Source: Ramlibacter paludis (GTDB taxonomy: Bacteria; Pseudomonadota; Gammaproteobacteria; Burkholderiales; Burkholderiaceae_C). From it: a DNA stretch of 64,000 nucleotides. How positions within the stretch are numbered: position 1 is the first letter of the stretch; each line of letters begins with the position of its first letter. A program made the position numbers and the translations under genes. The notes beneath the pieces are model-generated. The model had not been told where the DNA came from and made no database searches. It saw nothing but the letters and a program-made list of their open reading frames with translations. Location of the stretch: positions 620,001 through 684,000 of the forward strand of contig NZ_JAKLTM010000001.1 of the NCBI RefSeq assembly GCF_022012305.1. Direction: 5' to 3'. Of this stretch, positions 1 through 64,000 are shown piece after piece.

Positions 1-311
1 GCGCGGCTCTTGCCCTGGCTGTCGATGCTGCGCCGGAGCAGAAGGGAGTCGCCGGCGTCGAAGCCGGCCTCCTGCAGCCACGGCACCAGTGCGTCGGGCA
101 ACTCGAATTCGGCGGAGATCTCCGCCCGCGTGGCGCCTTCGCGCACCACGGTGGCCTCGGCGCGCGCGCCCAGCGCCAGCTGCAGCGCATCGACCAGGAT
201 GGACTTGCCCGCGCCGGTTTCGCCGGTGAGCACGGAAAAACCGTCGCCCAGGTCGAGTTCGAGCTCGCGGACGATCACGAAATCACGGAGAGCAATGCGT
301 TTGAGGCTCAT
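1..311 (-). CDS. recN: DNA repair protein RecN, N-terminal part (cut by window edge)
   Basis: The reverse strand from the ATG at 311 encodes the start of RecN, an SMC-like ATPase that acts at double-strand breaks. The translated start shows a beta strand followed by a Walker A P-loop (GETGAGKS, about residues 31-38) and the typical RecN segment ending in [10 protein letters not shown]. Only about 103 codons are present; the rest lies left of position 1. Its ATG overlaps the TGA of nadK by 4 bp (308-311), so the two genes are probably cotranscribed and translationally coupled. This nadK-recN order is common in betaproteobacteria. The family call is firm; nothing can be said of the missing C-terminal part. 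Confidence 0.93.
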
Positions 312-1201
312 GCGCCCTCGTTCCAGTGCAGTTTCTTGCGCAGCGTATCGAAATAGGTCCAGCCCTTCGGGTGCAGGAAGCGCACCTTGTGCTGTGACCT
401 GCGCACCGAGATGCGGTCGCCGTGCAGCAGCGAGGCCAGCGACTGCATGTCGAAATTGGCGCTGGCGTCACGGCCGGCCACCAGTTCGATGCCGATCTCC
501 ACGCTGTCCGGCAGCACGATGGGCCGGTTCGACAAGGTGTGCGGCGCGATCGGCACCAGCACCCAGCCGTGGATGGATGGGTGCAGCAGCGGCCCGCCCG
601 CCGACAGCGCATAGGCGGTCGACCCGGTGGGCGAGGCCACGATCAGGCCGTCGGCGCGCTGGTTGGCCACGAAATGGCCGTCCACCTCCACCCGCAGTTC
701 CACCATGCCGGAGGTGGCGCCACGGTTCACCACCACGTCGTTCATGGCCAGCGCGTCGAACACGCACTGGCCGTCGCGCAACACCCGCGCGTGCATCAGG
801 GTGCGCTGGTCCTCCTCGTACTCGCCCGCCAGCATGGGCGGCAGCACGGTGCGGAAGTGCTCCAGGGGGATGTCGGTGATGAAACCCAGCCGGCCCTGGT
901 TGATGCCGATCAGGGGCACGCCGTGGCGCGCGAGCTGGCGCCCTATCCCCAGCATGGTGCCGTCGCCGCCCACCACCAGCCCCAGGTCGCACTGGGCGCC
1001 GATCTCGGCAACCTCGAGGGTGGGATAACCCGCGAGTCCCGCATTGGAGGCGGTGTCGCGTTCCACCACCACTTCGCAGCCCTGGGCCGCCAAAAAATTC
1101 GCAATGTCGTCCATCGCGGCGCGCGTGGAGGCCGCCACCGCCGGCGGAACCGCGGCGTGGTACTTGCCGATCAGCGCGACCTGCCGGAAGATGGATTTCA
1201 T
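308..1201 (-). CDS. nadK: NAD kinase
   Basis: Cytosolic ATP-NAD kinase making NADP from NAD. The 297-residue product has the family length and both hallmark motifs: GGDGTML (the catalytic Asp in the GGDGT loop, mid N-terminal half) and [10 protein letters not shown] just after it, with a second conserved block at SPTGSTAY. The ATG at 1201 is chosen; a TTG two codons upstream is in frame but has no advantage. The gene is divergent from hrcA, with only about 30-40 bp between them, so both promoters must be packed into a very short AT-rich stretch (1202-1239). Its stop codon overlaps the recN start. Confidence 0.96.
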
Positions 1202-1239
1202 CGGCAAATTACATCACTAAAATCGCCAACGTGACCCCC

Positions 1240-2244
1240 ATGAAGCTCGACGACCGCGCCAAGCTGTTGCTGAAAGCCCTGATCGAGCGCTACATCGCCG
1301 AGGGGCAGCCGGTAGGCTCGCGCACGCTTTCGCGCGCCTCGGGGCTGGAACTCTCGCCCGCCACCATCCGCAACGTGATGTCGGACCTGGAGGAACTGGG
1401 CCTGGTCGCCAGCCCGCACACCTCCGCCGGGCGCATCCCCACCGCCCGTGGTTACCGGTTGTTCGTCGACACGATGCTGACCGCCAAGCGTGACGACTTC
1501 GCGACACCGTCGCTGCCGGCCGACCAGCCGCAGAAGGTGATCGCCAACGCGGCGCACATGTTGTCGAACCTGTCGCAGTTCGTCGGCGTGGTGGTCGCGC
1601 CGCGCCGCAGCTCGGTCTTTCGCCACATCGAATTCCTGCGCCTTTCGGAGCGCCGCTTCCTGGTGATCATCGTGTCGCCCGACGGCGACGTGCAGAACCG
1701 CGTGGTGCACACCGCCGCGGACTACACCCAGTCGCAGCTGGCCGAAGCCGCCAACTTCCTGAACGCCAACTACGCCGGCCTGGCGATGGAGGAAGTGCGC
1801 TCGCGCCTGAAGAACGAGGTGGACGCCTTGCGCAGCGAGATCGTGGTGCTGATGCAGACCGCGGTGGAGGCCAGCTCGCAGGCCATGAACGAGGACCAGG
1901 AGGAAGTCGTGATCTCCGGCGAGCGCAACCTGCTGGCCGTGAGCGACCTGAGCGACATGGCCCACCTGCGCCGCGCCTTCGAGCTGTTCGAGCAGAAGAC
2001 GCAACTGATGCGCCTGCTGGACGTCTCCAGCCAAGCGGAAGGCGTGCGCATCTTCATCGGCGGCGAGAGCCACATCGTTCCGTTCGAGGACCTCTCGGTG
2101 GTGAGCGCGCCCTACGAAGTGGACGGCCACGTGGTCGGCACGCTCGGCGTGATCGGCCCGACGCGCATGGCCTACGACCGCATGATCCAGATCGTCGACA
2201 TCACGTCGAAGCTGGTGAGCAACGCGCTGAGCCACAAGTCCTGA
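1240..2244 (+). CDS. hrcA: Heat-inducible transcription repressor HrcA
   Basis: HrcA represses class I heat-shock genes (groESL, dnaK) by binding CIRCE operators and is itself tuned by GroEL. The product (334 residues from the ATG at 1240; a GTG three codons upstream at 1231 is also in frame) begins with a winged-helix domain carrying the family signature PVGSRTLSR and [14 protein letters not shown], then HTSAGRIPT and GYR, then the GAF-like dimer domain ending in a conserved GPTRM.Y segment. It is divergent from nadK. I saw no CIRCE inverted repeat in its upstream gap, so autoregulation is not evident here. A TAAAAT at 1218-1223 could be a -10 box. Confidence 0.95.
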
Positions 2245-2271
2245 GCGCCGGCGCTCATCGCGCGCACTGAA

Positions 2272-3476
2272 TCAGCGCCCGCGCAGGATGGCATCGATGT
2301 GCTGCGCCACAAGCGGATCCTCCAGGATCGCGATGTGGTCGTCGTCGAAGCCGCGCACGGACGCCGCCTGCCGCTGAGCCGCCCAGTGCAGCTGGCTCGC
2401 CAGCGGCACCGTCGTGTCGCGATAGCCGAACACCATGTGATGCTGCACGCCCGTCGGCAGGGGCTGCGCGAACAGGTTGTCGACGAAGGTGCTGCGAGGG
2501 CTCATGTCGCGCCACACCGGCATCACCACGGGGGAATGGTCAACGCCTTTCTGCGCCGCGGCTGCGCCGCGGCTGCGCCGCCAAATGGCGAGGAGATGGA
2601 GACGAAGTTGCGCACGTAGCGGCATTCCCCCGCGTCCCGGCAGTCCTGGAGGAAGGAGCGCACGACCAGCCCGCCCATGCTGTGCGCCACCACGTGGAGC
2701 CCGGTGAAGCGGCGCTCCAGCCACAGCTGGTTCAGCATGGCGAGCAGGCCGGTGCCGACCACGTCGAGGTCCAGCCCGGAGGGGTAATAGAAGAACCAGG
2801 GCTGGAAGCGGCTGCGGTCCAGGCCCCGCACCAGCGCATCGAAGTCGCGCGGCGAACCGCCCATGCCATGCACCAGCAGGACCGGCGTGCGGTCCGCCGC
2901 GTAGGGCTGCTGGAAGTAGATGCCCGCGAGTCCCTCGCGCATGAAACTGACCGGCTTCCACATCCCTTCGCGCGCCTTCTCGCGGTCGAAGCGCGGATCG
3001 TCCAGGCCGGCCACCGTTCCCAGCTGCGTGGGCACGCCCCCGATCAGGCGATCGCGGGCGGCGAAGAGGCTGCCCTGGGGGCGCATGGGTGGCGCCGCCT
3101 GGTCGGCGGCAGGCCGGAGCTGCAGCCTGAGCGGATCGCGCGCAGGACCAGCGGGAAGTGGATGCCAGGCGAAGGGCTCTTCCGCGTCGTATTGCAGGTT
3201 GCCGTTGGCGTCGTGGAAGGCGAAGACGCTGCGCGCCGAGCGGTGCACGAGCGCCTCGAACGGACCGGCCCCGTCGAACACCTTGAAGCTGAGCGTGTGG
3301 CCCTCGCCATCGAGCGAGACCAGCAGCAGCGTGCAGTCCTGGCACGCATCGAAGCGGAGCGTTCCGCCCACCGTGGCCACCGTGGCGTCGTAGACCTGCA
3401 GTTCGTCCTTGAGGGACAGCAGCTGGCCGCAGCCGGGAAGCAGGAGCACCAGCGCGGCGGCGAAGAGGCGGCTCAT
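2272..3476 (-). pseudogene. Lipoprotein alpha/beta hydrolase (esterase/lipase-like), frameshifted by an 11-bp repeat unit
   Basis: The ATG at 3476 starts a lipoprotein signal ending in LLLPGC (lipobox), followed by an unknown N-terminal part and an alpha/beta-hydrolase domain with LLVHGMGG (oxyanion loop) and VAHSMGGLVVR (nucleophile Ser), so the protein would be a membrane-anchored esterase or lipase. The reading frame breaks at about 2550-2580 and meets a TGA near 2523. The second frame continues with KGVDHSPVVMPVWRDMSP to a stop at 2272 and carries the missing C-terminal part, including a plausible catalytic His (DDDHIAIL). The break coincides exactly with an 11-bp tandem repeat; removing one unit restores one open frame of about 397 residues. 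Either a true inactivation, a phase-variable gene, or an assembly error. Confidence 0.85.
2551..2581. repeat. 11-bp tandem repeat inside the hydrolase gene
   Basis: Two full copies and 9/11 of a third of the unit CTGCGCCGCGG. Eleven is 2 modulo 3, so each gain or loss shifts the frame. With one unit fewer the two halves of the hydrolase join in frame. Confidence 0.9.
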
Positions 3477-3560
3477 GCGGCGGGAGTGTGGAGGCCGCCT
3501 TCCTGGCGCGCACTTGGACCAAGGTCTCACGAGCATCCGCCGCCTACAATCCTCGCTGGC

Positions 3561-3637
<77 letters not shown>

Positions 3638-3657
3638 GTCCCCGCGCATCCGCGCCC

Positions 3658-5868
3658 TCAAGCCACCGCCGGCAAGCCCGCCAACAGCTTGTCCAGCGTG
3701 ATCGGATAGTCCCGCACCCGCACGCCGGTGGCGTTGTAGATCGCGTTCGCCACCGCTGCTCCCACCCCGCAGATCCCGAGCTCCCCGACACCCTTGGCCT
3801 TCATCGGCGAGGAAATCGGGTCGGTCTCGTCCAGGAAGATCACGTCCTGGTGCGGGATGTCGGCATGCACCGGCACCTCGTAGCTGGCGAGGTCGTGGTT
3901 GACGAAGAAGCCGCGCCGCTTGTCGACGGCCAGTTCCTCCATCAGCGCCGCGCCCACGCCCATGGTCATCGCGCCGATCACCTGGCTGCGCGCCGCCTTC
4001 GGGTTCAGGATGCGGCCGGCCGCGCAGACGGCCAGCATGCGGCGCACCCGCACTTCGCCGGTGGCGGCGTCGACGGCGACCTCGACGAAGTGGGCACCGA
4101 AGGTGGACTGCTGGTACTTCTTGTCCAGGTCCCCGTATTCGATGAAGTCTTCGCCGACCAGGCCGTCGCTGCCCGCCACTTCGGCCAGCGGCATCGAGCG
4201 TTCGCCCGAACGCACCATGCCGTCGGCGAACTCCACGTCCGCCGCGGGCATGCCCGCCTTCTTCGCGATCGCTTCCCGCAGCTTCATGCACGCCGCATAC
4301 ACACCCGACGTCGAGTTGTTGCCGCCCCACTGGCCGCCGGAACCGCAGGACACGGGGAACGCAGAATCGCCCAGCCGCACGAAGACCTTCGCGAGCGGCA
4401 CGCCCATGGTCTCGGCGGCGGTCTGCGCGATGATGGTGTAGCTGCCGGTGCCGATGTCGGTCATGTCCGTTTCCACGGTCACCATGCCGCGGTTGTCCAG
4501 GCGCACGCGCGCGGCGGACTTGGTCAGCAGGTTGTTGCGGAAGGCCGCGGCCACGCCCATGCCCACCAGCCAGCGGCCGTCGCGCACCTGGGCCGGTTTC
4601 GCATTGCGCTTGTTCCAGCCGAAGCGGTCCGCGCCGGTGCGCAGGCACTCCACCAGCTTGCGCTGCGAGAAGGGCCGGCCCGGCTTCTCCGGATCCATCT
4701 GCGTGTCGTTGGCGATGCGGAACTCCACCGGGTCCATGCCCAGCTTCTCCGCCATTTCGTCCATGGCGATTTCCAGCACCATCAGGCCGGGCGCCTCGCC
4801 GGGCGCGCGCATGGCGTTGCCTTCGGGCAGGTCCAGCACCGCGAGGCGCGTGGTCGTCAGGCGGTTGGCGCCGGCGTAGAGCAGGCGCGTCTGGTTGACG
4901 GCCGTTTCGGCCGAGCCGTCCGGCAGGTTGCCCGACCAGCCTTCGTGCGCGATGGCGGTGATCTTGCCGTCGCGGGTGGTGCCGATGCGCACGCGCTGGA
5001 TGGTTGCCGGCCGGTGCGTCGTGTTGTTGATCATCACCGGGCGTTGCAGGGCGACTTTCACCGGGCGCTTGGCGGCCCGCGCGCCCAGCGAAGCCAGCAG
5101 AACGTCGGCGCGCAGGAACAGCTTGCCGCCGAAGCCGCCGCCGATGAAGGGCGAGACCAGGCGCACGTTGGCCTTGGGGATGCCCAGCGTCTTGGCCAGG
5201 TCGCCCACGCTCCAGGCGACCATCTGGTTGGATGTCCACACCGTCAGCTTGTCGCCCTTCCAGGCGGCGACGGTGGCGTGCGGTTCCATCATGGCGTGCG
5301 ACTGGTCGGGCGTCGTGTAGCTCGCGTCCAGTTGCACAGGCGCCGTCGGGAACGTGCCTTCGAAATCGCCCACCTTGGATTGCGGCGGGCCGGCAAAGGC
5401 CGTCGGCTTGGGCATCTTGGCGCCGGCCTTCTCGGCCTGCAGGTCGAACTTGCCGGGCGTGCGCTCGTAGGTGACCTTCACCAGCTGCGCCGCGGCTCGC
5501 GCTTCCTCGATGCTGCGGGCGACGACCAGCGCCACGGCCTGGTGGTAGTGGTCCACCTGCGGGCCTGCCAGCAACTTGGCGGTGTTGAAGTTGCCCTTGC
5601 CCAGCTTGCCGGCGTTGCGCGCGGTGACGATGGTGATGACGCCCGGCGCCGCGCGCGCGGCAGCCAGGTCCATGGAGGCGATCCGGCCCTTGGCGATGCC
5701 GGCGCCGACCACGTAGCCGTACGCGGCATCGGGCGCGACGTCGTGACGCTCGTAGGCATAAGGCGCCGTGCCGGTCGTCTTCAGCGGTCCTTCGACGCGG
5801 TCGGTCGGCTTGCCGATGACCTTCAGCTGGTCGATGGGGTTGGTGGTTGCGGGAGTGTCGAACTTCAT
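3658..5868 (-). CDS. paoC: Aldehyde oxidoreductase, molybdenum-binding subunit (PaoC/YagR type)
   Basis: Large subunit of a periplasmic xanthine-oxidase-family aldehyde oxidoreductase that binds the molybdenum cytosine dinucleotide cofactor. The 736-residue product matches the PaoC length (about 732). Features: N-terminal segment KVIGKPTDRVEGPLKTTG, molybdopterin-binding loops (SPFIGGGFGGK; GSGGQWGGN), and near the C-terminus KGVGELGICG, whose Glu is the expected catalytic base. It is the last gene of paoA-paoB-paoC; its ATG follows the paoB stop by one base. The usual fourth gene, the XdhC-like chaperone paoD, is not next to it. Function in aldehyde detoxification is inferred from the family. 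Confidence 0.93.
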   Translation of the reverse strand: MKFDTPATTNPIDQLKVIGKPTDRVEGPLKTTGTAPYAYERHDVAPDAAYGYVVGAGIAKGRIASMDLAAARAAPGVITIVTARNAGKLGKGNFNTAKLLAGPQVDHYHQAVALVVARSIEEARAAAQLVKVTYERTPGKFDLQAEKAGAKMPKPTAFAGPPQSKVGDFEGTFPTAPVQLDASYTTPDQSHAMMEPHATVAAWKGDKLTVWTSNQMVAWSVGDLAKTLGIPKANVRLVSPFIGGGFGGKLFLRADVLLASLGARAAKRPVKVALQRPVMINNTTHRPATIQRVRIGTTRDGKITAIAHEGWSGNLPDGSAETAVNQTRLLYAGANRLTTTRLAVLDLPEGNAMRAPGEAPGLMVLEIAMDEMAEKLGMDPVEFRIANDTQMDPEKPGRPFSQRKLVECLRTGADRFGWNKRNAKPAQVRDGRWLVGMGVAAAFRNNLLTKSAARVRLDNRGMVTVETDMTDIGTGSYTIIAQTAAETMGVPLAKVFVRLGDSAFPVSCGSGGQWGGNNSTSGVYAACMKLREAIAKKAGMPAADVEFADGMVRSGERSMPLAEVAGSDGLVGEDFIEYGDLDKKYQQSTFGAHFVEVAVDAATGEVRVRRMLAVCAAGRILNPKAARSQVIGAMTMGVGAALMEELAVDKRRGFFVNHDLASYEVPVHADIPHQDVIFLDETDPISSPMKAKGVGELGICGVGAAVANAIYNATGVRVRDYPITLDKLLAGLPAVA

Positions 5869-5869
5869 G

Positions 5870-6820
5870 TCAGCCCCTTGCCTGTGCCACGGCCGCGGCG
5901 ATGGTGCGCTCCGCCAGCGGGAGCTTGAAGGCGTTGTCGTGGGTGGGCCGGGCGCCGGCAAGCAGTTGCGAGGCGAACGCGCGCGCGCCTTGCGGCAGGC
6001 CGGCTTCCGCCGCTTCGACGCGCCAGGGTTTGTGGGCGACCCCACCCAGCGCGACGCGGCCGCTGCCGTCGCGCTGCACGATGGCGGCGACGGAGACCAG
6101 CGCGAAGGCATACGAAGCGCGGTCGCGCACCTTGCGATAGACGTGCGTGCCGCCCAGCGGACGCGGCAGCGTCACCGCGGTGATCAGCTCGTCGCGTTCG
6201 AGGTTGGTGTCGATGTGCGGCGTGTTGCCGGGCAGGCGATGGAAGTCCGCGATGGGAATGACCCGCGCGCGGCCATCCGGTTTCACGGTTTCCACCTGCG
6301 CGTCGAGCACGCGCATCGCCACCGCCATGTCGCTTGGATGCGTGGCGATGCAGGCTTCGCTGCTGCCCACCACCGCCAGCTGGCGGCTGAAACCACCGAT
6401 CGCGCTGCAGCCGCTGCCGGGCTTGCGCTTGTTGCAGGGCTGGTCGGTGTCGTAGAAGTAAGGGCAGCGCGTGCGCTGCAGCAGGTTGCCCGCGGTGGTC
6501 GCCTTGTTGCGCAGTTGCCCGGACGCGCCCGCCAGCAGCGCACGCGACAGCACGCCGTAGTCGCGCCGCACACGCTCGTCGGCGGCCAGCGCCGTGTTGC
6601 GCACCAGTGCGCCTATGCGCAGGCCGCCTTCCGGCGTGGCTTCGATCTTGTCCAGCGCGAGGCCGTTTACGTCCACCAGGTGGCCGGGCGCCTCGATCTG
6701 CAGCTTCATCAGGTCCAGCAGGTTGGTGCCGCCGGCGATGAACTTCGCATCGGGCCGGCGCGCGACGGCGCCGGCCGCTTCGGCCGGCGAGCCGGCCTTT
6801 TCATAGGTGAAGGCCTTCAT
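5870..6820 (-). CDS. paoB: Aldehyde oxidoreductase, FAD-binding subunit (PaoB/YagS type)
   Basis: Medium subunit of the PaoABC-type complex, carrying electrons from the molybdenum subunit through FAD. The 316 residues match the family (about 318). The FAD-binding signature [13 protein letters not shown] lies near residues 27-39 and the second FAD loop [12 protein letters not shown] near 110-122. The following [15 protein letters not shown] is the extra cysteine stretch that in PaoB-like subunits binds a [4Fe-4S] cluster, which distinguishes them from ordinary xanthine dehydrogenase subunits. It overlaps paoA by 4 bp (6817-6820), so the three genes form one operon. Confidence 0.93.
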
Positions 6821-7470
6821 GTACGCACCCCTGCAACCTCGCTGATCGCGTCGACGATGTTGGAGTAGGCGCCGCAGCGGCAGATGTTGCCGCTCATGCG
6901 TTCGCGCAGTTCGTCCACCGACAGCAGGGGCTTGGCCGTGATGTCGCCGCTCACGTGGCTGGGGATGCCGCGGCGCAGTTCGTCGAGCGCGCCCACGGCG
7001 GAGCAGATCTGGCCTGGCGTGCAGTAACCGCACTGGTAGCCGTCGTGCTTGACGAAGGCCGCCTGCAAGGGATGCATGCGTTGCGGCGTCCCCAGGCCTT
7101 CGATGGTCGTGACCTTGCTGCCCTGGTGCATCACGGCGAGGGTCAGGCAGGAATTGATGCGTTCGCCGTCCACCAGCACGGTGCAGGCGCCGCACTGTCC
7201 GTGGTCGCAACCTTTCTTGGTGCCGGTGAGTTTCAGGTGCTCGCGCAGCGCGTCGAGCAAGGTGGTGCGCGTGTCGAGCTGCAGCGTGCGGCGCTCGCCG
7301 TTCACTTCCAGCACCACTTCGGTGCCGGCGCCCGAGGCATTGGCGGTGGGTGCGGCGGCCGCGGGCGCTGCGCCGGCTTCGGTCGTCACTGCGGCTGCGG
7401 CCGCCGAGGCGGCGCCGGCGATCAGCACGTCGCGGCGCGAGACGCTGAGGTCGTCTTCGAAACTGTCCAT
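6817..7470 (-). CDS. paoA: Aldehyde oxidoreductase, [2Fe-2S] subunit with Tat signal (PaoA/YagT type)
   Basis: Small iron-sulfur subunit and first gene of the operon, 217 residues. The N-terminus carries a twin-arginine signal ([12 protein letters not shown], followed by an Ala-rich hydrophobic run), so the folded complex is exported by Tat; the other subunits lack their own signal and probably travel with it. The plant-ferredoxin-like cluster motif is [18 protein letters not shown] with a later Cys, and the second, all-helical cluster domain has CGYCTPGQ and GNICRCGAY. Upstream of 7470 is a short gap containing GGAG about 7 bases before the ATG. The family assignment is firm; the physiological aldehyde is unknown. 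Confidence 0.93.
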
Positions 7471-7557
7471 GAACTCTCCTGGGGGAAATTGCGGCCGAAC
7501 GCAGGAGCTTCACGGACATGCGCCGACGCGAGTGTCGGCTCGGCGCTGACGGGCTTG

Positions 7558-7902
7558 TCAGCCGCGACGCGCGTCCGGCTGCTCGCAGCGCAGCCGCAGC
7601 CTCTCCAGCGCACCCTCATGACGCGCATGGCGTTGCACCAGCCAATCGAGGCCCTTCGCCGCGGCGCGCAGTTCCCACAACGCCTGCGTGAACTCGAAGT
7701 GGCTGATGTGCACCTCCAGCCATTCGGCGTGCAGCCAGGGCAGGCCGGTCGCCGCGCGATGCATCTGCAGCAGCAGGTCGGCCGCGGCGCGGTAGTTCTC
7801 CATCTTCCAATCGGGCTGCGCCAGGGCGCCGATGATCGCCTGGTAAGACTGCAGCGCCGCCATCAGCCGCGCCGCCGGGACCTTGTCGTCGGCTTCTTCC
7901 AC
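7558..7902 (-). CDS. Uncharacterised 114-residue protein
   Basis: I do not recognise a named family. The product is 114 residues, mostly helical by composition, soluble, rich in Leu, Ala, Trp, His and Arg, without a signal peptide or membrane segment. The chosen start is a GTG at 7902 because GGAGAG lies about 8 bases before it. It lies 88 bp downstream of the paoA start on the same strand, upstream of the pao operon, and 64 bp after the Crp-type regulator stop, so it might be read with either. The codon use looks like its neighbours and the opposite frames give poorer proteins, which supports it as a real gene. Confidence 0.7.
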
Positions 7903-7966
7903 TGTCTGCTCTCCGTACTTGCGAGAGCAACCTTAGCGAGCGGTTCTGTCCGATAACGAACACAGG

Positions 7967-8686
7967 CTAGGCCTTGCGGCCCGCTATCGCGCTTTCGTAT
8001 TCGCCCCGGATGATGCGGTAGCAGGGACAGCTCGCATCTTCCAGGCCGTCGCGGTCCAGGATGCGGATGTGGCCCCGGTTGTACGTGATCAGGCGGCGGT
8101 CCCGCAGCGTGGAGGCGACCTGGCTCACCGTGGCCCGGCGCTCGCCCAGCATGTGGCCCAGGTACTCCTGGGTCAGGTCGAATTCGTCGCCGTTCACGCG
8201 GTCGTGCGTCATCAGCAGCCAGCGGGCGCAACGCTGGAGCGCCGAGTGCGTGCGGTTGCAGGCGCAGCCTTGCGAGGCCTGGATGAACAGCGTGTGTGCG
8301 TAGCGCAGCACGACGTCCGCCACGCCCGGGATGGTGTAAGCGGCCTGCTGGAAGGCCTCGGCTTCCATGCGCCAGCCGTGGCCGCTGACCTGCACGAAAA
8401 GGTCGCCGGGCGAGTGCGGCGCGCCCAGCAGCAGCGAGGCACCGGCCATGCCTTCCTTGCCGATGGTGCCCACTTCCACGCGCCGGCCGCGGTCGTCCGC
8501 CGGCGCCAGCATGGAGATCACACCATCGGCGGGAAACCACACGTTGCGGATCAGGCGGCCGTGCGCCATCACCGGGTCGCCCACGTGCAGTTGCACGAAC
8601 GTCAGTTCCCCGGCTAGTGCCGCCAGCGCCGGCTCGTGGAGCTGCGCCAGCAGGCGATTGCTGCGAAAGTCGGAGTGCTGTTCCAT
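7967..8686 (-). CDS. Crp/Fnr-family transcriptional regulator
   Basis: About 239 residues from the ATG at 8686: N-terminal cyclic-nucleotide-binding-like beta barrel (VWFPADGVISML, VGTIGKEGMAG, the latter typical of a Crp subgroup in alphaproteobacteria and betaproteobacteria) and a C-terminal winged helix with QEYLGHMLGERRATVSQVAS as recognition helix region, followed by RRLITYNRGHI. The C-terminus has CPCYR, a short Cys pair seen in this subgroup. In-frame starts exist at 8695 (ATG) and 8782 (GTG); none has a good ribosome site, so the start is uncertain. It is divergent from the S9 peptidase gene. The ligand is unknown, since the cAMP-binding residues of true Crp are not obvious. Confidence 0.87.
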   Translation of the reverse strand: MEQHSDFRSNRLLAQLHEPALAALAGELTFVQLHVGDPVMAHGRLIRNVWFPADGVISMLAPADDRGRRVEVGTIGKEGMAGASLLLGAPHSPGDLFVQVSGHGWRMEAEAFQQAAYTIPGVADVVLRYAHTLFIQASQGCACNRTHSALQRCARWLLMTHDRVNGDEFDLTQEYLGHMLGERRATVSQVASTLRDRRLITYNRGHIRILDRDGLEDASCPCYRIIRGEYESAIAGRKA

Positions 8687-8843
8687 GGCGCGCATGCTTG
8701 CATCCGCCAGCGCGGCCGTCGTGTCGGAAAAGTTCTTGACCTGCAGAGCCTGCCGTACTTCCAGCGCCACGTAGGAAGGCACGCTGCGCGCGCGTGGCTT
8801 GCGGCCGACGGGGCGGAGGCTCGCCGCGCGTCAAAGTTGGTGC

Positions 8844-10856
8844 ATGACGAAGAAGCTCTTCGAAGTCGACGATCTCTACCTGCACCAAAAGATCACCGAG
8901 GTAGCCTGCCGGCAGGGGACGGGCGAAGCAGCCTTTACCGTGCGCAGCGTCGACGCCCAGAAGGACGGCTACTTCTCGTGCATCTGGCTCGCTCCCCTGG
9001 ACGGATCGGCGCCGCCGCGCCAGGTGACCCATGGCCCGGGCGACGACAACTCGCCGCGCTGGTCGCCCCAAGGGGACCGGCTGGCCTTCATCTCCTCGCG
9101 CTCCGGCGTGCTGCAGCCTTACCTGCTGCCCCTGCAAGGCGGAGAGGCGCAGGCGCTGGGCCGGTTCGATTCGGCCGTGTCCGGCCTTTGCTGGGCCCCC
9201 GATGGCCAGTGGCTGGCGGTTACGGCTGCGGTGACGGTCGATCCCGACTGGCGCGGCAGCCGCGCCGCCGGCCGCAAGGCGAACCCGGGCCCCGCCGAAC
9301 TGGCCTGGAAGCTGCCGTACAAGAGCGACGGCATCGGCTACACGCTGCGGCGCGAGATCCACCTGTTCCGTCTCGATGCCAACACGGGCGAAAAGAAGCA
9401 GCTCACCGACGGCGCTTTCGACATCCTCGGTTTCGACATTTCCCCGGACGGCCAGCGCGTCGCGCAGGTGCGCACGCGCATCGGGCGCTTCGCGCACGCC
9501 ACGGACCTGTGGGTCAGCGACTCGGACGGCGGCAACGCGCGCCAGCTCACGAAGGACATCGCCACGGTGATGCAGCCGGTCTGGTCGCCCGACGGCCGCT
9601 GGATCGCCTTCACCGGCGCTCAGGCGGAAGGCGACGGTCGGATGGGCCTGTGGCTGCTGGATTTCGCCACCGGCAAGGTGCGCCGCGTCGGCAGCGACGA
9701 CCTGGAAGCGGCGGCGCCGGACGCCGTGCACTGGGGCGCCGACTCGCAGACGCTCCTGTTAGCGCAGGCCTCGCGCGGCCGCCATCCCATCGTCAAGCTG
9801 GAACTGGGCAGCGACAAGATCACTGAGCTGCGCGCCGGCGACCGCCAGCTCGGCGCCCTGGGCTTCGACGGCGAACGCTTCGCCTATCCGATCGAGTCCA
9901 TGACCGCGCCTTCCGACCTGTTCACCTGCATGGCCGACGGCAGCCAGGAAAAGCGGCTGAGCGACCTCAACTCCTGGTACCGCGAACGCGCGCCGCTGAC
10001 CTGCGAAGCGCGCACCTTCGAGGTGCCCGACGGCCGCGGCGGCAAGGAAACCATCCAGGGCTGGCTGCTGCGCGCCAAGGACCGGAAGGGTCCGCTGCCG
10101 CTGCTGAACGACGTGCACGGCGGCCCGGCCGCCTACGTGCAGCTCGATTACGACACCAACGTCTTCTGGCAGGTGCTGTGCGCGCAGGGCTGGGCGGTGC
10201 TGGCGCTCGACGCGGTGGGCTCGGCCAGCTACGGGCGCGAGTTCTGCGACCGCCTGGCGGGCCATTGGGGCGAGTACGACCTGCCGCAGCACCGGGCCGC
10301 GGTCGCGCAACTGCAGTGCGAAGGCCTGTGCGACGACCGCGTGGCCATCAGCGGCAAGTCCTACGGCGGGTACATGAGTGCCTGGGCCGTCGGCCACTGC
10401 GACGACTTCCGCGCGGCCGTCGTCATGGCGCCGGTAGGCAACATCGAGACGCACTACGGCACGTCCGATGGCGGCTACTACGCCGACCCGCTCTACATGG
10501 GCACGCCGGGTCACTTCGACCGCAAGCTCGCGCGCAAGCTGTCGCCGCTGCAATCGATCGAGCGCGCCACCACGCCGACGCTGTTCCTGCAGGGCAAGGA
10601 AGACGAGCGCTGCCCCAAGTGCCAGTCGGAAGAGCTTTTCGTGAGCATGCTGCGCGCCGGCGACACGCCCGCGGAGCTCGCGCTCTATGCCGGCGAAGAC
10701 CACCACTTCCTGGGCGAGGGCAAGCCCTCGGTGCGCGCCGACGCCGCCCAGCGCATCGTCGACTGGGTCACGCAGTACTGCAAGGCAGCGCCGGCCCAGC
10801 CGGCCGACAACGAACAACACGAGACGGAGTTATCGAGTGAGAGTACTGCTGGTTGA
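8844..10856 (+). CDS. S9-family serine peptidase (acylaminoacyl/dipeptidyl peptidase-like)
   Basis: 670 residues, cytosolic (no signal). The N-terminal two thirds is a WD40-like beta-propeller (repeated blocks such as SPDGRWIAFTG and SPQGDRLAFISS), which in this family filters short peptides. The C-terminal alpha/beta-hydrolase domain has the triad: Ser506 in GKSYGGYM, Asp587 in GKEDERCP and His620 in GEDHHF. It should cleave small peptides from their N-terminal side. The start at 8844 (MTKKLFEV) is preferred over upstream in-frame codons since the propeller begins right after it. Its last 20 bp overlap the response regulator gene that follows. Confidence 0.92.
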   Translation: MTKKLFEVDDLYLHQKITEVACRQGTGEAAFTVRSVDAQKDGYFSCIWLAPLDGSAPPRQVTHGPGDDNSPRWSPQGDRLAFISSRSGVLQPYLLPLQGGEAQALGRFDSAVSGLCWAPDGQWLAVTAAVTVDPDWRGSRAAGRKANPGPAELAWKLPYKSDGIGYTLRREIHLFRLDANTGEKKQLTDGAFDILGFDISPDGQRVAQVRTRIGRFAHATDLWVSDSDGGNARQLTKDIATVMQPVWSPDGRWIAFTGAQAEGDGRMGLWLLDFATGKVRRVGSDDLEAAAPDAVHWGADSQTLLLAQASRGRHPIVKLELGSDKITELRAGDRQLGALGFDGERFAYPIESMTAPSDLFTCMADGSQEKRLSDLNSWYRERAPLTCEARTFEVPDGRGGKETIQGWLLRAKDRKGPLPLLNDVHGGPAAYVQLDYDTNVFWQVLCAQGWAVLALDAVGSASYGREFCDRLAGHWGEYDLPQHRAAVAQLQCEGLCDDRVAISGKSYGGYMSAWAVGHCDDFRAAVVMAPVGNIETHYGTSDGGYYADPLYMGTPGHFDRKLARKLSPLQSIERATTPTLFLQGKEDERCPKCQSEELFVSMLRAGDTPAELALYAGEDHHFLGEGKPSVRADAAQRIVDWVTQYCKAAPAQPADNEQHETELSSESTAG

Positions 10857-11292
10857 AGACAACGCGCGGATGGCGGACGAGTTCCGCCGCATGCTGGAAT
10901 CCATGGAGCGCACCGAGGTCGTCGCGGTTGCGCGCACGCAGCAGGAGGCGCTGGCCTGGCTGCGCTTGCACCCCGATGGCTGGGACCTCGCGCTCGTCGA
11001 CCTGTTCCTGCAGCAGGGCCACGGCTTCGAGGTGCTGCGCCATTGCCGCAAGCTGCGGCGCGACCAGCGCGCCGTCGTCGTCACCAACTACACCCGCGAC
11101 CCGGTGCGCGAGCACGCCCGCCAGGCCGGCGCCGACGCGGTGTTCGACAAATCCTTCGAACTCGACGCGCTGGTGGATTACTGCGTCGAGTTCTGCCGCA
11201 GCCTCGACGCCCGCTTCCGCCCTCCGGGCGGCTTGGCCGCAGTGAGCCATGCGGCCCACCAGCGGCACGCGCGGCCGCGTACGTTGCGCTGA
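10837..11292 (+). CDS. Single-domain response regulator (receiver only)
   Basis: A 151-residue protein consisting of one receiver domain: acidic pocket VEDN at the N-terminus, phosphoacceptor Asp55 in LALVDLFL, conserved Thr in VVVTNYT and Lys in VFDKSFE. No output domain follows; the C-terminal 25 residues are low-complexity and basic. The GTG start at 10837 has GACGGAG just upstream and lies inside the end of the peptidase gene, a 20-bp overlap that suggests coupled translation. Such stand-alone receivers act by protein contact or as phosphate relays. No histidine kinase is beside it, so the partner is not known. Confidence 0.88.
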   Translation: MRVLLVEDNARMADEFRRMLESMERTEVVAVARTQQEALAWLRLHPDGWDLALVDLFLQQGHGFEVLRHCRKLRRDQRAVVVTNYTRDPVREHARQAGADAVFDKSFELDALVDYCVEFCRSLDARFRPPGGLAAVSHAAHQRHARPRTLR

Positions 11293-11338
11293 TCCCGAGG
11301 CCCGAAAGCCCCGCGTCAGCAGCCGCCAAATTGCCTGC

Positions 11339-11344
11339 TATAAT
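11339..11344 (+). promoter_or_regulatory. -10 box of tRNA-Arg
   Basis: A perfect TATAAT ends 12 bp before the mature tRNA start. No good -35 match is visible at the usual distance. Confidence 0.6.
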
Positions 11345-11356
11345 CTCGAGCTCTGC

Positions 11357-11433
11357 GCGGCTGTAGCTCAGTTGGATAGAGTACTTGGCTACGAACCAAG
11401 GGGTCGTGGGTTCGAATCCTGCCAGCCGCACCA
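11357..11433 (+). tRNA. tRNA-Arg(ACG)
   Basis: 77-nt cloverleaf with encoded CCA. Acceptor GCGGCTG/CAGCCGC, anticodon stem CTTGG/CCAAG with loop CTACGAA, T-loop GTTCGAATC. The ACG anticodon is edited to ICG in bacteria and reads CGU, CGC and CGA. Confidence 0.96.
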
Positions 11434-11511
11434 GAACCTTTCCGAATGGCCTGGAAGCTTCACCGCTTCCAGGCCATTTCCGTTGCGCGAGCCGACGATA
11501 ATCGGCGCCCC

Positions 11512-12513
11512 ATGCACCTCAAGGTCGGCGAACTCGCGCGGCGCACCGGCCTCACGGTGCGCACGCTCCACCATTACGACGAAATCGGCCTGCTCAAGCC
11601 TTCGGGCCGCAGCGAGTCCGGCTACCGCATGTACGACGCGCAGGACGTCGCCCGGCTGCATGCGATCCAGGCCCTGCGCTACATGCGGATGCCGCTGGCG
11701 GAGATCGGACCCCTGTTGGACGGCCGGCACGCCAGGCCGGAAGCGATCATCGACGAGCAGATGCGGGCGCTGCAGCGGCAGATCCGCGAGGCGACCGAGC
11801 TGCACGACCGGCTGGCGCTGCTGCGCGAGGGCATCCTGGCCGGCAAGGCCCTGGACATCGCCGACTGGGTGGAAAGCCTGCAGCGGATGGCGACCTTCGG
11901 CAAGTACTTCAGCGCCGGCGAACTCAAGTCCATCTTCACCCGCTACGCCGAGGTCCAGCGCGAATGGCTGGCCCTGCAGCCCGAGGTGCGGGCGCATATG
12001 GAGGCCGGCGGTGCGATCGATTCGCCGGCGGGCCAGGCGCTCACGCGGCGCTGGATGCAGCTGATGATGCGCTGGATGCGCGGCGACTTCGCGCTGATGG
12101 AGCGCTGGGGCGCGATGTACCGCGAGGAACCCTCGGCGCACGGCATGCACGGCGCGCCGCCGGCGGACATGATCGCCTACATGGAGGGCGCGATCGCCTG
12201 GCGCTACCGGCTGCTGTGCACGCACTTCGACGAGGCCGAGATCAAGGCCGTGGGTTACGTCCCGGACGCCGAGTTCGCCGCCATCGAGGCGGCCGGGCAG
12301 AAGCTGCTGGCGGCAGGCGCCAGCCCGCGCAGCCGGCCGGCCCGGGCGCTCTTCGCGCGCTGGGCGGAACTGACCGAGCGCACCTCCGGCGGCAACGCCG
12401 CGATCCGCCGCAAGCTGCAGACGATGCACCTGGCCGATCCGCTGCTGCTGGCCGGGCATCCGCTCGGACCGGAGGTGCGGCGTTTCCTGCAGGCCGCCGG
12501 CGAAAGCGCTTGA
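11512..12513 (+). CDS. MerR-family transcriptional regulator with large effector domain
   Basis: 333 residues. The first 70 are a clear MerR winged helix (KVGELARRTGLTVRTLHHYD, then EIGLLKPS, YR.YD..D.ARL), followed by the coiled-coil dimerisation helix with many Arg/Gln/Leu residues. The remaining 200 residues form a helical effector domain rich in Trp and Met, resembling TipA-type antibiotic-recognition domains in layout only. The ATG at 11512 is the first codon of the HTH and is preferred. It is 51 bp upstream of the MFS transporter gene on the same strand, so it may control that exporter in response to a small hydrophobic compound; this is an inference from position. Confidence 0.88.
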   Translation: MHLKVGELARRTGLTVRTLHHYDEIGLLKPSGRSESGYRMYDAQDVARLHAIQALRYMRMPLAEIGPLLDGRHARPEAIIDEQMRALQRQIREATELHDRLALLREGILAGKALDIADWVESLQRMATFGKYFSAGELKSIFTRYAEVQREWLALQPEVRAHMEAGGAIDSPAGQALTRRWMQLMMRWMRGDFALMERWGAMYREEPSAHGMHGAPPADMIAYMEGAIAWRYRLLCTHFDEAEIKAVGYVPDAEFAAIEAAGQKLLAAGASPRSRPARALFARWAELTERTSGGNAAIRRKLQTMHLADPLLLAGHPLGPEVRRFLQAAGESA

Positions 12514-12564
12514 CCCTCACGTAACGTGAGGCCCGAAAGTGGATCCCGTCCCAGGAGGATCCAC

Positions 12565-13845
12565 ATGCAAACAACGACCAACCCGCGCGCCGAGCTGCTG
12601 CGCGACCCCAACTTCCGCTGGCTGATGGCCGGCAGCGCGGTGTCGCTGCTGGGCGACCAGTTCACCCTGATCGCCTTGCCCTGGCTGGTGCTGCGCATCA
12701 CCGGCGACACCGCGGCGCTCGGCCTGGTGCTGGCGCTGATCGGCGTGCCGCGCGCGCTGTTCATCCTGGTGGGCGGCGCGGTGGTCGACCGGTTCTCGCC
12801 GTACCGCGTCCTGATGCTGACCAAGTATGTCAACGCGGTGCTGCTGGCCGTGCTGGCCGTCGGCGTGTACCTGGGCGCGCCGCCCTTGCCGGCGCTCTAT
12901 GCGCTGGCGCTCGCGCTGGGCCTGGCCAGCGCCTTCAGCATTCCGTCCGGCACGTCGCTGCTGCCGCACGCGCTGCAGCCGCGTTTCCTGGCTGCCGCTA
13001 ACGGCGTGATGATGGGACTGCGGCAACTGAGCTTCTTCATCGGCCCGATGGCCGCCGGCCTCTTGATCGCGCTGTTCGGCGATGGCGGCGGTGGCGCGGT
13101 GCGGCAGCCGACCGGCATCGCCCTGGCCTTCGCGGTCGATGCCTTCAGCTTCGCGCTGTCGGCATGGACGCTCGCGCGCGTCCGGCTGCATGCGGCGCCC
13201 GCGCCCGCCAAGGCGAACGCAACGCTCGGTTCGGCGATCGCCGAAGGGCTGCGCAACGTCGGCCGCGACCGCGAGCTGCGGGCCTGTTATCTCTACTGGA
13301 CGGCGGTGGCGCTGCTGGTGCTGGGGCCGCTGCAGATCGCGCTGCCGGTGCTGGCGCAAAGCCTGCCGCAGCTGGGTGCTTCGGCGCTGGGCCTGATGGC
13401 CGGCGCGCACGGCGGCGGCACGCTGCTCGGGATGCTGCTTTCCGGCGCGCGGCGCCTGCGCATCGGCACGCTGGGCACCAGCCTGCTGCTGGCCGACGTG
13501 GTGATGGGGCTGCTGTTCGTGCCCATGGGCCACATCACGGCGACGGCGCAGGGTGTGGCGCTGATGCTGGCGGTCGGCGTGCTGGGCGGCTTCATGCAGG
13601 TGGCGGTGTTCACATGGATCCAGCGCCGCGTCGCGCCGGCGATGCTGGGCCGCGCCATGAGCCTGTTCATGTTCATCTTCATGGGGCTCGTGCCGCTGGC
13701 GGCGGCCGTCACGGGCTGGGTGCTGCACCACGTGTCGCTGGCCACTCTGTTCAGCGCCTGCGGCCTGCTGCTGGTGGCGGTGGCCGCGATCGCCTGGGTG
13801 GCGTCGCCGGTGCGGCGCATCGACGATGCGCTGCAGCCGGCCTGA
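12565..13845 (+). CDS. MFS transporter (enterobactin-exporter/MFS_3 type)
   Basis: 426-residue inner-membrane protein with about 12 hydrophobic helices. It opens with NPRAELLRDPNFRWLMAGSAVSLLGDQ, the typical start of the EntS-like group, and has the MFS loop signature in GGAVVDRFSPYRVL after helix 2. An AGGAGG lies 7 bases before the ATG at 12565 and fixes the start. Substrates of the group include siderophores and macrolides. The MerR gene just upstream suggests drug- or metabolite-inducible export. The specific substrate cannot be read from sequence. Confidence 0.9.
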   Translation: MQTTTNPRAELLRDPNFRWLMAGSAVSLLGDQFTLIALPWLVLRITGDTAALGLVLALIGVPRALFILVGGAVVDRFSPYRVLMLTKYVNAVLLAVLAVGVYLGAPPLPALYALALALGLASAFSIPSGTSLLPHALQPRFLAAANGVMMGLRQLSFFIGPMAAGLLIALFGDGGGGAVRQPTGIALAFAVDAFSFALSAWTLARVRLHAAPAPAKANATLGSAIAEGLRNVGRDRELRACYLYWTAVALLVLGPLQIALPVLAQSLPQLGASALGLMAGAHGGGTLLGMLLSGARRLRIGTLGTSLLLADVVMGLLFVPMGHITATAQGVALMLAVGVLGGFMQVAVFTWIQRRVAPAMLGRAMSLFMFIFMGLVPLAAAVTGWVLHHVSLATLFSACGLLLVAVAAIAWVASPVRRIDDALQPA

Positions 13846-13847
13846 GC

Positions 13848-14225
13848 TCAGGCGCCGGCTTCCGCGTGCGCGGGCTGGTCGCTGCGCACCCAGTGCTCGG
13901 CATCACGCAGGTCCGTGAAGGTCGAGTAGGTTAGGCCGGCCTGCGCGGCGAAGCGGCTGCGCACGCATTCGTGTTTCAGGCTGGAAATCACGCAGGCCAC
14001 GCGCAGGCCGCGGAAGGCGTTCGCCACCATGGTTTCCAGCTGACGCTTTTCCGCTTCGTCCAGCCGCGAGGTGGCCGCCAGCAGGTCGAGGACGACCTCG
14101 ACGCTGGACGTCCGGCGCGCTTCCTCCGAGACCATCGCTGCCAGCCCGCACAGGTCGACGAGGTCGGCATCGCCGGTCGCAGTGCAGAGCAGGTACCGGT
14201 CACGCGAAACGCTGACGGTGAACAT
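13848..14225 (-). CDS. STAS/SpoIIAA-like small protein
   Basis: 125 residues, soluble. It begins with three short beta strands (VSVSRDRYLLCTATGDADL), then a helix with EEARR, the strand VEVVLDLLAATSRLD and a helix ending in the strand RVACVISS, which fits the beta-alpha fold of SpoIIAA/STAS-like domains; the DxxGDADL-like opening is common in the SpoIIAA-like group. A role in sensing or regulation is possible but nothing specific is visible. It is convergent with the MFS gene, with 2 bp between their stops. The family call is moderate. Confidence 0.7.
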   Translation of the reverse strand: MFTVSVSRDRYLLCTATGDADLVDLCGLAAMVSEEARRTSSVEVVLDLLAATSRLDEAEKRQLETMVANAFRGLRVACVISSLKHECVRSRFAAQAGLTYSTFTDLRDAEHWVRSDQPAHAEAGA

Positions 14226-14429
14226 GTGCGGCTTTCCCGAGTTGCCCTGTCCTTACCTTAGCGGCCACGGCGCTGGCGCGTCGTAGGAAGCGGTCCAAGG
14301 ATGAGCGCACGGGGCGGACGGATTCCACGAAAGTACCGAAAAATGCGCCGCCCCTGCTGGGCATTGGCGGCCCCCTTGGGACCAACGTCCCATAGGCCGC
14401 CGCGACGGCTGAGGCGAACATGGCGCCCC

Positions 14430-15491
14430 ATGGCACGCACCGTGGTCCGCGCGGCGGCGCTCATCCTCCTTGTGGCGCTCGGAGGATGCGCCAGCGTGGG
14501 CCCGCCGACGCTGCCGCGCGACCGGCTGGCCTACGTTTCCGCACTGTCCGAATCCTGGAAGCAGCAGATGCTGCTGAACCTGGTGCGGCTGCGGTACGGC
14601 GATGTCCCCGTCTTCCTGGACGTCACTTCGATCATCAATGCCTATTCGCTGGAGAGCGAGGTCAACGGCGCCGCGCAATACGCGCCGCCGGGCCGGGGCG
14701 ACACCTTCCTGGGGTTCGGCGGCAGCGCGCGCTACGCCGAGCGCCCGACCATCAGCTACGTGCCGCTCATGGGCGACAAGTTCGCCAAGGGCATCATGGC
14801 GCCGATCCCGGTGCCCGCGATCCTGCTGCTGGTGGAGAGCGGCTACCAGGCCGACGTGGTGCTGCGTTTCGCGCTGAACGCCATCAACGGAATGGCCAAC
14901 GCGAATGCCGGCGCTTCCACGCGCGCGGGCGATCCGCGTTTCCTGGAGCTCATAGGCTTGCTGCGGGAAGAACAGGCTGCTGGCGGCCTGGGCTTCGAGG
15001 CCAAGCAGGAGGGCAGCCGCAGCCGCACGCTCATGCTGCTGCGCGAGCCGCTCGATGCGGCGATGGCCGAGCGGCACCGGCGCATCCGCGAATTGCTGGG
15101 CCTGCAGCCGGGCCTGCGCGAATACGACGTGGCCTTCGGCTCCTTCCCCGGTGGCGGGACGGAGGTCGCGATCCTCAGCCGCTCGATCCTGCAGGTGATG
15201 CTCGACGTGGCCTCACGCATCGAGGCACCGCCCGGTGAAGACGCGCAAGGCATCCTGCCGCCCCCCACGGAAGTAGCCGGCGCACGATTGCCGCCATCGG
15301 TGCGGGTGCGCTCGGGCCTCGAGCGGCCGGGCGATGCCTTCGTCTCCGTGCAATACCGGGGGCACTGGTTCTGGATCGCCGACGGCGAGTACCGCTCGAA
15401 GGCGGCCTTCAGCTTCCTGATGCTGCTGTTCTCGCTGACGGAAACCTCCACGGCGCAGACGGCGCCGGTGGTGACGGTGCCGGCGCGCTAG
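14430..15491 (+). CDS. Uncharacterised lipoprotein, 353 residues
   Basis: The ATG at 14430 gives a lipoprotein signal (MARTVVRAAALILLVALGGC, lipobox ALGGC). An upstream in-frame ATG at 14301 would put 43 Arg-rich residues before it and is unlikely. The mature protein has a region resembling conserved hypothetical lipoproteins of proteobacteria (KQQMLLNLVRLRYGDVPVFLDV), then a helical middle and a C-terminal FWIADGEYRSKAAFSFLMLLFSL. I know no function. It is convergent with the decarboxylase operon, overlapping its last gene by 4 bp at 15488-15491. Confidence 0.85.
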   Translation: MARTVVRAAALILLVALGGCASVGPPTLPRDRLAYVSALSESWKQQMLLNLVRLRYGDVPVFLDVTSIINAYSLESEVNGAAQYAPPGRGDTFLGFGGSARYAERPTISYVPLMGDKFAKGIMAPIPVPAILLLVESGYQADVVLRFALNAINGMANANAGASTRAGDPRFLELIGLLREEQAAGGLGFEAKQEGSRSRTLMLLREPLDAAMAERHRRIRELLGLQPGLREYDVAFGSFPGGGTEVAILSRSILQVMLDVASRIEAPPGEDAQGILPPPTEVAGARLPPSVRVRSGLERPGDAFVSVQYRGHWFWIADGEYRSKAAFSFLMLLFSLTETSTAQTAPVVTVPAR

Positions 15492-16207
15492 AGCAGCACG
15501 TCGAACAGGCGGCCGAAGCCCTTGCTGCGCGGATCCCAGCCGCCCAGGCGCACCACGTCCCAGAAGCCCGCGGGCGAACTGGCGGTGACCGGCAGGCCGA
15601 GCTCGCGTTCCAGCTGCCGGATCGCATCCAGCGTCAGCAAGCCGCCGCAGGAAATGAAGATGCCGTCTGCGGTGGGGTCGCGCAGGTAGACCTTGCGCGA
15701 GAGTTCGACCAGGGCACGCGTCGACACCTCACCCACTTCCTTGACGCCGGTGATGGACATGCCTTCGATGGCGGTCACGGTGAAGCCCGCGTGCTCGAGA
15801 TAGGCGACGAGCTTGTCGTTCAGCTCGTCGATGTACGAGGTGGCGACCGCCACGCGCCGGATGCCCAGGCGGCGCAGCGCGGCGACGATGGCATGGCTCA
15901 TCGTGGTGCAGGGAACGCCGGTCGCTTCCTGCATGGCCGCGCGCAAGGACTCGGTGAACTCCGGGCCGCGGTAGAAGCTGATGGACGTGCCCATGAGCGA
16001 GATCACGTCGGCGCCGGCGGCACGCAGTTCGCGCGCCTTGTCCAGCACGGTGTCGATCACCGGCGCGAAGCCCTCGGGCGACACGCCGCCGATGCCGAGC
16101 CCGCGCGCGATGAAGCGGTAGCGCGATCCATACAGATCCGCCGCGTCCTGCGGCACCTGGCCGTGCGCGGGCGGGACGATGAGGCCGATGACGGGGGTGC
16201 CGGCCAT
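15488..16207 (-). CDS. Arylmalonate decarboxylase-like enzyme (Asp/Glu racemase superfamily)
   Basis: 239 residues, the size of arylmalonate decarboxylase (240). The key positions match that enzyme with an offset of one: SLMGTSISFYRG (Gly73, the dioxyanion pocket) and DGIFISCGGLLTLDA (Cys187, the proton-donating cysteine that corresponds to Cys188). Other shared blocks are IVPPAHG at the N-terminus, ATGVPCTTMS, and SSPAGFWDVVRL. The first racemase cysteine is replaced by Gly, as expected for a decarboxylase rather than a racemase. The ATG overlaps the stop of the receptor gene by one base. Likely role: decarboxylation of a substituted malonate brought in by the neighbouring receptor system. 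A maleate isomerase-type activity is less likely given the motifs. Confidence 0.87.
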   Translation of the reverse strand: MAGTPVIGLIVPPAHGQVPQDAADLYGSRYRFIARGLGIGGVSPEGFAPVIDTVLDKARELRAAGADVISLMGTSISFYRGPEFTESLRAAMQEATGVPCTTMSHAIVAALRRLGIRRVAVATSYIDELNDKLVAYLEHAGFTVTAIEGMSITGVKEVGEVSTRALVELSRKVYLRDPTADGIFISCGGLLTLDAIRQLERELGLPVTASSPAGFWDVVRLGGWDPRSKGFGRLFDVLL

Positions 16208-17178
16208 CACTCCGCCGAAATCTTCTGCGCCTTGATGATGCGCGCCCACTCGGTGGATTCGCGCGCCATCTCGGTGGCGAGCTGCTGCGGCGGCATGTAG
16301 GCTGGAACCGCGCCTTGTGCGGCGGCAGCCTGCGCGAGGTCGGCGCTCGCGAGCACGGTGCGCACCGCCTCGTTCAGCTTCTCGACGACGGCAGCGGGCG
16401 TGCCCGCGGGCGCCAGCAGCATCAGGCGCGGCGCCACGTTGAAGCCGGGGAGGGCGTCGGCCAGCGCCGGCACGTTCTCCGCGCCGGGCAGCTTGCCCGT
16501 GTTCATCAGGGCGATGGGACGCAGCTTGCCCGCCTTGGCCTGCGCGAGGCCGGCCGCGGCGCTGACCACGCCGAAGGGGACCTGCCCGCTGATCACGTCC
16601 GGCACGATCTGCGCCGCGCCGCGGTAGGGGATGTGGACGATAAAGGTGTCCGTCTTCGCCTTCAGCAGCTCGAAGCCCAGGTGGTGCACCGTGCCGACGC
16701 CCGAGGTCGCATAGGAATAGCGGCCCGGGTTGCCCTTGAGCAGCGCGATCAGCTCTTTCGGGTTGTTGGCCTTGATGTTGTTGTTGGCGACGATCATCAG
16801 CGGCGCGACGAACACGCCGGCCACCGGGGTGAAGACCTTCAGCGGATCCACCGACGCCCGCGGCTGCAGGTGCGAAGCGATCAGCATGCCGCTTTCGCCC
16901 AGCAGCAGCGTGTAGCCGTCGGCGGGCGACTTGGCCACCGTGTCGGCGGCGATCATGCCGGTGGCGCCGGCCTTGTTCTCCACCACCACCTGCTGCCCCA
17001 GCAGCGCGGGCAGGCGCGAGGACAGCATGCGCGCGATGGCATCGACACCGCCGCCGGCGGCATAACCCACCATCAGCTTGATCGGGCGGTTCGGAAAGGC
17101 CTGCGCGCCGGCGAGCGGCGCGGCCAGGGCCAGCGCGGTGGCGATCACGGCGCCGCGGCGGGAAAGAAGGAATCGCAA
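16207..17178 (-). CDS. Tripartite tricarboxylate-type solute receptor (Bug protein)
   Basis: 323-residue periplasmic binding protein. It starts at a TTG (17178) with AGGAG 8 bases upstream; the product then opens with a normal Sec signal (RFLLSRRGAVIATALALAAPLAGAQA). The mature part shows the family pattern FPNRPIKLMVGYAAGGGVDAIAR, VVVENKAGATGMIAAD, SPADGYTLLL, HIPYRGAAQ. Bug receptors bind carboxylic acids. It lies between the enolase-superfamily gene and the decarboxylase gene in one operon, so its ligand is probably their substrate. No TctA/TctB membrane genes are nearby, which is common for these receptors in Burkholderiales. Confidence 0.92.
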   Translation of the reverse strand: MRFLLSRRGAVIATALALAAPLAGAQAFPNRPIKLMVGYAAGGGVDAIARMLSSRLPALLGQQVVVENKAGATGMIAADTVAKSPADGYTLLLGESGMLIASHLQPRASVDPLKVFTPVAGVFVAPLMIVANNNIKANNPKELIALLKGNPGRYSYATSGVGTVHHLGFELLKAKTDTFIVHIPYRGAAQIVPDVISGQVPFGVVSAAAGLAQAKAGKLRPIALMNTGKLPGAENVPALADALPGFNVAPRLMLLAPAGTPAAVVEKLNEAVRTVLASADLAQAAAAQGAVPAYMPPQQLATEMARESTEWARIIKAQKISAE

Positions 17179-17206
17179 AGCTTGTCTCCTGTGTTCGTTG
17201 TCGTTG

Positions 17207-18361
17207 CTAGGCCTTGCCCACGCCGCGCGAGCCGGGCCGTTTGGCCAGTTCGGCAATGCGTTCGCGGTTCGGCCGGAAGCCGAGTCCGGGCGCGTCGGGC
17301 AGCGTGAGCATGCCCTGCGTCGGCTCCGGCAGTCCGTCGAAGACCTGCTTGCAGACTTTGACGGCCACCGAGTGGTATTCCACCAGCGAGCCGTTGGCCA
17401 GGCCCGCGTGCAGGTGCATGTTGTGGTGCGGCCAGGCGCCGCCGTTGGCGAAATGCGTGTTGAAGGCCGCGGCCATGCCGGCGATGCGCAGGCACTGCGT
17501 GTAGCCGCCGGTGATGCAGGCGTTGGGCTGCACCACGTCCACCGCCTGCGCCACCAGCAGGTCGCGGAAGCGGCTGGCCAGGCCCTCGTTCTGGCCGGCC
17601 GCGAGCGGGATGCGGGTCTTGGCGCGCAGCTTCACCAGGTTGGGGATGTCGTTCTGCGACACCGGCTCCTCGAAGAAGGTGATGCCCAGCGGCTCGATGC
17701 GCTGCGCGAGCGCCGCGGCGTGGAAGTAGTCCAGGCTGCAGTTGGCGTCGATGTAGATCTGCACGTCGGGGCCGACGGCGGCGCGCACGGCTTCGATGCG
17801 CTTCACGTCTTCGGCAATGACGTCGGCGAGCGGCCGCGGCTCGTCGCGCCGCTGCAGGCCGTGGTGACCCACCGTCATCTTCAGGCGCTGGAAGCCGCGC
17901 TCGACCCAGCCCTTCGCGGCCGCGGCCAGTTCGTCGCGGTCGAAGAAGGCGAAGCCGAAGGTGGCGTACACCGGCACCTGGTTGCGCGCGCCGCCCAGCA
18001 ACTTCCAGCAGGGTTGGCCCAGGATCTGGCCCTTCAGGTCCCACAGCGCGAGGTCGATGGCGGCGATGGCGTGGCTGGCGTAGCCGGACTGGCCGCGCGG
18101 CGTGAGCAGCCAGTACAGCTTGTCCCAGGCCTGCTCGTGGCGCAGCGGGTCCATCCCCACCAGCGCGTGGGCGGCGATGTCGTTGACGATGGACGCGATC
18201 ACCTCTTCCTCGGTGATGGCGGTCATGCCGGTGCCGATGCGGCCGTCGTCGAGTTCGACGTCGACGATGCAGACGGACAGCGAGGTGGACTTGGTGCGGC
18301 TGCCGGTGCCGACGGTGACGGGCAGGTTCAAGGGGGTCGCGCGGACCGAGGCGATCTTCAT
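17207..18361 (-). CDS. Mandelate racemase/muconate lactonizing enzyme-family protein (enolase superfamily)
   Basis: 384 residues from the ATG at 18361. The N-terminal capping domain is followed by the barrel: Lys in FQRLKMTVG, metal ligands in YIDANCSLD (Asp), FFEEPVSQND (Glu) and AAGQNEG (Glu), then a late His-rich loop WPHHNMHLHAG where the second catalytic base usually lies. This places it in the mandelate racemase subgroup, which abstracts a proton next to a carboxylate. First gene of the operon with the receptor and the arylmalonate decarboxylase-like enzyme. The exact reaction (racemase or dehydratase) is not decided by sequence. Confidence 0.9.
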   Translation of the reverse strand: MKIASVRATPLNLPVTVGTGSRTKSTSLSVCIVDVELDDGRIGTGMTAITEEEVIASIVNDIAAHALVGMDPLRHEQAWDKLYWLLTPRGQSGYASHAIAAIDLALWDLKGQILGQPCWKLLGGARNQVPVYATFGFAFFDRDELAAAAKGWVERGFQRLKMTVGHHGLQRRDEPRPLADVIAEDVKRIEAVRAAVGPDVQIYIDANCSLDYFHAAALAQRIEPLGITFFEEPVSQNDIPNLVKLRAKTRIPLAAGQNEGLASRFRDLLVAQAVDVVQPNACITGGYTQCLRIAGMAAAFNTHFANGGAWPHHNMHLHAGLANGSLVEYHSVAVKVCKQVFDGLPEPTQGMLTLPDAPGLGFRPNRERIAELAKRPGSRGVGKA

Positions 18362-18481
18362 CGCATGGAGTCTGCGCGACGGTGCCGGGGGCGGCAAGCG
18401 GGTTTGGCGAAGGGCGCTTTCGCCGGGCGCGAAATCCGGGTTCTCCCGGGGGCGCGGCGCAGCCGTGGTAGAACAACGGCC

Positions 18482-18880
18482 ATGACGGCCTCACCCCCCG
18501 ACCTCATCACGCAGCGCATCGCCGACCTCGGCGACTGGCGCGGCGAAACCCTGGCCCGCATGCGCAAGCTCATCCAGCAGGCGCTGCCCGACGTCGTCGA
18601 ATCCTGGAAGTGGAACATCCCCGTCTGGGAAAGCAGCGGCATCGTCTGCACGGGCGAGACCTATAAGCAGGCGGTGAAGCTCACCTTCGCCAAGGGCGCG
18701 TCGCTGAAGGATCCGGCCGGCCTCTTCAACTCCAGCCTGGACGGCAAGGTCCGCCGCGCGATCGACATCCACGCAGGCGAGACGGTCGACGCCACCGCAT
18801 TCAAGGCGCTGGTGCGCGAAGCCGCGGCGCTGAACGCGGCCGGCAAGGCGAAGCCGGCGGCGAAGAAGGCCAAGGCCTAG
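18482..18880 (+). CDS. DUF1801-family protein
   Basis: 132 residues, cytosolic. The family motif is present: an N-terminal helix with RMRKLIQQALPDVVESWKW followed by IPVWE, the strand IVCTGETYK, then VKLTFAKGA and the conserved LDGKVRRAIDI. The C-terminus is Lys/Ala-rich (KPAAKKAKA). The function of the family is unknown; members resemble the iron-chaperone-like fold. The methyltransferase gene begins 7 bp after its stop, so the two are probably cotranscribed. Confidence 0.87.
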   Translation: MTASPPDLITQRIADLGDWRGETLARMRKLIQQALPDVVESWKWNIPVWESSGIVCTGETYKQAVKLTFAKGASLKDPAGLFNSSLDGKVRRAIDIHAGETVDATAFKALVREAAALNAAGKAKPAAKKAKA

Positions 18881-18887
18881 GTCCGCC

Positions 18888-19514
18888 ATGGCGGACCTGC
18901 CCGAAGACCTGGCGCGCATCACCGCAGGCACCCTGCGGCACTACGACGAGCGTGCCGCGGCCTTCTGGGAGGGCACGCGCGGCCACGATGTGCGGCAGAA
19001 CATCGCCGCCTTGCTGCGCCACATCGAAGGGCCCGCGCCCTGGCGCATCCTCGACTTCGGCTGCGGGCCGGGGCGCGACCTGGCCGAATTCCGCGCGCTG
19101 GGGCACGAGGCGATCGGCGTCGATGGCTCCCGCGAGCTGGCGGCGCTGGCGCGTGTGCACAGCGGCTGCACGGTGTGGGAACAGGACTTCCTCGCCCTGC
19201 AGCTGCCGGCGGCGCAGTTCGACGGCATCTTCGCCAACGCGTCGCTCTTCCATGTGCCGCGCAGCGAACTGCCGCGCGTGCTCGCCGAACTGCATGCGGC
19301 GCTCAAGCCACGCGGCGTGCTGTTCGCGTCCAATCCCCGCGGCAACGACGAAGAGGGCTGGCAGGGCGCGCGTTACGGCGCCTGGCACTCGCTGGAAGGC
19401 TGGCGCGCCTTCCTGCAGGCTGCGGGCTTCGAAGAGCTGGAGCATTACTACCGGCCCGAAGGCCTGCCGCGCGAGCAGCAGCCCTGGCTCGCGAGCGTCT
19501 GGCGGCGGTCCTGA
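18888..19514 (+). CDS. SAM-dependent methyltransferase, class I
   Basis: 208 residues with a Rossmann-type SAM site: motif I ILDFGCGPGRDLAEF (about residues 52-66), the acidic residue in IGVDGS after strand 2, motif near EQDFLALQL, and FDGIFANASLFHV for strand 4. The layout is that of small-molecule methyltransferases of the UbiE/Methyltransf_11 type. The substrate cannot be told. The ATG at 18888 lies 7 bp after the DUF1801 stop, with no strong Shine-Dalgarno sequence, so translation may be coupled. Confidence 0.9.
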   Translation: MADLPEDLARITAGTLRHYDERAAAFWEGTRGHDVRQNIAALLRHIEGPAPWRILDFGCGPGRDLAEFRALGHEAIGVDGSRELAALARVHSGCTVWEQDFLALQLPAAQFDGIFANASLFHVPRSELPRVLAELHAALKPRGVLFASNPRGNDEEGWQGARYGAWHSLEGWRAFLQAAGFEELEHYYRPEGLPREQQPWLASVWRRS

Positions 19515-19618
19515 GACGGCGCTGCCCTGCGGCCGGCGGCGCGTGGGACCAAGGTCCAATACTCGCCGCGGCGCCGGCGCGCGGATCATGGACCACCCGC
19601 AGACCGTGGAGACAGACG

Positions 19619-20014
19619 ATGAAGTTCGCGCCCCTCGCCCTCGTCGCAGCCCTGTTGGCCGCCTGCGCCAGCGGTGGCGGCGGCATGTACGACAAGCCTT
19701 ATGCCTTGTTCGAACCCGACCAGCGCTCGGTGCCCGCCGACACCCGCGCGGCCTTCATCCTGAAGGTCGACGGCGAGGACCGCACCATCAACCGCAGCGA
19801 CCCGGTGACGCCCGGCATGCGCACGGTGGTGGTGAGCGTGCCCGGCGCGCGCGGCATGAGCGAGTCGAAGCACGAAACGATGACGATCGACGCCAAGCCC
19901 TGCATGCGCTATTACCTGGCGGCCAGGCGCCCGACGTCCACCTCCAGCGACTGGAGTCCTTTCATCGCGGGCACCGAGCCGATCGGCGAGTGCATGAAGA
20001 AGTTCAAGCCGTAA
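19619..20014 (+). CDS. Small lipoprotein, paralogue of the one at 26766
   Basis: 131 residues. The ATG at 19619 opens a lipoprotein signal (MKFAPLALVAALLAACASGG, lipobox LAAC). The mature part has PYALFEP, DTRAAFILKVDGEDR, RSDPVTPG and a C-terminal IDAKPCMRYYLAARR. The same blocks in the same order occur in the lipoprotein at 26766-27176, so the two are paralogues. A pair of Cys residues (in KPC and GEC) is kept in both and may form a disulfide. Function unknown; the start is set by the signal peptide. Confidence 0.85.
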   Translation: MKFAPLALVAALLAACASGGGGMYDKPYALFEPDQRSVPADTRAAFILKVDGEDRTINRSDPVTPGMRTVVVSVPGARGMSESKHETMTIDAKPCMRYYLAARRPTSTSSDWSPFIAGTEPIGECMKKFKP

Positions 20015-20017
20015 ACG

Positions 20018-20908
20018 TCACGCCTCCCGCAAGGCCTCGACCAGCGTCCGCGCCGCGGCCGGCGCCTCGTCCCCGGTGCGCAGGGCCAGGTAGTGGGTGC
20101 GCTGGGTCCACTCCTCCACCAGCGGAATCGCGTTCAATCCGAGGTGCGCCAATTGCGGCGCGATGGCCGCGGCCGGCAGCACGGCCACGCCGAGGCCGGC
20201 GGCGACCATGCGGCAGGCGGCATCGAAGCTGCGCATCTGCAGCCGCACCTTCAGTGTCTCGCCCATCGCCGCCGCTGCGTTGAACAGGCGCATGGACACG
20301 GCGTTGCTGCCGGCGATCACGATGAAGTTCTCGCCCAGCAGCTGGTGCAGCCGCGCCTCGCTCGCGCCGGCCAGCCCGTGACCGGCCGGCACCACCAGCG
20401 CCAGCTGGTCGCGGAAGAAGGGAAAGTAGGCCAGGCCCGGCGCGGGCGCCATCGCGTCGACCACGCCCACATCGGCACGGCCCTCGGCCAGCGCGGCATG
20501 GATCTCGGGGCTCATGCGCTCCTCGACGTCGACGCGGATGCGCGGATGGCTGCGCGTGAATTCCTCCAGTCGCTGCGGCAGTACCTGCAGCAGCGCCGAC
20601 GCATTGGCCAGCATGCGCACCTGGCCTGCCAGGCCGAGGCTCCAGTCGCGCAGGTCGGTGGCCAGCCGGTCCGCATCGGCCAGCAGTTCGCGGCCCCGCT
20701 GGACCAGCATGCGGCCGGCGGAGGTGAGCTCCACGCCGCGCGAGGAGCGCTCGAAGATGCGGATGCCGAGCGCGGCCTCCATCGAGGAGATGCGCGCACT
20801 CGCGGCAGCCACCGCGAGCTGCAGGCGGTCGCTGCCGGCGCTGATCGAGCCGGATTCGGCCACGGCCATCACGACACGCAGCGTGAGCAGGTCCAGGCGC
20901 TCGCTCAT
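20018..20908 (-). CDS. LysR-family transcriptional regulator
   Basis: 296 residues with an N-terminal LysR helix-turn-helix (TLRVVMAVAESGSISAGSDRL, then ARISSMEAALGIRIFERSSRG) and a C-terminal two-lobe effector domain. It differs from the standard LysR by a slightly unusual turn (LQLAVAAASARIS instead of LHVSQPAVSRQI). Its ATG overlaps the TGA of the next LysR gene by 4 bp (20905-20908), so the two regulators are made from one message. Target and effector are unknown; the divergent sugar-acid operon is the obvious candidate. Confidence 0.9.
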   Translation of the reverse strand: MSERLDLLTLRVVMAVAESGSISAGSDRLQLAVAAASARISSMEAALGIRIFERSSRGVELTSAGRMLVQRGRELLADADRLATDLRDWSLGLAGQVRMLANASALLQVLPQRLEEFTRSHPRIRVDVEERMSPEIHAALAEGRADVGVVDAMAPAPGLAYFPFFRDQLALVVPAGHGLAGASEARLHQLLGENFIVIAGSNAVSMRLFNAAAAMGETLKVRLQMRSFDAACRMVAAGLGVAVLPAAAIAPQLAHLGLNAIPLVEEWTQRTHYLALRTGDEAPAAARTLVEALREA

Positions 20909-21840
20909 GGGCGTTCCTTCGCGGCCTTGCGCAAACAATCCATCAACAACTCCGTCGTCGTCGTCGCGCGCCGCCCGCGCATCGTGATCAGGCCGATGGG
21001 CGGCAGTTCGACCGGCACCGTCAGCGAAAGGACTTGCACGACACCTTCGCGCTCGAAATGCCGGCCCACCGATCGGGCCATGAAGCCGGCGGCCCCGCGT
21101 TGCGCGATGAAGGTGGCCTGCGCGAGGAAGGATGCGGTTTCGATCACGTCGCCGGGCGGCTGCAGGCCATGCTTGTAGAACTGCTGCTCCAGCTTCACGC
21201 GCAGCGAGGCCCAGGGCGGCGGCAGCACGCAGGGCAGCCCGGCCAGGTCGCGCCACGTCGGCCGCTTCTTCTGCGCCAGGGCATGGCCATGGGCGACCAC
21301 CGCCACCATCGGCTCGTTGAAGAGGGGCTCGGTCACCAGGTCGGGCGCGGCGTAGCCCGGCTCCAGGCGTCCGACGAACAGGTCGAGCTCGCCCAGCCGC
21401 AGCTTGGGCAGCAGGCGCGTGAGGTCGCCTTCCTCCACCAGCACCGTCGCCTGCGCGAAGCGCTGCTTCAGCAGTGCCACGCCGCGCGCCACCAGCACCG
21501 GCAGCGCCACCACCATGGATCCGACGCGCGTGCGGCCCGCCGCACCGCTGGCTTCGGACGCGATCTCGTCGCGCGTGCGTTCGTACTCGGCCAGCACGGA
21601 GCGCGCGAAGCGCACGATGGCCTCGCCACTGGCGGTCGGTTCGCTGCCGCGGCTGGAACGCTCGAACAGCGTCAGGTCGAGCATGGTCTCCACCTCGCTG
21701 AGCATCTTCGAGACCGCCGGCTGGCTCACCGACAGGAATTCGGCGGTTCGCCCGAGGTGGCGAAACTCGTCGAGCGCCACCACCAGCTGCAGGTGGCGCA
21801 GCTTGATGTTGGAGCGCAGGACGCGATCGATCTGGGCCAT
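20905..21840 (-). CDS. LysR-family transcriptional regulator (GbpR/CbbR-like opening)
   Basis: 311 residues from the ATG at 21840. The DNA-binding part is canonical: KLRHLQLVVALDEFRHLGRTAEFLSVSQPAVSKMLSEVE, then LFERSSRG. This pattern is typical of the galactose-binding-protein-regulator subgroup, which controls carbohydrate and sugar-acid genes. It is divergent from the receptor-dehydratase-dehydrogenase-aldolase operon, with 100 bp between starts, and a perfect CAATTC-T-GAATTG dyad at 21874-21886 is a likely operator. It is the first gene of a two-LysR message. Confidence 0.91.
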   Translation of the reverse strand: MAQIDRVLRSNIKLRHLQLVVALDEFRHLGRTAEFLSVSQPAVSKMLSEVETMLDLTLFERSSRGSEPTASGEAIVRFARSVLAEYERTRDEIASEASGAAGRTRVGSMVVALPVLVARGVALLKQRFAQATVLVEEGDLTRLLPKLRLGELDLFVGRLEPGYAAPDLVTEPLFNEPMVAVVAHGHALAQKKRPTWRDLAGLPCVLPPPWASLRVKLEQQFYKHGLQPPGDVIETASFLAQATFIAQRGAAGFMARSVGRHFEREGVVQVLSLTVPVELPPIGLITMRGRRATTTTELLMDCLRKAAKERP

Positions 21841-21873
21841 GCCGGCATCATAGTTAACCGGCGACTCATGAAG

Positions 21874-21886
21874 CAATTCTGAATTG
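21874..21886. promoter_or_regulatory. Perfect dyad, candidate LysR operator
   Basis: CAATTCTGAATTG is a perfect 13-bp palindrome in the 100-bp gap between the LysR gene and the sugar-acid operon. Position and symmetry fit a LysR site; no binding evidence exists in the sequence itself. Confidence 0.45.
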
Positions 21887-21940
21887 TGATTGGACCGTTA
21901 TGGCCGGCGCGCGAACAATCCGGCTTCCAATCGAGGAGAC

Positions 21941-22948
21941 ATGATGTCCGGACAATCCGATTTCCAGCTGACCCGCCGCAAGCTGCTGCTGGGCACCTCC
22001 GCTGCCGCTTCGGGCCTGCTGCTGCCCGCGTGGGCCCAGGCTGCCGACGACTTTCCCAACCGCCCGATCAACTTCATCTGCCCGTGGCCGGCCGGCGGCA
22101 CCGCCGACGCCTCCATGCGCGCGATCTGCACGGTGGCGTCGCGCGTGCTGAAGCAGCCGATCACGGTGGAGAACAAGGCCGGCGCCGCAGGCATGATCGG
22201 CGCCAAGGCCATCGCTTCGGCCCGGCCCGACGGCTACACCATCGGCCAGATCCCGATCTCGGTCACCCGCTTCTCGCAGCTGGGCACGCTGCAGGCCGAC
22301 CCGCGCAAGGACTTCACCTTCCTCGCCCGCACCAACGGCCAGACCTTCGGCATCGCCGTGCTGCCTTCGTCGAAGTTCAAGGACCTGAAGGAAATGGTGG
22401 CCTACGCCAAGGCCAACCCCGGCAAGGTGACCTACGCGCACGCCGGCGTCGGCGGCGCCACGCACGTGGGCATGGAGGAGTTCGCGCTGGCTGCGGGCAT
22501 CCAGCTGAACGCCATCGCCTACAAGGGCGGCTCGGCCGCGCTGAACGACGTGCTGGGCGGCCAGGTCGACATGCTGGCCGACTCCAGCAGCTGGGCGCCG
22601 CACGTCGAGGCCGGCAAGCTGCGCCTGCTGGCCACCTGGGGCGAGCAGCGCACCCCGCGCTTCAAGGACACGCCCACGCTCAAGGACCTGGGCTACAAGG
22701 TCGTGGTCGATGCGCCCAACGGCATCGGCGCACCCGCCGGCCTGCCGCCGGAAGTGGAGAAGAAGCTGCGCGACGCCATGCGCTTCGCCGTCAACAGCGA
22801 CGAGTTCAAGGCGGTCGCCGCCAAGATCGACTCGCCGGTGATGTACCTCGATGGCCCCGACTACAAGAAGTACGTGGCGCAGGTCTATGACCGCGAGACC
22901 CAGCTGATCGAGCGCCTGAAGCTGAAGGAACTGCTGGCCAAGGGCTGA
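21941..22948 (+). CDS. Tripartite tricarboxylate-type solute receptor (Bug protein)
   Basis: Periplasmic binding protein of 335 residues. The N-terminus has TRRKLLLGTSAAASGLLLPAWAQA, a twin-arginine-like signal. The mature part has DFPNRPINFICPWPAGGTADASMR, ITVENKAGAAGMIGAKA, RPDGYTIGQ and AYKGGSAALNDVLGG, all typical of the family. GAGGAG precedes the ATG at 21941 by 4 bases (a second ATG follows at 21944). First gene of an operon with a GarD/UxaA-type dehydratase, an aldehyde dehydrogenase and an HpaI-type aldolase, so it probably binds a hexarate or related sugar acid. No membrane subunits lie beside it. Confidence 0.92.
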   Translation: MMSGQSDFQLTRRKLLLGTSAAASGLLLPAWAQAADDFPNRPINFICPWPAGGTADASMRAICTVASRVLKQPITVENKAGAAGMIGAKAIASARPDGYTIGQIPISVTRFSQLGTLQADPRKDFTFLARTNGQTFGIAVLPSSKFKDLKEMVAYAKANPGKVTYAHAGVGGATHVGMEEFALAAGIQLNAIAYKGGSAALNDVLGGQVDMLADSSSWAPHVEAGKLRLLATWGEQRTPRFKDTPTLKDLGYKVVVDAPNGIGAPAGLPPEVEKKLRDAMRFAVNSDEFKAVAAKIDSPVMYLDGPDYKKYVAQVYDRETQLIERLKLKELLAKG

Positions 22949-22956
22949 GCGGCACC

Positions 22957-24480
22957 ATGAGCACGAGCCCGCTGATCCGGCTGCATCCGGCCGACAACGT
23001 CCTGGTTGCCAAGGCGCCCCTGGCGCTGGGCCAGGTGCTGCCCGAGCTGGAAGTGAGGGTGCGGGCCCAGGTTCCCGCCGGCCACAAGATCGCCGCGTGC
23101 CGCATCGCCAAGGGCGAACCGGTGCGCAAGTACAACGCGGTGATCGGCGTGGCCGCGCGCGACATCGAGGCCGGCGATTACGTGCACTCGCACAACCTGG
23201 AGCTCGTGGAATTCGACCGCGACCCGGGCTTCGGCCTCGACGTAAAGCCGGTGGCCTTCGTGCCCGAGAGCGAACGTGCGAGCTTCATGGGTTACGTGCG
23301 CGAGGACGGCAGCGTGGGCACGCGCAACTTCATCGGCATCCTGTCCTCGGTGAACTGCTCGGCCACCGTCATCAGCCGCATCGCCGCGCACTTCACGCCG
23401 GAGCGGCTGAAGGACTTTCCCAACGTCGATGGCGTGGCGGCCTTCCCACAGACCACTGGCTGCGGCATGTCTTCGCCCAGCCCGCACTTCGACCTGCTGC
23501 GGCGCACGCTGGCCGGTTATGCGCGCCATCCCAACATGGCGGGCGTGCTGATCGTCGGCCTGGGCTGCGAACGCAACCAGGTGGCCGACCTGGTCGACTC
23601 GCAAGGGCTCGAGAAGGGCCGGCTGCTGCGCACGATGGTGATGCAGGAAGTCGGCGGCACGGTGGAGACCATCGCGGCGGGCATCGAGGCGATCGAGGAG
23701 ATGCTGCCGCTGGCCAACGCGTACCGGCGCACGCCGGTGTCCGCGAGCCACATCAAGATCGGCCTGGAGTGCGGCGGCTCGGACGGCTTCTCGGGCATCA
23801 CGGCCAATCCCGCGCTGGGCGCGGCGATGGACATCCTGGTGCGGCACGGCGGCACGGCCATCCTGTCGGAGACGCCGGAGATCCACGGCGTGGAATACAT
23901 GCTGACGCGGCGCGCGGTGACGCCGGAAGTCGGCCAGAAGCTGCTGGACCGCCTGGCCTGGTGGGAGGAGTACACCCGCGGCCACAACGGGCAGTTCAAC
24001 GGCGTGGTCGGCCCCGGCAACCAGGCCGGCGGCCTCGCCAACATCTTCGAGAAGTCGCTCGGCTCCGCCATGAAGGGCGGCACCACGCCGCTGCAGGGCG
24101 TGTACGAGTACGCCGAGAAGATCGACCGCAGCGGCTTCGTGTTCATGGACTCGCCGGGCTACGACCCGGTGGCCGTGACGGGCCAGATCGCCAGCGGCGC
24201 CAACCTGATCTGCTTCACCACCGGCCGCGGCTCGATGTTCGGCAGCAAGCCGGCGCCGACGATCAAGCTGGCGAGCAACTCGCCGATGTTCCGCAAGCTC
24301 GAGGGTGACATGGACATCAACTGCGGCGCCATCCTCGACGGCGAGGTCGACGTGCCGCAGATGGGCCAGCGCATCTTCGAAGCGATCCTGCGCCACGCCT
24401 CGGGCGAGCAGACCAAGAGCGAAGCGCTGGGTCTGGGCGACAACGAATTCGTGCCGTGGCACCTTGGAATCGTGAGCTGA
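22957..24480 (+). CDS. UxaA/GarD-family sugar-acid dehydratase
   Basis: 507 residues, 8 bp after the receptor gene. N-terminal SAF-like domain (PADNVLVAK...GHKIAACRIAKGEPVRKY), then the iron-dependent dehydratase domain: GYVREDGSVGTRNFIGI, NCSATVI, QTTGCGM, LGCERNQ, LECGGSDGFSGITANPALG, and the C-terminal TTGRGSMFGSKPAPTIKLASN. These are the altronate/galactarate dehydratase hallmarks. It should remove water from an aldaric or aldonic acid to give a 2-keto-3-deoxy acid. The neighbouring aldolase makes galactarate or glucarate the most likely substrate, but altronate cannot be excluded from sequence. Confidence 0.9.
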   Translation: MSTSPLIRLHPADNVLVAKAPLALGQVLPELEVRVRAQVPAGHKIAACRIAKGEPVRKYNAVIGVAARDIEAGDYVHSHNLELVEFDRDPGFGLDVKPVAFVPESERASFMGYVREDGSVGTRNFIGILSSVNCSATVISRIAAHFTPERLKDFPNVDGVAAFPQTTGCGMSSPSPHFDLLRRTLAGYARHPNMAGVLIVGLGCERNQVADLVDSQGLEKGRLLRTMVMQEVGGTVETIAAGIEAIEEMLPLANAYRRTPVSASHIKIGLECGGSDGFSGITANPALGAAMDILVRHGGTAILSETPEIHGVEYMLTRRAVTPEVGQKLLDRLAWWEEYTRGHNGQFNGVVGPGNQAGGLANIFEKSLGSAMKGGTTPLQGVYEYAEKIDRSGFVFMDSPGYDPVAVTGQIASGANLICFTTGRGSMFGSKPAPTIKLASNSPMFRKLEGDMDINCGAILDGEVDVPQMGQRIFEAILRHASGEQTKSEALGLGDNEFVPWHLGIVS

Positions 24481-24481
24481 C

Positions 24482-25921
24482 ATGAAGCTGCAGAACCGGA
24501 ACTTCATCGGTGGTGAATGGGTGCGTGCCGGCGACGGCCGCGAATTCGACGTCGTCGACCCCGCCACCCTGGAAACCATCACCCGTGTCGCCGACAGCGG
24601 CGCCGCCGACGCCCGCGCCGCGCTCGACGCAGCCGCCGCGGCCTTCCCCGCCTGGCGCGAGCGCAGCGGCCGCGAGCGTGCGCAGGTGCTGAAGAAATGG
24701 AATGCGCTGATCCTGCAGAACCAGGAAGCGCTGGCGCAGGTCATCTCGCGCGAGCAGGGCAAGCCGCTCGCCGAGGCGCGCGGCGAAGTGGCTTACGGCG
24801 CGTCTTACGTGGAATGGTTTGCCGAGGAGGCCACGCGCACGCACGGCGACGTGATTCCCGAGCCGGTGCGCGGCAAGAAGCTGCTGGCGGTGAAGGAGCC
24901 GGTGGGCGTCGTCGCGGCGATCACGCCCTGGAACTTCCCGTTGGCGATGATCGCGCGCAAGCTGGCGCCCGCGCTCGCCGCCGGCTGCACGGTGGTGGCC
25001 AAGCCGGCCGAGGACACGCCGCTCACCGCGCTGGCGCTGGTCGCGCTGGCGCAGGAGGCGGGCTTTCCCGCCGGCGCCATCAACATCGTCAGTGCCTCGC
25101 GCGAACGCACGCCCGAAGTCGTCGACGTGTGGCTGGACGATGCGCGCGTGCGCAAGATCACCTTCACCGGCTCCACGCCGGTGGGCAAGCACCTGGCGCG
25201 CGCTTCGGCCGGCACGCTGAAGAAGCTGTCGCTGGAGCTGGGCGGCAATGCGCCTTTCATCGTGTTCGAGGACGCCGACCTGGATGCTGCGGTCGAAGGC
25301 CTGATGGTGTCCAAGTTCCGCAACGGCGGCCAGACCTGCGTCTGCCCGAACCGCGTCTACGTCCACGAGGCGGTGCACGGGCGCTTCGTCGACAAGCTGG
25401 CGGCGCGGGTTGCCCCGCTGAAGGTCGGCCCCGCGACGGACGCGGCTTCGCAGATCGGTCCGATGATCAATGCGCGCGCCGTCGACAAGATCGAGCGCCA
25501 CGTGCGGGACGCGATCGCCAAGGGTGCGAAGGCCGTGGCCGGCGGCCGGCGCCTCGAAGGCAACTACTACGCGCCTACCGTGCTGGTCGATGCCACGCCG
25601 CAGATGGAGCTGTCCTGCGAGGAAACCTTCGGGCCGGTGGTGCCGGTGTTCCGCTTCGCATCGGAGGAAGAAGTCGTGCGCCTGGCCAACGACACGCCCT
25701 TCGGCCTGGCTTCCTATTTCTACACCCGCGACGCCGCGCGCATCTGGCGCGTGGCCGACGCGCTGGAGACCGGCATCGTCGGCATCAACGAAGGCGCGCT
25801 GGCCGCCGAGGCCGCGCCCTTCGGCGGCGTCAAGGAATCGGGCTACGGGCGCGAGGGTTCGCGCCACGGCCTCGACGACTACCTGCATGTGAAATACCTC
25901 TGCCAAGGAAACCTGAAATGA
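24482..25921 (+). CDS. NAD(P)-dependent aldehyde dehydrogenase (succinate-semialdehyde dehydrogenase-like)
   Basis: 479 residues of the aldehyde dehydrogenase superfamily, closest in pattern to succinate-semialdehyde/2,5-dioxovalerate dehydrogenases. Visible motifs: [20 protein letters not shown] (cofactor site), [23 protein letters not shown] with the general-base Glu, [11 protein letters not shown] with catalytic Cys286, and [11 protein letters not shown]. It begins 1 bp after the dehydratase stop and its TGA overlaps the next ATG. In this operon it may oxidise the semialdehyde produced by the aldolase, or act on the dioxovalerate branch of sugar-acid catabolism. Confidence 0.92.
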
Positions 25922-26712
25922 GCGGCAATCCCTTCAAGGCGGCGCTGGCCGCGAAACAGGCGCAGGTGGGCCTCTGGCTCTCGATGGCCGATCCCTACCT
26001 GGCAGAAGTCAGCGCCACGGCCGGCTTCGACTGGCTGTTGATCGACGGCGAGCACGCGCCCAACGACCTGCGCAGCACGCTGGCCGCGCTGCAGGCCGTC
26101 GCGCCTTATCGTTCGCAACCCGTTGTGCGCGCGGTGGCCGGCGAAGTGCCGCTCATCAAGCAGCTACTGGACATAGGCGCGCAGAACCTCCTGATTCCGA
26201 TGGTCGACACCGTCGAACAGGCGCGCGCGCTTGTGCAAGCCGTCCGCTATCCGCCCAATGGCATCCGCGGCGTGGGCAGCGCGGTGGGCCGCGCATCGCG
26301 CTGGAGCCAGCGCGCCGACTACCTTCAGGTGGCCGACGACGAGGTGTGCCTGCTGGTGCAGGCCGAGACGGTGACGGCGCTGAAGAACCTGGAAGCGATC
26401 TGCGACGTGCAAGGCATCGATGGTGTGTTCATCGGGCCGGCGGACCTGTCGGCGTCCCTGGGCCATCGCGGCAATCCGGGGCATCCGGAAGTGCAGGCTG
26501 CGATCGAAGGGGCGATCACGCGGATCGTGAAGAGCGGCAAGGCCGCGGGCATCCTGACCTCGGATGCCAAGCTGGCGGGCCGGTATCTCGAGCTCGGTGC
26601 GACCTTCGTTGCCACCGGGGTCGATGTGTTGCTGTACGCCAGTGCGGCGCGGAAGCTGGCGGCGGAGTACGGATTGGGTGCGGCCGTCGCGAAGCCGGGC
26701 GCGGCGTATTGA
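25918..26712 (+). CDS. HpcH/HpaI-family aldolase (GarL-like)
   Basis: 264 residues, class II pyruvate aldolase. Motifs: [33 protein letters not shown] (Asp and Glu near the active site), [26 protein letters not shown] (metal-binding Glu) and [17 protein letters not shown] (metal-binding Asp). The family cleaves 2-keto-3-deoxy acids to pyruvate and an aldehyde; GarL splits 5-keto-4-deoxyglucarate into pyruvate and tartronate semialdehyde. The start overlaps the dehydrogenase stop (25918-25921). With the dehydratase upstream it forms a two-step path from an aldarate. Confidence 0.91.
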
Positions 26713-26765
26713 GCCGAGGCCCGCCCGGAGAGCGCATCCGCGGGCTGCCGCTAGACTCGGCAGCC

Positions 26766-27176
26766 ATGCAGTTCACCAATCTCCCGGCGGCCGGCATGCT
26801 GGCCATCGCGACCGCGCTGGTCGCCGCGTGCGCAAGCGGCCCTGGCGTGCCCAACCAGCCTTACGCGCAATTCGAACCCGCCCAGGGCGGACTGGACGCC
26901 GACACGCGGCCGGCATTCCTGCTGGAGGTCGACGGCGAAGTGCGCTCCATCGAGCGCAACGACCCGGTCCAGCCCGGCTTGCGCAAGCTCGTGCTGAGCG
27001 TTCCCGCCGGCAACAACGTCGCCATGGGCTACGGCGGCTCGCGCCGGCTCGCCGTGACCATCGACGCCAAGCCCTGCGTTCGCTACTACCTCGCGGCCAG
27101 GCGCTCGGCGGACGATGCGCGCGAGTGGCGGGCCTTCGTTGCCGGCACCGAGGCGATCAGCGGGTGCCGGGCGTGA
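26766..27176 (+). CDS. Small lipoprotein, paralogue of the one at 19619
   Basis: 136 residues. Lipoprotein signal with lipobox VAAC (ATALVAACASG). The mature part repeats the layout of the 19619 protein: PYAQFEP, DADTRPAFLLEVDGEVR, RNDPVQPG, IDAKPCVRYYLAARR and a C-terminal Cys. The next lipoprotein gene starts with a GTG that overlaps its TGA by 4 bp. Function unknown. It follows the aldolase gene by 53 bp, but is more likely its own unit with the next gene, since both encode lipoproteins. Confidence 0.85.
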   Translation: MQFTNLPAAGMLAIATALVAACASGPGVPNQPYAQFEPAQGGLDADTRPAFLLEVDGEVRSIERNDPVQPGLRKLVLSVPAGNNVAMGYGGSRRLAVTIDAKPCVRYYLAARRSADDAREWRAFVAGTEAISGCRA

Positions 27177-27709
27177 AAGGCGCGGCTCATTCTCTGTTGC
27201 TGGCTGGCTTGGCGCTGGCGCTCGCTGGCTGCGCGACAACTGCGGTGGGACCGGAGCGAAGGCTTGCTCCAGAGCTCTCGGGTCTGTGGAGGGGCGAAGT
27301 GCAGTTCCATTCGTCCCAGCCGATCGACGGTGAACTCTCGGGCACCAAGGAAATCGTCTTTTCCGTGTGTGACGGCGTGCCTTCGTTCTTCTGGAAGAGG
27401 GACAAAGGCTACGCCTTGGGCCTGGCGAGCTATCGCTACGAGCGCTCCGGAACGTCGCACGTGTTTTCCTTCGTCAAGGCGCAGGCGGAATCGAATCCGG
27501 CCTGGATCGAGACCCAGTCGATGGCGCTGGTCGAGGAGCCCGCAGGCGTGCTGACCGCCAGCTGGAGCCGCACGGTCAGCAACCCACGGACGGACGCCGG
27601 CGACCCCGAAAGGGTGTTCGCGCAGGTCGCCATCGGCCAGTTGCGCAAGACCTCCGACGATTGCGGCCGGTTCCGGCGGCCGGCAGACCTTGGAGGCCGG
27701 GCTGGCTAG
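27173..27709 (+). CDS. Uncharacterised lipoprotein, 178 residues
   Basis: A GTG at 27173, overlapping the stop of the upstream lipoprotein gene, begins a product with a clear lipoprotein signal (LLLAGLALALAGC, lipobox LAGC). The mature protein is beta-rich: ELSGLWRGEVQF, TKEIVFSVCDGVPSFFW, SRTVSNPRT. I do not recognise the family; the opening SGLWRGEV resembles small lipocalin-like or META-like beta barrels only in style. It is convergent with the topoisomerase gene and overlaps its end by 4 bp. Confidence 0.78.
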   Translation: MKGAAHSLLLAGLALALAGCATTAVGPERRLAPELSGLWRGEVQFHSSQPIDGELSGTKEIVFSVCDGVPSFFWKRDKGYALGLASYRYERSGTSHVFSFVKAQAESNPAWIETQSMALVEEPAGVLTASWSRTVSNPRTDAGDPERVFAQVAIGQLRKTSDDCGRFRRPADLGGRAG

Positions 27710-28842
27710 CGTGTCTTTCGGGATCGCTTCTTCACCGCCTTCAAGCTCGCCTTCAGCGATCCCTCCAGCGTCCGCTTCAAGCGCCCCTCCAGCATCGCCA
27801 GCACCGCCGCCTCCTCGGGCTTGAGTTCGGCGATGTCTTCGCGCAGCTCCTCCTCGGCGCGCTCCTTCACCTGCAGCAGCAGGTCGCCCTCGACATAGGC
27901 GTTCAATACCTCGGGGTGCACGTAGCACTTGCGGCAGATCGTCGGCGTGTTGCCCAGGCGCGCCGACACTCGTTCGATCGCGGCCTTGATGTTCTTCTTC
28001 TGCGCGGCCTGGGTGTCGATCTCCTCGAACTCCTGCAGCGCCAGCGCAGCGAGCACGGTGCCGGCCCAGGTGCGGAAGTCCTTGGCCGTGATGTCGCTGC
28101 CGGTCACTTCCTTCAGGTAGGCGTTGACGTCGGCCGAGGTCACCTCGCGCACCTCGCCTTCCTCGTCCTGGTACTGGAACAGGCGCTGGCCGGGCAACTC
28201 CTGGCAGGCGCGCACGATCTTCGCCACCCGCCGGTTCTTCAGCTGCAGCCGCCAGGTCTTGCCGCTCTTGCCCTTGAACTGGAAGCGCAGCTCCGCCCCT
28301 TCCACCTTGACGTGCGGATTGCGCAGCGTCGTCAGGCCATAGCTCTTGTTGGTGCGCGCGTAATCGTCGTTGCCGACGCGGATCAGCGTGGTCTCCAGCA
28401 GGTGCACCACCGTCGCCAGCACCTTTTCGCGCGGCAGGCCGCGCAGCGCCATATGTTGCGCGATCTTCGCGCGCACGGCGGGCAGGGCGCGCGCGAACTC
28501 CATCATGTGCTCGTACTTGGTGCTGTCGCGCACCTCCCGGAACTGCTGGTGGTACTTGTACTGCTTGCGGCCCTTCACGTCGCGGCCGGTGGCCTGAATG
28601 TGGCCACTGGCCTTGGCGCAGATCCACACGTCTTCCCAGGCCGGCGGGATGGCCAGCTTGCGGATGCGCTCCAGCGTGGCCTCGTCGTCGACCTCGCTGC
28701 CGTTCGGCTTGAGGAAGCGGAAGCCGTCGCCCTTGCGCTCGCGCCGGATGCCCTTGTCCTCGTCGGACACATAGCTCAGGCCGGCCGATTCCGCGGCCTC
28801 CTTCGGGTCGACGGGCGTGGTGGTGAAGTCTTCCAGGGCCAT
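27706..28842 (-). CDS. DNA topoisomerase IB (poxvirus-type)
   Basis: 378 residues. Type IB topoisomerase that relaxes supercoils through a 3'-phosphotyrosine link. N-terminal domain with GIRRERKGDGFRFLKPNG; catalytic domain with KYHQQFREVRDSTKYEHM, LRVGNDDYARTNKSYGLTTL-like block (Arg of the active site), FQFKGKSGK (catalytic Lys loop), DFRTWAGTV (Arg/His region) and the nucleophile Tyr307 in CRKCYVHPEVL. The C-terminal tail is Lys/Arg-rich. It is followed by nothing on the same strand; the CvpA-CAP gene ends 1 bp before its start, so they may be cotranscribed. Confidence 0.93.
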   Translation of the reverse strand: MALEDFTTTPVDPKEAAESAGLSYVSDEDKGIRRERKGDGFRFLKPNGSEVDDEATLERIRKLAIPPAWEDVWICAKASGHIQATGRDVKGRKQYKYHQQFREVRDSTKYEHMMEFARALPAVRAKIAQHMALRGLPREKVLATVVHLLETTLIRVGNDDYARTNKSYGLTTLRNPHVKVEGAELRFQFKGKSGKTWRLQLKNRRVAKIVRACQELPGQRLFQYQDEEGEVREVTSADVNAYLKEVTGSDITAKDFRTWAGTVLAALALQEFEEIDTQAAQKKNIKAAIERVSARLGNTPTICRKCYVHPEVLNAYVEGDLLLQVKERAEEELREDIAELKPEEAAVLAMLEGRLKRTLEGSLKASLKAVKKRSRKTR

Positions 28843-28843
28843 G

Positions 28844-29803
28844 TCAGTTGCGGAAGTCCTGCGTGACCATCAGGCCCTGCGCGCCGCCATCGAGCACGCC
28901 GATGCCGACCCGACCGAATTGCGGCCGCAGGATGTTTGCGCGGTGGCCGGGCGAATGCATCAGGCCCTGGTGCGCGCCGGCCAAGGTGGGTGCCAGCGCC
29001 AGGTTCTCACCCGCGGCGAGGTAGCCCAGGCGCGCGGTGCGCATGCGGTCGGCGAGGTCGCGGCCGTCCGGCGTGACGTGCGAGAAATAGCCGCGCGCGT
29101 ACATGTCGCGGCTGTGGGCGCGCGCCAGCTCCGCCAGCATGGGATCGGCCTTCAGCGGCTGCAGGCCGCGCTGCGAGCGCTCGCCGTTCACCAGGTCGAG
29201 CATCGCGTCCTCCAGGTCGTTGCGCACGACCGTCTTCGCGACCGGATAACGCAGCGCGATCGACTTGCGCGACTCGGGATCGACGGTCAGCGACTGCAGC
29301 GTGTGGTGGACGGCGGGGTCGAAGATGGGCGCCACCTGAACTTCGACCCATTCGGCCGGCGTGGCCAGCCGCGCCGCCAGCTGGCTTTCACGCGCCCAGA
29401 CGGTGAACGGGCCGAGCGGCACCGTCAGCAGCACCACGCCGACGACCGTAGCGAAGATCGCGCCGTTGACGACGCCGGGAACGAGTCCCGCCAGCCGGTT
29501 CAGGACATTGCGATGCACGCCCGGCGGCGCCCAGCGCGCGAGCCGGAGCGTCGCGGCGCCCAACAGGAAGTGCACCAGGAAGAAGAGCAGCACGAACGCC
29601 GCCGGCGCCGCCCACACGCCGAGTTGCGGCAGCAGCGCCAAGGCCCAGGCGGCCGGATAGCGGTAGCCGAAGAACGCCAGGGCAAGGCTGAGCGCCAGCG
29701 TCAGCAGGTCGAGCGTCGCGTAGACGAAGCCGCGCGCCCAGCCGCCGACGGCGCCGATGCAGATGATGCCCACGAGCAGGGCGTCGACCAGGTTGAGCGT
29801 CAT
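28844..29803 (-). CDS. CvpA-like membrane domain fused to CAP (SCP/PR-1) domain
   Basis: 319 residues in two parts. Residues about 1-165 contain four hydrophobic helices and the CvpA pattern (NLVDALLVGIICIGAVGGWARGFVYATLDL, then PGVVNGAIFATVVGVVLL). Residues about 195-319 form a CAP domain: MLDLVNGERSQRGLQPLKADPMLAELARAHSRDM, YFSHVTPDGRDLADR, ENLALA, HSPGHRANILRPQFGRVGIGV. The CAP His and Glu residues of the metal site are present. The protein would hold the CAP domain on the outer face of the inner membrane. Upstream of topoisomerase IB. Confidence 0.88.
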   Translation of the reverse strand: MTLNLVDALLVGIICIGAVGGWARGFVYATLDLLTLALSLALAFFGYRYPAAWALALLPQLGVWAAPAAFVLLFFLVHFLLGAATLRLARWAPPGVHRNVLNRLAGLVPGVVNGAIFATVVGVVLLTVPLGPFTVWARESQLAARLATPAEWVEVQVAPIFDPAVHHTLQSLTVDPESRKSIALRYPVAKTVVRNDLEDAMLDLVNGERSQRGLQPLKADPMLAELARAHSRDMYARGYFSHVTPDGRDLADRMRTARLGYLAAGENLALAPTLAGAHQGLMHSPGHRANILRPQFGRVGIGVLDGGAQGLMVTQDFRN

Positions 29804-29879
29804 GCCGGCCGCAGTATCGGCCGGGCGACCGAATGGATGACGTAGGACGGTGCCGTCGCTTGGCTTCCGCGCGGGCGCG

Positions 29880-30353
29880 CTAGCGCACCACGTGAAAGAG
29901 CAGGGCCGCCTGCACGCTCGCCAGCATGCGCGCGAGCTCGCTGCTCTCCGGCAGCATCATGGCGTCGGCGGTGCCGCGAAAGACCTGCGCCCAGTGCACG
30001 GCCCAATCGCGCGTGTCGGTCACTTCGACGTACAGCGAGCAGCCGCCGCGCGCGTCGCGCGAGCAGCGGCCGGTGACCAGGTGGCCGATGCGCAGCTGGC
30101 GGCAGATCAGCTCCAGCGCGTGTTCGGGCGCGCGCTCGATGAATTCGGAGTTGACGAGGATCGCTTCGATGGCCGGGGTCTGCATCAGCCCGGTTCGGAG
30201 TTGCTGCGCGAGCCCGCTTCCCAGCAGGCGCAGCGCCGCATCGTCGCCGGCGGGCGCGAATGGCATGACGGCCACCAGCGGGCGGCGGAGCGCCTGGGCG
30301 ATGTCCTCTTCGTCTTCGTCGAGGTCCTGGAAGTAGACGGTGGTGTTCTTCAC
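29880..30353 (-). CDS. Uncharacterised 157-residue protein, TolB N-terminal-like
   Basis: 157 residues, no clear signal peptide. The pattern RRPLVAVMPFAPAGDD..ALRLLGSGLAQQLRTGLMQ..AIEAILV, then a helix and IGHLVTGRCSRDARGGCSLYVEV.D...AVHWAQVF, resembles the TolB N-terminal-like domain found with adenylate cyclases and ATP-dependent regulators. The Cys residues in GRCSR and GGCSL are unusual for the family. It stands alone between the CvpA-CAP gene and a small Arg-rich gene. Function unknown. Confidence 0.7.
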   Translation of the reverse strand: MKNTTVYFQDLDEDEEDIAQALRRPLVAVMPFAPAGDDAALRLLGSGLAQQLRTGLMQTPAIEAILVNSEFIERAPEHALELICRQLRIGHLVTGRCSRDARGGCSLYVEVTDTRDWAVHWAQVFRGTADAMMLPESSELARMLASVQAALLFHVVR

Positions 30354-30444
30354 GGGCAGGCAGCGGCGGCGGACGGCCGCCAGCTGATCTGCGCGGATTC
30401 TAGGAGCTGCGCGGGCGGCGCGGCCTCCCCAGATCGGGGGAGGC

Positions 30445-30747
30445 TCAGTGCGGGTGCTCGCCCTTGGTCACGCGGCGCCAGGCGGCGCGAGTGGCCTCGC
30501 GGGCTTCTTCCCAGCGCAGGCGGGAGCGTCCGCGCACGCGCTGGAAGTCGTCCTTCAGCGCGTGTTCCAGCTCGTCGAACTCGCCGTGGCGCCGCACCGG
30601 GCCGGTGTAGCCCACGCGGTAGGCGGGGCTGTAGTCCTCGTAGCTGAACTCGGCGCGGTAGTAGGGCTCGCGCCGGTACGCGTCGCGCCAGTACGCCTCC
30701 TCGGCGGTCGGGTTGATGGCGGGCGGGGCGGCGAGTTCTTGCGGCAT
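30445..30747 (-). CDS. Uncharacterised 100-residue protein
   Basis: From the ATG at 30747 the product is 100 residues, charged and soluble, with an aromatic N-terminal half (EEAYWRDAYRREPYYRAEFSYEDYSPAYRVGYTG) and a basic helical C-terminus (RLRWEEAREATRAAWRR). An in-frame ATG at 30843 would add 32 basic residues and seems too long. This tyrosine-rich pattern occurs in conserved small proteins of Burkholderiales of unknown function. A hairpin (CCTCCCC/GGGGAGG, 30424-30443) lies right after its stop and could end transcription, although no T-run follows. Confidence 0.68.
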   Translation of the reverse strand: MPQELAAPPAINPTAEEAYWRDAYRREPYYRAEFSYEDYSPAYRVGYTGPVRRHGEFDELEHALKDDFQRVRGRSRLRWEEAREATRAAWRRVTKGEHPH

Positions 30748-30859
30748 GGGGCCATGGTGCTGCGCCGCCGACGAGCCACCCTGCGGCGCGCGGCGCTTCC
30801 GCATGTAGGACGCAACCGAAGTCCGCGCACCAGCGCGGCGCACTGGCTATGCTTGCGGG

Positions 30860-31441
30860 ATGAGCAAGGCGTTCACGCGCGAGACCGACAGCGACATCGA
30901 CGACGACGAAGACGGCGGCGGACTCCCTCCCTTGCCCGCGGGCAGCAAGAACTACATCACGCCGCAAGGCTACGCGCGCCTGCGCGCGGAGCTGCTGCAG
31001 CTGATCGACGACGAGCGGCCCAAGGTGGTGGAGATCGTGCACTGGGCGGCAAGCAACGGGGACCGGTCCGAGAACGGCGACTACATCTACGGCAAGAAGC
31101 GGCTGCGCGAGATCGATCGCCGCATCCGCTTCCTGACCAAGCGCCTGGAGATCGCCGAAGTGACCGACCCGACGGTGCACGCGGGCCGCGACCAAGTGTT
31201 CTTCGGCGCCACCGTGACCTATGCGGAAGAGTCGGGCACCGAGCGCACGGTCACCATCCTGGGCATCGACGAGGCCGACAGCGCGCAAGGCCAGGTGAGC
31301 TGGATCTCGCCGATCGCCCGGGCCCTGCTGAAGGCGAGGGAAGGCGACGTGGTGAAGCTGGTGACGCCGGCGGGGGCGCAGGAGGTCGAAGTGCTGCGGG
31401 TGGAGTATCCGCCCGCGACCGGGGTCAGCTCCCCGGCCTGA
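30860..31441 (+). CDS. greB: Transcription elongation factor GreB
   Basis: 193 residues. GreB stimulates cleavage of backtracked RNA in RNA polymerase. The N-terminal coiled coil starts at NYITPQGYARLRAELLQLIDDERPKVVEIVHWAASNGDRSENGDYIYGKKRLREIDRR; the acidic tip (D and E in the SENGDY loop) is present. The C-terminal FKBP-like domain has FGATVTYAEESG, ISPIARALLKAREGDVVKL. An extra acidic stretch at residues 9-19 precedes the coiled coil. The 3' end overlaps spoT on the other strand by 17 bp, a gene pair order seen in related bacteria. Confidence 0.95.
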   Translation: MSKAFTRETDSDIDDDEDGGGLPPLPAGSKNYITPQGYARLRAELLQLIDDERPKVVEIVHWAASNGDRSENGDYIYGKKRLREIDRRIRFLTKRLEIAEVTDPTVHAGRDQVFFGATVTYAEESGTERTVTILGIDEADSAQGQVSWISPIARALLKAREGDVVKLVTPAGAQEVEVLRVEYPPATGVSSPA

Positions 31442-33680
31442 TCCGCACCGCGTTCATCACCGAAGGCGTGCGCTTCAAATTGCGCAGCACCGCCTCGAGG
31501 TGGTTGCGGTCGCGCACCGAAACGACGAAGCGCAGGTCGGTGGCGTCCTGGGCGCGGCCGTCGTCCATGTCGACGTGCACGATGTCCGCTTCGGCGTTGG
31601 CCAGCGCGGCGGCGACGCGCGCCAGCGTGCCCTTGCCGTTGGCCACGGTCACCAGCACGCCGGTCTCGAAGGAGCGCACCGGATCGTCGGCCCACTCCAC
31701 GCCGATGAAGCGCTCGGCATCCTTGTGCTGCAGGCGGCGCGCCACCGAGCAGGTCTCGGCATGCACGACCAGGCCCTCGCCGCGACCGAGGTAGCCGACG
31801 ATGGGGTCGCCCGGAATGGGGCGGCAGCAGGTGGCGAACTGCACCGAGGCGTTCTCGCTGCCGTCCAGCGTAATCCCGCCTTGCGATACGTTCTCGTGCG
31901 CGGTGAAGCGCTCGCGGCTGAGAAGCAGCGCGTCCGGCTTCTCGCCCATCTCGCCCAGCAGCACCATCAGGCGCTTGGCGACGATGCCGGCAATCCGGCG
32001 GCCCAGGCCCAGGTCGGTCAGCAGCTCGGCCCGGCTGCGGTTGCCGGTGAAGCGCAGCAGCTTTTCCCACAGCGCGTGGTACTGCTCGTCGTCCGGCGGC
32101 AGGCGCTCCAGGCCTTCGGCGCGCAGCGCCTGGGCCAGCAATTTCTCGCCGAGCTCCTGCGACTCGGCATGCGCCATCGTCTTCAGGTGATGCCGGATCT
32201 TGGAGCGGGCACGGCCGGTGCGCACGAAGCCCAGCCACGCGGGGTTGGGAGCGGACACGGCAGCCGTCACCACTTCCACCACGTCGCCGTTCTTCAGCTC
32301 GGTGCGCAGCGGCACTTGCGCGCCATTGATGCGGGCGGCGGCCGTGCGATCGCCCACGTCGGAGTGGATGGCGTAGGCGAAGTCGACCACCGTCGCGCCG
32401 CGCGGCAGCGCCAGGATCTGGCTCTTGGGCGTGAACACGTAGACCGCATCGGGGAAGAGGTCGATCTTGACGTGGTCCCAGAATTCGGCGGCGTCGCGCG
32501 TCTCGTTCTGGATGTCCAGCAGCGATTGCAGCCACTTGGTGCCCAGCCGCTCCTGGCTTTCTTCCTGCAACGCGGTCGCCTTGTACAGCCAGTGCGCGGC
32601 CACGCCCGACTCGGCCACCAGGTGCATGGCTTCGGTGCGCAGCTGGAATTCGACGTTCACCCCCGAGGGCCCGACCAGCGTGGTGTGCAGCGACTGGTAG
32701 CCGTTGATCTTGGGGATGGCGATGTGGTCCTTGAAGCGGCCCGGCACCGGCTTGTACTGCTGGTGCAGCAGGCCCATCGCGGTGTAGCAGTCGGTGACCG
32801 TCGGCACGATGATGCGGAAGCCGTAGATGTCGGTGACCTGGGCAAAGCTCAGGTGCTTCTCGTCCATCTTGCGGTAGACGGAATAGAGCGTCTTCTCGCG
32901 CCCGGCGATGCGCACCTTCATGCCGGCGGCCTCGAAGGACGCCTCGACGTCGCGCTGCACCTTCTGGATCAGGTCGCGCCGGCGGCTGCGGGCTTTGCTC
33001 ACGGCCTTGTTCAGGATGGCGTAGCGCCAGGGCTTGAGGTAGCGGAAGGCCAGCTCCTGCAGCTCGCGGTAGGTGGCGTTCAGGCCCAGGCGGTGCGCGA
33101 TGGGCGCGTAGATGTCCAGCGTCTCGGAGGAGATGCGCGCCCACTTCTCGCGCGGCACGTCTTCCAGCGTCCGCATGTTGTGCGAGCGGTCGGCCAGCTT
33201 GACCAGGATCACCCGCACGTCGCGGGCCATGGCCAGCAGCATCTTGCGGAAGCTCTCGGCCTGGTTTTCCTCGCGGGTGTTGAACTGCAGCTTGTCCAGC
33301 TTGGTCAGGCCGTCGACCAGTTCGGCCACCGGCGCGCCGAAGCGCTCGATCAGCTCCGGCTTGGTGACGCCGCAATCCTCGATCGCGTCGTGCAGCAGCG
33401 CCGCCATGAGGGCCTGCACGTCGAGCTTCCACTCGGCGCACTGCGCCGCCACGGCGATCGGGTGGGTGATGTAGGGCTCGCCGCTGGCGCGGATCTGGCC
33501 CAGGTGCGCCTCGTCGGCAAAGCGGTAGGCCTTGCGGACCTGGTCGACCTCGGCCGGGTCCAGGTAGTCGAGCCGGGCGGTGAGCGCGGCAAAGCTTGCC
33601 GCTGCGGCGTTGGCCGCGGCGGGGGAGGGGAGGATGGGGCTGCTGGGTCGCTTGCCCGTGGGGTGGAGCACCGCGCTCAT
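31425..33680 (-). CDS. spoT: Bifunctional (p)ppGpp synthetase/hydrolase SpoT/Rel
   Basis: 751 residues, all four domains in order: HD hydrolase (HPIAVAAQ, LLHDAIEDC, LADRSHNMRTL), synthetase (GREKTLYSVYRKMDEKHL, VTDIYGFRIIV), TGS (VYVFTPKSQILALPRGATVVDFAYAIHSDVGDRT) and C-terminal ACT domain (VLVTVANGKGTLARVAAALANAEADIVHV). The intact His-Asp pair in LLHDAIED indicates active hydrolysis, so it is SpoT-like rather than RelA-like. The ATG at 33680 is chosen; an upstream start at 33713 would lie within the rpoZ terminator. It follows rpoZ on the same strand after a terminator, the familiar gmk-rpoZ-spoT order. Confidence 0.95.
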   Translation of the reverse strand: MSAVLHPTGKRPSSPILPSPAAANAAAASFAALTARLDYLDPAEVDQVRKAYRFADEAHLGQIRASGEPYITHPIAVAAQCAEWKLDVQALMAALLHDAIEDCGVTKPELIERFGAPVAELVDGLTKLDKLQFNTREENQAESFRKMLLAMARDVRVILVKLADRSHNMRTLEDVPREKWARISSETLDIYAPIAHRLGLNATYRELQELAFRYLKPWRYAILNKAVSKARSRRRDLIQKVQRDVEASFEAAGMKVRIAGREKTLYSVYRKMDEKHLSFAQVTDIYGFRIIVPTVTDCYTAMGLLHQQYKPVPGRFKDHIAIPKINGYQSLHTTLVGPSGVNVEFQLRTEAMHLVAESGVAAHWLYKATALQEESQERLGTKWLQSLLDIQNETRDAAEFWDHVKIDLFPDAVYVFTPKSQILALPRGATVVDFAYAIHSDVGDRTAAARINGAQVPLRTELKNGDVVEVVTAAVSAPNPAWLGFVRTGRARSKIRHHLKTMAHAESQELGEKLLAQALRAEGLERLPPDDEQYHALWEKLLRFTGNRSRAELLTDLGLGRRIAGIVAKRLMVLLGEMGEKPDALLLSRERFTAHENVSQGGITLDGSENASVQFATCCRPIPGDPIVGYLGRGEGLVVHAETCSVARRLQHKDAERFIGVEWADDPVRSFETGVLVTVANGKGTLARVAAALANAEADIVHVDMDDGRAQDATDLRFVVSVRDRNHLEAVLRNLKRTPSVMNAVRIRPGS

Positions 33681-33700
33681 GGCCCCATGATAGAGGGCAA

Positions 33701-33732
33701 AACAAAAAAGCACCGCCAGGCGGTGCTTTTAC
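33701..33732 (-). terminator. Rho-independent terminator after rpoZ
   Basis: Read on the minus strand, AGCACCGCC and GGCGGTGCT form a stem followed by TTTTTTG. It lies between rpoZ and spoT and would stop or attenuate gmk-rpoZ transcripts. Confidence 0.8.
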
Positions 33733-33733
33733 T

Positions 33734-33761
33734 GGATCCCCGCCTACGCGGGGATGCCGGG
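33734..33761. repeat. Intergenic palindromic repeat (family 1)
   Basis: GGATCCCCGCCTACGCGGGG is a GC-rich hairpin. The same theme recurs at 37541, 40229, 50140 and 59325. Confidence 0.6.
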
Positions 33762-33773
33762 CGAACGCTTCGC

Positions 33774-33977
33774 TTAACCCGGCACTTTCTTCAGCATCTC
33801 CAGCCCGATCTTGCCTTCGGCAATCTCGCGCAGGGCGGTGACGCCCGGCTTGTTCTTGCTTTCGATCTTGGGCGCGTGGCCCTGGCTCAGCATGCGGGCG
33901 CGGTAGGTCGCGGCCAGCACCAGCTGGAAGCGGTTGGGGATCTTTTCGAGGCAGTCTTCGACGGTGATACGGGCCAT
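33774..33977 (-). CDS. rpoZ: RNA polymerase omega subunit
   Basis: 67 residues, the usual size. It opens with [20 protein letters not shown] and holds [10 protein letters not shown] and [16 protein letters not shown], all standard for RpoZ, the small subunit that helps beta' folding and ppGpp response. It is 25 bp downstream of gmk on the same strand, with a terminator after it and then spoT. GGAAAGAATCC precedes the ATG. Confidence 0.97.
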
Positions 33978-34002
33978 GGATTCTTTCCGAGGGGGGTTCT
34001 GT

Positions 34003-34620
34003 CTAGATGCCGAGAGCCTGGAAGACCTCGGCGCGCAGGCGGCGCTGGGACAGGTATTTCAGCCGCTGGGCGTGCACGATTGCCTTGAGATCGAACAGGG
34101 CACGCTCAAATAACTCGTTGATTATAACGAAATCGAATTCTTTTGCCTGCGCCAGTTCGGCAGCCGCATTGGCCAGCCGGGTTTCGATGACCTCAGGGGT
34201 GTCCTCGCCGCGCCGCTCCAGCCGCGAGCGCAATTCGTCCCAGCTGGGAGGCAGGATGAAGATCAGCACCGCGTTGGGATAGATGCGCTTGATCTGCAGC
34301 GCGCCCTGCCAGTCGATCTCGAGGATCACGTCGGCGCCCTGGGCGATGCGGTCCTCGATGGCCTTCTTGGACGTGCCGTAGCGGTGGCCGTGCACGTGGG
34401 CCCATTCGACGAAGCCGTCGGCCAGCACCATCTGGTCGAACTCGCTGGCCGGCACGAAGAAGTACTCGCGCCCGTGCTTTTCCTGGCCGCGCGGCGGCCG
34501 GGTGGTGTGCGACACCGAGGGCATCACGTGCGAGTCGAGCTCGCGCAGGGCCTTGACCAAGCTGGACTTGCCCGCCCCGGAAGGCGCGGCCACAACGAAA
34601 AGGTTACCCGGGTAGTCCAT
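34003..34620 (-). CDS. gmk: Guanylate kinase
   Basis: 205 residues. Phosphorylates GMP to GDP. P-loop [14 protein letters not shown] near the N-terminus, then the GMP-binding region [22 protein letters not shown] and the Glu/Tyr pocket, and [17 protein letters not shown] in the lid. It lies 8 bp downstream of the yicC gene, so yicC-gmk-rpoZ form an operon. The ATG at 34620 follows directly after that gap. Confidence 0.97.
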
Positions 34621-34628
34621 ACGCGAGC

Positions 34629-35552
34629 TTATTCGATGTTCTGGACCTGCTCGCGCATCTGCTCGATCAGGACCTTCATGTCGACGGAGATCCGGGTCAG
34701 CTCCAGCGCCGCGGACTTCGAGCCCAGGGTGTTGGCCTCGCGGTGCAGTTCCTGGATCAGGAAGTCCAGCCGCTTGCCGATCTCGCCGCCCTTGGTGATC
34801 AGGCGCTCGATCTCGTCCAGGTGGGCGGCCAGGCGCGTGAGCTCCTCGGCCACGTCGATCCGGATCGCGAAAGCGGTGGCTTCGGTCAGCGCGCGGTCCT
34901 GGGCCGCCTCCGGCGTGGCCGTGCCTTCGCCCAGCGCCATCGCTTCCTTCCAGCGTTCGAGGAAGCGGTTGCGCTGCTGCTCCACCAGCTGCGGCACCAG
35001 CGGCCTGGCCTGTTCGGCCAGGGCGCGCAACTGCTTCAGGTGGCCAAGCAGCATCGTGGCCAGGCGGGCGCCTTCACGCTCGCGGGCGGACAGCAGGTCG
35101 GCCAGCACCTTGCCGGCCAGGGCCTGCAGCGGCTCGGCGTAGTCGGCGTCGCCGGTGTTCTCGGCCGAGGCCAGGCGCAGGATCTCGGCGACCGACAGGG
35201 CGCCGGCTTCCGGCATCCAGCTGCGCACGGTGTCCTGCACCGCGGAGACGCGCTGCAGGGTGCGCACCGAGGGCTCGCGCACGCTGTCGGCGGCCGTGCC
35301 CTCGACGCCCGCGCGCACTTCGACCTTGCCGCGCTTCACCCGGGCGGTGATCAATTCCCGCAGCGCCGGCTCGTGGGAGCGCAGTTCCTCGCCGAGTCGG
35401 AACGACAGGTCCAGGAAGCGGCTGTTGACCGAGCGGATCTCCAGTCCCAGGCGCGCCGCGGGTGTTGCAGGCTTGCCGCTTTCGTTGTTGGCAGGCTGCG
35501 AACCCGGGGTTTGCTGCGCCGAAGCGTAGCCGGTCATGCTGTAAACTGGCAC
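34629..35552 (-). CDS. yicC: YicC-family endoribonuclease
   Basis: 307 residues from a GTG at 35552 (or 302 from the ATG at 35537). The start SMTGYASAQ is the family hallmark, then [38 protein letters not shown], and the C-terminal [49 protein letters not shown]. YicC is an RNase that degrades small RNA RyhB in E. coli; its conserved place next to gmk is seen here. Between residues 14 and 30 is a low-complexity insert ([14 protein letters not shown]) not usual in the family. The kinase gene on the other strand starts 73 bp away. Confidence 0.93.
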
Positions 35553-35624
35553 GGAGGAGTTCTTTGCTGTTCGTTGCGAGGAAGGGACACCGGGCCATCG
35601 GCAGGCCCGCACAATCTTCAAATT

Positions 35625-36635
35625 ATGTCAAAGGTCAAACCCGCCCCCTTGCCGCCGGATACCGTGATCGGCGGCTATCGGGTGGTGCGCAAGCTCTCCG
35701 CCGGGGGTTTCGGGGTTGTGTACCTGGCCGTCGACAACGAGGGCCAGCAGGTCGCCATCAAGGAATACCTGCCGTCCTCCCTGGCCACCCGGCCGCCCGG
35801 TGAACTGCTGCCGCAGGTGGCGCCGGAAAAGCTCTCCCTCTACCGCCTGGGCCTGAAAAGCTTCTTCGAAGAAGGCCGTTCGCTCGCCCAGATCTCGCAC
35901 AGCTCGGTCGTGAGCGTGCTGAATTTCTTCCGCGAGAACGAAACCGTCTACATGGTGATGAACTACCTGGAGGGCGCGACCCTGCAGGACTTCATCATCA
36001 CCGCCCGCGAGCTGAAGAAGCAGAAGGTGTTCCGCGAGTCCACCATCCGCTCGCTGTTCGACGAGATCCTGCGCGGCTTGCGCATCGTGCACCAGCACAA
36101 GATGCTGCACCTGGACATCAAGCCGGCCAACATCTTCATCACCGACGACAACCGCGCGGTGATGATCGACTTCGGCGCCGCGCGCGAAGTGCTGTCCAAG
36201 GAAGGCAACTTCATCCGCCCGATGTACACCCCCGGCTTCGCGGCGCCCGAGATGTACCGGCGCGATTCCTCGATGGGGCCGTGGACCGACATCTACGCCA
36301 TCGGCGCCTGCATCTATGCCTGCATGCAGGGTTATCCCCCGAACGACGCGCCGCAGCGGCTGGAAAAAGACCGCCTGGCGCTTGCATTGAGCCGCCTGCG
36401 CGGCGTCTATAGCGACAACCTGATCGAAGTGGTCGAATGGTGCATGTCGCTCGATCCGCTTTCGCGCCCGCAGTCGGTGTTTGCCCTCCAGAAGGAACTG
36501 AGCCGGGAGGGCGAGCGGCGCTACACGAAGCTGTCGGTCGGTGAGAAGATGCGGCTCCAGTTCGACAACATGGTCACCGACACCAAGAAGAGCATGAAGC
36601 GCGCAACCGGGTTCGGCGGAGCCAAGGCACGATGA
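35625..36635 (+). CDS. Serine/threonine protein kinase (non-RD type)
   Basis: 336 residues, cytosolic. Kinase motifs in order: Gly-loop [20 protein letters not shown] (ATP Lys), then the catalytic loop [10 protein letters not shown] (Asp and Asn present, but Leu in place of the Arg of HRD), DFGAAR, a conserved GFAAPEMYR after the activation loop, and [15 protein letters not shown]. No transmembrane or sensor domain follows; the last 70 residues are charged. It overlaps the PP2C gene by 4 bp, so the pair makes a reversible phosphorylation switch. The start ATG at 35625 has no strong ribosome site. Confidence 0.92.
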
Positions 36636-37534
36636 AATTCTCGGTCTTCCAGGTCAGCCGCAAGGGCGGCCGCGAAAAGAACGAAGACCGCATGGGCTAT
36701 TGCTACACGCGCGAGTCGGGCCTGTTCCTGCTCGCCGACGGCATGGGCGGCCATCCGGAAGGCGAAATCGCCGCCCAGCTCGCGCTGCAGACCATCTCCG
36801 CGCTGTACCAGAAGGAAGCGCGCCCGGTCGTGAAGGACGTCACGGAGTTCCTCTCCGTCGCCCTCATGGCCGCGCACCACCAGATCATCCGCTACGCCAG
36901 CGAGAAGGGCATGCTCGACACGCCCCGCACCACGCTGGTGGCGGCCATCGTCCAGGGCCAGCACGCCACCTGGGTGCACTGCGGCGACTCGCGGCTGTAC
37001 GTCGTGCGCGGCAACGAGATGCTGACGCGCACGCGCGACCACTCGTACCTGGAGCAGCAGAACGCCGGCGTGATCCGCATGGACCGGATCAACCGCAACA
37101 TCCTTTTCACCTGCCTGGGCTCGCCGACCAAGCCGGTCTTCGACGTGACCGGCCCGGTGCAGCTGCAGCAGGGCGACAAGATCCTGCTGTGCTCCGACGG
37201 CCTGTGGGGCAGCCTGAGCGACCTGGACATCGTGCGCGAGCTGAGCGGCAAGCCGGTCGCGCAGGCGGTGCCCGACCTCGTCGAAGGGGCGCTGCGCAAC
37301 GGCGGCGAGCACTCCGACAACGTCACCGTGATCGCGATGGAGTGGGAAACGCCGGACAGCTTCGAGTCCACCCGCGGCATCAGCACGGATTCGATCAGCG
37401 ACGGCGTCTTCGCCTCGACCATCCAGGCCGGCGTGCTCGACACCCTGGTCGACGACCTCGACGACGCCGCCATCGAGCGGTCCATCGCCGAGATCAACGA
37501 AGCGATCAAGCGCTCGGCGGCCCGCAAGGGCTAG
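36632..37534 (+). CDS. PP2C-family serine/threonine phosphatase
   Basis: 300 residues, coupled to the kinase by an ATGA overlap. The metal-binding motifs are all present: [12 protein letters not shown] (first Asp), [16 protein letters not shown], then [28 protein letters not shown] and [11 protein letters not shown]. It should dephosphorylate the targets of the neighbouring kinase, and the kinase itself. The C-terminal 60 residues are an acidic tail with repeats of Asp, Ser and Ile, possibly a binding region. The kinase-PP2C pair stands between yicC and rph in several Comamonadaceae. Confidence 0.94.
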
Positions 37535-37540
37535 CAGCCC

Positions 37541-37565
37541 GTCATTCCCGCCCGCGCGGGATGAC
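37541..37565. repeat. Intergenic palindromic repeat (family 1)
   Basis: GTCATTCCCGCCCGCGCGGGATGAC, an almost perfect inverted repeat between the phosphatase and rph. Confidence 0.7.
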
Positions 37566-37590
37566 ATTGCGCGATGGCTATGATTCGCGC

Positions 37591-38319
37591 ATGTCTTCCT
37601 TTGTCCGTCCCGGCAGCCGCGCCGCCGACCAGCTCCGTCCCGTCCGCATCACCCGCGGCTTCACCATCCACGCCGAGGGCTCGGTGCTCATCGAGTTCGG
37701 CAACACCCGCGTGCTGTGCACGGCCTCGGTCGAAGAAAAAGTGCCGCCGCACAAGCGCGGCAGCGGCGAAGGCTGGGTGACGGCGGAATACGGCATGCTG
37801 CCGCGCGCCACGCACACCCGTGGCGACCGCGAAGCCGCCCGCGGCAAGCAAAGCGGCCGCACGCAGGAGATCCAGCGCCTCATCGGCCGCTCGCTGCGCG
37901 CCGTGTTCGACCTGAAGAAGCTGGGCGAGCGCACCATCACGCTGGACTGCGACGTGCTGCAGGCCGACGGCGGCACCCGCACCGCCGCGATCACCGGAGC
38001 TTTCGTGGCCGCACGCGATGCGGTGAACAAGCTGCTGGCCTCCGGCAAGCTGGCCGAGTCGCCCGTGCTCGGCCCCGTCGCCGCGATCTCGGTGGGCATC
38101 GTCGAAGGCACGCCGCTGCTGGACCTGGAATACGTCGAGGACGTCGCCTGCGACACCGACATGAACGTGGTGATGACGGGAGCCGGCCACTACGTCGAAG
38201 TGCAGGGCACGGCCGAAGGCGCTGCGTTCACGCGCGCCGAGATGGACGAACTGCTGCGCCTGGCCGAAAAGGGCATCGGCGAGCTGGTCGTCCTGCAGAA
38301 CCAGGCGCTGGCGGCGTGA
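37591..38319 (+). CDS. rph: Ribonuclease PH
   Basis: 242 residues. Phosphorolytic 3' exoribonuclease that trims tRNA precursors. Family features: [77 protein letters not shown], then [19 protein letters not shown]. Length equals the family norm. The ATG at 37591 is the start; its TGA overlaps the GTG start of rdgB by 4 bp, giving a rph-rdgB-hemW operon. Confidence 0.97.
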
Positions 38320-38915
38320 AGCTGGTCCTCGCGTCGAACAATGCCGGCAAGCTCGCCGAGCTGCAGGACATGTTCGCGCCGCTCGGCGTGCAGCTGATCC
38401 GCCAGGGCGACCTCGGCGTGCCCGAGGCCGAGGAGCCGCACCGCACCTTCGTCGAGAACGCGCTCGCCAAGGCGCGCAACGCGGCGCAGCACAGCGGGCT
38501 GCCCGCGGTGGCGGACGACGCGGGCCTGTGCGTCGATGCCTTCGGCGGCCTGCCGGGCGTGGACACGGCCTTCTACGCGACGCAGTTCGGCTATCCCAAG
38601 GGCGACGACAACAACGTCAAGGCCTTGCTGGAGCAGATGCAGACCATCCAGAACCGGCGCGCCGCGCTCGTCAGTACGCTGGTGGCGGTCCGCTCGCCGG
38701 AAGATCCGGAGCCGCTGATCGCCGTGGGTCGTGCCGCTGGCGAGATCGCGCGCGAACCGGTGGGCCGCAATGGCTTCGGCTTCGACCCGGTGATGTACAT
38801 CCCGGCTTTCGGCCAGACCTTCGCGCAGCTGCCGCCGGAAGTGAAGAACGCGAACAGCCATCGCGGCCAGGCGGCGCGGCAGATGGTCCAGCTCATTCGC
38901 GAACGCTGGCTATGA
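38316..38915 (+). CDS. rdgB: XTP/dITP diphosphatase (RdgB/HAM1)
   Basis: 199 residues from a GTG at 38316 that overlaps the rph stop. House-cleaning pyrophosphatase for non-canonical purine triphosphates. Motifs: [18 protein letters not shown] (start of the fold), [38 protein letters not shown] with the metal-binding acids, [11 protein letters not shown] and [11 protein letters not shown] at the C-terminus. Its TGA overlaps the next ATG (hemW). Confidence 0.96.
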
Positions 38916-40102
38916 CCCCCGACATGCAACGCTACATGCGGCCGGGCACGCTGCAGCTGGCGGCCTTGCCGCCGCTGTCGCTCTACGTGCACCTGCCGTG
39001 GTGCCTGAAGAAGTGCCCGTACTGCGACTTCAATTCGCACGAGATGCAGCCTTCGGCGATGCCGGAGCAGCGCTACCTCGATGCGCTGGTGACCGACCTG
39101 GAGGCCTCGCTGCCGCTGGTGTGGGGCCGCGAGGTGCACAGCATCTTCATCGGCGGTGGCACGCCCAGCCTCTTCTCGCCGCAAGGCATCGAACGCCTGA
39201 TCTCCGACATCCGCGCGCGGCTGAAGCTCGTGGCCGATTGCGAGATCACCCTGGAGGCGAACCCCGGCACCTTCGAGAAGGACCGCTTCAAGGCCTTCCG
39301 CGCGGCGGGTGTCACGCGGCTGTCGGTGGGCGTGCAAAGCTTCAACGACGCGCACCTGCGCGCGCTGGGCCGCGTGCACAACAGCGGCCAGGCGATCGCC
39401 GCGGTGGAGGAAGCCGCGGCTTCCTTCGAGACCTTCAACATCGACCTGATGTACGCGCTGCCCGGCCAGACGCTGGCGCAGCTGGAGGAAGACGTGACGC
39501 AGGCGCTGGCGCTGGCGCCGCCGCACCTGTCGATCTATCACCTGACCATCGAGCCCAACACCTACTTCGCCAAGTTCCCGCCGGTCACGCCACCGGAAGA
39601 CACGGCGTACGCGATGCTCGATCGCATCACCGAGATGACCACCGGCGCCGGCCTGGAGCGCTACGAAGTCTCGGCCTATGCGCGGCCGGAGCACCGCTGC
39701 TGGCACAACTTCAACTACTGGCAGTTCGGCGACTACCTGGGCATAGGCGCGGGCGCGCACGGCAAGCTGAGTTTTCCGCATCGCGTGGTGCGGCAGGTCC
39801 GCTACCGCGAGCCCAAGCTGTACATGGACAACGCCCTGGCCGGCAACGCCATCGCGCAGGACGAGGAAGTGCCGCGCGCGCAGCTGCCGTTCGAGTACAT
39901 GCTGAACGCGCTGCGCTTGCGCGAGGGCTTCGTGCTGCAGGATTTCGTGGATCGCACCGGCCTGCCCTTGAGCGCGATCGAGAAGCCGCTGAAAGAAGCG
40001 GAGGCGAAGGGCCTGATCGAGCGCGACTTCGCCCGCGTGCGGCCGACGGAGCGGGGCTTCGATTTCCTCAGTGACCTGCAGGCGCTGTTCCTCGCCGACT
40101 AG
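38912..40102 (+). CDS. hemW: Radical SAM heme chaperone HemW
   Basis: 396 residues. Radical SAM protein that hands heme to membrane enzymes, formerly called a coproporphyrinogen oxidase. The cluster motif is CLKKCPYCDFNS (CxxxCxxC plus the extra Cys seen in HemW rather than HemN), then IFIGGGTPSLFS, LEANPGTFE, RLSVGVQSFND, and the C-terminal GLIERDFARVRPTERGFDF. The sequence starts ATG at 38912, overlapping the rdgB stop. Last gene of rph-rdgB-hemW; tRNA-Ser follows 12 bp later. Confidence 0.94.
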   Translation: MTPDMQRYMRPGTLQLAALPPLSLYVHLPWCLKKCPYCDFNSHEMQPSAMPEQRYLDALVTDLEASLPLVWGREVHSIFIGGGTPSLFSPQGIERLISDIRARLKLVADCEITLEANPGTFEKDRFKAFRAAGVTRLSVGVQSFNDAHLRALGRVHNSGQAIAAVEEAAASFETFNIDLMYALPGQTLAQLEEDVTQALALAPPHLSIYHLTIEPNTYFAKFPPVTPPEDTAYAMLDRITEMTTGAGLERYEVSAYARPEHRCWHNFNYWQFGDYLGIGAGAHGKLSFPHRVVRQVRYREPKLYMDNALAGNAIAQDEEVPRAQLPFEYMLNALRLREGFVLQDFVDRTGLPLSAIEKPLKEAEAKGLIERDFARVRPTERGFDFLSDLQALFLAD

Positions 40103-40114
40103 AATCGGCCAGAA

Positions 40115-40204
40115 GGAAGCGTGGGAGAGTGGTTTAATCCAGCGGTCTTGAAAACCGCCGACGTTGTGAGACGTCCGTGAGTTCGAATCTCACCGCTTCC
40201 GCCA
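40115..40204 (+). tRNA. tRNA-Ser(UGA)
   Basis: 90-nt class II tRNA with encoded GCCA end: acceptor GGAAGCG/CGCTTCC, anticodon stem CGGTC/GACCG-like around TCTTGAAAA with TGA, and a long variable arm GACGTTGTGAGACGTC. A TAGAAT at 40100-40105, which overlaps the last codon of hemW, is a possible -10 box. Confidence 0.94.
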
Positions 40205-40228
40205 CTACCTCTGCTTGTTGGAAGCCCT

Positions 40229-40254
40229 GGGTCCCCGCCTTCGCGGGGATGACG
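40229..40254. repeat. Intergenic palindromic repeat (family 1)
   Basis: GGTCCCCGCCTTCGCGGGGA plus a short tail, inside the 123-bp spacer between tRNA-Ser and its duplicated 3' fragment. Confidence 0.65.
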
Positions 40255-40327
40255 CCGGTGCCGCGGTCTTGTTCAACGCGTAGCGTTGGGGAGGCACTCA
40301 TATTGCGCAGCAATGTGAGTGACTACC

Positions 40328-40381
40328 AAAACCGCCGACGTTGTGAGACGTCCGTGAGTTCGAATCTCACCGCTTCCGCCA
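40328..40381 (+). repeat. Duplicate of the 3' 54 bp of tRNA-Ser
   Basis: Positions 40328-40381 repeat 40151-40204 exactly (54 of 54 bp by eye): from the last base of the anticodon through the variable arm and T-arm to CCA. The 5' half is absent, so it is not a functional tRNA. The 123-bp spacer has no gene. Such a 3' tRNA copy is what site-specific integration or imprecise loss of an element at a tRNA gene leaves behind. Confidence 0.85.
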
Positions 40382-40424
40382 TCTGAGCGTTGTGGCCGCC
40401 GCGTGATCGGCCTATCCTTCGCGG

Positions 40425-40793
40425 ATGCGCCTCTGGAAATCCTCCCCGCCTGCTCCTACTGCCGAGTTCGACCCGAACTCCACCAAGCATTTCCAGGCGC
40501 GGATGAAACGGGCGCCGGTGTGGTTCTGTTCCTTCCTCGCCGGCAATCACCGCGAGCAGCGGCGCTTTCGCGACGAGCTCGCGTCGATGAAAGGCGCGTG
40601 GCCGCTGCTGATGAAGCAGCGCCGCGGCGGCAAGTGGACGCCCGAGGAGAAGGACAAGCTCAAGGGAATGGTGCGATCGGCGTCGTCGGTCAGCCCCTAC
40701 CTTTTCATCTGGGCGATCCCGGGCTCGATGCTGCTGCTGCCTTTCCTTGCGTGGTACCTCGATACCCGCCGCAAGCAGAGGACGAAAGCCTAG
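40425..40793 (+). CDS. Uncharacterised small membrane protein, LETM1-like C-terminal motif
   Basis: 122 residues. A basic soluble N-terminal part (KHFQARMKRAPVWFCSFLAGNHREQRRFRDEL) leads to one hydrophobic helix near residues 88-110 (SPYLFIWAIPGSMLLLPFLAWYL), then RRKQRTKA. The phrase with Trp-Ala-Ile-Pro-Gly followed by Leu-Leu-Leu-Pro resembles the membrane-entry region of LETM1-like proteins, but the rest does not confirm it. It starts 43 bp after the tRNA-Ser fragment and its stop overlaps that of the convergent small gene. Confidence 0.68.
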   Translation: MRLWKSSPPAPTAEFDPNSTKHFQARMKRAPVWFCSFLAGNHREQRRFRDELASMKGAWPLLMKQRRGGKWTPEEKDKLKGMVRSASSVSPYLFIWAIPGSMLLLPFLAWYLDTRRKQRTKA

Positions 40794-41008
40794 GACTGCG
40801 AGCGCCGCGGCCAATCGCTGAAGACGGGGTTGCGTCCGCCAGGACGCGTGGCATCGCGCGGATCGACGGCGCTTGCCGGCTTGGCGCGCAGCGATTTCGT
40901 CAGGTAAGGCAGCACGCTCTGCGCGCCCGAGCCCCAGCGCTGGCCCGGCTCCGGCAGTTCGCCGTCCGCGTCGTCGGTGAGGGCAGCCGGCCTGGAGTTG
41001 CTGTGCAT
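40790..41008 (-). CDS. Uncharacterised 72-residue protein
   Basis: From the ATG at 41008, a soluble protein rich in Pro, Ser, Asp and Arg with no recognisable domain: MHSNSRPAALTDDADG and later PVFSDWPRRS. It is the most plausible of the frames here since it lies 4 bp downstream of the gene at 41013-41357 and shares its strand. The evidence is weak: short, disordered in character, and partly overlapping the stop of the opposite gene. Confidence 0.45.
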   Translation of the reverse strand: MHSNSRPAALTDDADGELPEPGQRWGSGAQSVLPYLTKSLRAKPASAVDPRDATRPGGRNPVFSDWPRRSQS

Positions 41009-41012
41009 GGAA

Positions 41013-41357
41013 TCAGTTCCGTGCGGGCCAGAGTTCCACCGCTGGCCGGCGGATGAACGACGGGTCGCTGTCCTCGACGCGGCGCTTGGGCGGCGGCGCC
41101 ACCGAGAACAGCATGTCGCAGCCGAACATTTCGTCCTCGCCACCCAGCAGGTGTTCCTTGTAGCCGAGGCTGCGCAAGTGTTTCGAGAAGAAGGCGACCT
41201 GGCGGTAGCCATCGAGCTCGCCTTGTGCCAGCAGCACGCCTTCCTGGGCGATGCCGATCTTCAGCCCCAGGCGGTGCGTGGTGGGCATGTGCTTCGCCAT
41301 CGCGAAGCTCCTGGCGATCCCGTCGAACCCGGCGGGCGGCTCGTGCAGCAGTTTCAT
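41013..41357 (-). CDS. Uncharacterised 114-residue protein
   Basis: 114 residues without a signal peptide. Middle part KIGIAQEGVLLAQGELDGYRQVAFFSKHLRSLGYKEHLLGGEDEMFGCDMLF looks like a small alpha/beta fold. I do not recognise the family. It begins (ATG at 41357) 57 bp upstream of the ureG stop, on the same strand as the urease genes, so it could be the last part of that operon; the 57-bp gap argues that it might be separate. Confidence 0.6.
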   Translation of the reverse strand: MKLLHEPPAGFDGIARSFAMAKHMPTTHRLGLKIGIAQEGVLLAQGELDGYRQVAFFSKHLRSLGYKEHLLGGEDEMFGCDMLFSVAPPPKRRVEDSDPSFIRRPAVELWPARN

Positions 41358-41414
41358 GCCGCCAACTTACGCGGCGCCGGCCGATCTGACTGTAGGACGC
41401 GGCCGCGTCGCCGA

Positions 41415-42083
41415 TTACATCTGGTGACTACCCGGCAAGTCTTGAAGCATTCCCTTGCGCTCGATGAACTTGACGACTTCGTCGAGCCCCGTTCGCGTCT
41501 TCAGGTTGGTCATCACGAAGGGCTTGTCGCGGCGCATGCGGCGCGTGTCGGCTTCCATCACGCCCAGGTCGGCGCCCACGTAGGGCGCCAGGTCGGTCTT
41601 GTTGATGACGAACAGGTCGCTCTTGGTGATGCCGGGCCCGCCCTTGCGCGGGATCTTCTCGCCCGCGGCGACGTCGATCACGTAGATGGTGAGGTCGCTC
41701 AGTTCCGGGCTGAACGTGGCCGCCAGGTTGTCGCCGCCCGATTCGACGAACACGATGTCGGCATCCGGGAAATTCTCCAGCATGCGGTCGATCGCCTCCA
41801 GGTTGATGGAGGCATCCTCGCGGATCGCCGTGTGCGGGCAGCCGCCGGTCTCCACGCCGACGATGCGTTCGGCCGGCAGCGCGCCGCTCACGGTCAGCAG
41901 GCGCTGGTCTTCCTTGGTGTAGATGTCGTTGGTGATGGCCACCAGGTCGTAGCGCTCGCGCATGGCCTTGCACAGCATCTCCAGCAGCGTCGTCTTCCCC
42001 GAGCCGACCGGGCCGCCGATTCCGACGCGCAGCGGCGGCAATTTCTTGGTGCGGTTGGCGATGTGGTGCAGTTGGGTGGTCAT
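41415..42083 (-). CDS. ureG: Urease accessory GTPase UreG
   Basis: 222 residues. GTPase that drives nickel delivery to urease. Walker [25 protein letters not shown] (the Cys-Pro-His nickel motif), [18 protein letters not shown], and the base-specificity motif NKTD in [13 protein letters not shown]-terminal region THxHxxxx is short here ([10 protein letters not shown]). ATG at 42083 overlaps the ureF stop by 4 bp. Last gene of the ureABCEFG set. Confidence 0.97.
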
Positions 42084-42724
42084 GAGCGGAACAGTCGCGA
42101 GTATTGCGTTTCGTGGCGAGCGGAAAGGATGGCCAGCATCGGCGTGAAGGCCTGCGGCGCGCTGGCCAAGGCGTGGTCGACCGCGGCGGGGATCTCTTGC
42201 GCCAGGCGGCCCAGGATGCGCTGGCCGGCGGCCTGCCCCAGCGGCACCGACTTGATCGCGGCCTGCATCATGTTTTCGGACCAGCCGAAGGCGTAGGCGA
42301 GGCAGGTGGCACGGGCGGGGGCGCCTTGGGCGGCGAGGGCGAAGGCGACGGGGTAGGTCCTGGACTGCGGATCTTCGGATGGTGGGGTCGCTGCGCGAAC
42401 CCACCCTACGTCGGAGAGGGAACGGCCCATCTGTTCGGATTGCAGGCGGAACTCGCTGGTCTCGCGCGTCTGTCGAACCCAGTCGTCCATCTCGGCAGCG
42501 CGCGCAGGGCCTTGCGCCACCGCGGCCACCACGGCGAGGTCGCCGCGGGCCACCGCCACCAGCAATTGGTCCACCAGCCAGTCGCCCGCGCTCTCCTCGT
42601 CGCGGACCAGACCGGCTTCCACGGCCGCCTCGATGCCCTCCGAATAGGAGAAACCGCCCACGGGCAGGGCCGGCGAGGCCAGCCACGTGAGGCGCAGCAG
42701 TTCTTCGTCAGTGAGCGTGGTCAT
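42080..42724 (-). CDS. ureF: Urease accessory protein UreF
   Basis: 214 residues, helical. UreF, with UreD and UreG, forms the complex that activates the urease active site. Family features: [32 protein letters not shown] at the N-terminus and the C-terminal RLFRS end. The ATG at 42724 is preferred over one 24 bp upstream. It overlaps ureE by 17 bp and ureG by 4 bp. The residues between 115 and 130 contain a Pro/Ser-rich loop. Start uncertain only by a few codons. Confidence 0.93.
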
Positions 42725-43193
42725 GGCCGTGGTGGCCGCCGGCGGCATAGGCGCCGCCTTCCGGTTCGAAAGCGGCGTCCTGCGGCTTCACGATCAGGTG
42801 CATGGCGCGCAGCATGTCGGCCAGCACGTGGTCCGGTTCGATCTTGAGGTGGTCGGGCTTGAGCTCGATGGCAACGTGGCGGTTGCCCAGGTGGTAGGCC
42901 GCGCGCACCAGGTCGAAAGGCGTACCGTGCTCGGGGCAGTGCGTGATCACCAGCACCGGCTGCGCGGCGGCGATGACGCGGATCATCGAGCCGTCCTCCG
43001 CCACCAGCACGTCGTCGCCGCGCACCACGGTGCCGCGCGGCAGGAACACGCCGAGCCGGCGGCCCTGCGAATCGGTGGCGTCGAAGCGGCTTTTCTGGCG
43101 CACGTCCCAGTCGAGTTCCACGCTGGCGGCACGCTTGAGGAGGACGGGGGCCAGCCCCTGCCCCCGCGGCAGGATCTTCGAAACTTGCAGCAT
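42708..43193 (-). CDS. ureE: Urease accessory protein UreE (nickel metallochaperone)
   Basis: 161 residues. N-terminal peptide-binding-like domain ([36 protein letters not shown]) and the C-terminal nickel domain with NRHVAIEL, the conserved His, and a His-rich tail [10 protein letters not shown]. It carries nickel for urease maturation. Lies 7 bp downstream of ureC and overlaps ureF by 17 bp. Confidence 0.95.
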
Positions 43194-43200
43194 GCGCGGA

Positions 43201-44919
<1,719 letters not shown>

Positions 44920-45225
44920 CTAGAGTTTTCCTTGCACCAGCGCGCGGAAGCCGTGCACGATGCGGTCGCCGGCGAAGTCGACGAGTTCCACCGTGCGCTG
45001 CTGGCCCGGCTCGAAGCGCACGGCCGTGCCGGACGCGATGTTCAGGCGCATGCCGCGCGCCGCTGCGCGGTCGAAGGACAGGGCACCGTTGGTCTCGGCA
45101 AAGTGGTAGTGCGAGCCGACCTGGATCGGCCGGTCGGCGGTGTTCTGCACGACGACGGTGAGCGTCCGGCGGCCGGCGTTGAGCGCGTGGTCGCCGGCGT
45201 CGGTGAGCAGTTCGCCCGGGATCAC
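44920..45225 (-). CDS. ureB: Urease subunit beta
   Basis: 101 residues from a GTG at 45225 ([22 protein letters not shown]). The UreB pattern [61 protein letters not shown] is intact, including the conserved HYHF region. The length agrees with separate beta subunits (about 100). The GTG fits the known UreB start and lies 4 bp after the small HPGH gene. Followed directly by ureC. Confidence 0.95.
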
Positions 45226-45229
45226 CGTC

Positions 45230-45400
45230 TCAGTCCCCGCGCGACAGCCACAGCGCGATGCCGGCCAGCACGGCCACCGTGAGGAAGCCCGCGGTGTCGC
45301 TGGCATGCCAGTGCCATTCGCTCACCGCGCCGTGGCCCGGGTGCGCGTGGGCGGAGGCGGCAAACGCCCACAGGGCGGCGGGCAGCAGGCGCTGGAACAT
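45230..45400 (-). CDS. Small HPGH-motif membrane protein in the urease operon
   Basis: 56 residues. The ATG at 45400 has GGAGAACG just upstream. A signal or first membrane segment ([15 protein letters not shown]) is followed by [16 protein letters not shown] and one hydrophobic helix ([15 protein letters not shown]). HPGHG after a signal is the opening of HupE/UreJ nickel permeases, and this is where ureJ lies in many urease operons (between ureA and ureB), but only a single helix remains. It may bind nickel at the His-rich patch. It is too short for usual gene calling, yet fits the operon spacing and is supported by position. Confidence 0.75.
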
Positions 45401-45417
45401 GGGTCGTTCTCCTGGGT

Positions 45418-45720
45418 TCAGACGATGGGCTGGTGCACCGTGACCAGCTTGGTGCCGTCGGGAAAGGTGGCCTCGACCTGGATCTCCGGGATCATCTCGG
45501 CGACGCCTTCCATCACCTGCGCGCGGGTCAGCACGCTGCGGCCTTCGCTCATGAGCTGCGCCACGGACTTGCCGTCGCGCGCGCCTTCGAGCACCGCCGC
45601 CGAGATCAAGGCCATCGCCTCCGGGTAGTTCAGCCGCAGCCCGCGCGCCAGGCGCCGCTCCGCCAGCAGGGCGGCGGTGAACAGCAGCAGCTTGTCCTTC
45701 TCGCGGGGGGTGAGTTCCAT
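45418..45720 (-). CDS. ureA: Urease subunit gamma
   Basis: 100 residues: [50 protein letters not shown], then the conserved [17 protein letters not shown] and a C-terminal [15 protein letters not shown]. Textbook UreA. It is the first urease gene on this strand; the transporter-kinase gene starts 57 bp away on the other strand. The ureD gene that usually precedes ureA is not here. Confidence 0.97.
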
Positions 45721-45777
45721 GGGCTAACGATCTTAGTGCAAGAGCTGGGCCAGGCATGGAACGTGCACTTGCCTTGC

Positions 45778-48700
45778 GTGAGCCGCACCATCCCCATCCA
45801 CCCCGCCGAAGCGCCGCAGCGCGTGGTGAAGGTGCGCCGCGACTACAACAGCTGGGTCGCGCACGAGACGATGGAAGACTACGCGCTGCGCTACACGCCG
45901 GAGCGCTTTCGCAAGTGGTCGACCTTCCGCGTCGCCAACACCGCGTTCGGGGCAGCCTCGTTCCTGATCCTCGAGGCGGTGGGGGCCACGCTGCTGGTGC
46001 AGTACGGGTTCATGAATGCCTTCTGGGCCATCCTGGCCACCGGCCTCATCATCTTCGTCGCCGGCCTGCCGATCTCCATCTACGCCGCGCGCTACGGCGC
46101 CGACATGGACCTGCTCACGCGCGGGGCGGGCTTCGGCTACATCGGCTCGACGCTCACCTCGCTGATCTACGCGAGCTTCACCTTCATCTTCTTCGCGCTC
46201 GAGGCGGCGGTGATGGCCTATGCGCTCGACCTGGCGCTGGGGATCCCGCCCTCGTGGGGCTACCTGATCTGCGCGCTGGTGGTGATCCCGCTGGTCACGC
46301 ACGGCGTGTCCGCCATCAGCCGGCTGCAGGCCTGGACGCAGCCGGTCTGGCTGGTGATGCTGGTGGTGCCTTTCGTCTACGTGCTGCTGCGCGACCCTGG
46401 TGCATTCAACGGAATCGTGCACTACGCCGGGGAGAAATCGGCGGGCAGCGGCTTCGAACTGCACTTGTTTGGTGCCGCGCTCACGGTGGGCATCGCGCTG
46501 ATCACGCAGATGGGCGAACAGGCCGACTACCTGCGCTTCATGCCGGCGCGCACCGCGGCGAACCGCAAGGCCTGGTGGGCCGGCGTGCTGGCGGGCGGGC
46601 CGGGCTGGGTGATCCTGGGCGTGGTGAAGATGCTGGGCGGCGCGCTGCTCGCCTACCTTGCGATCCAGCACATGGTGCCGCTGGATCGCGCGGTCGACCC
46701 AAACCAGATGTACCTGGCCGCCTACGAATACGTCTTTCCCAACTACGGCTGGGCGGTGGCGGCGACGGCGCTGTTCGTGGTGATCTCGCAGCTGAAGATC
46801 AACGTGACCAATGCCTATGCGGGCTCGCTGGCCTGGTCCAACTTCTTCTCGCGCCTCACGCACAGCCACCCGGGGCGCGTGGTCTGGGTCGTGTTCAACA
46901 CGCTGATCGCCTTCATGCTGATGGAGATGAACGTGTTCCAGGCGCTGGGCGACGTGCTGGGGCTGTATTCCAACATTGCCATCGCCTGGATGATGGCGGT
47001 GGTGGCGGACCTCGTCGTCAACAAGCCGCTGGGGCTGTCGCCGCCGGGCATCGAGTTCAAGCGCGCGCACCTCTACGACATCAACCCGGTGGGCGTCGGC
47101 GCGATGGCGCTGGCGTCGCTGCTGTCCATCAGCGCCTACCTGGGCGTGTTCGGGCCCACGGCGCAGGCGTTCTCGGCGCTGATCGCGATGGGCGTGGCCT
47201 TCGTCACGGCGCCCCTGATCGCATGGGGGACCCAGGGCCGGTACTACATCGCGCGCACCCCGGTCGCCGAATTCGACCGGCTCGCCACGCACCGCTGCGT
47301 GATCTGCGAGCGCGAGTACGAAGGCCCGGACATGGCGCACTGCCCGGCGTACCAGGGCCCCATCTGTTCGCTGTGCTGCACGCTGGACGCGCGCTGCGGC
47401 GACCTGTGCAAACCGCACGCAAGCCTGTCGGCGCAATGGTCGGGCGCGCTGCGGGCCTTGCTGCCGCGGCGCGTGTGGCCTTACCTCGACACCGGCCTCG
47501 GCCACTTCCTGCTGCTGATGCTGGTGATCGCGCCGTTGCTGGCCGCGTTGTTCGGCCTGCTATACCACCAGGAGGTGCAGGCGCTGCCGCAGCCCAGCGA
47601 GCCGGGCTGGCTTGTGCAAGGCACCCTGAAGGCCACCTTCGTCAAGGCCTACTTCGCCTTGCTGCTGGTGGCCGGCATCGTGGCGTGGTGGCTGGTGCTG
47701 GCGCACAAGAGCCGGCAGGTGGCGCAGGAGGAATCCAACCGGCAGTCCAACCTGCTGATGCGCGAGATCGAATCGCACCGCCAGACCGACGAGGCGCTGC
47801 AGCAGGCGCGCCGCGTGGCCGAATCCGCCAACCAGGCCAAGAGCCGCTACATCAGCGCCATCAGCCACGAACTGCGCACGCCCTTGAACAGCATCCTCGG
47901 CTACGCGCAGCTGATGGGCGAGGACGCGGCCATCCCCTCGCATCGCAAACACGCGGTCAACGTCATCCGGCGCGGCGGCGAGCACCTGCTGTCGCTGATC
48001 GAAGGCACGCTGGACATCGCGCGCATCGAGTCGGGCAAGCTGACGCTGAACGTCGCGCCCATGCGCTTTGCGGATTTCGTGCACGAGATGGCCGGCCTGT
48101 TCGAGCTGCAGGCCGCCGCCAAGGGCCTGGCCTTCCGCTTCGAGACCGAAGGCGCCGTGCCCGAGGTGGTACGCGCCGACGAGAAGCGGGTGCGCCAGAT
48201 CCTGATCAACCTGCTGGGCAACGCGATCAAGTTCACGTCCGAAGGGCGCGTCGTGTTCCGCATCCGGCACTCCCGCGAGATGGCGCTGATCGAGGTGGAG
48301 GACACCGGGCCGGGCCTCACGCAAGAGGAACTGGCGACCATCTTCGAGCCCTTCGCGCGTGGCAACAGCGCGAGCCACTCGGCGCCCGGCGCCGGGCTGG
48401 GGCTGACCATCGCCAAGATGCTCACCGACCTGATGGGCGGCGAGCTCTCCGCGCGCAGCACGCCGCGCGTGGGTTCGGTGTTCCGCGTCCGGCTGTTCCT
48501 GCCGGAGGTGCATGCAGCCGCCGTCGCGCGGGTAGCGCCGCCCCGGCTGCGTCGCGCCTACGAAGGCGCGCGCCGCAAGATCCTCGTGGTGGACAACGAG
48601 GAGGCCGACCGCGAACTGCTGGTGCACCTGCTGGCGCCCCTCGGCTTCGAGCTCCGCACCGCCGCCAGCGGCCACGATGCGCTCGACCTGCTTGCCGCGG

Positions 48701-49185
48701 GCCTGCAGCCCGACGCGGTGCTGGTCGACCTCGCCATGCCCGGCATCGACGGCTGGGAAACGATCCGGCGCATCCGCCGCATGGAGCACTTGCGGGCGAA
48801 GGTGGCGGTGGTCTCGGCCAACGCCTTCGACAAGGGGCTGGAGAACGACGCCGGCATCCGCGCGGAGGACTTCATACTGAAGCCGGTGCGGCACAGCGAG
48901 CTGCTGGACTGGCTGGAGCGCTCGCTGCAGTTGCGCTGGCTGCAGGAGGCGCCGGTTGCGGCGCCGGAACCGGCGCCAGCGCAGGAGTGGGTGCGGCCCG
49001 CGCCGGACCTGCTCGCGCCGCTGCAGCAGGCGGTGCAGCTCGGCTACTACCGCGGCATCCTCAACCAGCTCGACGCGATCGACGCCGCCTCGCCGGCCTG
49101 CGCCGGCTTCACTGCCGCCATGCGTGAACTCGCGCGCAACTTCCGCTTCGAGGCGATCGGCCAGGCGCTGGAGCCCACCCCATGA
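45778..49185 (+). CDS. Hybrid NCS1-type transporter - histidine kinase - receiver protein
   Basis: 1135 residues from a GTG at 45778. Residues about 30-490 resemble an NCS1 purine/cytosine permease (DYNSWVAHETMEDYALRYTPERFRKWS, then about 12 helices with FVAGLPISIYAARYGADMDLLTRGAGFGYIGSTLTSLIYASF). Residues 507-544 hold eight Cys (CVIC...CSLCC...C...C), a possible metal site. Two more helices follow (about 568-650), then a histidine kinase: ISHELRTPLNSILG with His697, ATPase with NLLGNAIKF and LGLTIAKMLTD, and a receiver with Asp984 in VLVDLAMPGIDGW. It overlaps the LuxR regulator by 4 bp and is divergent from ureA. Likely senses uptake or presence of a nitrogenous ligand; transport may be partly lost. 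Confidence 0.87.
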   Translation: MSRTIPIHPAEAPQRVVKVRRDYNSWVAHETMEDYALRYTPERFRKWSTFRVANTAFGAASFLILEAVGATLLVQYGFMNAFWAILATGLIIFVAGLPISIYAARYGADMDLLTRGAGFGYIGSTLTSLIYASFTFIFFALEAAVMAYALDLALGIPPSWGYLICALVVIPLVTHGVSAISRLQAWTQPVWLVMLVVPFVYVLLRDPGAFNGIVHYAGEKSAGSGFELHLFGAALTVGIALITQMGEQADYLRFMPARTAANRKAWWAGVLAGGPGWVILGVVKMLGGALLAYLAIQHMVPLDRAVDPNQMYLAAYEYVFPNYGWAVAATALFVVISQLKINVTNAYAGSLAWSNFFSRLTHSHPGRVVWVVFNTLIAFMLMEMNVFQALGDVLGLYSNIAIAWMMAVVADLVVNKPLGLSPPGIEFKRAHLYDINPVGVGAMALASLLSISAYLGVFGPTAQAFSALIAMGVAFVTAPLIAWGTQGRYYIARTPVAEFDRLATHRCVICEREYEGPDMAHCPAYQGPICSLCCTLDARCGDLCKPHASLSAQWSGALRALLPRRVWPYLDTGLGHFLLLMLVIAPLLAALFGLLYHQEVQALPQPSEPGWLVQGTLKATFVKAYFALLLVAGIVAWWLVLAHKSRQVAQEESNRQSNLLMREIESHRQTDEALQQARRVAESANQAKSRYISAISHELRTPLNSILGYAQLMGEDAAIPSHRKHAVNVIRRGGEHLLSLIEGTLDIARIESGKLTLNVAPMRFADFVHEMAGLFELQAAAKGLAFRFETEGAVPEVVRADEKRVRQILINLLGNAIKFTSEGRVVFRIRHSREMALIEVEDTGPGLTQEELATIFEPFARGNSASHSAPGAGLGLTIAKMLTDLMGGELSARSTPRVGSVFRVRLFLPEVHAAAVARVAPPRLRRAYEGARRKILVVDNEEADRELLVHLLAPLGFELRTAASGHDALDLLAAGLQPDAVLVDLAMPGIDGWETIRRIRRMEHLRAKVAVVSANAFDKGLENDAGIRAEDFILKPVRHSELLDWLERSLQLRWLQEAPVAAPEPAPAQEWVRPAPDLLAPLQQAVQLGYYRGILNQLDAIDAASPACAGFTAAMRELARNFRFEAIGQALEPTP

Positions 49186-50129
49186 ATGCGCTCCCCGATC
49201 GCGTCGACAGCGACGTGGTGCTGGTCGTCGACGACGTTCCCGATAACCTCTCGGTGCTGCACGACGCGCTGGACGAGTCCGGTTACACGGTGCTGGTCGC
49301 CACCAGCGGCGAAGCCGCGCTGCAGCGCGCGGCGCAGGCCTTGCCCGACATCGTGCTGCTCGACGCGATGATGCCGGGCCTCGATGGCTTCGAAGTCGCC
49401 CGGCGGCTGAAGGCGGGGCCGCAGACGGCGCACATTCCCATCATCTTCATGACGGGTCTCACCGAGACCGAGCACCTGGTCGCCGCGCTGGAGGCGGGCG
49501 GTGTCGATTACGTCACCAAGCCGATCAAGCCCAAGGAAGTGCTGGCGCGCATGGGCGTGCATCTGCAGAGCGCGCGCCTCGCGCGCCAGACGCGCAATGC
49601 GCTCGACGCCTTCGGCTACGCGAGCATCACCGTGCGTCCCAGCGACGGCCGCCTGATGTGGCAGACGCCGCTGGCGCGCGACTTGTTGAAGGCGTACTAC
49701 GGAACCAGCGCGCCGGAAACGCCGGCGCCGGTGCTGGAGTGGCTGCGCCGCCACCTGCAGGACGCCGAACGCAACATCGAGCCGCCGCGGCTGTCGGCGC
49801 AGCAGGGCGCGCGGCGGCTGTCGATCCGGCTGCACCAGCAGACCGGCGACGACGACTGGCTGATCGTGATGCGCGAAGTGTCCGACGCCGTGGTGATCGA
49901 GGCGATGGGCCTGGCCTTCAAGCTGACTGCGCGCGAGGCCGAGGTGCTGTACTGGGTGGTGAAGGGCAAGATCAATCGCGACATCGCCGACATCCTCGGC
50001 GCCAGCCCGGCGACGGTGAAGAAGCACCTGGAGCGGATCTTCGTCAAGCTGGGCGTGGAGACGCGGACCTCGGCGGCCGCGATGGCGATGAACCGCATCC
50101 GGCAGCTGCATCCGCAGTTCGAGGCTTGA
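49182..50129 (+). CDS. LuxR-type response regulator
   Basis: 315 residues. N-terminal receiver (VLVVDDVPDNLSVLH, phosphoacceptor Asp61 in DIVLLDAMMPGLDGF, Thr in IIFMTGLT, Lys in YVTKPIK), a middle part of about 90 residues, and a C-terminal LuxR helix-turn-helix (LTAREAEVLYWVVKGKINRDIADILGASPATVKKHLERIFVKLGVETRT). It overlaps the hybrid kinase by 4 bp, so it is almost certainly the output partner, perhaps controlling the divergent urease operon. A repeat and the pdxA gene follow. Confidence 0.93.
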   Translation: MNALPDRVDSDVVLVVDDVPDNLSVLHDALDESGYTVLVATSGEAALQRAAQALPDIVLLDAMMPGLDGFEVARRLKAGPQTAHIPIIFMTGLTETEHLVAALEAGGVDYVTKPIKPKEVLARMGVHLQSARLARQTRNALDAFGYASITVRPSDGRLMWQTPLARDLLKAYYGTSAPETPAPVLEWLRRHLQDAERNIEPPRLSAQQGARRLSIRLHQQTGDDDWLIVMREVSDAVVIEAMGLAFKLTAREAEVLYWVVKGKINRDIADILGASPATVKKHLERIFVKLGVETRTSAAAMAMNRIRQLHPQFEA

Positions 50130-50139
50130 GCCCCCGCAC

Positions 50140-50224
50140 GTCATCCCGGGCCTGACCCGGGATCCATCCCCGGCGGTCCATCAAGCGACCGGAGGTGGAT
50201 TGCGGGTCAAGCCCGCAATGACAT
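50140..50224. repeat. Composite palindromic repeat (family 1, two hairpins)
   Basis: GTCATCCCGGGCCTGACCCG plus GATCCATCC (50140-50169), a 24-bp spacer, and GGTGGATTGCGGGTCAAGCC plus CGCAATGACAT (50194-50224). The outer GTCAT/ATGAC ends pair with each other. It lies between the LuxR regulator and pdxA stop codons and may end both transcripts. Confidence 0.65.
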
Positions 50225-50236
50225 GAAGGCTTGCGG

Positions 50237-51226
50237 TCAGGCCGCCACGGCGGCGGGTTCCCGCAACTTCTGCGCCGCCATCCTCGCGCACAAATCGAAC
50301 GCGCTCTGCAGCCCGTCGACGCGCGCAATCCCCTTGCCCGCAATGTCGAACGCACTGCCGCTCGCCGAGGTCATCACCGGCACCGGCAGTCCGCCGGCCA
50401 CCGTCACGCCGCTTTCGAACCCCAGCAGCTTCATCGCGATCTGGCCCTGGTCGTGGTACATCGACACCACCGCATCGAAGTCGCCGCGCCGCGCGGCGAG
50501 GAAGACGATGTCGGGCGACCAGGGGCCGCTCGCTTCCACGCCCTCGGCGCGCAGCGACTCCACCGCCGGTGCGATCACCTCGATCTCCTCGCGGCCGATC
50601 GAGCCGCCGTCACCCGCGTGCGGGTTCAGCCCCGACACCGCGATGCGCGGCCGCGCGATGCCGGCGGTGCGCAGCGTGCGGGCTATCAGGTGCACGGCAT
50701 CGCGCACCGACTGTTGCGTGATCAGGTCCGCCACTTCGCGCAGCGGCACGTGCGAAGTGACGCGCGCGGTCCACAGCTTGCCGGTGATGTTGAATTCGCA
50801 GGTGAAGGCCTCGATGCCGAACAGGTCCTGCATGAAGCGCAGCTCGTCCTCTTCGCGCATGCCGGCCAGGCGCAGCGCGTGCTTGTTCAGCGGCGCGTAG
50901 ACCACGCCTTCCACTTCGCCGCGGCGCGCGAGCTCGGTCGCGTGGCGCAGCGCGTCGAGCGCGATCGCGCCCGCGGCTTCGCTGAAGGCGCCGAGCGCCG
51001 GTTCGCCGCCGGCCGGCTCCGGGCGCTCGCTGTGCTGCACGCGCGGATCGATGCGCGTGCCGGCGATGCGCTGCGCCCGCTCCAGCGTGGAACGCGGCCC
51101 CACCACCAGCAGGTCGGCCCGGTCGGCATTCGCGGGGCGCGCCAGCAGCTTCACGGCCATCTCGGGGCCGACCCCGGCCGGGTCGCCCAGCACCACGGCC
51201 AGGCGGGGCTTGCGTTCTTCGCTCAC
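50237..51226 (-). CDS. pdxA: PdxA-family dehydrogenase (PdxA or PdxA2)
   Basis: 329 residues. Motifs: VVLGDPAGVGPEM at the start, VVYAPLNKHALR, ARVTSHVPLREV, NPHAGDGGSIGREE (His ligand), SMYHDQGQIAMKLLGFESGVTVAGGLPVPVMTSASGSAFDIAGKG. PdxA makes the amino-ketone used for pyridoxine synthesis; the related PdxA2 oxidises 4-phosphothreonate or erythronate in catabolism. Here it follows a solute receptor with a 4-bp overlap and has a divergent LysR gene, so the catabolic version is more likely than the biosynthetic one. The kinase that would make its phosphorylated substrate is not nearby. Confidence 0.88.
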   Translation of the reverse strand: MSEERKPRLAVVLGDPAGVGPEMAVKLLARPANADRADLLVVGPRSTLERAQRIAGTRIDPRVQHSERPEPAGGEPALGAFSEAAGAIALDALRHATELARRGEVEGVVYAPLNKHALRLAGMREEDELRFMQDLFGIEAFTCEFNITGKLWTARVTSHVPLREVADLITQQSVRDAVHLIARTLRTAGIARPRIAVSGLNPHAGDGGSIGREEIEVIAPAVESLRAEGVEASGPWSPDIVFLAARRGDFDAVVSMYHDQGQIAMKLLGFESGVTVAGGLPVPVMTSASGSAFDIAGKGIARVDGLQSAFDLCARMAAQKLREPAAVAA

Positions 51227-52209
51227 ATGCCCTCCATCTTGATGTTCGCGTCCTTCACCAGCTTGCGGAAGCGCTCGAACTCCTGCCGGTTCATCTCGGC
51301 GAACTGGTCGACGCCGATGTTGCCCACCTCGCCGCCCAGGCCCTTGATGCGAGCCTGCACGTCGGGCAGCTTCAGCACGCGCTGCAGTTCGGCCACCAGC
51401 GTGTCGACGGCGGGCTTGGGCGTGCCGGCCGTGACGTAGAGCGCGTACCAGGTCTGCACGTCGGCGCCCTTGACGCCGGCTTCGGCCATGGTCGGCACGT
51501 CGGGCAGTTCGGCGGCGCGCTTCTCCGACATCACCGCGAGCGGGCGGAACTTGCCGGCGCGGATCTGGCCCATGGCCGACGAGGTGGAGTCGAACATCAT
51601 GGTGACTTCGCCCGAGATGATGTCGATGTGCGCCTGCGAGCTGCCCTTGTAGGGCACGTGGATCGCCTTGGTGCTGGTCGCCAGGTTGAAGGCTTCGCCG
51701 GCGATGTGCTGGGTGCTGCCGATGCCGGAGGACGCGTACTTCAGCTGGCCTGGCTTGGCCACCATCGCGGCGGTGAGCTCCTTCACCGACTTGTAGGGCG
51801 AGTCAGCGGCGACGACCAGCACGTTGGGCATCACCGCGACCAGGCCGATCGGCTGCAGGTCCTTCAGCGGATCGAACTTGAGCTTGAGCAGGTGGGGCGC
51901 GATGGCCTGGCCGGTGTTGGTGGCGAGCAGGAGGGTGGTCCCATCGGGCGCGGCGTGCGCGGTCAGGTCGGCGGCGATCGTGTTGGAGGCGCCGGGGCGG
52001 TTCTCCACCACCACGCTTTGCCTGAGCTGCGGCGCCATCTTGTCGGCCAGCATGCGCGCCAGGATGTCGGTGCCACCGCCGGGCGAGGCGCCGACCATGA
52101 TCTTGAGCGACTTGTCGGGCCAGGTTTGGGCGGCCGCGGGCAGGGCGGCCAGCAGCAGGCTGGCGCCGGCCAGCGAAAGGGCGAGCCGTCGGGCGGTGGA
52201 AATGGGCAT
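51223..52209 (-). CDS. Tripartite tricarboxylate-type solute receptor (Bug protein)
   Basis: 328 residues from the ATG at 52209. Sec signal (ARRLALSLAGASLLLAALPAAAQ), then WPDKSLKIMVGASPGGGTDILARMLADKM, VVVENRPGASNTIAAD, APDGTTLLLATN, HVPYKGSSQAHID. A typical Bug receptor. Its stop overlaps the pdxA start, so the receptor is first and pdxA second in the operon. The upstream control region has been hit by the IS1595-family element: 77 bp separate its ATG from the target duplication. Confidence 0.92.
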   Translation of the reverse strand: MPISTARRLALSLAGASLLLAALPAAAQTWPDKSLKIMVGASPGGGTDILARMLADKMAPQLRQSVVVENRPGASNTIAADLTAHAAPDGTTLLLATNTGQAIAPHLLKLKFDPLKDLQPIGLVAVMPNVLVVAADSPYKSVKELTAAMVAKPGQLKYASSGIGSTQHIAGEAFNLATSTKAIHVPYKGSSQAHIDIISGEVTMMFDSTSSAMGQIRAGKFRPLAVMSEKRAAELPDVPTMAEAGVKGADVQTWYALYVTAGTPKPAVDTLVAELQRVLKLPDVQARIKGLGGEVGNIGVDQFAEMNRQEFERFRKLVKDANIKMEGM

Positions 52210-52286
52210 GGCTTGTCTCCTGTTGTGGGCGCAGCGTAAGGGCCCGAGCCATTCCAATCCAATGAATTTGCCTGAAGAATCCATAT

Positions 52287-52294
52287 ACATTCAT
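52287..52294. repeat. Left target-site duplication (8 bp)
   Basis: ACATTCAT directly before the left end of the mobile element; the same 8 bases follow its right end at 54898-54905. Confidence 0.9.
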
Positions 52295-52562
52295 GGATAG
52301 TATGTACTTGACAAACCCTAGTACAAACCATGAGAATGAGGACCAGCGTGACAGGCTGGATTCTCAGGAAGTGGTTATCACTTCGGAGATGCTTGACGCG
52401 GGCGTTTCTGAGGTCGAGTGGTCGGGTGACTCGATTGAGCCTTGGGATCTAGCTCGCCGGGTTTACATCGCCATGGAGCGAGCGAAGCGAGATACACCGC
52501 GTGATTCTGGTTTGCAGACTCCTTCGCGAAATCTACGTCCGGGAAAGACTGCTGGAGAGTGA
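52293..52562 (+). CDS. Small passenger ORF at the left end of the transposon
   Basis: Up to 89 residues; an ATG at 52302 inside the left repeat is a more natural start than the one at 52293, which uses target DNA. The middle (VITSEMLDAGVSEVEWSGDS, then ARRVYIAMERAKR) follows the pattern of small phage and plasmid proteins that begin with ITDEM..AG and end with VYRAME.A. It overlaps the gene on the opposite strand (52378-52974) for 185 bp, so one of them, or its 3' part, may not be real. Function unknown. Confidence 0.4.
   Translation: MDSMYLTNPSTNHENEDQRDRLDSQEVVITSEMLDAGVSEVEWSGDSIEPWDLARRVYIAMERAKRDTPRDSGLQTPSRNLRPGKTAGE
52295..52320 (+). repeat. Left terminal inverted repeat, 26 bp
   Basis: Begins GGATAGTATGTACTTGACAA; its reverse complement is found exactly at 54872-54897. 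Confidence 0.93.
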
Positions 52563-52974
52563 AGATGTCCAGCGCCGCAACTATCGTGTCCAAGTCGGCG
52601 GTGATTCGATCTAGGAGTTCCGGAGACACCGGAACTTCTTTCAGGCTTCGATTGGTGTGGGCCCGGAGTCGGTTGCTGGACTCAATTGCAAACCCGTAAT
52701 TGCGAGCGCCAGAATGCAAAAGATGATCGCGGAAGGTTGTGATGGCCGTCGCATGTGCCAGCACTTCATCAAGCCGGGGCGGCGTAGGCTTACCACGCGC
52801 TTCGTGGACTCGGCGGATATTGGAAACGCCCTGCTTCATGCGCATTCCCGACAAGAGAGCCTGGCAGGTTTCAAAGGTCATCCTGCTCAAGACTGACACT
52901 GCTATGAAGATGCGATCTTCAGCGTCGGAAAATCGATCAACGAATCTGCCGAGCGAGAGATAGTATTCATCCAT
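52378..52974 (-). CDS. Uncharacterised passenger protein, 198 residues
   Basis: Starts at the ATG at 52974 (MDEYYLSLGRFVDRFSDAED), with GAGGAGG about a dozen bases upstream; a longer in-frame start at 53049 lacks a ribosome site. The protein is mostly helical: RIFIAVSVLSRMTFETCQALLSG, KPTPPRLDEVLAHATAI, FRDHLLHSGARNYG, SPELLDRITADLDTIVAALDIF. No membrane segment. The last 45 residues are Pro/Lys/Arg-rich and probably disordered. The R.HLLHSGA phrase suggests a conserved family I cannot name. Confidence 0.6.
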   Translation of the reverse strand: MDEYYLSLGRFVDRFSDAEDRIFIAVSVLSRMTFETCQALLSGMRMKQGVSNIRRVHEARGKPTPPRLDEVLAHATAITTFRDHLLHSGARNYGFAIESSNRLRAHTNRSLKEVPVSPELLDRITADLDTIVAALDIFTLQQSFPDVDFAKESANQNHAVYLASLAPWRCKPGELDPKAQSSHPTTRPQKRPRQASPK

Positions 52975-53122
52975 GTCCAAAGCAAAGCCCTCCTCTGCGC
53001 GGCCCGACGAAGCGGTCACGCCTCGATTCGATGCCGTACTGAGGCGCATGCTATCAACCCCGCCAGACCCGAAGGTTCGGCAAAAGGGTGAGGCGAAGCC
53101 AGAAAAGAAAAAACCGGCCTAA
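52973..53122 (+). CDS. Small basic passenger ORF, 49 residues
   Basis: A short open frame from the ATG at 52973 to a TAA at 53120-53122. The product is MSKAKPSSARPDEAVTPRFD, then AVLRRMLSTPPDP and a Lys-rich tail (KPEKKKPA). The phrase FDAVLRRML.TPP with a Lys/Pro tail is a recurrent small-protein pattern in mobile elements, which is the main argument for it. It overlaps the start of the divergent gene by 2 bp. No function is known. Confidence 0.42.
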   Translation: MSKAKPSSARPDEAVTPRFDAVLRRMLSTPPDPKVRQKGEAKPEKKKPA

Positions 53123-53126
53123 ACGC

Positions 53127-53540
53127 TCACGGCTTGGGACTGGGGGCCGGGGATGCGGTCGGCAACGAGGAAGCGGGAGGCAAATAGAACTTGCCCGCGA
53201 CTTGGTGAGGACTCAACTCAATGAGATCAATATGTCTGCTGTGATTCACCCATTGGAAGTGGAGTAGCCAGTCAGAAACGTAGTCACCCACAGCAGTCTT
53301 GGTATATGCGGGAAGTCCGATGTGGTAGTGCCATAGCCAGTTCGTTGTCGCATACGTGTAGGGCGGACTACCCTTCACACGATTCATCCAGGATGGTGAG
53401 ATGCGCCCTTGGAACTTGGTCTGATTTAGACCATGAGTCTGGAACGTATGGACAAATAGCGCGACCCGTTGCTTCTGGTCGGGCTGATAGTTGGGCCACT
53501 CTTTGCGCCACTGGGGCCCAACCCCTACGGTGAACGTCAT
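53127..53540 (-). CDS. Putative toxin-like passenger protein, 137 residues
   Basis: 137 residues, soluble, aromatic and His-rich: TFQTHGLNQTKFQGRISPSW, then NWLWHYHIGLPAY, GDYVSDWLLHFQW, HIDLIELSPHQV and a Pro/Ser tail. A small basic protein with a W-HYHIG-P-Y..G-YVSDWLL pattern, second in a two-gene unit behind an 80-residue acidic protein with a 4-bp overlap, is the usual design of a type II toxin-antitoxin pair (RelE/YafO-like fold). The assignment is from gene order and general pattern only. Lower GC than the chromosome flanks. Confidence 0.5.
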   Translation of the reverse strand: MTFTVGVGPQWRKEWPNYQPDQKQRVALFVHTFQTHGLNQTKFQGRISPSWMNRVKGSPPYTYATTNWLWHYHIGLPAYTKTAVGDYVSDWLLHFQWVNHSRHIDLIELSPHQVAGKFYLPPASSLPTASPAPSPKP

Positions 53541-53779
53541 CCCTCTTTGGAGATGTAGTCCATGAACTGTCCGATTTGTTCGACAGTCAAGCCATTAGGG
53601 ATGATCGTTCGATCAAGGGCTAGCCCTGCGAGGGCACGATCAAACCGCTCAACGTCAATGTGAGCTGGCGGCAAATCGTCGTGTCTCCCGAACTCACGCA
53701 GAGCTTCATCGTAGACGTTCTCATCACGCACTACGACCGTTGGCTTGCGACGGAAGATTCCCATGGCCGTATTGAACAT
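53537..53779 (-). CDS. Putative antitoxin-like passenger protein, 80 residues
   Basis: 80 residues from the ATG at 53779, which has a near-perfect ribosome site (AAGGAGGT, 8 bases before). The sequence is acidic: ENVYDEALREFGRHDDLPPAHIDVERFDRALAGLALDRTIIPNGLTVEQIGQFMDYISKEG. It could neutralise the next protein; its own DNA-binding part, if any, would be the N-terminus (IFRRKPTVVVRD). The stop overlaps the next start by 4 bp. A dyad CTGTCT-GTTT-AGACAG at 53862-53877 upstream may be its operator. Confidence 0.5.
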   Translation of the reverse strand: MFNTAMGIFRRKPTVVVRDENVYDEALREFGRHDDLPPAHIDVERFDRALAGLALDRTIIPNGLTVEQIGQFMDYISKEG

Positions 53780-53861
53780 GAGTATGGACCTCCTTGTCAG
53801 CAGAAGAATTCGATTCCGCGTGCAGTTTGTGGCTTACAGGAGGTAAAGAGCAGCCGCTATG

Positions 53862-53877
53862 CTGTCTGTTTAGACAG
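53862..53877. promoter_or_regulatory. Dyad upstream of the toxin-antitoxin-like pair
   Basis: CTGTCT-GTTT-AGACAG lies about 85 bp upstream of the start at 53779, in a 189-bp gap (53780-53968) with no gene. Possible autoregulation site. Confidence 0.35.
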
Positions 53878-53968
53878 TAATGCCATGAGGACGCCATCAA
53901 GCGTTGGCTTGCGACTCGCCACCAATCCGCCGATAGGTCAGACGCTTGCCTTGAATGCCGATGAGGCA

Positions 53969-54850
53969 TTAGTCAGCGCGTTCCTGATCGTTGAAGCCCA
54001 GAGCGATACGAGTGTTCCAGCGGAAGTCGAACTCGTTGCAGTAACGCTGGAGGTGCTTCTCGCTCACGCTGTGGAACGTGCCGACGAGGCCACGCTTCAA
54101 GAGTGAGAACGAGGCTTCAACCGTGTTGCTCGACACGTTGCCGCGCACGTACTCACCCTTGTTGTGGTTCACGTACTGGTGCGAGGCGAACTCCTTGCCG
54201 ATGGCGCGGTAGTACTTCGCAGAGTCCGTCATCAGGTGGGCTTCGGGCGAGACCTGCGACTTGAGAACAGCCTTGAGGGTCTGGCCGTTCACGTTGGGGA
54301 TGTGGAAGGAGCGCTTCTCGCCGTTACGCTCAACGAGCGACACGATCATCATCCTGTGGCGGAAGCCGCCCTTCGGCGTGCGGATCTTCTTGTCGTCCTT
54401 GTCGGTGGCAGTGCCCCAATAGGTTTCATCGGCTTCAACGATGCCACCGTTGCTGCCCATCAAGCCGCCGCCTTCGGTGGTCATGGCGGCGCGAATGCGG
54501 TGGGCCATGAACCAGGCCGTCTTATAGGTGACGCCCAGCATGCGTTCCAGTTGCTTGGCGCTGATGCCCTTCTTGCTGGCGCACATCAGATGCACGGCTT
54601 GCAGCCAGACGTTCAGCGCGATCTTGGAGCGTTCAAAGACAGTGCCCACGGTGACGGTGAACTGCTCGTAGCAGTCGGAGCACTTGAAGAGGCCCGGACG
54701 GTAAGCCTTACCCTTGAGGGTCAGATGCTTGCCGCTGACAGAACCGCAGTGCGGGCAAACCGGGCCACTCGGCCAGCGCAGAGCCTCCAAGTACTCGCGG
54801 GCCTTGTCGGCGTCTTGGAACTGCGGCTGGTTGAGGATTGCTTCGGCCAT
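53969..54850 (-). CDS. IS1595-family (ISXO2-like) transposase
   Basis: 293 residues. N-terminal zinc ribbon (CPHCGSVSG..., then FKCSDCYEQFTVTVGTVFERSKI) and a helix-turn-helix-like part (SAKQLERMLGVTYKTAWFMAHRIR), followed by the ISXO2-type DDE domain: VEADETYWG (first Asp-Glu), LMTDSAKYYRAIGKEF (second Asp), HVNHNKGEYVRGNVSSNTVEASFSLLKRG (Asn replaces Glu in part of the family, His/Glu region present). The start at 54850 lies 7 bp after a consensus-like promoter in the right repeat. The frame looks intact, so the element may be active. Confidence 0.95.
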   Translation of the reverse strand: MAEAILNQPQFQDADKAREYLEALRWPSGPVCPHCGSVSGKHLTLKGKAYRPGLFKCSDCYEQFTVTVGTVFERSKIALNVWLQAVHLMCASKKGISAKQLERMLGVTYKTAWFMAHRIRAAMTTEGGGLMGSNGGIVEADETYWGTATDKDDKKIRTPKGGFRHRMMIVSLVERNGEKRSFHIPNVNGQTLKAVLKSQVSPEAHLMTDSAKYYRAIGKEFASHQYVNHNKGEYVRGNVSSNTVEASFSLLKRGLVGTFHSVSEKHLQRYCNEFDFRWNTRIALGFNDQERAD

Positions 54851-54856
54851 GACTCC

Positions 54857-54884
54857 ATTATGGACAGACCTTAGGGTTTGTCAA
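54857..54884 (-). promoter_or_regulatory. Transposase promoter in the right terminal repeat
   Basis: On the minus strand TTGACA (54879-54884) is followed after 16 bp by CATAAT (54857-54862). The transcript would begin close to the ATG at 54850, so the message may be leaderless. Confidence 0.6.
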
Positions 54885-54897
54885 GTACATACTATCC
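54872..54897 (-). repeat. Right terminal inverted repeat, 26 bp
   Basis: Exact reverse complement of 52295-52320; carries the -35 box of the transposase promoter. Confidence 0.93.
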
Positions 54898-54905
54898 ACA
54901 TTCAT
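54898..54905. repeat. Right target-site duplication (8 bp)
   Basis: ACATTCAT, identical to 52287-52294. The LysR start codon at 54908 follows two bases later. Confidence 0.9.
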
Positions 54906-54907
54906 GT

Positions 54908-55873
54908 ATGGCCCGGACCTCTCCCCCTCTCACCGATGCCGCCTTGCTGATGCGGCTGCGTACCCGCCAGTTGCTGCTGCTGGAAGCCCTGGGCCGCGAG
55001 CACAACCTGGGACGCGCCGCCGCCGCGCTGGGCATGAGCCAGCCGGCGGCCACCAAGCTGCTGCAGCAGGCCGAGGAGGCGACCGGCGTCGCGCTGTTCA
55101 CCCGGCAGGCGCGCGGCATGGAGGCCACGCCCAGCGGCGAAGTGCTGATCCGCTATGCGCGGCAGGCGCTGGTCGACTTCGGCTTCGCGCGCGAGCAGAT
55201 GGCGGCGCTGCGCTCCGGCCTGCGCGGCCGGCTGCGCCTGGGCAGCGTGCCAGGCGCGTTGCCGGAGCTGCTGGCGCCGGCGCTCGCCAGCTACAAGAAG
55301 CGCCATCCCAAGGTGGCGGTGTCAGTGCTGGTAGACACGAGCGACGTGATGCTGGCGCAGCTGCAGCGCGGCGAGGTCGACGTGGTGCTGGGGCGGCTGG
55401 CCGAAGGCCACTACGAGGACGAACTGGAAAGCCGGCCGCTGCTGGCCGAACCGCAGGTGGCCGTGGTGCGCAAGGGCCATCCGCTGCTGGAGATCGCCGC
55501 GCCCAAGCTGGAAGACCTGGTGCGCTGGCCCTGGATCCTGCAGCCCCCCGGGTCGCCGCAGCGCACGCGCTTCGAAGGGGCACTGCGCGAGGCGGGCCTG
55601 CACGTGCGGCTGGACATCACCGAGACCTCGTCGACCGTGGCGACCACGGCGCTACTCGAGGCGACGGAGATGGCGGCCATCATGCCGGCGTCGCTGGCGG
55701 CGCACTATGCGCGGCTGGGGATCCTGCAGGTGGTGGCCATCGCCCTGCCGCTGCGGGTGCCGCCGGTGCACCTCATCACGCGGCGGCACCGCGAGCTGTC
55801 GCCGGCGGCGGCGGGGTTCGTGGAAGGTCTGGTGAGCCGCGGATCGCCTGAAGGCTCACCACGGCCTACGTGA
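54908..55873 (+). CDS. LysR-family transcriptional regulator, promoter split by IS1595 element
   Basis: 321 residues from the ATG at 54908. [61 protein letters not shown], then the effector domain ([32 protein letters not shown]). It would regulate the receptor-pdxA operon on the other side of the insertion. The mobile element now lies 2 bp before its ATG, so its native promoter and leader are on the far side; expression must come from the element or be lost. A second start at 54950 exists but would remove residues before the helix-turn-helix. It overlaps the dctA end by 8 bp. Confidence 0.92.
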
Positions 55874-57221
55874 CTTCCGGCGGGACGTGCATCCGCTCCA
55901 CCTTCGCCTCGTGCAAGGCTTCGGGCTCGCCGGTTTCCTCCCAGTCCTGCCCGTCGAGCCGCGCCTTCAGCTGCGCGACGTCGAGGTCGTTGGTCCACTT
56001 CGCCACCACCAGCGTGGCCACCGCATTGCCGACGAGATTCGTCAGGGCGCGCGCTTCCGACATGAAGCGGTCGATGCCCAGGATGAGCGCGAGGCCGGCC
56101 ACCGGCACGTGACCGACGGCGGACAAGGTGGCGGCCAGGACGATGAAGCCGCTGCCGGTCACGCCGGCCGCGCCTTTCGACGTGAGCAGCAGCACGCCGA
56201 GGAGCGTCACCTCCTGCATCAGCGTCATCTGCGTGTTGGTGGCCTGCGCGATGAACACCGCCGCCATGGTCAGGTAGATGCTGGTGCCATCGAGGTTGAA
56301 CGAATAGCCGGTCGGGATCACCAGGCCCACGGTGGTCTTGCGCGCGCCCAGGTTCTCCATCTTCTCCATCATCCGCGGCAGCACCGACTCGGACGACGAG
56401 GTGCCCAGCACGATCAGCAGTTCCTCCTTGATGTACTTGATCAGCTTCCAGACCGAGAAGCCGTGCACCTTCGCGATGGTGCCCAGCACCACGAAGACGA
56501 AGATCAGGCAGGTAGCGTAGAAGGTCGCCATCAGCGCGCCCAGCTGCCACAGCGAGGCGATGCCGTACTTGCCGATGGTGAAGGCCATGGCGCCGAAAGC
56601 GCCGATCGGCGCCAGCTTCATGATGAAGCCGACCATCGTGAACAGCACGTGCGAGCTCTTCTCGATCCAGTCGAACACCAGCGTGCCGCGCCCGCCGAAG
56701 CGGTGCAGCGCGAACCCGAACAGCACCGCGATCAGCAGCACCTGCAGGATCTCGCCCTTGGCGAAGGCGTCCACCAGCGTGTTCGGAATGACGTTGAGCA
56801 GGAAGTCGGTGGTCGTCCCGAGCTTGCCGGGTTCGGTGTAGGCCGAGAGGGCCTTGGTGTCCAGCGTGGCCGGATCCACGTTCATGCCCGCGCCGGGCTT
56901 CACCAGGTTCACCAGCACCAGGCCGACCACCAGCGCAATCGAGCTCACGACCTCGAAGTAGAGGAGGGCCAGGCCGCCGGTCTTGCCCACCTTCTTCATG
57001 TCTTCCATGCCGGCGATGCCGACCACGACCGTGCAAAAGATGATGGGCGCGATCATCATCTTGATCAGCTTGATGAAGCCGTCGCCCAGCGGCTTCATCT
57101 TCGTGCCCAGCTCGGGCATGAAGTGACCGAGGAGGACACCGATGACGACCGCCGCCAGCACCTGGGCGTAGAGCGACCGGTAGAGCGGGCGGCGCCGCGG
57201 CGTCGTTGTTGTAGCTGTCAT
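55866..57221 (-). CDS. dctA: C4-dicarboxylate/H+ or Na+ symporter DctA
   Basis: 451 residues, membrane. Motifs: [19 protein letters not shown] at the start, [29 protein letters not shown], the serine-rich [19 protein letters not shown], and [25 protein letters not shown], all typical of the dicarboxylate/amino acid:cation symporter family. Substrates are succinate, fumarate and malate. Starts at the ATG at 57221. It is convergent with the LysR gene (8-bp overlap at 55866-55873). No DctB/DctD regulators are nearby. Confidence 0.95.
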
Positions 57222-57253
57222 GACGGCCTCCGGAGGAGACCGCCATTCTGTGC

Positions 57254-57865
57254 CTAGACGGCCCGTCCGGGGCGGGTGCGGCCCAGCGGGCCGGCGCCGT
57301 GGCGGTGCCGCGTGAGCAGGTGCACGCCCGACAGCACGGCGCTGCCGGCCGACAGCAGCGCGCCGGCGCTGAAGGAGCGGGCCATGCTGCTGGCGTATTC
57401 CGGGGTGCGGCGGCCGGCCAGTTCGAAGCGGCGGCGCGTCATGCGCGAGCCCAGCTCGGCCAGCTGCTCGGGGATGAGGCGCTCGGCGGCGGGCAGCAAC
57501 TGGGTTTCCTCGTCGGCCACGTGGTGCATCACGTGCCGCATGAGCGAGAAGAAGGTGTCGTCGAAGGCCGGGTCTTCCACGGCCATGGCACGCAGGCGGG
57601 AGATCAGGCCGCGCATCTCGTCGTGCTCGGGCGTGCTCTTGCGCAGCACCTCGTCGTCCGCCACCAGGCGCAGCGCGGGGTAGAAGATCTCCTCTTCCAG
57701 CTGCGTGTGGATCTCGATCGCCAGGCAGACCTTGTCGGCCAGTCCCTTCTTCAGCCGCGGCGAAGAGCCCACTTCGTACTGGTGGAAGGCGCTCAGGACC
57801 TGCGTGTGGTCCAGGCGGATCAGGTTGGTGATGCTGGGCGACAGCTGGGCGAGAAGGGACGACAT
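57254..57865 (-). CDS. Hemerythrin-like HHE-domain protein
   Basis: 203 residues from the ATG at 57865. The HHE pattern is visible: [63 protein letters not shown], which gives the His/Glu set for a di-iron centre. The last 60 residues include a hydrophobic segment ([15 protein letters not shown]) and a basic tail. Such proteins bind oxygen or iron or respond to nitric oxide; the role is unknown. It precedes dctA on the same strand by 32 bp and is divergent from urtA. Confidence 0.87.
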
Positions 57866-58029
57866 GGGAGCGATTGAGCCGCGCGGCCGGGGTGCCGCGT
57901 GTCGGACGGCGGCGCATCCGCTGCCGGGCGTTCGCCGTCGCTCCATGCCGGAGCCGTACGCCATGTGCCGTACATACCGCCGCGCTTGCCATCCCTAGAG
58001 TGGACCTGTCATTTCAGGAGCAACCCAGC

Positions 58030-59304
58030 ATGCAACGTCGTTTCACCCTCCAGGCCCTCACGGCCGCCGTCGCCCTGGCCGCCGCCGGCCTGCCGGCCTT
58101 TGCCGCCGAAGGCACCATCAAGGTCGGCATCCTCCACAGCCTGTCCGGCACCATGGCCATCTCGGAAACCGTGCTCAAGGACACGGCGCTGATGGCCATC
58201 GAGGAAATCAACGCCAAGGGCGGCGTCCTCGGCAAGAAGCTGGAGCCCGTGGTCGTCGACCCGGCTTCCAACTGGCCGCTGTTCGCCGAGAAGACCAAGC
58301 AACTGCTGACCCAGGACAAGGTCGCCGTCATCTTCGGCTGCTGGACGTCGGTCAGCCGCAAGTCGGTGCTGCCGGTGGTCGAGGAGCTGAACGGCCTGCT
58401 GTTCTACCCGGTGCAGTACGAGGGCGAGGAGCTGTCCAAGAACGTGTTCTACACGGGCGCGGCGCCCAACCAGCAGGCCATCCCGGCCGTCGAATACCTG
58501 ATGTCCAAGGACGGCGGCGGCGCCAAGCGCTTCGTGCTGCTGGGCACCGACTACGTCTACCCGCGCACCACCAACAAGATCCTGCGCGCCTTCCTCAAGT
58601 CCAAGGGCATCGCCGACGCGGACATCATGGAGGAATACACCCCCTTCGGCCACAGCGACTACCAGACCATCATCGCCAAGGTGAAGAAGTTCTCCAGCGA
58701 AGGCAAGAAGACGGCGGTGATCTCCACGATCAACGGCGACTCCAACGTGCCCTTCTACAAGGAGCTGGGCAACGCCGGCCTGAAGGCCAAGGACGTCCCG
58801 GTCGTCGCCTTCTCGGTGGGCGAGGAAGAACTGCGCGGCGTCGACACCAAGCCGCTGGTGGGCCACCTGGCCGCCTGGAACTACTTCATGTCGGTGAAGA
58901 ACCCGACCAACAGCGAGTTCACCAAGAAGTGGGGCGCCTACGCCAAGACCAAGTCCATCGCCGGCCACAAGGACAAGCCGCTGACCAACGACCCGATGGA
59001 AGCCACCTACATCGGCGTGCACATGTGGGCCCAGGCCGTCGAGAAGGCCAAGTCCACCGATACCGACAAGGTGATCGCAGCGATGGCCGGCCAGACCTTC
59101 AAGGCGCCCAGCGGCTTCACGGCCACCATGGACATGAAGAACCACCACCTGCACAAGCCGGTGTTCATCGGCGAAGTGAAGTCCGACGGCCAGTTCAACG
59201 TGGTGTGGAAGACGCCCGGCCCGGTGAAGGCCAAGCCCTGGTCGCCCTTCATCGACGGCAACGACAAGAAGAAGGACGAGCCGGACGGCAAGAGCAAGAC
59301 GTAA
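58030..59304 (+). CDS. urtA: Urea ABC transporter, substrate-binding protein
   Basis: 424 residues. Periplasmic, Sec signal (FTLQALTAAVALAAAGLPAFAA). The mature part follows the UrtA pattern: IKVGILHSLSGTMAISE, LFAEKTKQLLTQDKVAVIFGCWTSVSRKSVLPVVEE, LLFYPVQYEGEE, FVLLGTDYVYPRTTNKI and AWNYF. The ATG at 58030 has CAGGAG 8 bases before it. First gene of urtABCDE. The ligand is urea or a short-chain amide. A palindromic repeat separates it from urtB. Confidence 0.96.
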   Translation: MQRRFTLQALTAAVALAAAGLPAFAAEGTIKVGILHSLSGTMAISETVLKDTALMAIEEINAKGGVLGKKLEPVVVDPASNWPLFAEKTKQLLTQDKVAVIFGCWTSVSRKSVLPVVEELNGLLFYPVQYEGEELSKNVFYTGAAPNQQAIPAVEYLMSKDGGGAKRFVLLGTDYVYPRTTNKILRAFLKSKGIADADIMEEYTPFGHSDYQTIIAKVKKFSSEGKKTAVISTINGDSNVPFYKELGNAGLKAKDVPVVAFSVGEEELRGVDTKPLVGHLAAWNYFMSVKNPTNSEFTKKWGAYAKTKSIAGHKDKPLTNDPMEATYIGVHMWAQAVEKAKSTDTDKVIAAMAGQTFKAPSGFTATMDMKNHHLHKPVFIGEVKSDGQFNVVWKTPGPVKAKPWSPFIDGNDKKKDEPDGKSKT

Positions 59305-59324
59305 GAAGTCCACTCCACAACGCC

Positions 59325-59395
59325 ATGTCATTGCGGGCCCGACCCGCAATCCATCTCCCGGAGATGGATCCCGGCTCGAGGCCGGGATGACATGG
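59325..59395. repeat. Composite palindromic repeat (family 1) between urtA and urtB
   Basis: Two hairpins facing each other, ATGTCATTGCGGGCCCGACC plus CGCAATCCATC (59325-59355) and GAGATGGATCCCGGCTCGAG plus GCCGGGATGACATGG (59361-59395), joined by TCCCG. It lies within the urt operon and may protect the urtA message or dampen read-through. Confidence 0.7.
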
Positions 59396-59407
59396 GCTAG
59401 GGTTCCC

Positions 59408-60973
59408 ATGCTCCATCGACTTCTCCTCCTGCTGGCGCTGTTCGCCGGCAGCGCCCACGCCCTCACGAACGACGAGGCGGCGGCCCTTGCCATCGGCGAG
59501 ACCGACACGCGCGTCGAAGCGCTGAACAAGGCCGTGGGCAACGCCGACGACAAGACGGCGGCCTTCCTGCAGGCGCTGTCCGATGACGCGGTGAAGACCG
59601 CCGGCGGCAAGGTCTTCGTGGTGCGCGACGACAAGGCCAGCGATCCCGTCACGGGCGCCGCGGTGCAAGTGCCCGCCGACGCCGAAGACGTGGTCAACAA
59701 CAATCGCATGCGCGGCGAGCTCGACTCCGCCCTCGCTGCGCTCAAGCTCTTCTCCCGCGACGCGAAGCTGCGCAGCGCCGCCATCGCCGAACTGCAGAAG
59801 GATCCCGACGAATCCAAGCTGCCGCTCATCGAGAAAGCCTGGGCGGCCGAACAGGATGCCGCCATCAAGGAGCAGCTGGGCCTCATCCGCGCCCAGGCCT
59901 TGCTCACCAGCAGCGACAAGGCGCGCCGGCTGGAAGCGGCGCAGATGCTGGCCGGCAGCAGGAGTTCTTCCACCCGCAGCCTGCTGCTGCAACGGCTGAA
60001 GGAGGAACAGGACGCCGACGTCAAGTTCGCCCTGCAAGGATCGCTGCGCGCGGTGGAAGGCTCGCTCGCCTGGAGCGAACGCGCCGCCGCCGTCTTCTCG
60101 GGCATCAGCCTCGGCTCCATCCTGCTGCTGGTGGCGCTGGGCCTGGCCATCACCTACGGGCTGATGGGCGTGATCAACATGGCGCACGGCGAGCTGATGA
60201 TGATCGGCGCGTACGCGACCTTCGTCGTGCAGGGCCTGTTTCGCAAGTACCTGCCCGGCGCCTTCGACTGGTACCTGGTCGCCGCGCTGCCGGCGGCCTT
60301 CCTCGCCTCCGCGCTGATGGGCGCGATCCTGGAACGCGGCGTGATCCGCTTCCTGTACGGGCGCCCGCTGGAAACGCTGCTGGCCACCTGGGGCATCAGC
60401 CTCATGTTGATGCAGCTGGTGCGCAGCGTCTTCGGCGCGCAGAACGTCGGCGTCGAGAATCCCAGCTGGATGAGCGGCGGGCTGGTGATGGGCAACCTGC
60501 AGCTGCCCTGGAACCGCATCGTCATCGTCGGTTTCGCCTTCGCCGTGCTGGGCGGCATGGCGCTGCTGATCGCGCGCACGCGGCTCGGCCTGTTCGTGCG
60601 CGGCGTCACGCAGAACCGGCCGATCGCGTCCTGCATGGGCGTGAACACGGCGCGTGTCGATACCTATGCCTTCGCGCTGGGCTCCGGCATCGCGGGGCTG
60701 GCGGGCTGCGCATTGAGCCAGGTCGGCAACGTCGGTCCGGACCTCGGGCAGGCCTACATCGTCGATGCGTTCATGGTCGTGGTGCTGGGCGGCGTGGGGC
60801 AGCTCGCGGGTACCGTCTATGCGGCGCTCGGCCTGGGCATCCTGAACAAGTTCATCGAAGGCTGGGCCGGCGCGGTGCTGGCCAAGATCGCGGTGCTGGT
60901 GATCATCGTGGTGTTCATCCAGAAACGGCCGCAGGGGCTGTTCGCGGTCAAGGGACGGAGTGCGGAGGCATGA
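59408..60973 (+). CDS. urtB: Urea ABC transporter, permease UrtB
   Basis: 521 residues. Signal peptide (LHRLLLLLALFAGSAHA) and a long periplasmic N-terminal part (about 20-230) that UrtB proteins carry, then the permease domain: SGISLGSILLLVALGLAITYGLMGVINMAHGELMMIGAYATFVVQ, GAILERGVIRFLYGRPLETLLATWGISLMLMQLVR and C-terminal FIEGWAGAVLAKIAVLVIIVVFIQKRPQGLF. The ATG at 59408 is chosen; one 7 codons upstream is inside the repeat. It overlaps urtC by 4 bp. Confidence 0.95.
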   Translation: MLHRLLLLLALFAGSAHALTNDEAAALAIGETDTRVEALNKAVGNADDKTAAFLQALSDDAVKTAGGKVFVVRDDKASDPVTGAAVQVPADAEDVVNNNRMRGELDSALAALKLFSRDAKLRSAAIAELQKDPDESKLPLIEKAWAAEQDAAIKEQLGLIRAQALLTSSDKARRLEAAQMLAGSRSSSTRSLLLQRLKEEQDADVKFALQGSLRAVEGSLAWSERAAAVFSGISLGSILLLVALGLAITYGLMGVINMAHGELMMIGAYATFVVQGLFRKYLPGAFDWYLVAALPAAFLASALMGAILERGVIRFLYGRPLETLLATWGISLMLMQLVRSVFGAQNVGVENPSWMSGGLVMGNLQLPWNRIVIVGFAFAVLGGMALLIARTRLGLFVRGVTQNRPIASCMGVNTARVDTYAFALGSGIAGLAGCALSQVGNVGPDLGQAYIVDAFMVVVLGGVGQLAGTVYAALGLGILNKFIEGWAGAVLAKIAVLVIIVVFIQKRPQGLFAVKGRSAEA

Positions 60974-62159
60974 GCGCAGTTTTGCCACCCGAGTCGGTTT
61001 TCGAACCTGCGGCGACTAGCGCCGCCCCCACCCCTACCCTCCCTCCGAAGGCTAGGGAGGACGTCATGCGGCGCAAGCCGCTGCTGACCAAGGCCGGCTG
61101 GACGTCCTTCCTCGCGGCAGTGGTGCTGGTCTGCGCCGTCGCGCCGCTGCTGAACCTCGTGGTTCCGGCCACGAGCCCGTTCCACATGAGCGACTACGCC
61201 GTCGCCCTGGTCGGCAAGATCATGTGCTACGCCATCGCGGCGCTGGCCATGGACCTGATCTGGGGCTACACCGGCATCCTGTCGCTGGGACACGGCCTGT
61301 TCTTCGCGCTGGGCGGCTATGCGATGGGCATGTACCTGATGCGGCAGATCGGGCGCGAGGGCAACTACAAGAGCGACCTGCCGGACTTCATGGTGTTCCT
61401 GGACTGGAAGGCGCTGCCCTGGCACTGGACCTTCTCCGACAGCCTGTTCGCCACCTGCATCCTGATCGTGGCCGTGCCCGGCATCGTCGCCTTCGTCTTC
61501 GGCTACTTCGCCTTCCGCTCGCGCATCAAGGGCGTGTACTTCTCGATCATCACGCAGGCGCTCACGTACGCCGCGATGCTGCTGTTCTTCCGCAACGAGA
61601 CCGGCTTCGGCGGCAACAACGGCTTCACCGACTTCAAGCGCATCGCCGGCATCGCCATCGCCACGCCGCAGACGCGCATGACGCTGTTCGTGTTGACGGG
61701 CCTCACGCTCCTCGGCTTCTTCCTGCTGGCGCGCTTCCTCGTGGCCAGCAAGTTCGGCCGCGTGCTGCAGGCGATCCGCGACGCCGAGTCGCGCGTGATG
61801 TTCTCCGGCTACAACCCGATCGGCTTCAAGCTCGCCATCTGGACGCTGTCGGCCATCATGTGCGGCGTGGCCGGCGCGCTCTACGTGCCGCAGGTGGGCA
61901 TCATCAACCCGGGCGAGATGAGCCCGGCCAACTCGATCGAGATCGCGATCTGGGCCGCGGTCGGCGGCCGCGCCACGCTGGTCGGCCCCATCGTCGGCGC
62001 CTTCATCGTCAACGGCGCCAAGAGCTGGCTCACGGTGTTCGCGCCCGAGTTCTGGCTGTACTTCCTGGGCGCGCTCTTCATCGCCGTCACGCTGTTCCTG
62101 CCCGATGGCGTGGCCGGCCTGGCGAAGAAGCTGTGGAACAAGGCGGGGAGGACGCGCGC

Positions 62160-62163
<4 letters not shown>
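60970..62163 (+). CDS. urtC: Urea ABC transporter, permease UrtC
   Basis: 397 residues from the ATG at 60970, which overlaps the urtB TGA and follows GGAGG. A second ATG at 61066 has AGGGAGG just before it and would begin directly with RRKPLLTKAGW, the more usual UrtC start. The 32 residues between (Pro/Ala/Thr-rich) are encoded by a repeat-like GC-rich stretch. The permease part is typical: DLIWGYTGILSLGHGLFFALGGYAMGMYLM, FGYFAFRSRIKGVYFSIITQALTYAAMLLF and FVNGAKSWLTVF-type end. Its stop overlaps urtD by 4 bp. Start left open. Confidence 0.94.
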
Positions 62164-63035
<872 letters not shown>

Positions 63036-63049
63036 ACGTAGCCAAGAGG

Positions 63050-63136
63050 GTCTGGAGGCTAGAGGCTGGAGACTAGGGGAAACAGCCTGGGGCCCGACGC
63101 GCGTTCTTCCCTAGCCTCTAGCCTCCAGTCTCTAGC
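63050..63136. repeat. Mosaic inverted repeat (CTAGAGGCTGGAG type) between urtD and urtE
   Basis: Left arm 63051-63080 and right arm 63108-63135 share CTGGAGGCTAGAGGCT in inverse orientation, surrounding about 27 bp. The arms are built from short blocks (TAGAGGC, TGGAGAC, CTAGGG) repeated in varied order. Confidence 0.65.
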
Positions 63137-63140
63137 ACCT

Positions 63141-63833
63141 ATGCTCTCAATCAAGAACGTCAACCAGTACTACGGCGGCTCGCACATCCTGCGCGACGTC
63201 AGCCTCGATGCGCACCTGGGCAAGGTCACGGTGATCCTGGGGCGCAATGGCGTCGGCAAGACGACGCTGCTCAAGGCGCTGATGGGCCTGGTGCCGGTGA
63301 AGACCGGCACGGTGGAATTCGACGGCAAGGCCATCACGCATGCCACGCCTTATCAGCGCGCCCGCGCCGGCATCGGCTTCGTGCCGCAGGGGCGGGAGAT
63401 CTTCGCGCGGCTGAGCGTCGAGGAGAACCTGCGCATGGGCCTGGCCACGCAGCCGGGCAGCACGCCGATGCCGGCCGAGCTGTTCGAGCTGTTTCCGGTG
63501 CTGAAGCAGATGCTGCACCGGCGCGGCGGCGATCTCTCCGGCGGGCAGCAGCAGCAGCTGGCCATCGCCCGCGCGCTGGCTTCCAAACCCCGGTTGCTGG
63601 TGCTGGACGAGCCCACGGAGGGCATCCAGCCCAGCATCATCAAGGACATCGGCCGCGTGATCCGCATGCTGGCGGACCGCGGCGACATGGCCATCCTGCT
63701 GGTCGAGCAGTACTACGACTTCGCCCAGGAACTGGCCGACGACTACCTGGTGATGGAGCGCGGCGAGGTGATCGCGCGCGGCCGTGGCAAGGACATGGAG
63801 GCCGACGGCGTGCGGCAACTAGTAGCCATCTAG
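63141..63833 (+). CDS. urtE: Urea ABC transporter, ATP-binding protein UrtE
   Basis: 230 residues. Walker A LGRNGVGKTTLLKALMG, signature LSGGQQQQLAIARAL, Walker B LLVLDEPTEGIQPS and switch His region VEQYYDFAQ. The partner of UrtD. The ATG at 63141 follows the mosaic repeat and has no strong ribosome site. Last gene of the urt operon; an inverted repeat (63839-63858) follows its stop. Confidence 0.95.
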   Translation: MLSIKNVNQYYGGSHILRDVSLDAHLGKVTVILGRNGVGKTTLLKALMGLVPVKTGTVEFDGKAITHATPYQRARAGIGFVPQGREIFARLSVEENLRMGLATQPGSTPMPAELFELFPVLKQMLHRRGGDLSGGQQQQLAIARALASKPRLLVLDEPTEGIQPSIIKDIGRVIRMLADRGDMAILLVEQYYDFAQELADDYLVMERGEVIARGRGKDMEADGVRQLVAI

Positions 63834-63838
63834 GACAA

Positions 63839-63858
63839 CGGTAGGCACCTGCCTACCG
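63839..63858. promoter_or_regulatory. Perfect 9-bp dyad after urtE
   Basis: CGGTAGGCA-CC-TGCCTACCG, right after the urtE stop at 63833. A hairpin with only a short T-run (CCTTTG) next to it, so either a weak terminator or an operator. Confidence 0.4.
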
Positions 63859-63936
63859 CCTTTGCCGCTGCCGCCCGGCAGCCCGCGCGCACCGGATTTC
63901 TTAAGCTCTCCTGAAAGTCCACTCAGGAGAAATCAA

Positions 63937-64000
63937 ATGCCCGTCATCCTCTGGCTGCTCGGCGTGCCGCTCGGCATCGTGCTCTTGCTGATGCTGTTCG
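63937..64000 (+). CDS. Small hydrophobic protein, N-terminal part (cut by window edge)
   Basis: An ATG at 63937, with CAGGAG 10 bases before it, opens MPVILWLLGVPLGIVLLLML..., a single hydrophobic helix typical of small bacterial membrane proteins. Only 21 codons are present and the gene runs past position 64000, so length and family are not known. It follows urtE on the same strand after 103 bp that contain the dyad and otherwise no gene. Confidence 0.65.
   Translation, partial: MPVILWLLGVPLGIVLLLMLF

Follow-up and report, generated by a model that had tools for sequence, protein, structure and literature searches.

An NCS1-related membrane domain fused to a hybrid histidine kinase beside urease genes, a candidate sensor of urea and short-chain amides

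The kinase locus and its conservation

The window, that is, the whole 64,000-nucleotide stretch of Ramlibacter paludis DNA analysed here, carries on its forward strand a frame of 1135 residues (45778..49185) in which an NCS1-type membrane domain, an eight-cysteine module and two further membrane helices precede a hybrid histidine kinase. Translation is taken from the GTG at 45778, a start codon that is uncertain because the frame stays open upstream to 45433. The twelve-helix domain occupies residues about 46–490 (45913..47247), as judged by hhalign and hydropathy. It is followed by the cysteine module, residues 507–544 (47296..47409), with cysteines at 507, 510, 522, 530, 533, 534, 540 and 544 in the pattern C-x2-C-x(8-13)-C-x7-C-x2-CC-x5-C-x3-C, and by the two further helices, residues 575–637 (47500..47688). 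Family-averaged hydropathy, with split peaks taken as one, gives twelve segments (about 61–478) and then two (575–594 and 621–637). The remainder is assigned by Pfam to HisKA (residues 687–753, 47836..48036; phospho-acceptor His697), HATPase_c (residues 801–908, 48178..48501) and Response_reg (residues 935–1045, 48580..48912; Asp984). A 315-residue response regulator (49182..50129, forward strand), composed of Response_reg with receiver Asp61 and a LuxR-type GerE DNA-binding domain, shares 4 bp at its start with the end of the kinase frame. By Pfam, the set of a hybrid kinase and its cognate regulator is complete, comprising HisKA, HATPase_c, a receiver and a REC-GerE regulator.

The urease genes lie on the reverse strand, divergent from the kinase: ureA (45418..45720, start 45720) is separated from it by a 57-bp gap and is accompanied by ureB (44920–45222), ureC (43201–44919) and ureE, ureF and ureG (41415..43193). 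Further along the forward strand are urtA, encoding a urea ABC transporter binding protein (58030..59287, from the ATG at 58030 to the end of homology; TIGR03407, 599.6 bits), and urtBCDE (59486..63774, bounded by homology). The frame length, the gap to ureA and the overlap with the regulator agree with the initial annotation; His697, Asp984 and the eight cysteines lie where it had placed them, and its count of twelve helices followed by two more is borne out by the family-averaged hydropathy.

The fusion is kept in many proteobacteria. Residues 1–660 have a match in 46 of 99 relative genomes, the window's own genome counted, one of which (G085) has a distant stand-alone relative only. Many of the matching genomes contain full-length homologues in a single frame; this recurrence rules out a missing stop or an assembly join, and the earlier reading of one continuous fusion rather than two genes holds. 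Exceptions also occur: the copy in G014 and a second copy in G049 are broken, the G001 copy is split across contigs, and the relative L016 has an in-frame stop beside the phospho-acceptor histidine. The eight-cysteine motif was present in all 166 distinct open reading frames longer than 600 residues that bear the signature GEQ[AV]D[YF]LRF (189 rows when repeats are counted). A kinase of another type also bears the sensor module; fmdA lies some kilobases from it.

The membrane domain and the cysteine module

Although the PF02133 (NCS1) profile fails to detect the N-terminal domain (no match at E ≤ 1 for the window protein or at E ≤ 5 for seven homologues, and no recovery of the window's kinase gene in a whole-genome search), profile-profile comparison with an NCS1 set by hhalign gave 99.3% (E 7.4e-21) over 436 columns, its whole length. 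The control comparison with 11 SSF sequences gave 1.0% (E 0.053), which rules out membership of the SSS family; a Pfam search found no match to PF00474 (SSS/SLC5) in the kinase. We conclude that, judged by profile similarity, the N-terminus of the fusion is related to NCS1 proteins over its whole length, as the initial annotation had proposed in assigning it to a transporter family other than that of CbrA. The motifs D-[FY]-x-R and FG-x-x-G are common to the fusion family and many rows of the NCS1 alignment. Glu66, Glu247, Gln248, Lys340, Asn342 and Asn345, all within the membrane domain, are identical across all 115 rows (113 distinct), which include both the urease type and the amide type of locus described below. 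The invariant membrane Glu and Lys residues were not seen in the NCS1 comparison set; for Lys340, in helix 8, this applies to the readable rows, those of L218, L219 and L228 being in wrong frames at that column. Homology to NCS1 alone is no proof that the domain binds a ligand.

A Pfam search with residues 1–680 returned no match, and a search of PDB sequences with residues 1–660 returned nothing at E ≤ 1. The cysteine module and the two helices occupy the place of a STAC linker. The module itself gave chance-level Pfam matches only, for example to Cript (E 0.15, one homologue); it probably binds metal. Its invariance is consistent with a reading in which the module senses metal, redox or nitrogen status while the NCS1 part is dead or merely structural, and one relative (L187) retains the cysteine-rich stretch, the two helices and the kinase without the NCS1 part. 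Against this stands the strong conservation of the NCS1 part with its invariant polar and charged membrane residues, and we regard such a role as improbable. FmdA and AmiE enzymes are not known to need nickel, so a nickel sensor serving urease does not fit the copies linked to formamidase and amidase, which retain the cysteine module; nickel sensing for urease is disfavoured on this ground.

Gene neighbourhood, promoter elements and a predicted operator

The recurrent neighbours of the kinase are urtABCDE, urease, formamidase FmdA and amidase AmiE. In a phylum-wide draw, urea or amide genes lay in the fetched flanks of 53 of 55 kinase loci, both misses (L195 and L201) being cut by contig ends. 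In a second set, drawn from genome contigs, they were found near the kinase in 63 of 80 loci; among the 17 misses, 7 were cut short and 10 had flanks of at least 8.5 kb. Loci of ordinary NCS1 genes gave 0 of 19, bar one weak nitrilase-type match of 26%. UrtA-E, FmdA and AmiE were identified in L028 by NCBIfam above curated cut-offs, as was UrtA in L027 and L117, and at the other loci genes were assigned by BLAST against these sequences and the window genes. UrtA scored above its cut-off in 50 of 52 genomes with the fusion versus 85 of 346 others (Fisher 1.8e-24, uncorrected for relatedness). Among 12 genomes whose loci lack a nearby urea gene, those with cut flanks included, 3 had no UrtA at E ≤ 1e-120. 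On a tree built by a quick method, urease-type and amide-type labels cluster, and neither forms one clade (11 and 8 changes).

NCS1 members transport purines, allantoin and hydantoins. The initial annotation had proposed a purine, allantoin or related compound as the signal, and urease could then be induced because urea is an end product of purine breakdown. These classic substrates would fit, as would L040, a distant relative that stands alone (25% identity) and adjoins hydantoinase-like genes, as read from open reading frames. However, the recurrent neighbours across the 55 and 80 homologous loci are urea and short-chain-amide genes; in amide-type lineages, the partners of this same sensor are formamidase and aliphatic amidase, enzymes for which purines are no source of substrate, and the urease and amide types share the same membrane residues. 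Moreover, the genes adjoining a nearer stand-alone relative (L186, 29%) encode a nitrilase-type protein and a binding protein resembling UrtA/AmiC, and no purine or allantoin genes were noticed among the starts of neighbouring proteins inspected by eye rather than by a dedicated gene search. Sensing of purines, allantoin or hydantoins is thus highly improbable to us, and it was set aside on gene neighbourhood.

The gap between ureA and the kinase contains two sigma-54-like -24/-12 elements, one directed toward the kinase (45752..45767, forward strand) and one toward ureA (45737..45752, reverse strand). Each occurs in 74 of the 81 distinct gaps, compared with shuffle means of 3.7 and 3.9, respectively. 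The kinase-facing element is very near the GTG at 45778; one of them, the element or the start site, may have been read wrongly. A scan for sigma-70 patterns before urtA found nothing.

A palindrome, TACG-N8-CGTA, precedes urtA and is the predicted operator of the regulator. Its only exact occurrence in the window, TACGCCATGTGCCGTA (57957..57972, forward strand), lies 58 bp before the urtA start and 8 kb downstream of the kinase and regulator genes. Across distinct gaps between kinase and urtA, 35 of 40 contain it with at most one mismatch and 30 of 40 exactly (shuffle mean 2.7). Upstream of non-adjacent urtA genes, the exact palindrome is present at 40 of 43 distinct loci, and it is missing from three same-locus urtA promoters (L105, L175 and L180). 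In genomes whose kinase and urtA genes did not turn up together, 7 of 9 urtA promoters have the exact site and 2 lack it, and all four urease-type genomes with urtA on the same contig, 40–245 kb away (G117, G320, G479 and G469), have it. By comparison, it precedes urtA in none of 20 kinase-less genomes, one of which has a site with a single mismatch; in the sets tested, the predicted operator is restricted to kinase genomes. The motif is absent from 14 of 20 other urtA copies in kinase genomes, which we read as second copies in amide-type genomes. The gap between ureA and the kinase has a similar site with one mismatch in 21 of 81 loci, and that of the window is without the palindrome. Allowing one mismatch, a scan of the window's own genome gave 2 forward and 2 reverse matches versus 9 and 10 for a reversed control pattern; since the matches are fewer than those of the control, we give weight to no site but the exact one that precedes urtA.

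Proposed mechanism and relation to known systems

We consider it likely that the fusion is an NCS1-type transceptor kinase that senses urea or an amide and whose regulator activates Urt uptake. The membrane domain would bind urea or a related small amide, and its change of shape would reach the hybrid kinase by way of the cysteine module, with its probable metal, and the two extra helices. The LuxR-type regulator, encoded in the same operon, would be phosphorylated, presumably by phosphotransfer, bind the TACG-N8-CGTA palindrome and activate, rather than repress, the urea/amide importer urtABCDE; in amide-type lineages, it may also activate the formamidase and amidase genes downstream of urtA. 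Putative sigma-54 promoters would serve the kinase gene and also, at urease-type loci, urease, so that nitrogen limitation would supply sensor and enzyme and the inducer would switch on uptake. The proposal that the system controls urea breakdown is retained in part: the tie to urea metabolism, found again at the homologous loci of other genomes, stands, but control of breakdown is better read as control of uptake, as the predicted operator precedes the importer and ureA has a sigma-54-like promoter.

As a special case of this mechanism, the domain might be a working urea/amide symporter in which transport, not occupancy, drives the kinase. This would accord with NCS1 homology over the whole length and with the account of CbrA, which has a transporter domain, as a transceptor (PMC13022988). 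We hold it doubtful, as Lys340 might mark lost ion coupling and the module already has a dedicated importer, Urt.

More broadly, we lean towards the view that NCS1-fold sensors with the eight-cysteine module, borne on at least two kinase types, form a distinct class of bacterial transceptors, a general inducer-sensor of urea and short-chain amides that occurs across several Pseudomonadota classes and is also plasmid-borne; one operator, TACG-N8-CGTA, would tie the sensor to urtABCDE anywhere in the genome. Our literature search found no sensor of this build described for urea or small amides and, for the proteobacterial group considered here, no description of inducer sensing of these compounds for the widespread UrtABCDE importer. 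With a candidate sensor, a regulator and a precise DNA site in hand, the question can be tested by reporter. The fusion also adds a second transporter family, with a linker unrecognised by Pfam, to the few known transporter-kinase fusions, and it names likely control genes for the urt-formamidase module of Klebsiella plasmids. The control genes on those plasmids are annotated only generally, for example as hybrid kinase or as ATP-binding protein.

Among known systems, CbrA and CrbS likewise join a transporter domain to a HisKA/HATPase histidine kinase. CbrA is described as having a transporter domain of 13 helices (PMC13022988), and CrbS, like the kinase here, is a hybrid kinase with a LuxR-type regulator acting on an inverted repeat; by our own reading, the printed ACTU sites of that system, such as TACTACCATCGTCGAAT, resemble the present operator (PMC5715377). 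The two differ from the fusion in transporter family (SSS rather than NCS1) and in linked genes (acetate or histidine rather than urea and amides), and CbrA has a four-helix STAC domain where the fusion has the cysteine module and two helices. Full-length profile similarity and twelve helices are shared with the NCS1 (PF02133) permeases, from which the fusion is set apart by falling below PF02133 detection, by its invariant membrane Glu and Lys residues and by its kinase. In the short-chain amide and urea operon fmdCABDEF of Methylophilus, no membrane sensor is named in the passage that describes it. Pseudomonas AmiC/AmiR also senses short amides and controls amidase and uptake genes (PMC13209695, in part), but it does so through a soluble binding protein and an antiterminator, with no kinase.

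Architecture, homology and conservation of the sensor kinase

The kinase reads as one frame of 1135 residues (45778-49185, plus strand) and is overlapped by 4 bp by the 315-residue LuxR-type regulator (49182-50129, plus strand); ureA lies on the opposite strand, its start 57 bp away. This layout agrees with the initial annotation, as do His697, Asp984 and the eight Cys within residues 507-544, and averaging hydropathy over the family resolves twelve membrane segments and then two more. Pfam matched HisKA, HATPase_c and Response_reg in the kinase and Response_reg and GerE in the regulator; no Pfam match was obtained in kinase residues 1-680, and no phosphotransfer domain was detected by Pfam in the C-terminal tail.

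The fusion could have arisen artificially from a missing stop or an assembly join. This explanation is ruled out by its spread across many genomes and by the eight-Cys motif, found in 166 of 166 distinct ORFs longer than 600 aa that bear the family signature. Of 99 relative genomes, 46 have a match to residues 1-660 (own genome counted; one of them, G085, has a distant stand-alone protein only). A profile of these residues finds 57 genomes in a phylum-wide draw of 398, with a long match in 52 (G136, G289, G331, G382 and G450 were set aside as weak or short). A scan at one genome per species yielded at least 584 stretches encoding a relative, of which 80 were kept as the genome_contigs locus set. 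The fusion is thus real, and commoner than a reading of one sequence could reveal. Damaged or incomplete copies occur in G014, G049 (second copy), G001 (over contigs) and locus L016, where an in-frame stop (frame 985-4941) directly adjoins the phospho-acceptor His and sequencing error and decay are indistinguishable. Two same-genus copies (L041, L042) align over 1195 columns, compared with up to 1181 in other sister copies, and therefore contain extra residues; the alignment breaks near residue 500, just ahead of the Cys module.

The kinase N-terminus is missed by PF02133 in a whole-genome search, and seven homologues gave no PF02133 match either. We compared a profile of 44 sensor sequences with sets found by PF02133 (NCS1) and PF00474 (SSS). 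The NCS1 profile (30 sequences) was matched at 99.3% (E 7.4e-21, 436 columns), and the SSS profile (11 sequences) at 1.0% (E 0.053). The NCS1 relationship originally proposed is therefore borne out, although PF02133 misses it. The sensor and NCS1 members share aligned motifs, D-[FY]-x-R among them, and E66, E142, E247, Q248, K340, N342 and N345 (helices 1, 3, 6 and 8) are each conserved in all of 115 rows (113 distinct) or in all but one; by alignment with NCS1 members, these residues would line the pocket. Among stand-alone relatives, which share 25-29% identity, L040 neighbours hydantoinase-like genes and L186 adjoins a nitrilase-type gene and a UrtA/AmiC-like protein.

The NCS1-Cys-2TM sensor is modular. 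In L184 (8299-10956) and L185 (8363-11062) it is joined to a different kinase lacking the usual hybrid receiver, a separate receiver-kinase protein comes next, and fmdA is ~3-4 kb from the fusions. A hybrid kinase in L187 (9857-11713), perhaps a derived form, has a Cys-rich start and two helices without the NCS1 domain, and faces a LuxR-type regulator.

Linkage to urea and amide genes

Two settings predominate for the kinase-regulator pair among relatives. Urease-type pairs diverge from ureA, and in many of their loci urtABCDE lies downstream of the regulator, at 1.3-5.3 kb in nine loci measured and at 8 kb in the window (urtABCDE at 58-63.8 kb). Amide-type pairs diverge from urtABCDE-fmdA-fmdB-amiE, whole or in part. 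Other families (L023, L024, L173) have the pair after ureG and co-oriented with it. On the gene tree the urease and amide labels cluster, with several changes between settings. In one locus the gene names come from NCBIfam matches above curated cut-offs (UrtA to UrtE, FmdA at 735.7 bits, aliphatic amidase at 709.5 bits), as does the name UrtA in two further loci; genes of the remaining loci were named by BLAST to these.

Urea or amide genes were present in the fetched flanks of 53 of 55 loci from the phylum draw and 63 of 80 from the genome_contigs set; both misses in the former and seven in the latter are truncated at contig ends, and the latter's other ten have long flanks. Nineteen control loci of ordinary NCS1 genes, two of which reach only 14 kb, contained no urea or amide genes apart from a single nitrilase-superfamily match at 26%. 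UrtA exceeded the cut-off in 50 of 52 fusion genomes compared with 85 of 346 others, a difference whose p value (1.8e-24) overstates the link because relatedness is uncorrected.

Between regulator and urtA, the window contains a probable transposase (53969-54850, minus strand; IS1595-like by eye), along with pdxA- and tctC-like genes. It may account for the 8-kb distance to urtA here, compared with 1.6-3.7 kb in seven sister-species loci. Between ureA and ureB there is a 56-residue ORF (45230-45400, minus strand) that encodes an apparent signal peptide as well as a hydrophobic stretch, and ureD lies outside the urease cluster, after urtE and ~1.2 kb beyond the window end (2154-2751, minus strand, of stretch L252).

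Distribution of the predicted operator and promoter-like elements

The palindrome TACG-N8-CGTA was found with at most one mismatch in 35 of 40 distinct kinase-urtA gaps, and exactly in 30 (shuffle mean 2.7, maximum 8); neighbouring spacer lengths gave 3 and 4 cases. Where urtA neither diverges from nor adjoins the kinase, an exact copy lies within 500 bp upstream in 40 of 43 distinct loci, counting the window and including several close relatives (the exceptions are L105, L175 and L180); the shuffle mean, taken from one of the two scans behind this count, was 0.04. The predicted operator in the window (57957-57972), 58 bp ahead of the urtA ATG, is the sole exact copy in the 64 kb. In 20 genomes without the kinase no exact palindrome precedes urtA, and one has a single mismatch. 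Six of 20 further urtA copies in kinase genomes have the palindrome, four in urease-type Comamonadaceae, where 40-245 kb of a shared contig separate urtA from the kinase, and two in G239 and G254, where the kinase is beside urease; the 14 palindrome-free copies are, in our reading, second copies of urtA belonging to amide-type genomes. In an outside test of 12 genomes, whose kinase has no nearby urea gene (ten) or a cut flank (two), nine encode UrtA, and seven of these have an exact palindrome before urtA. Kinase-ureA gaps contain a related one-mismatch site in 21 of 81 cases (shuffle mean 1.2), none exact, and the window's own gap is not among them.

Using the sigma-54 consensus, we found sigma-54-like elements in both directions in the kinase-ureA gap: of 81 distinct gaps, 74 have one towards the kinase (shuffle mean 3.7) and 74 one towards ureA (shuffle mean 3.9). 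In kinase-urtA gaps an element towards the kinase occurs in 19 of 40 cases, against a shuffle mean of 2.5, and elements towards urtA are at chance level (2 of 40; shuffle 2.2). This distribution suggests a scheme in which sensor and urease are supplied under nitrogen limitation and an inducer turns on uptake. Because the kinase-facing element is so near, the GTG start codon in the window needs checking.

Proposed mechanism and known systems

In the likeliest scheme, the NCS1 domain would bind urea or a small amide, and the resulting change would be relayed by the Cys module with its two helices; the kinase would phosphorylate the regulator, which would then activate urtA from the site just upstream. 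The sequence comparisons show the architecture, homology, conservation, gene linkage and distribution of the operator. Ligand, binding, any metal or transport, direction of control and phosphotransfer route are putative elements of this scheme. The initial annotation, in which a purine, allantoin or related nitrogen compound is sensed to control urea breakdown, was half right: the NCS1 relationship and the tie to urea metabolism are supported and purine or allantoin as the signal is not, urea or a small amide being the probable ligand and urtA the probable target.

The module also occurs on plasmids. The sensor part matches 543 of 72,556 plasmid records (at least 80% covered in 511); 342 of the 543 are from Klebsiella, with ~47% identity and general gene names among the matches listed. 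In two Klebsiella stretches formamidase-urtEDCBA is divergent from the kinase, the regulator is annotated next in one, and the gap in both has the same TACG-N8-CGTA palindrome. Plasmid stretches L315, L316 and L317 contain the amide-type module (formamidase, urtABCDE, kinase, and regulator where annotated), with transposase genes nearby.

Literature searches of mainly open-access papers, judged from their listings, turned up nothing that describes an NCS1-kinase or a comparably built sensor for urea or amides. In Dechloromonas aromatica, UrtA adjoins a 'histidine kinase' of 1131 aa and a receiver of 308 aa (PMC2907700), and a hybrid kinase and LuxR-type regulator lie by a second urt operon of Ectopseudomonas guguanensis (PMC13296017). 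From length, order and context, both are probably family members, and the kinase gene seems already to be in print there, uncommented. For specialists, the NCS1-kinase class and its operator should be new and directly testable. The palindrome looks similar to the ACTU sites of CrbR, a LuxR-type regulator of an SLC5 kinase (PMC5715377).
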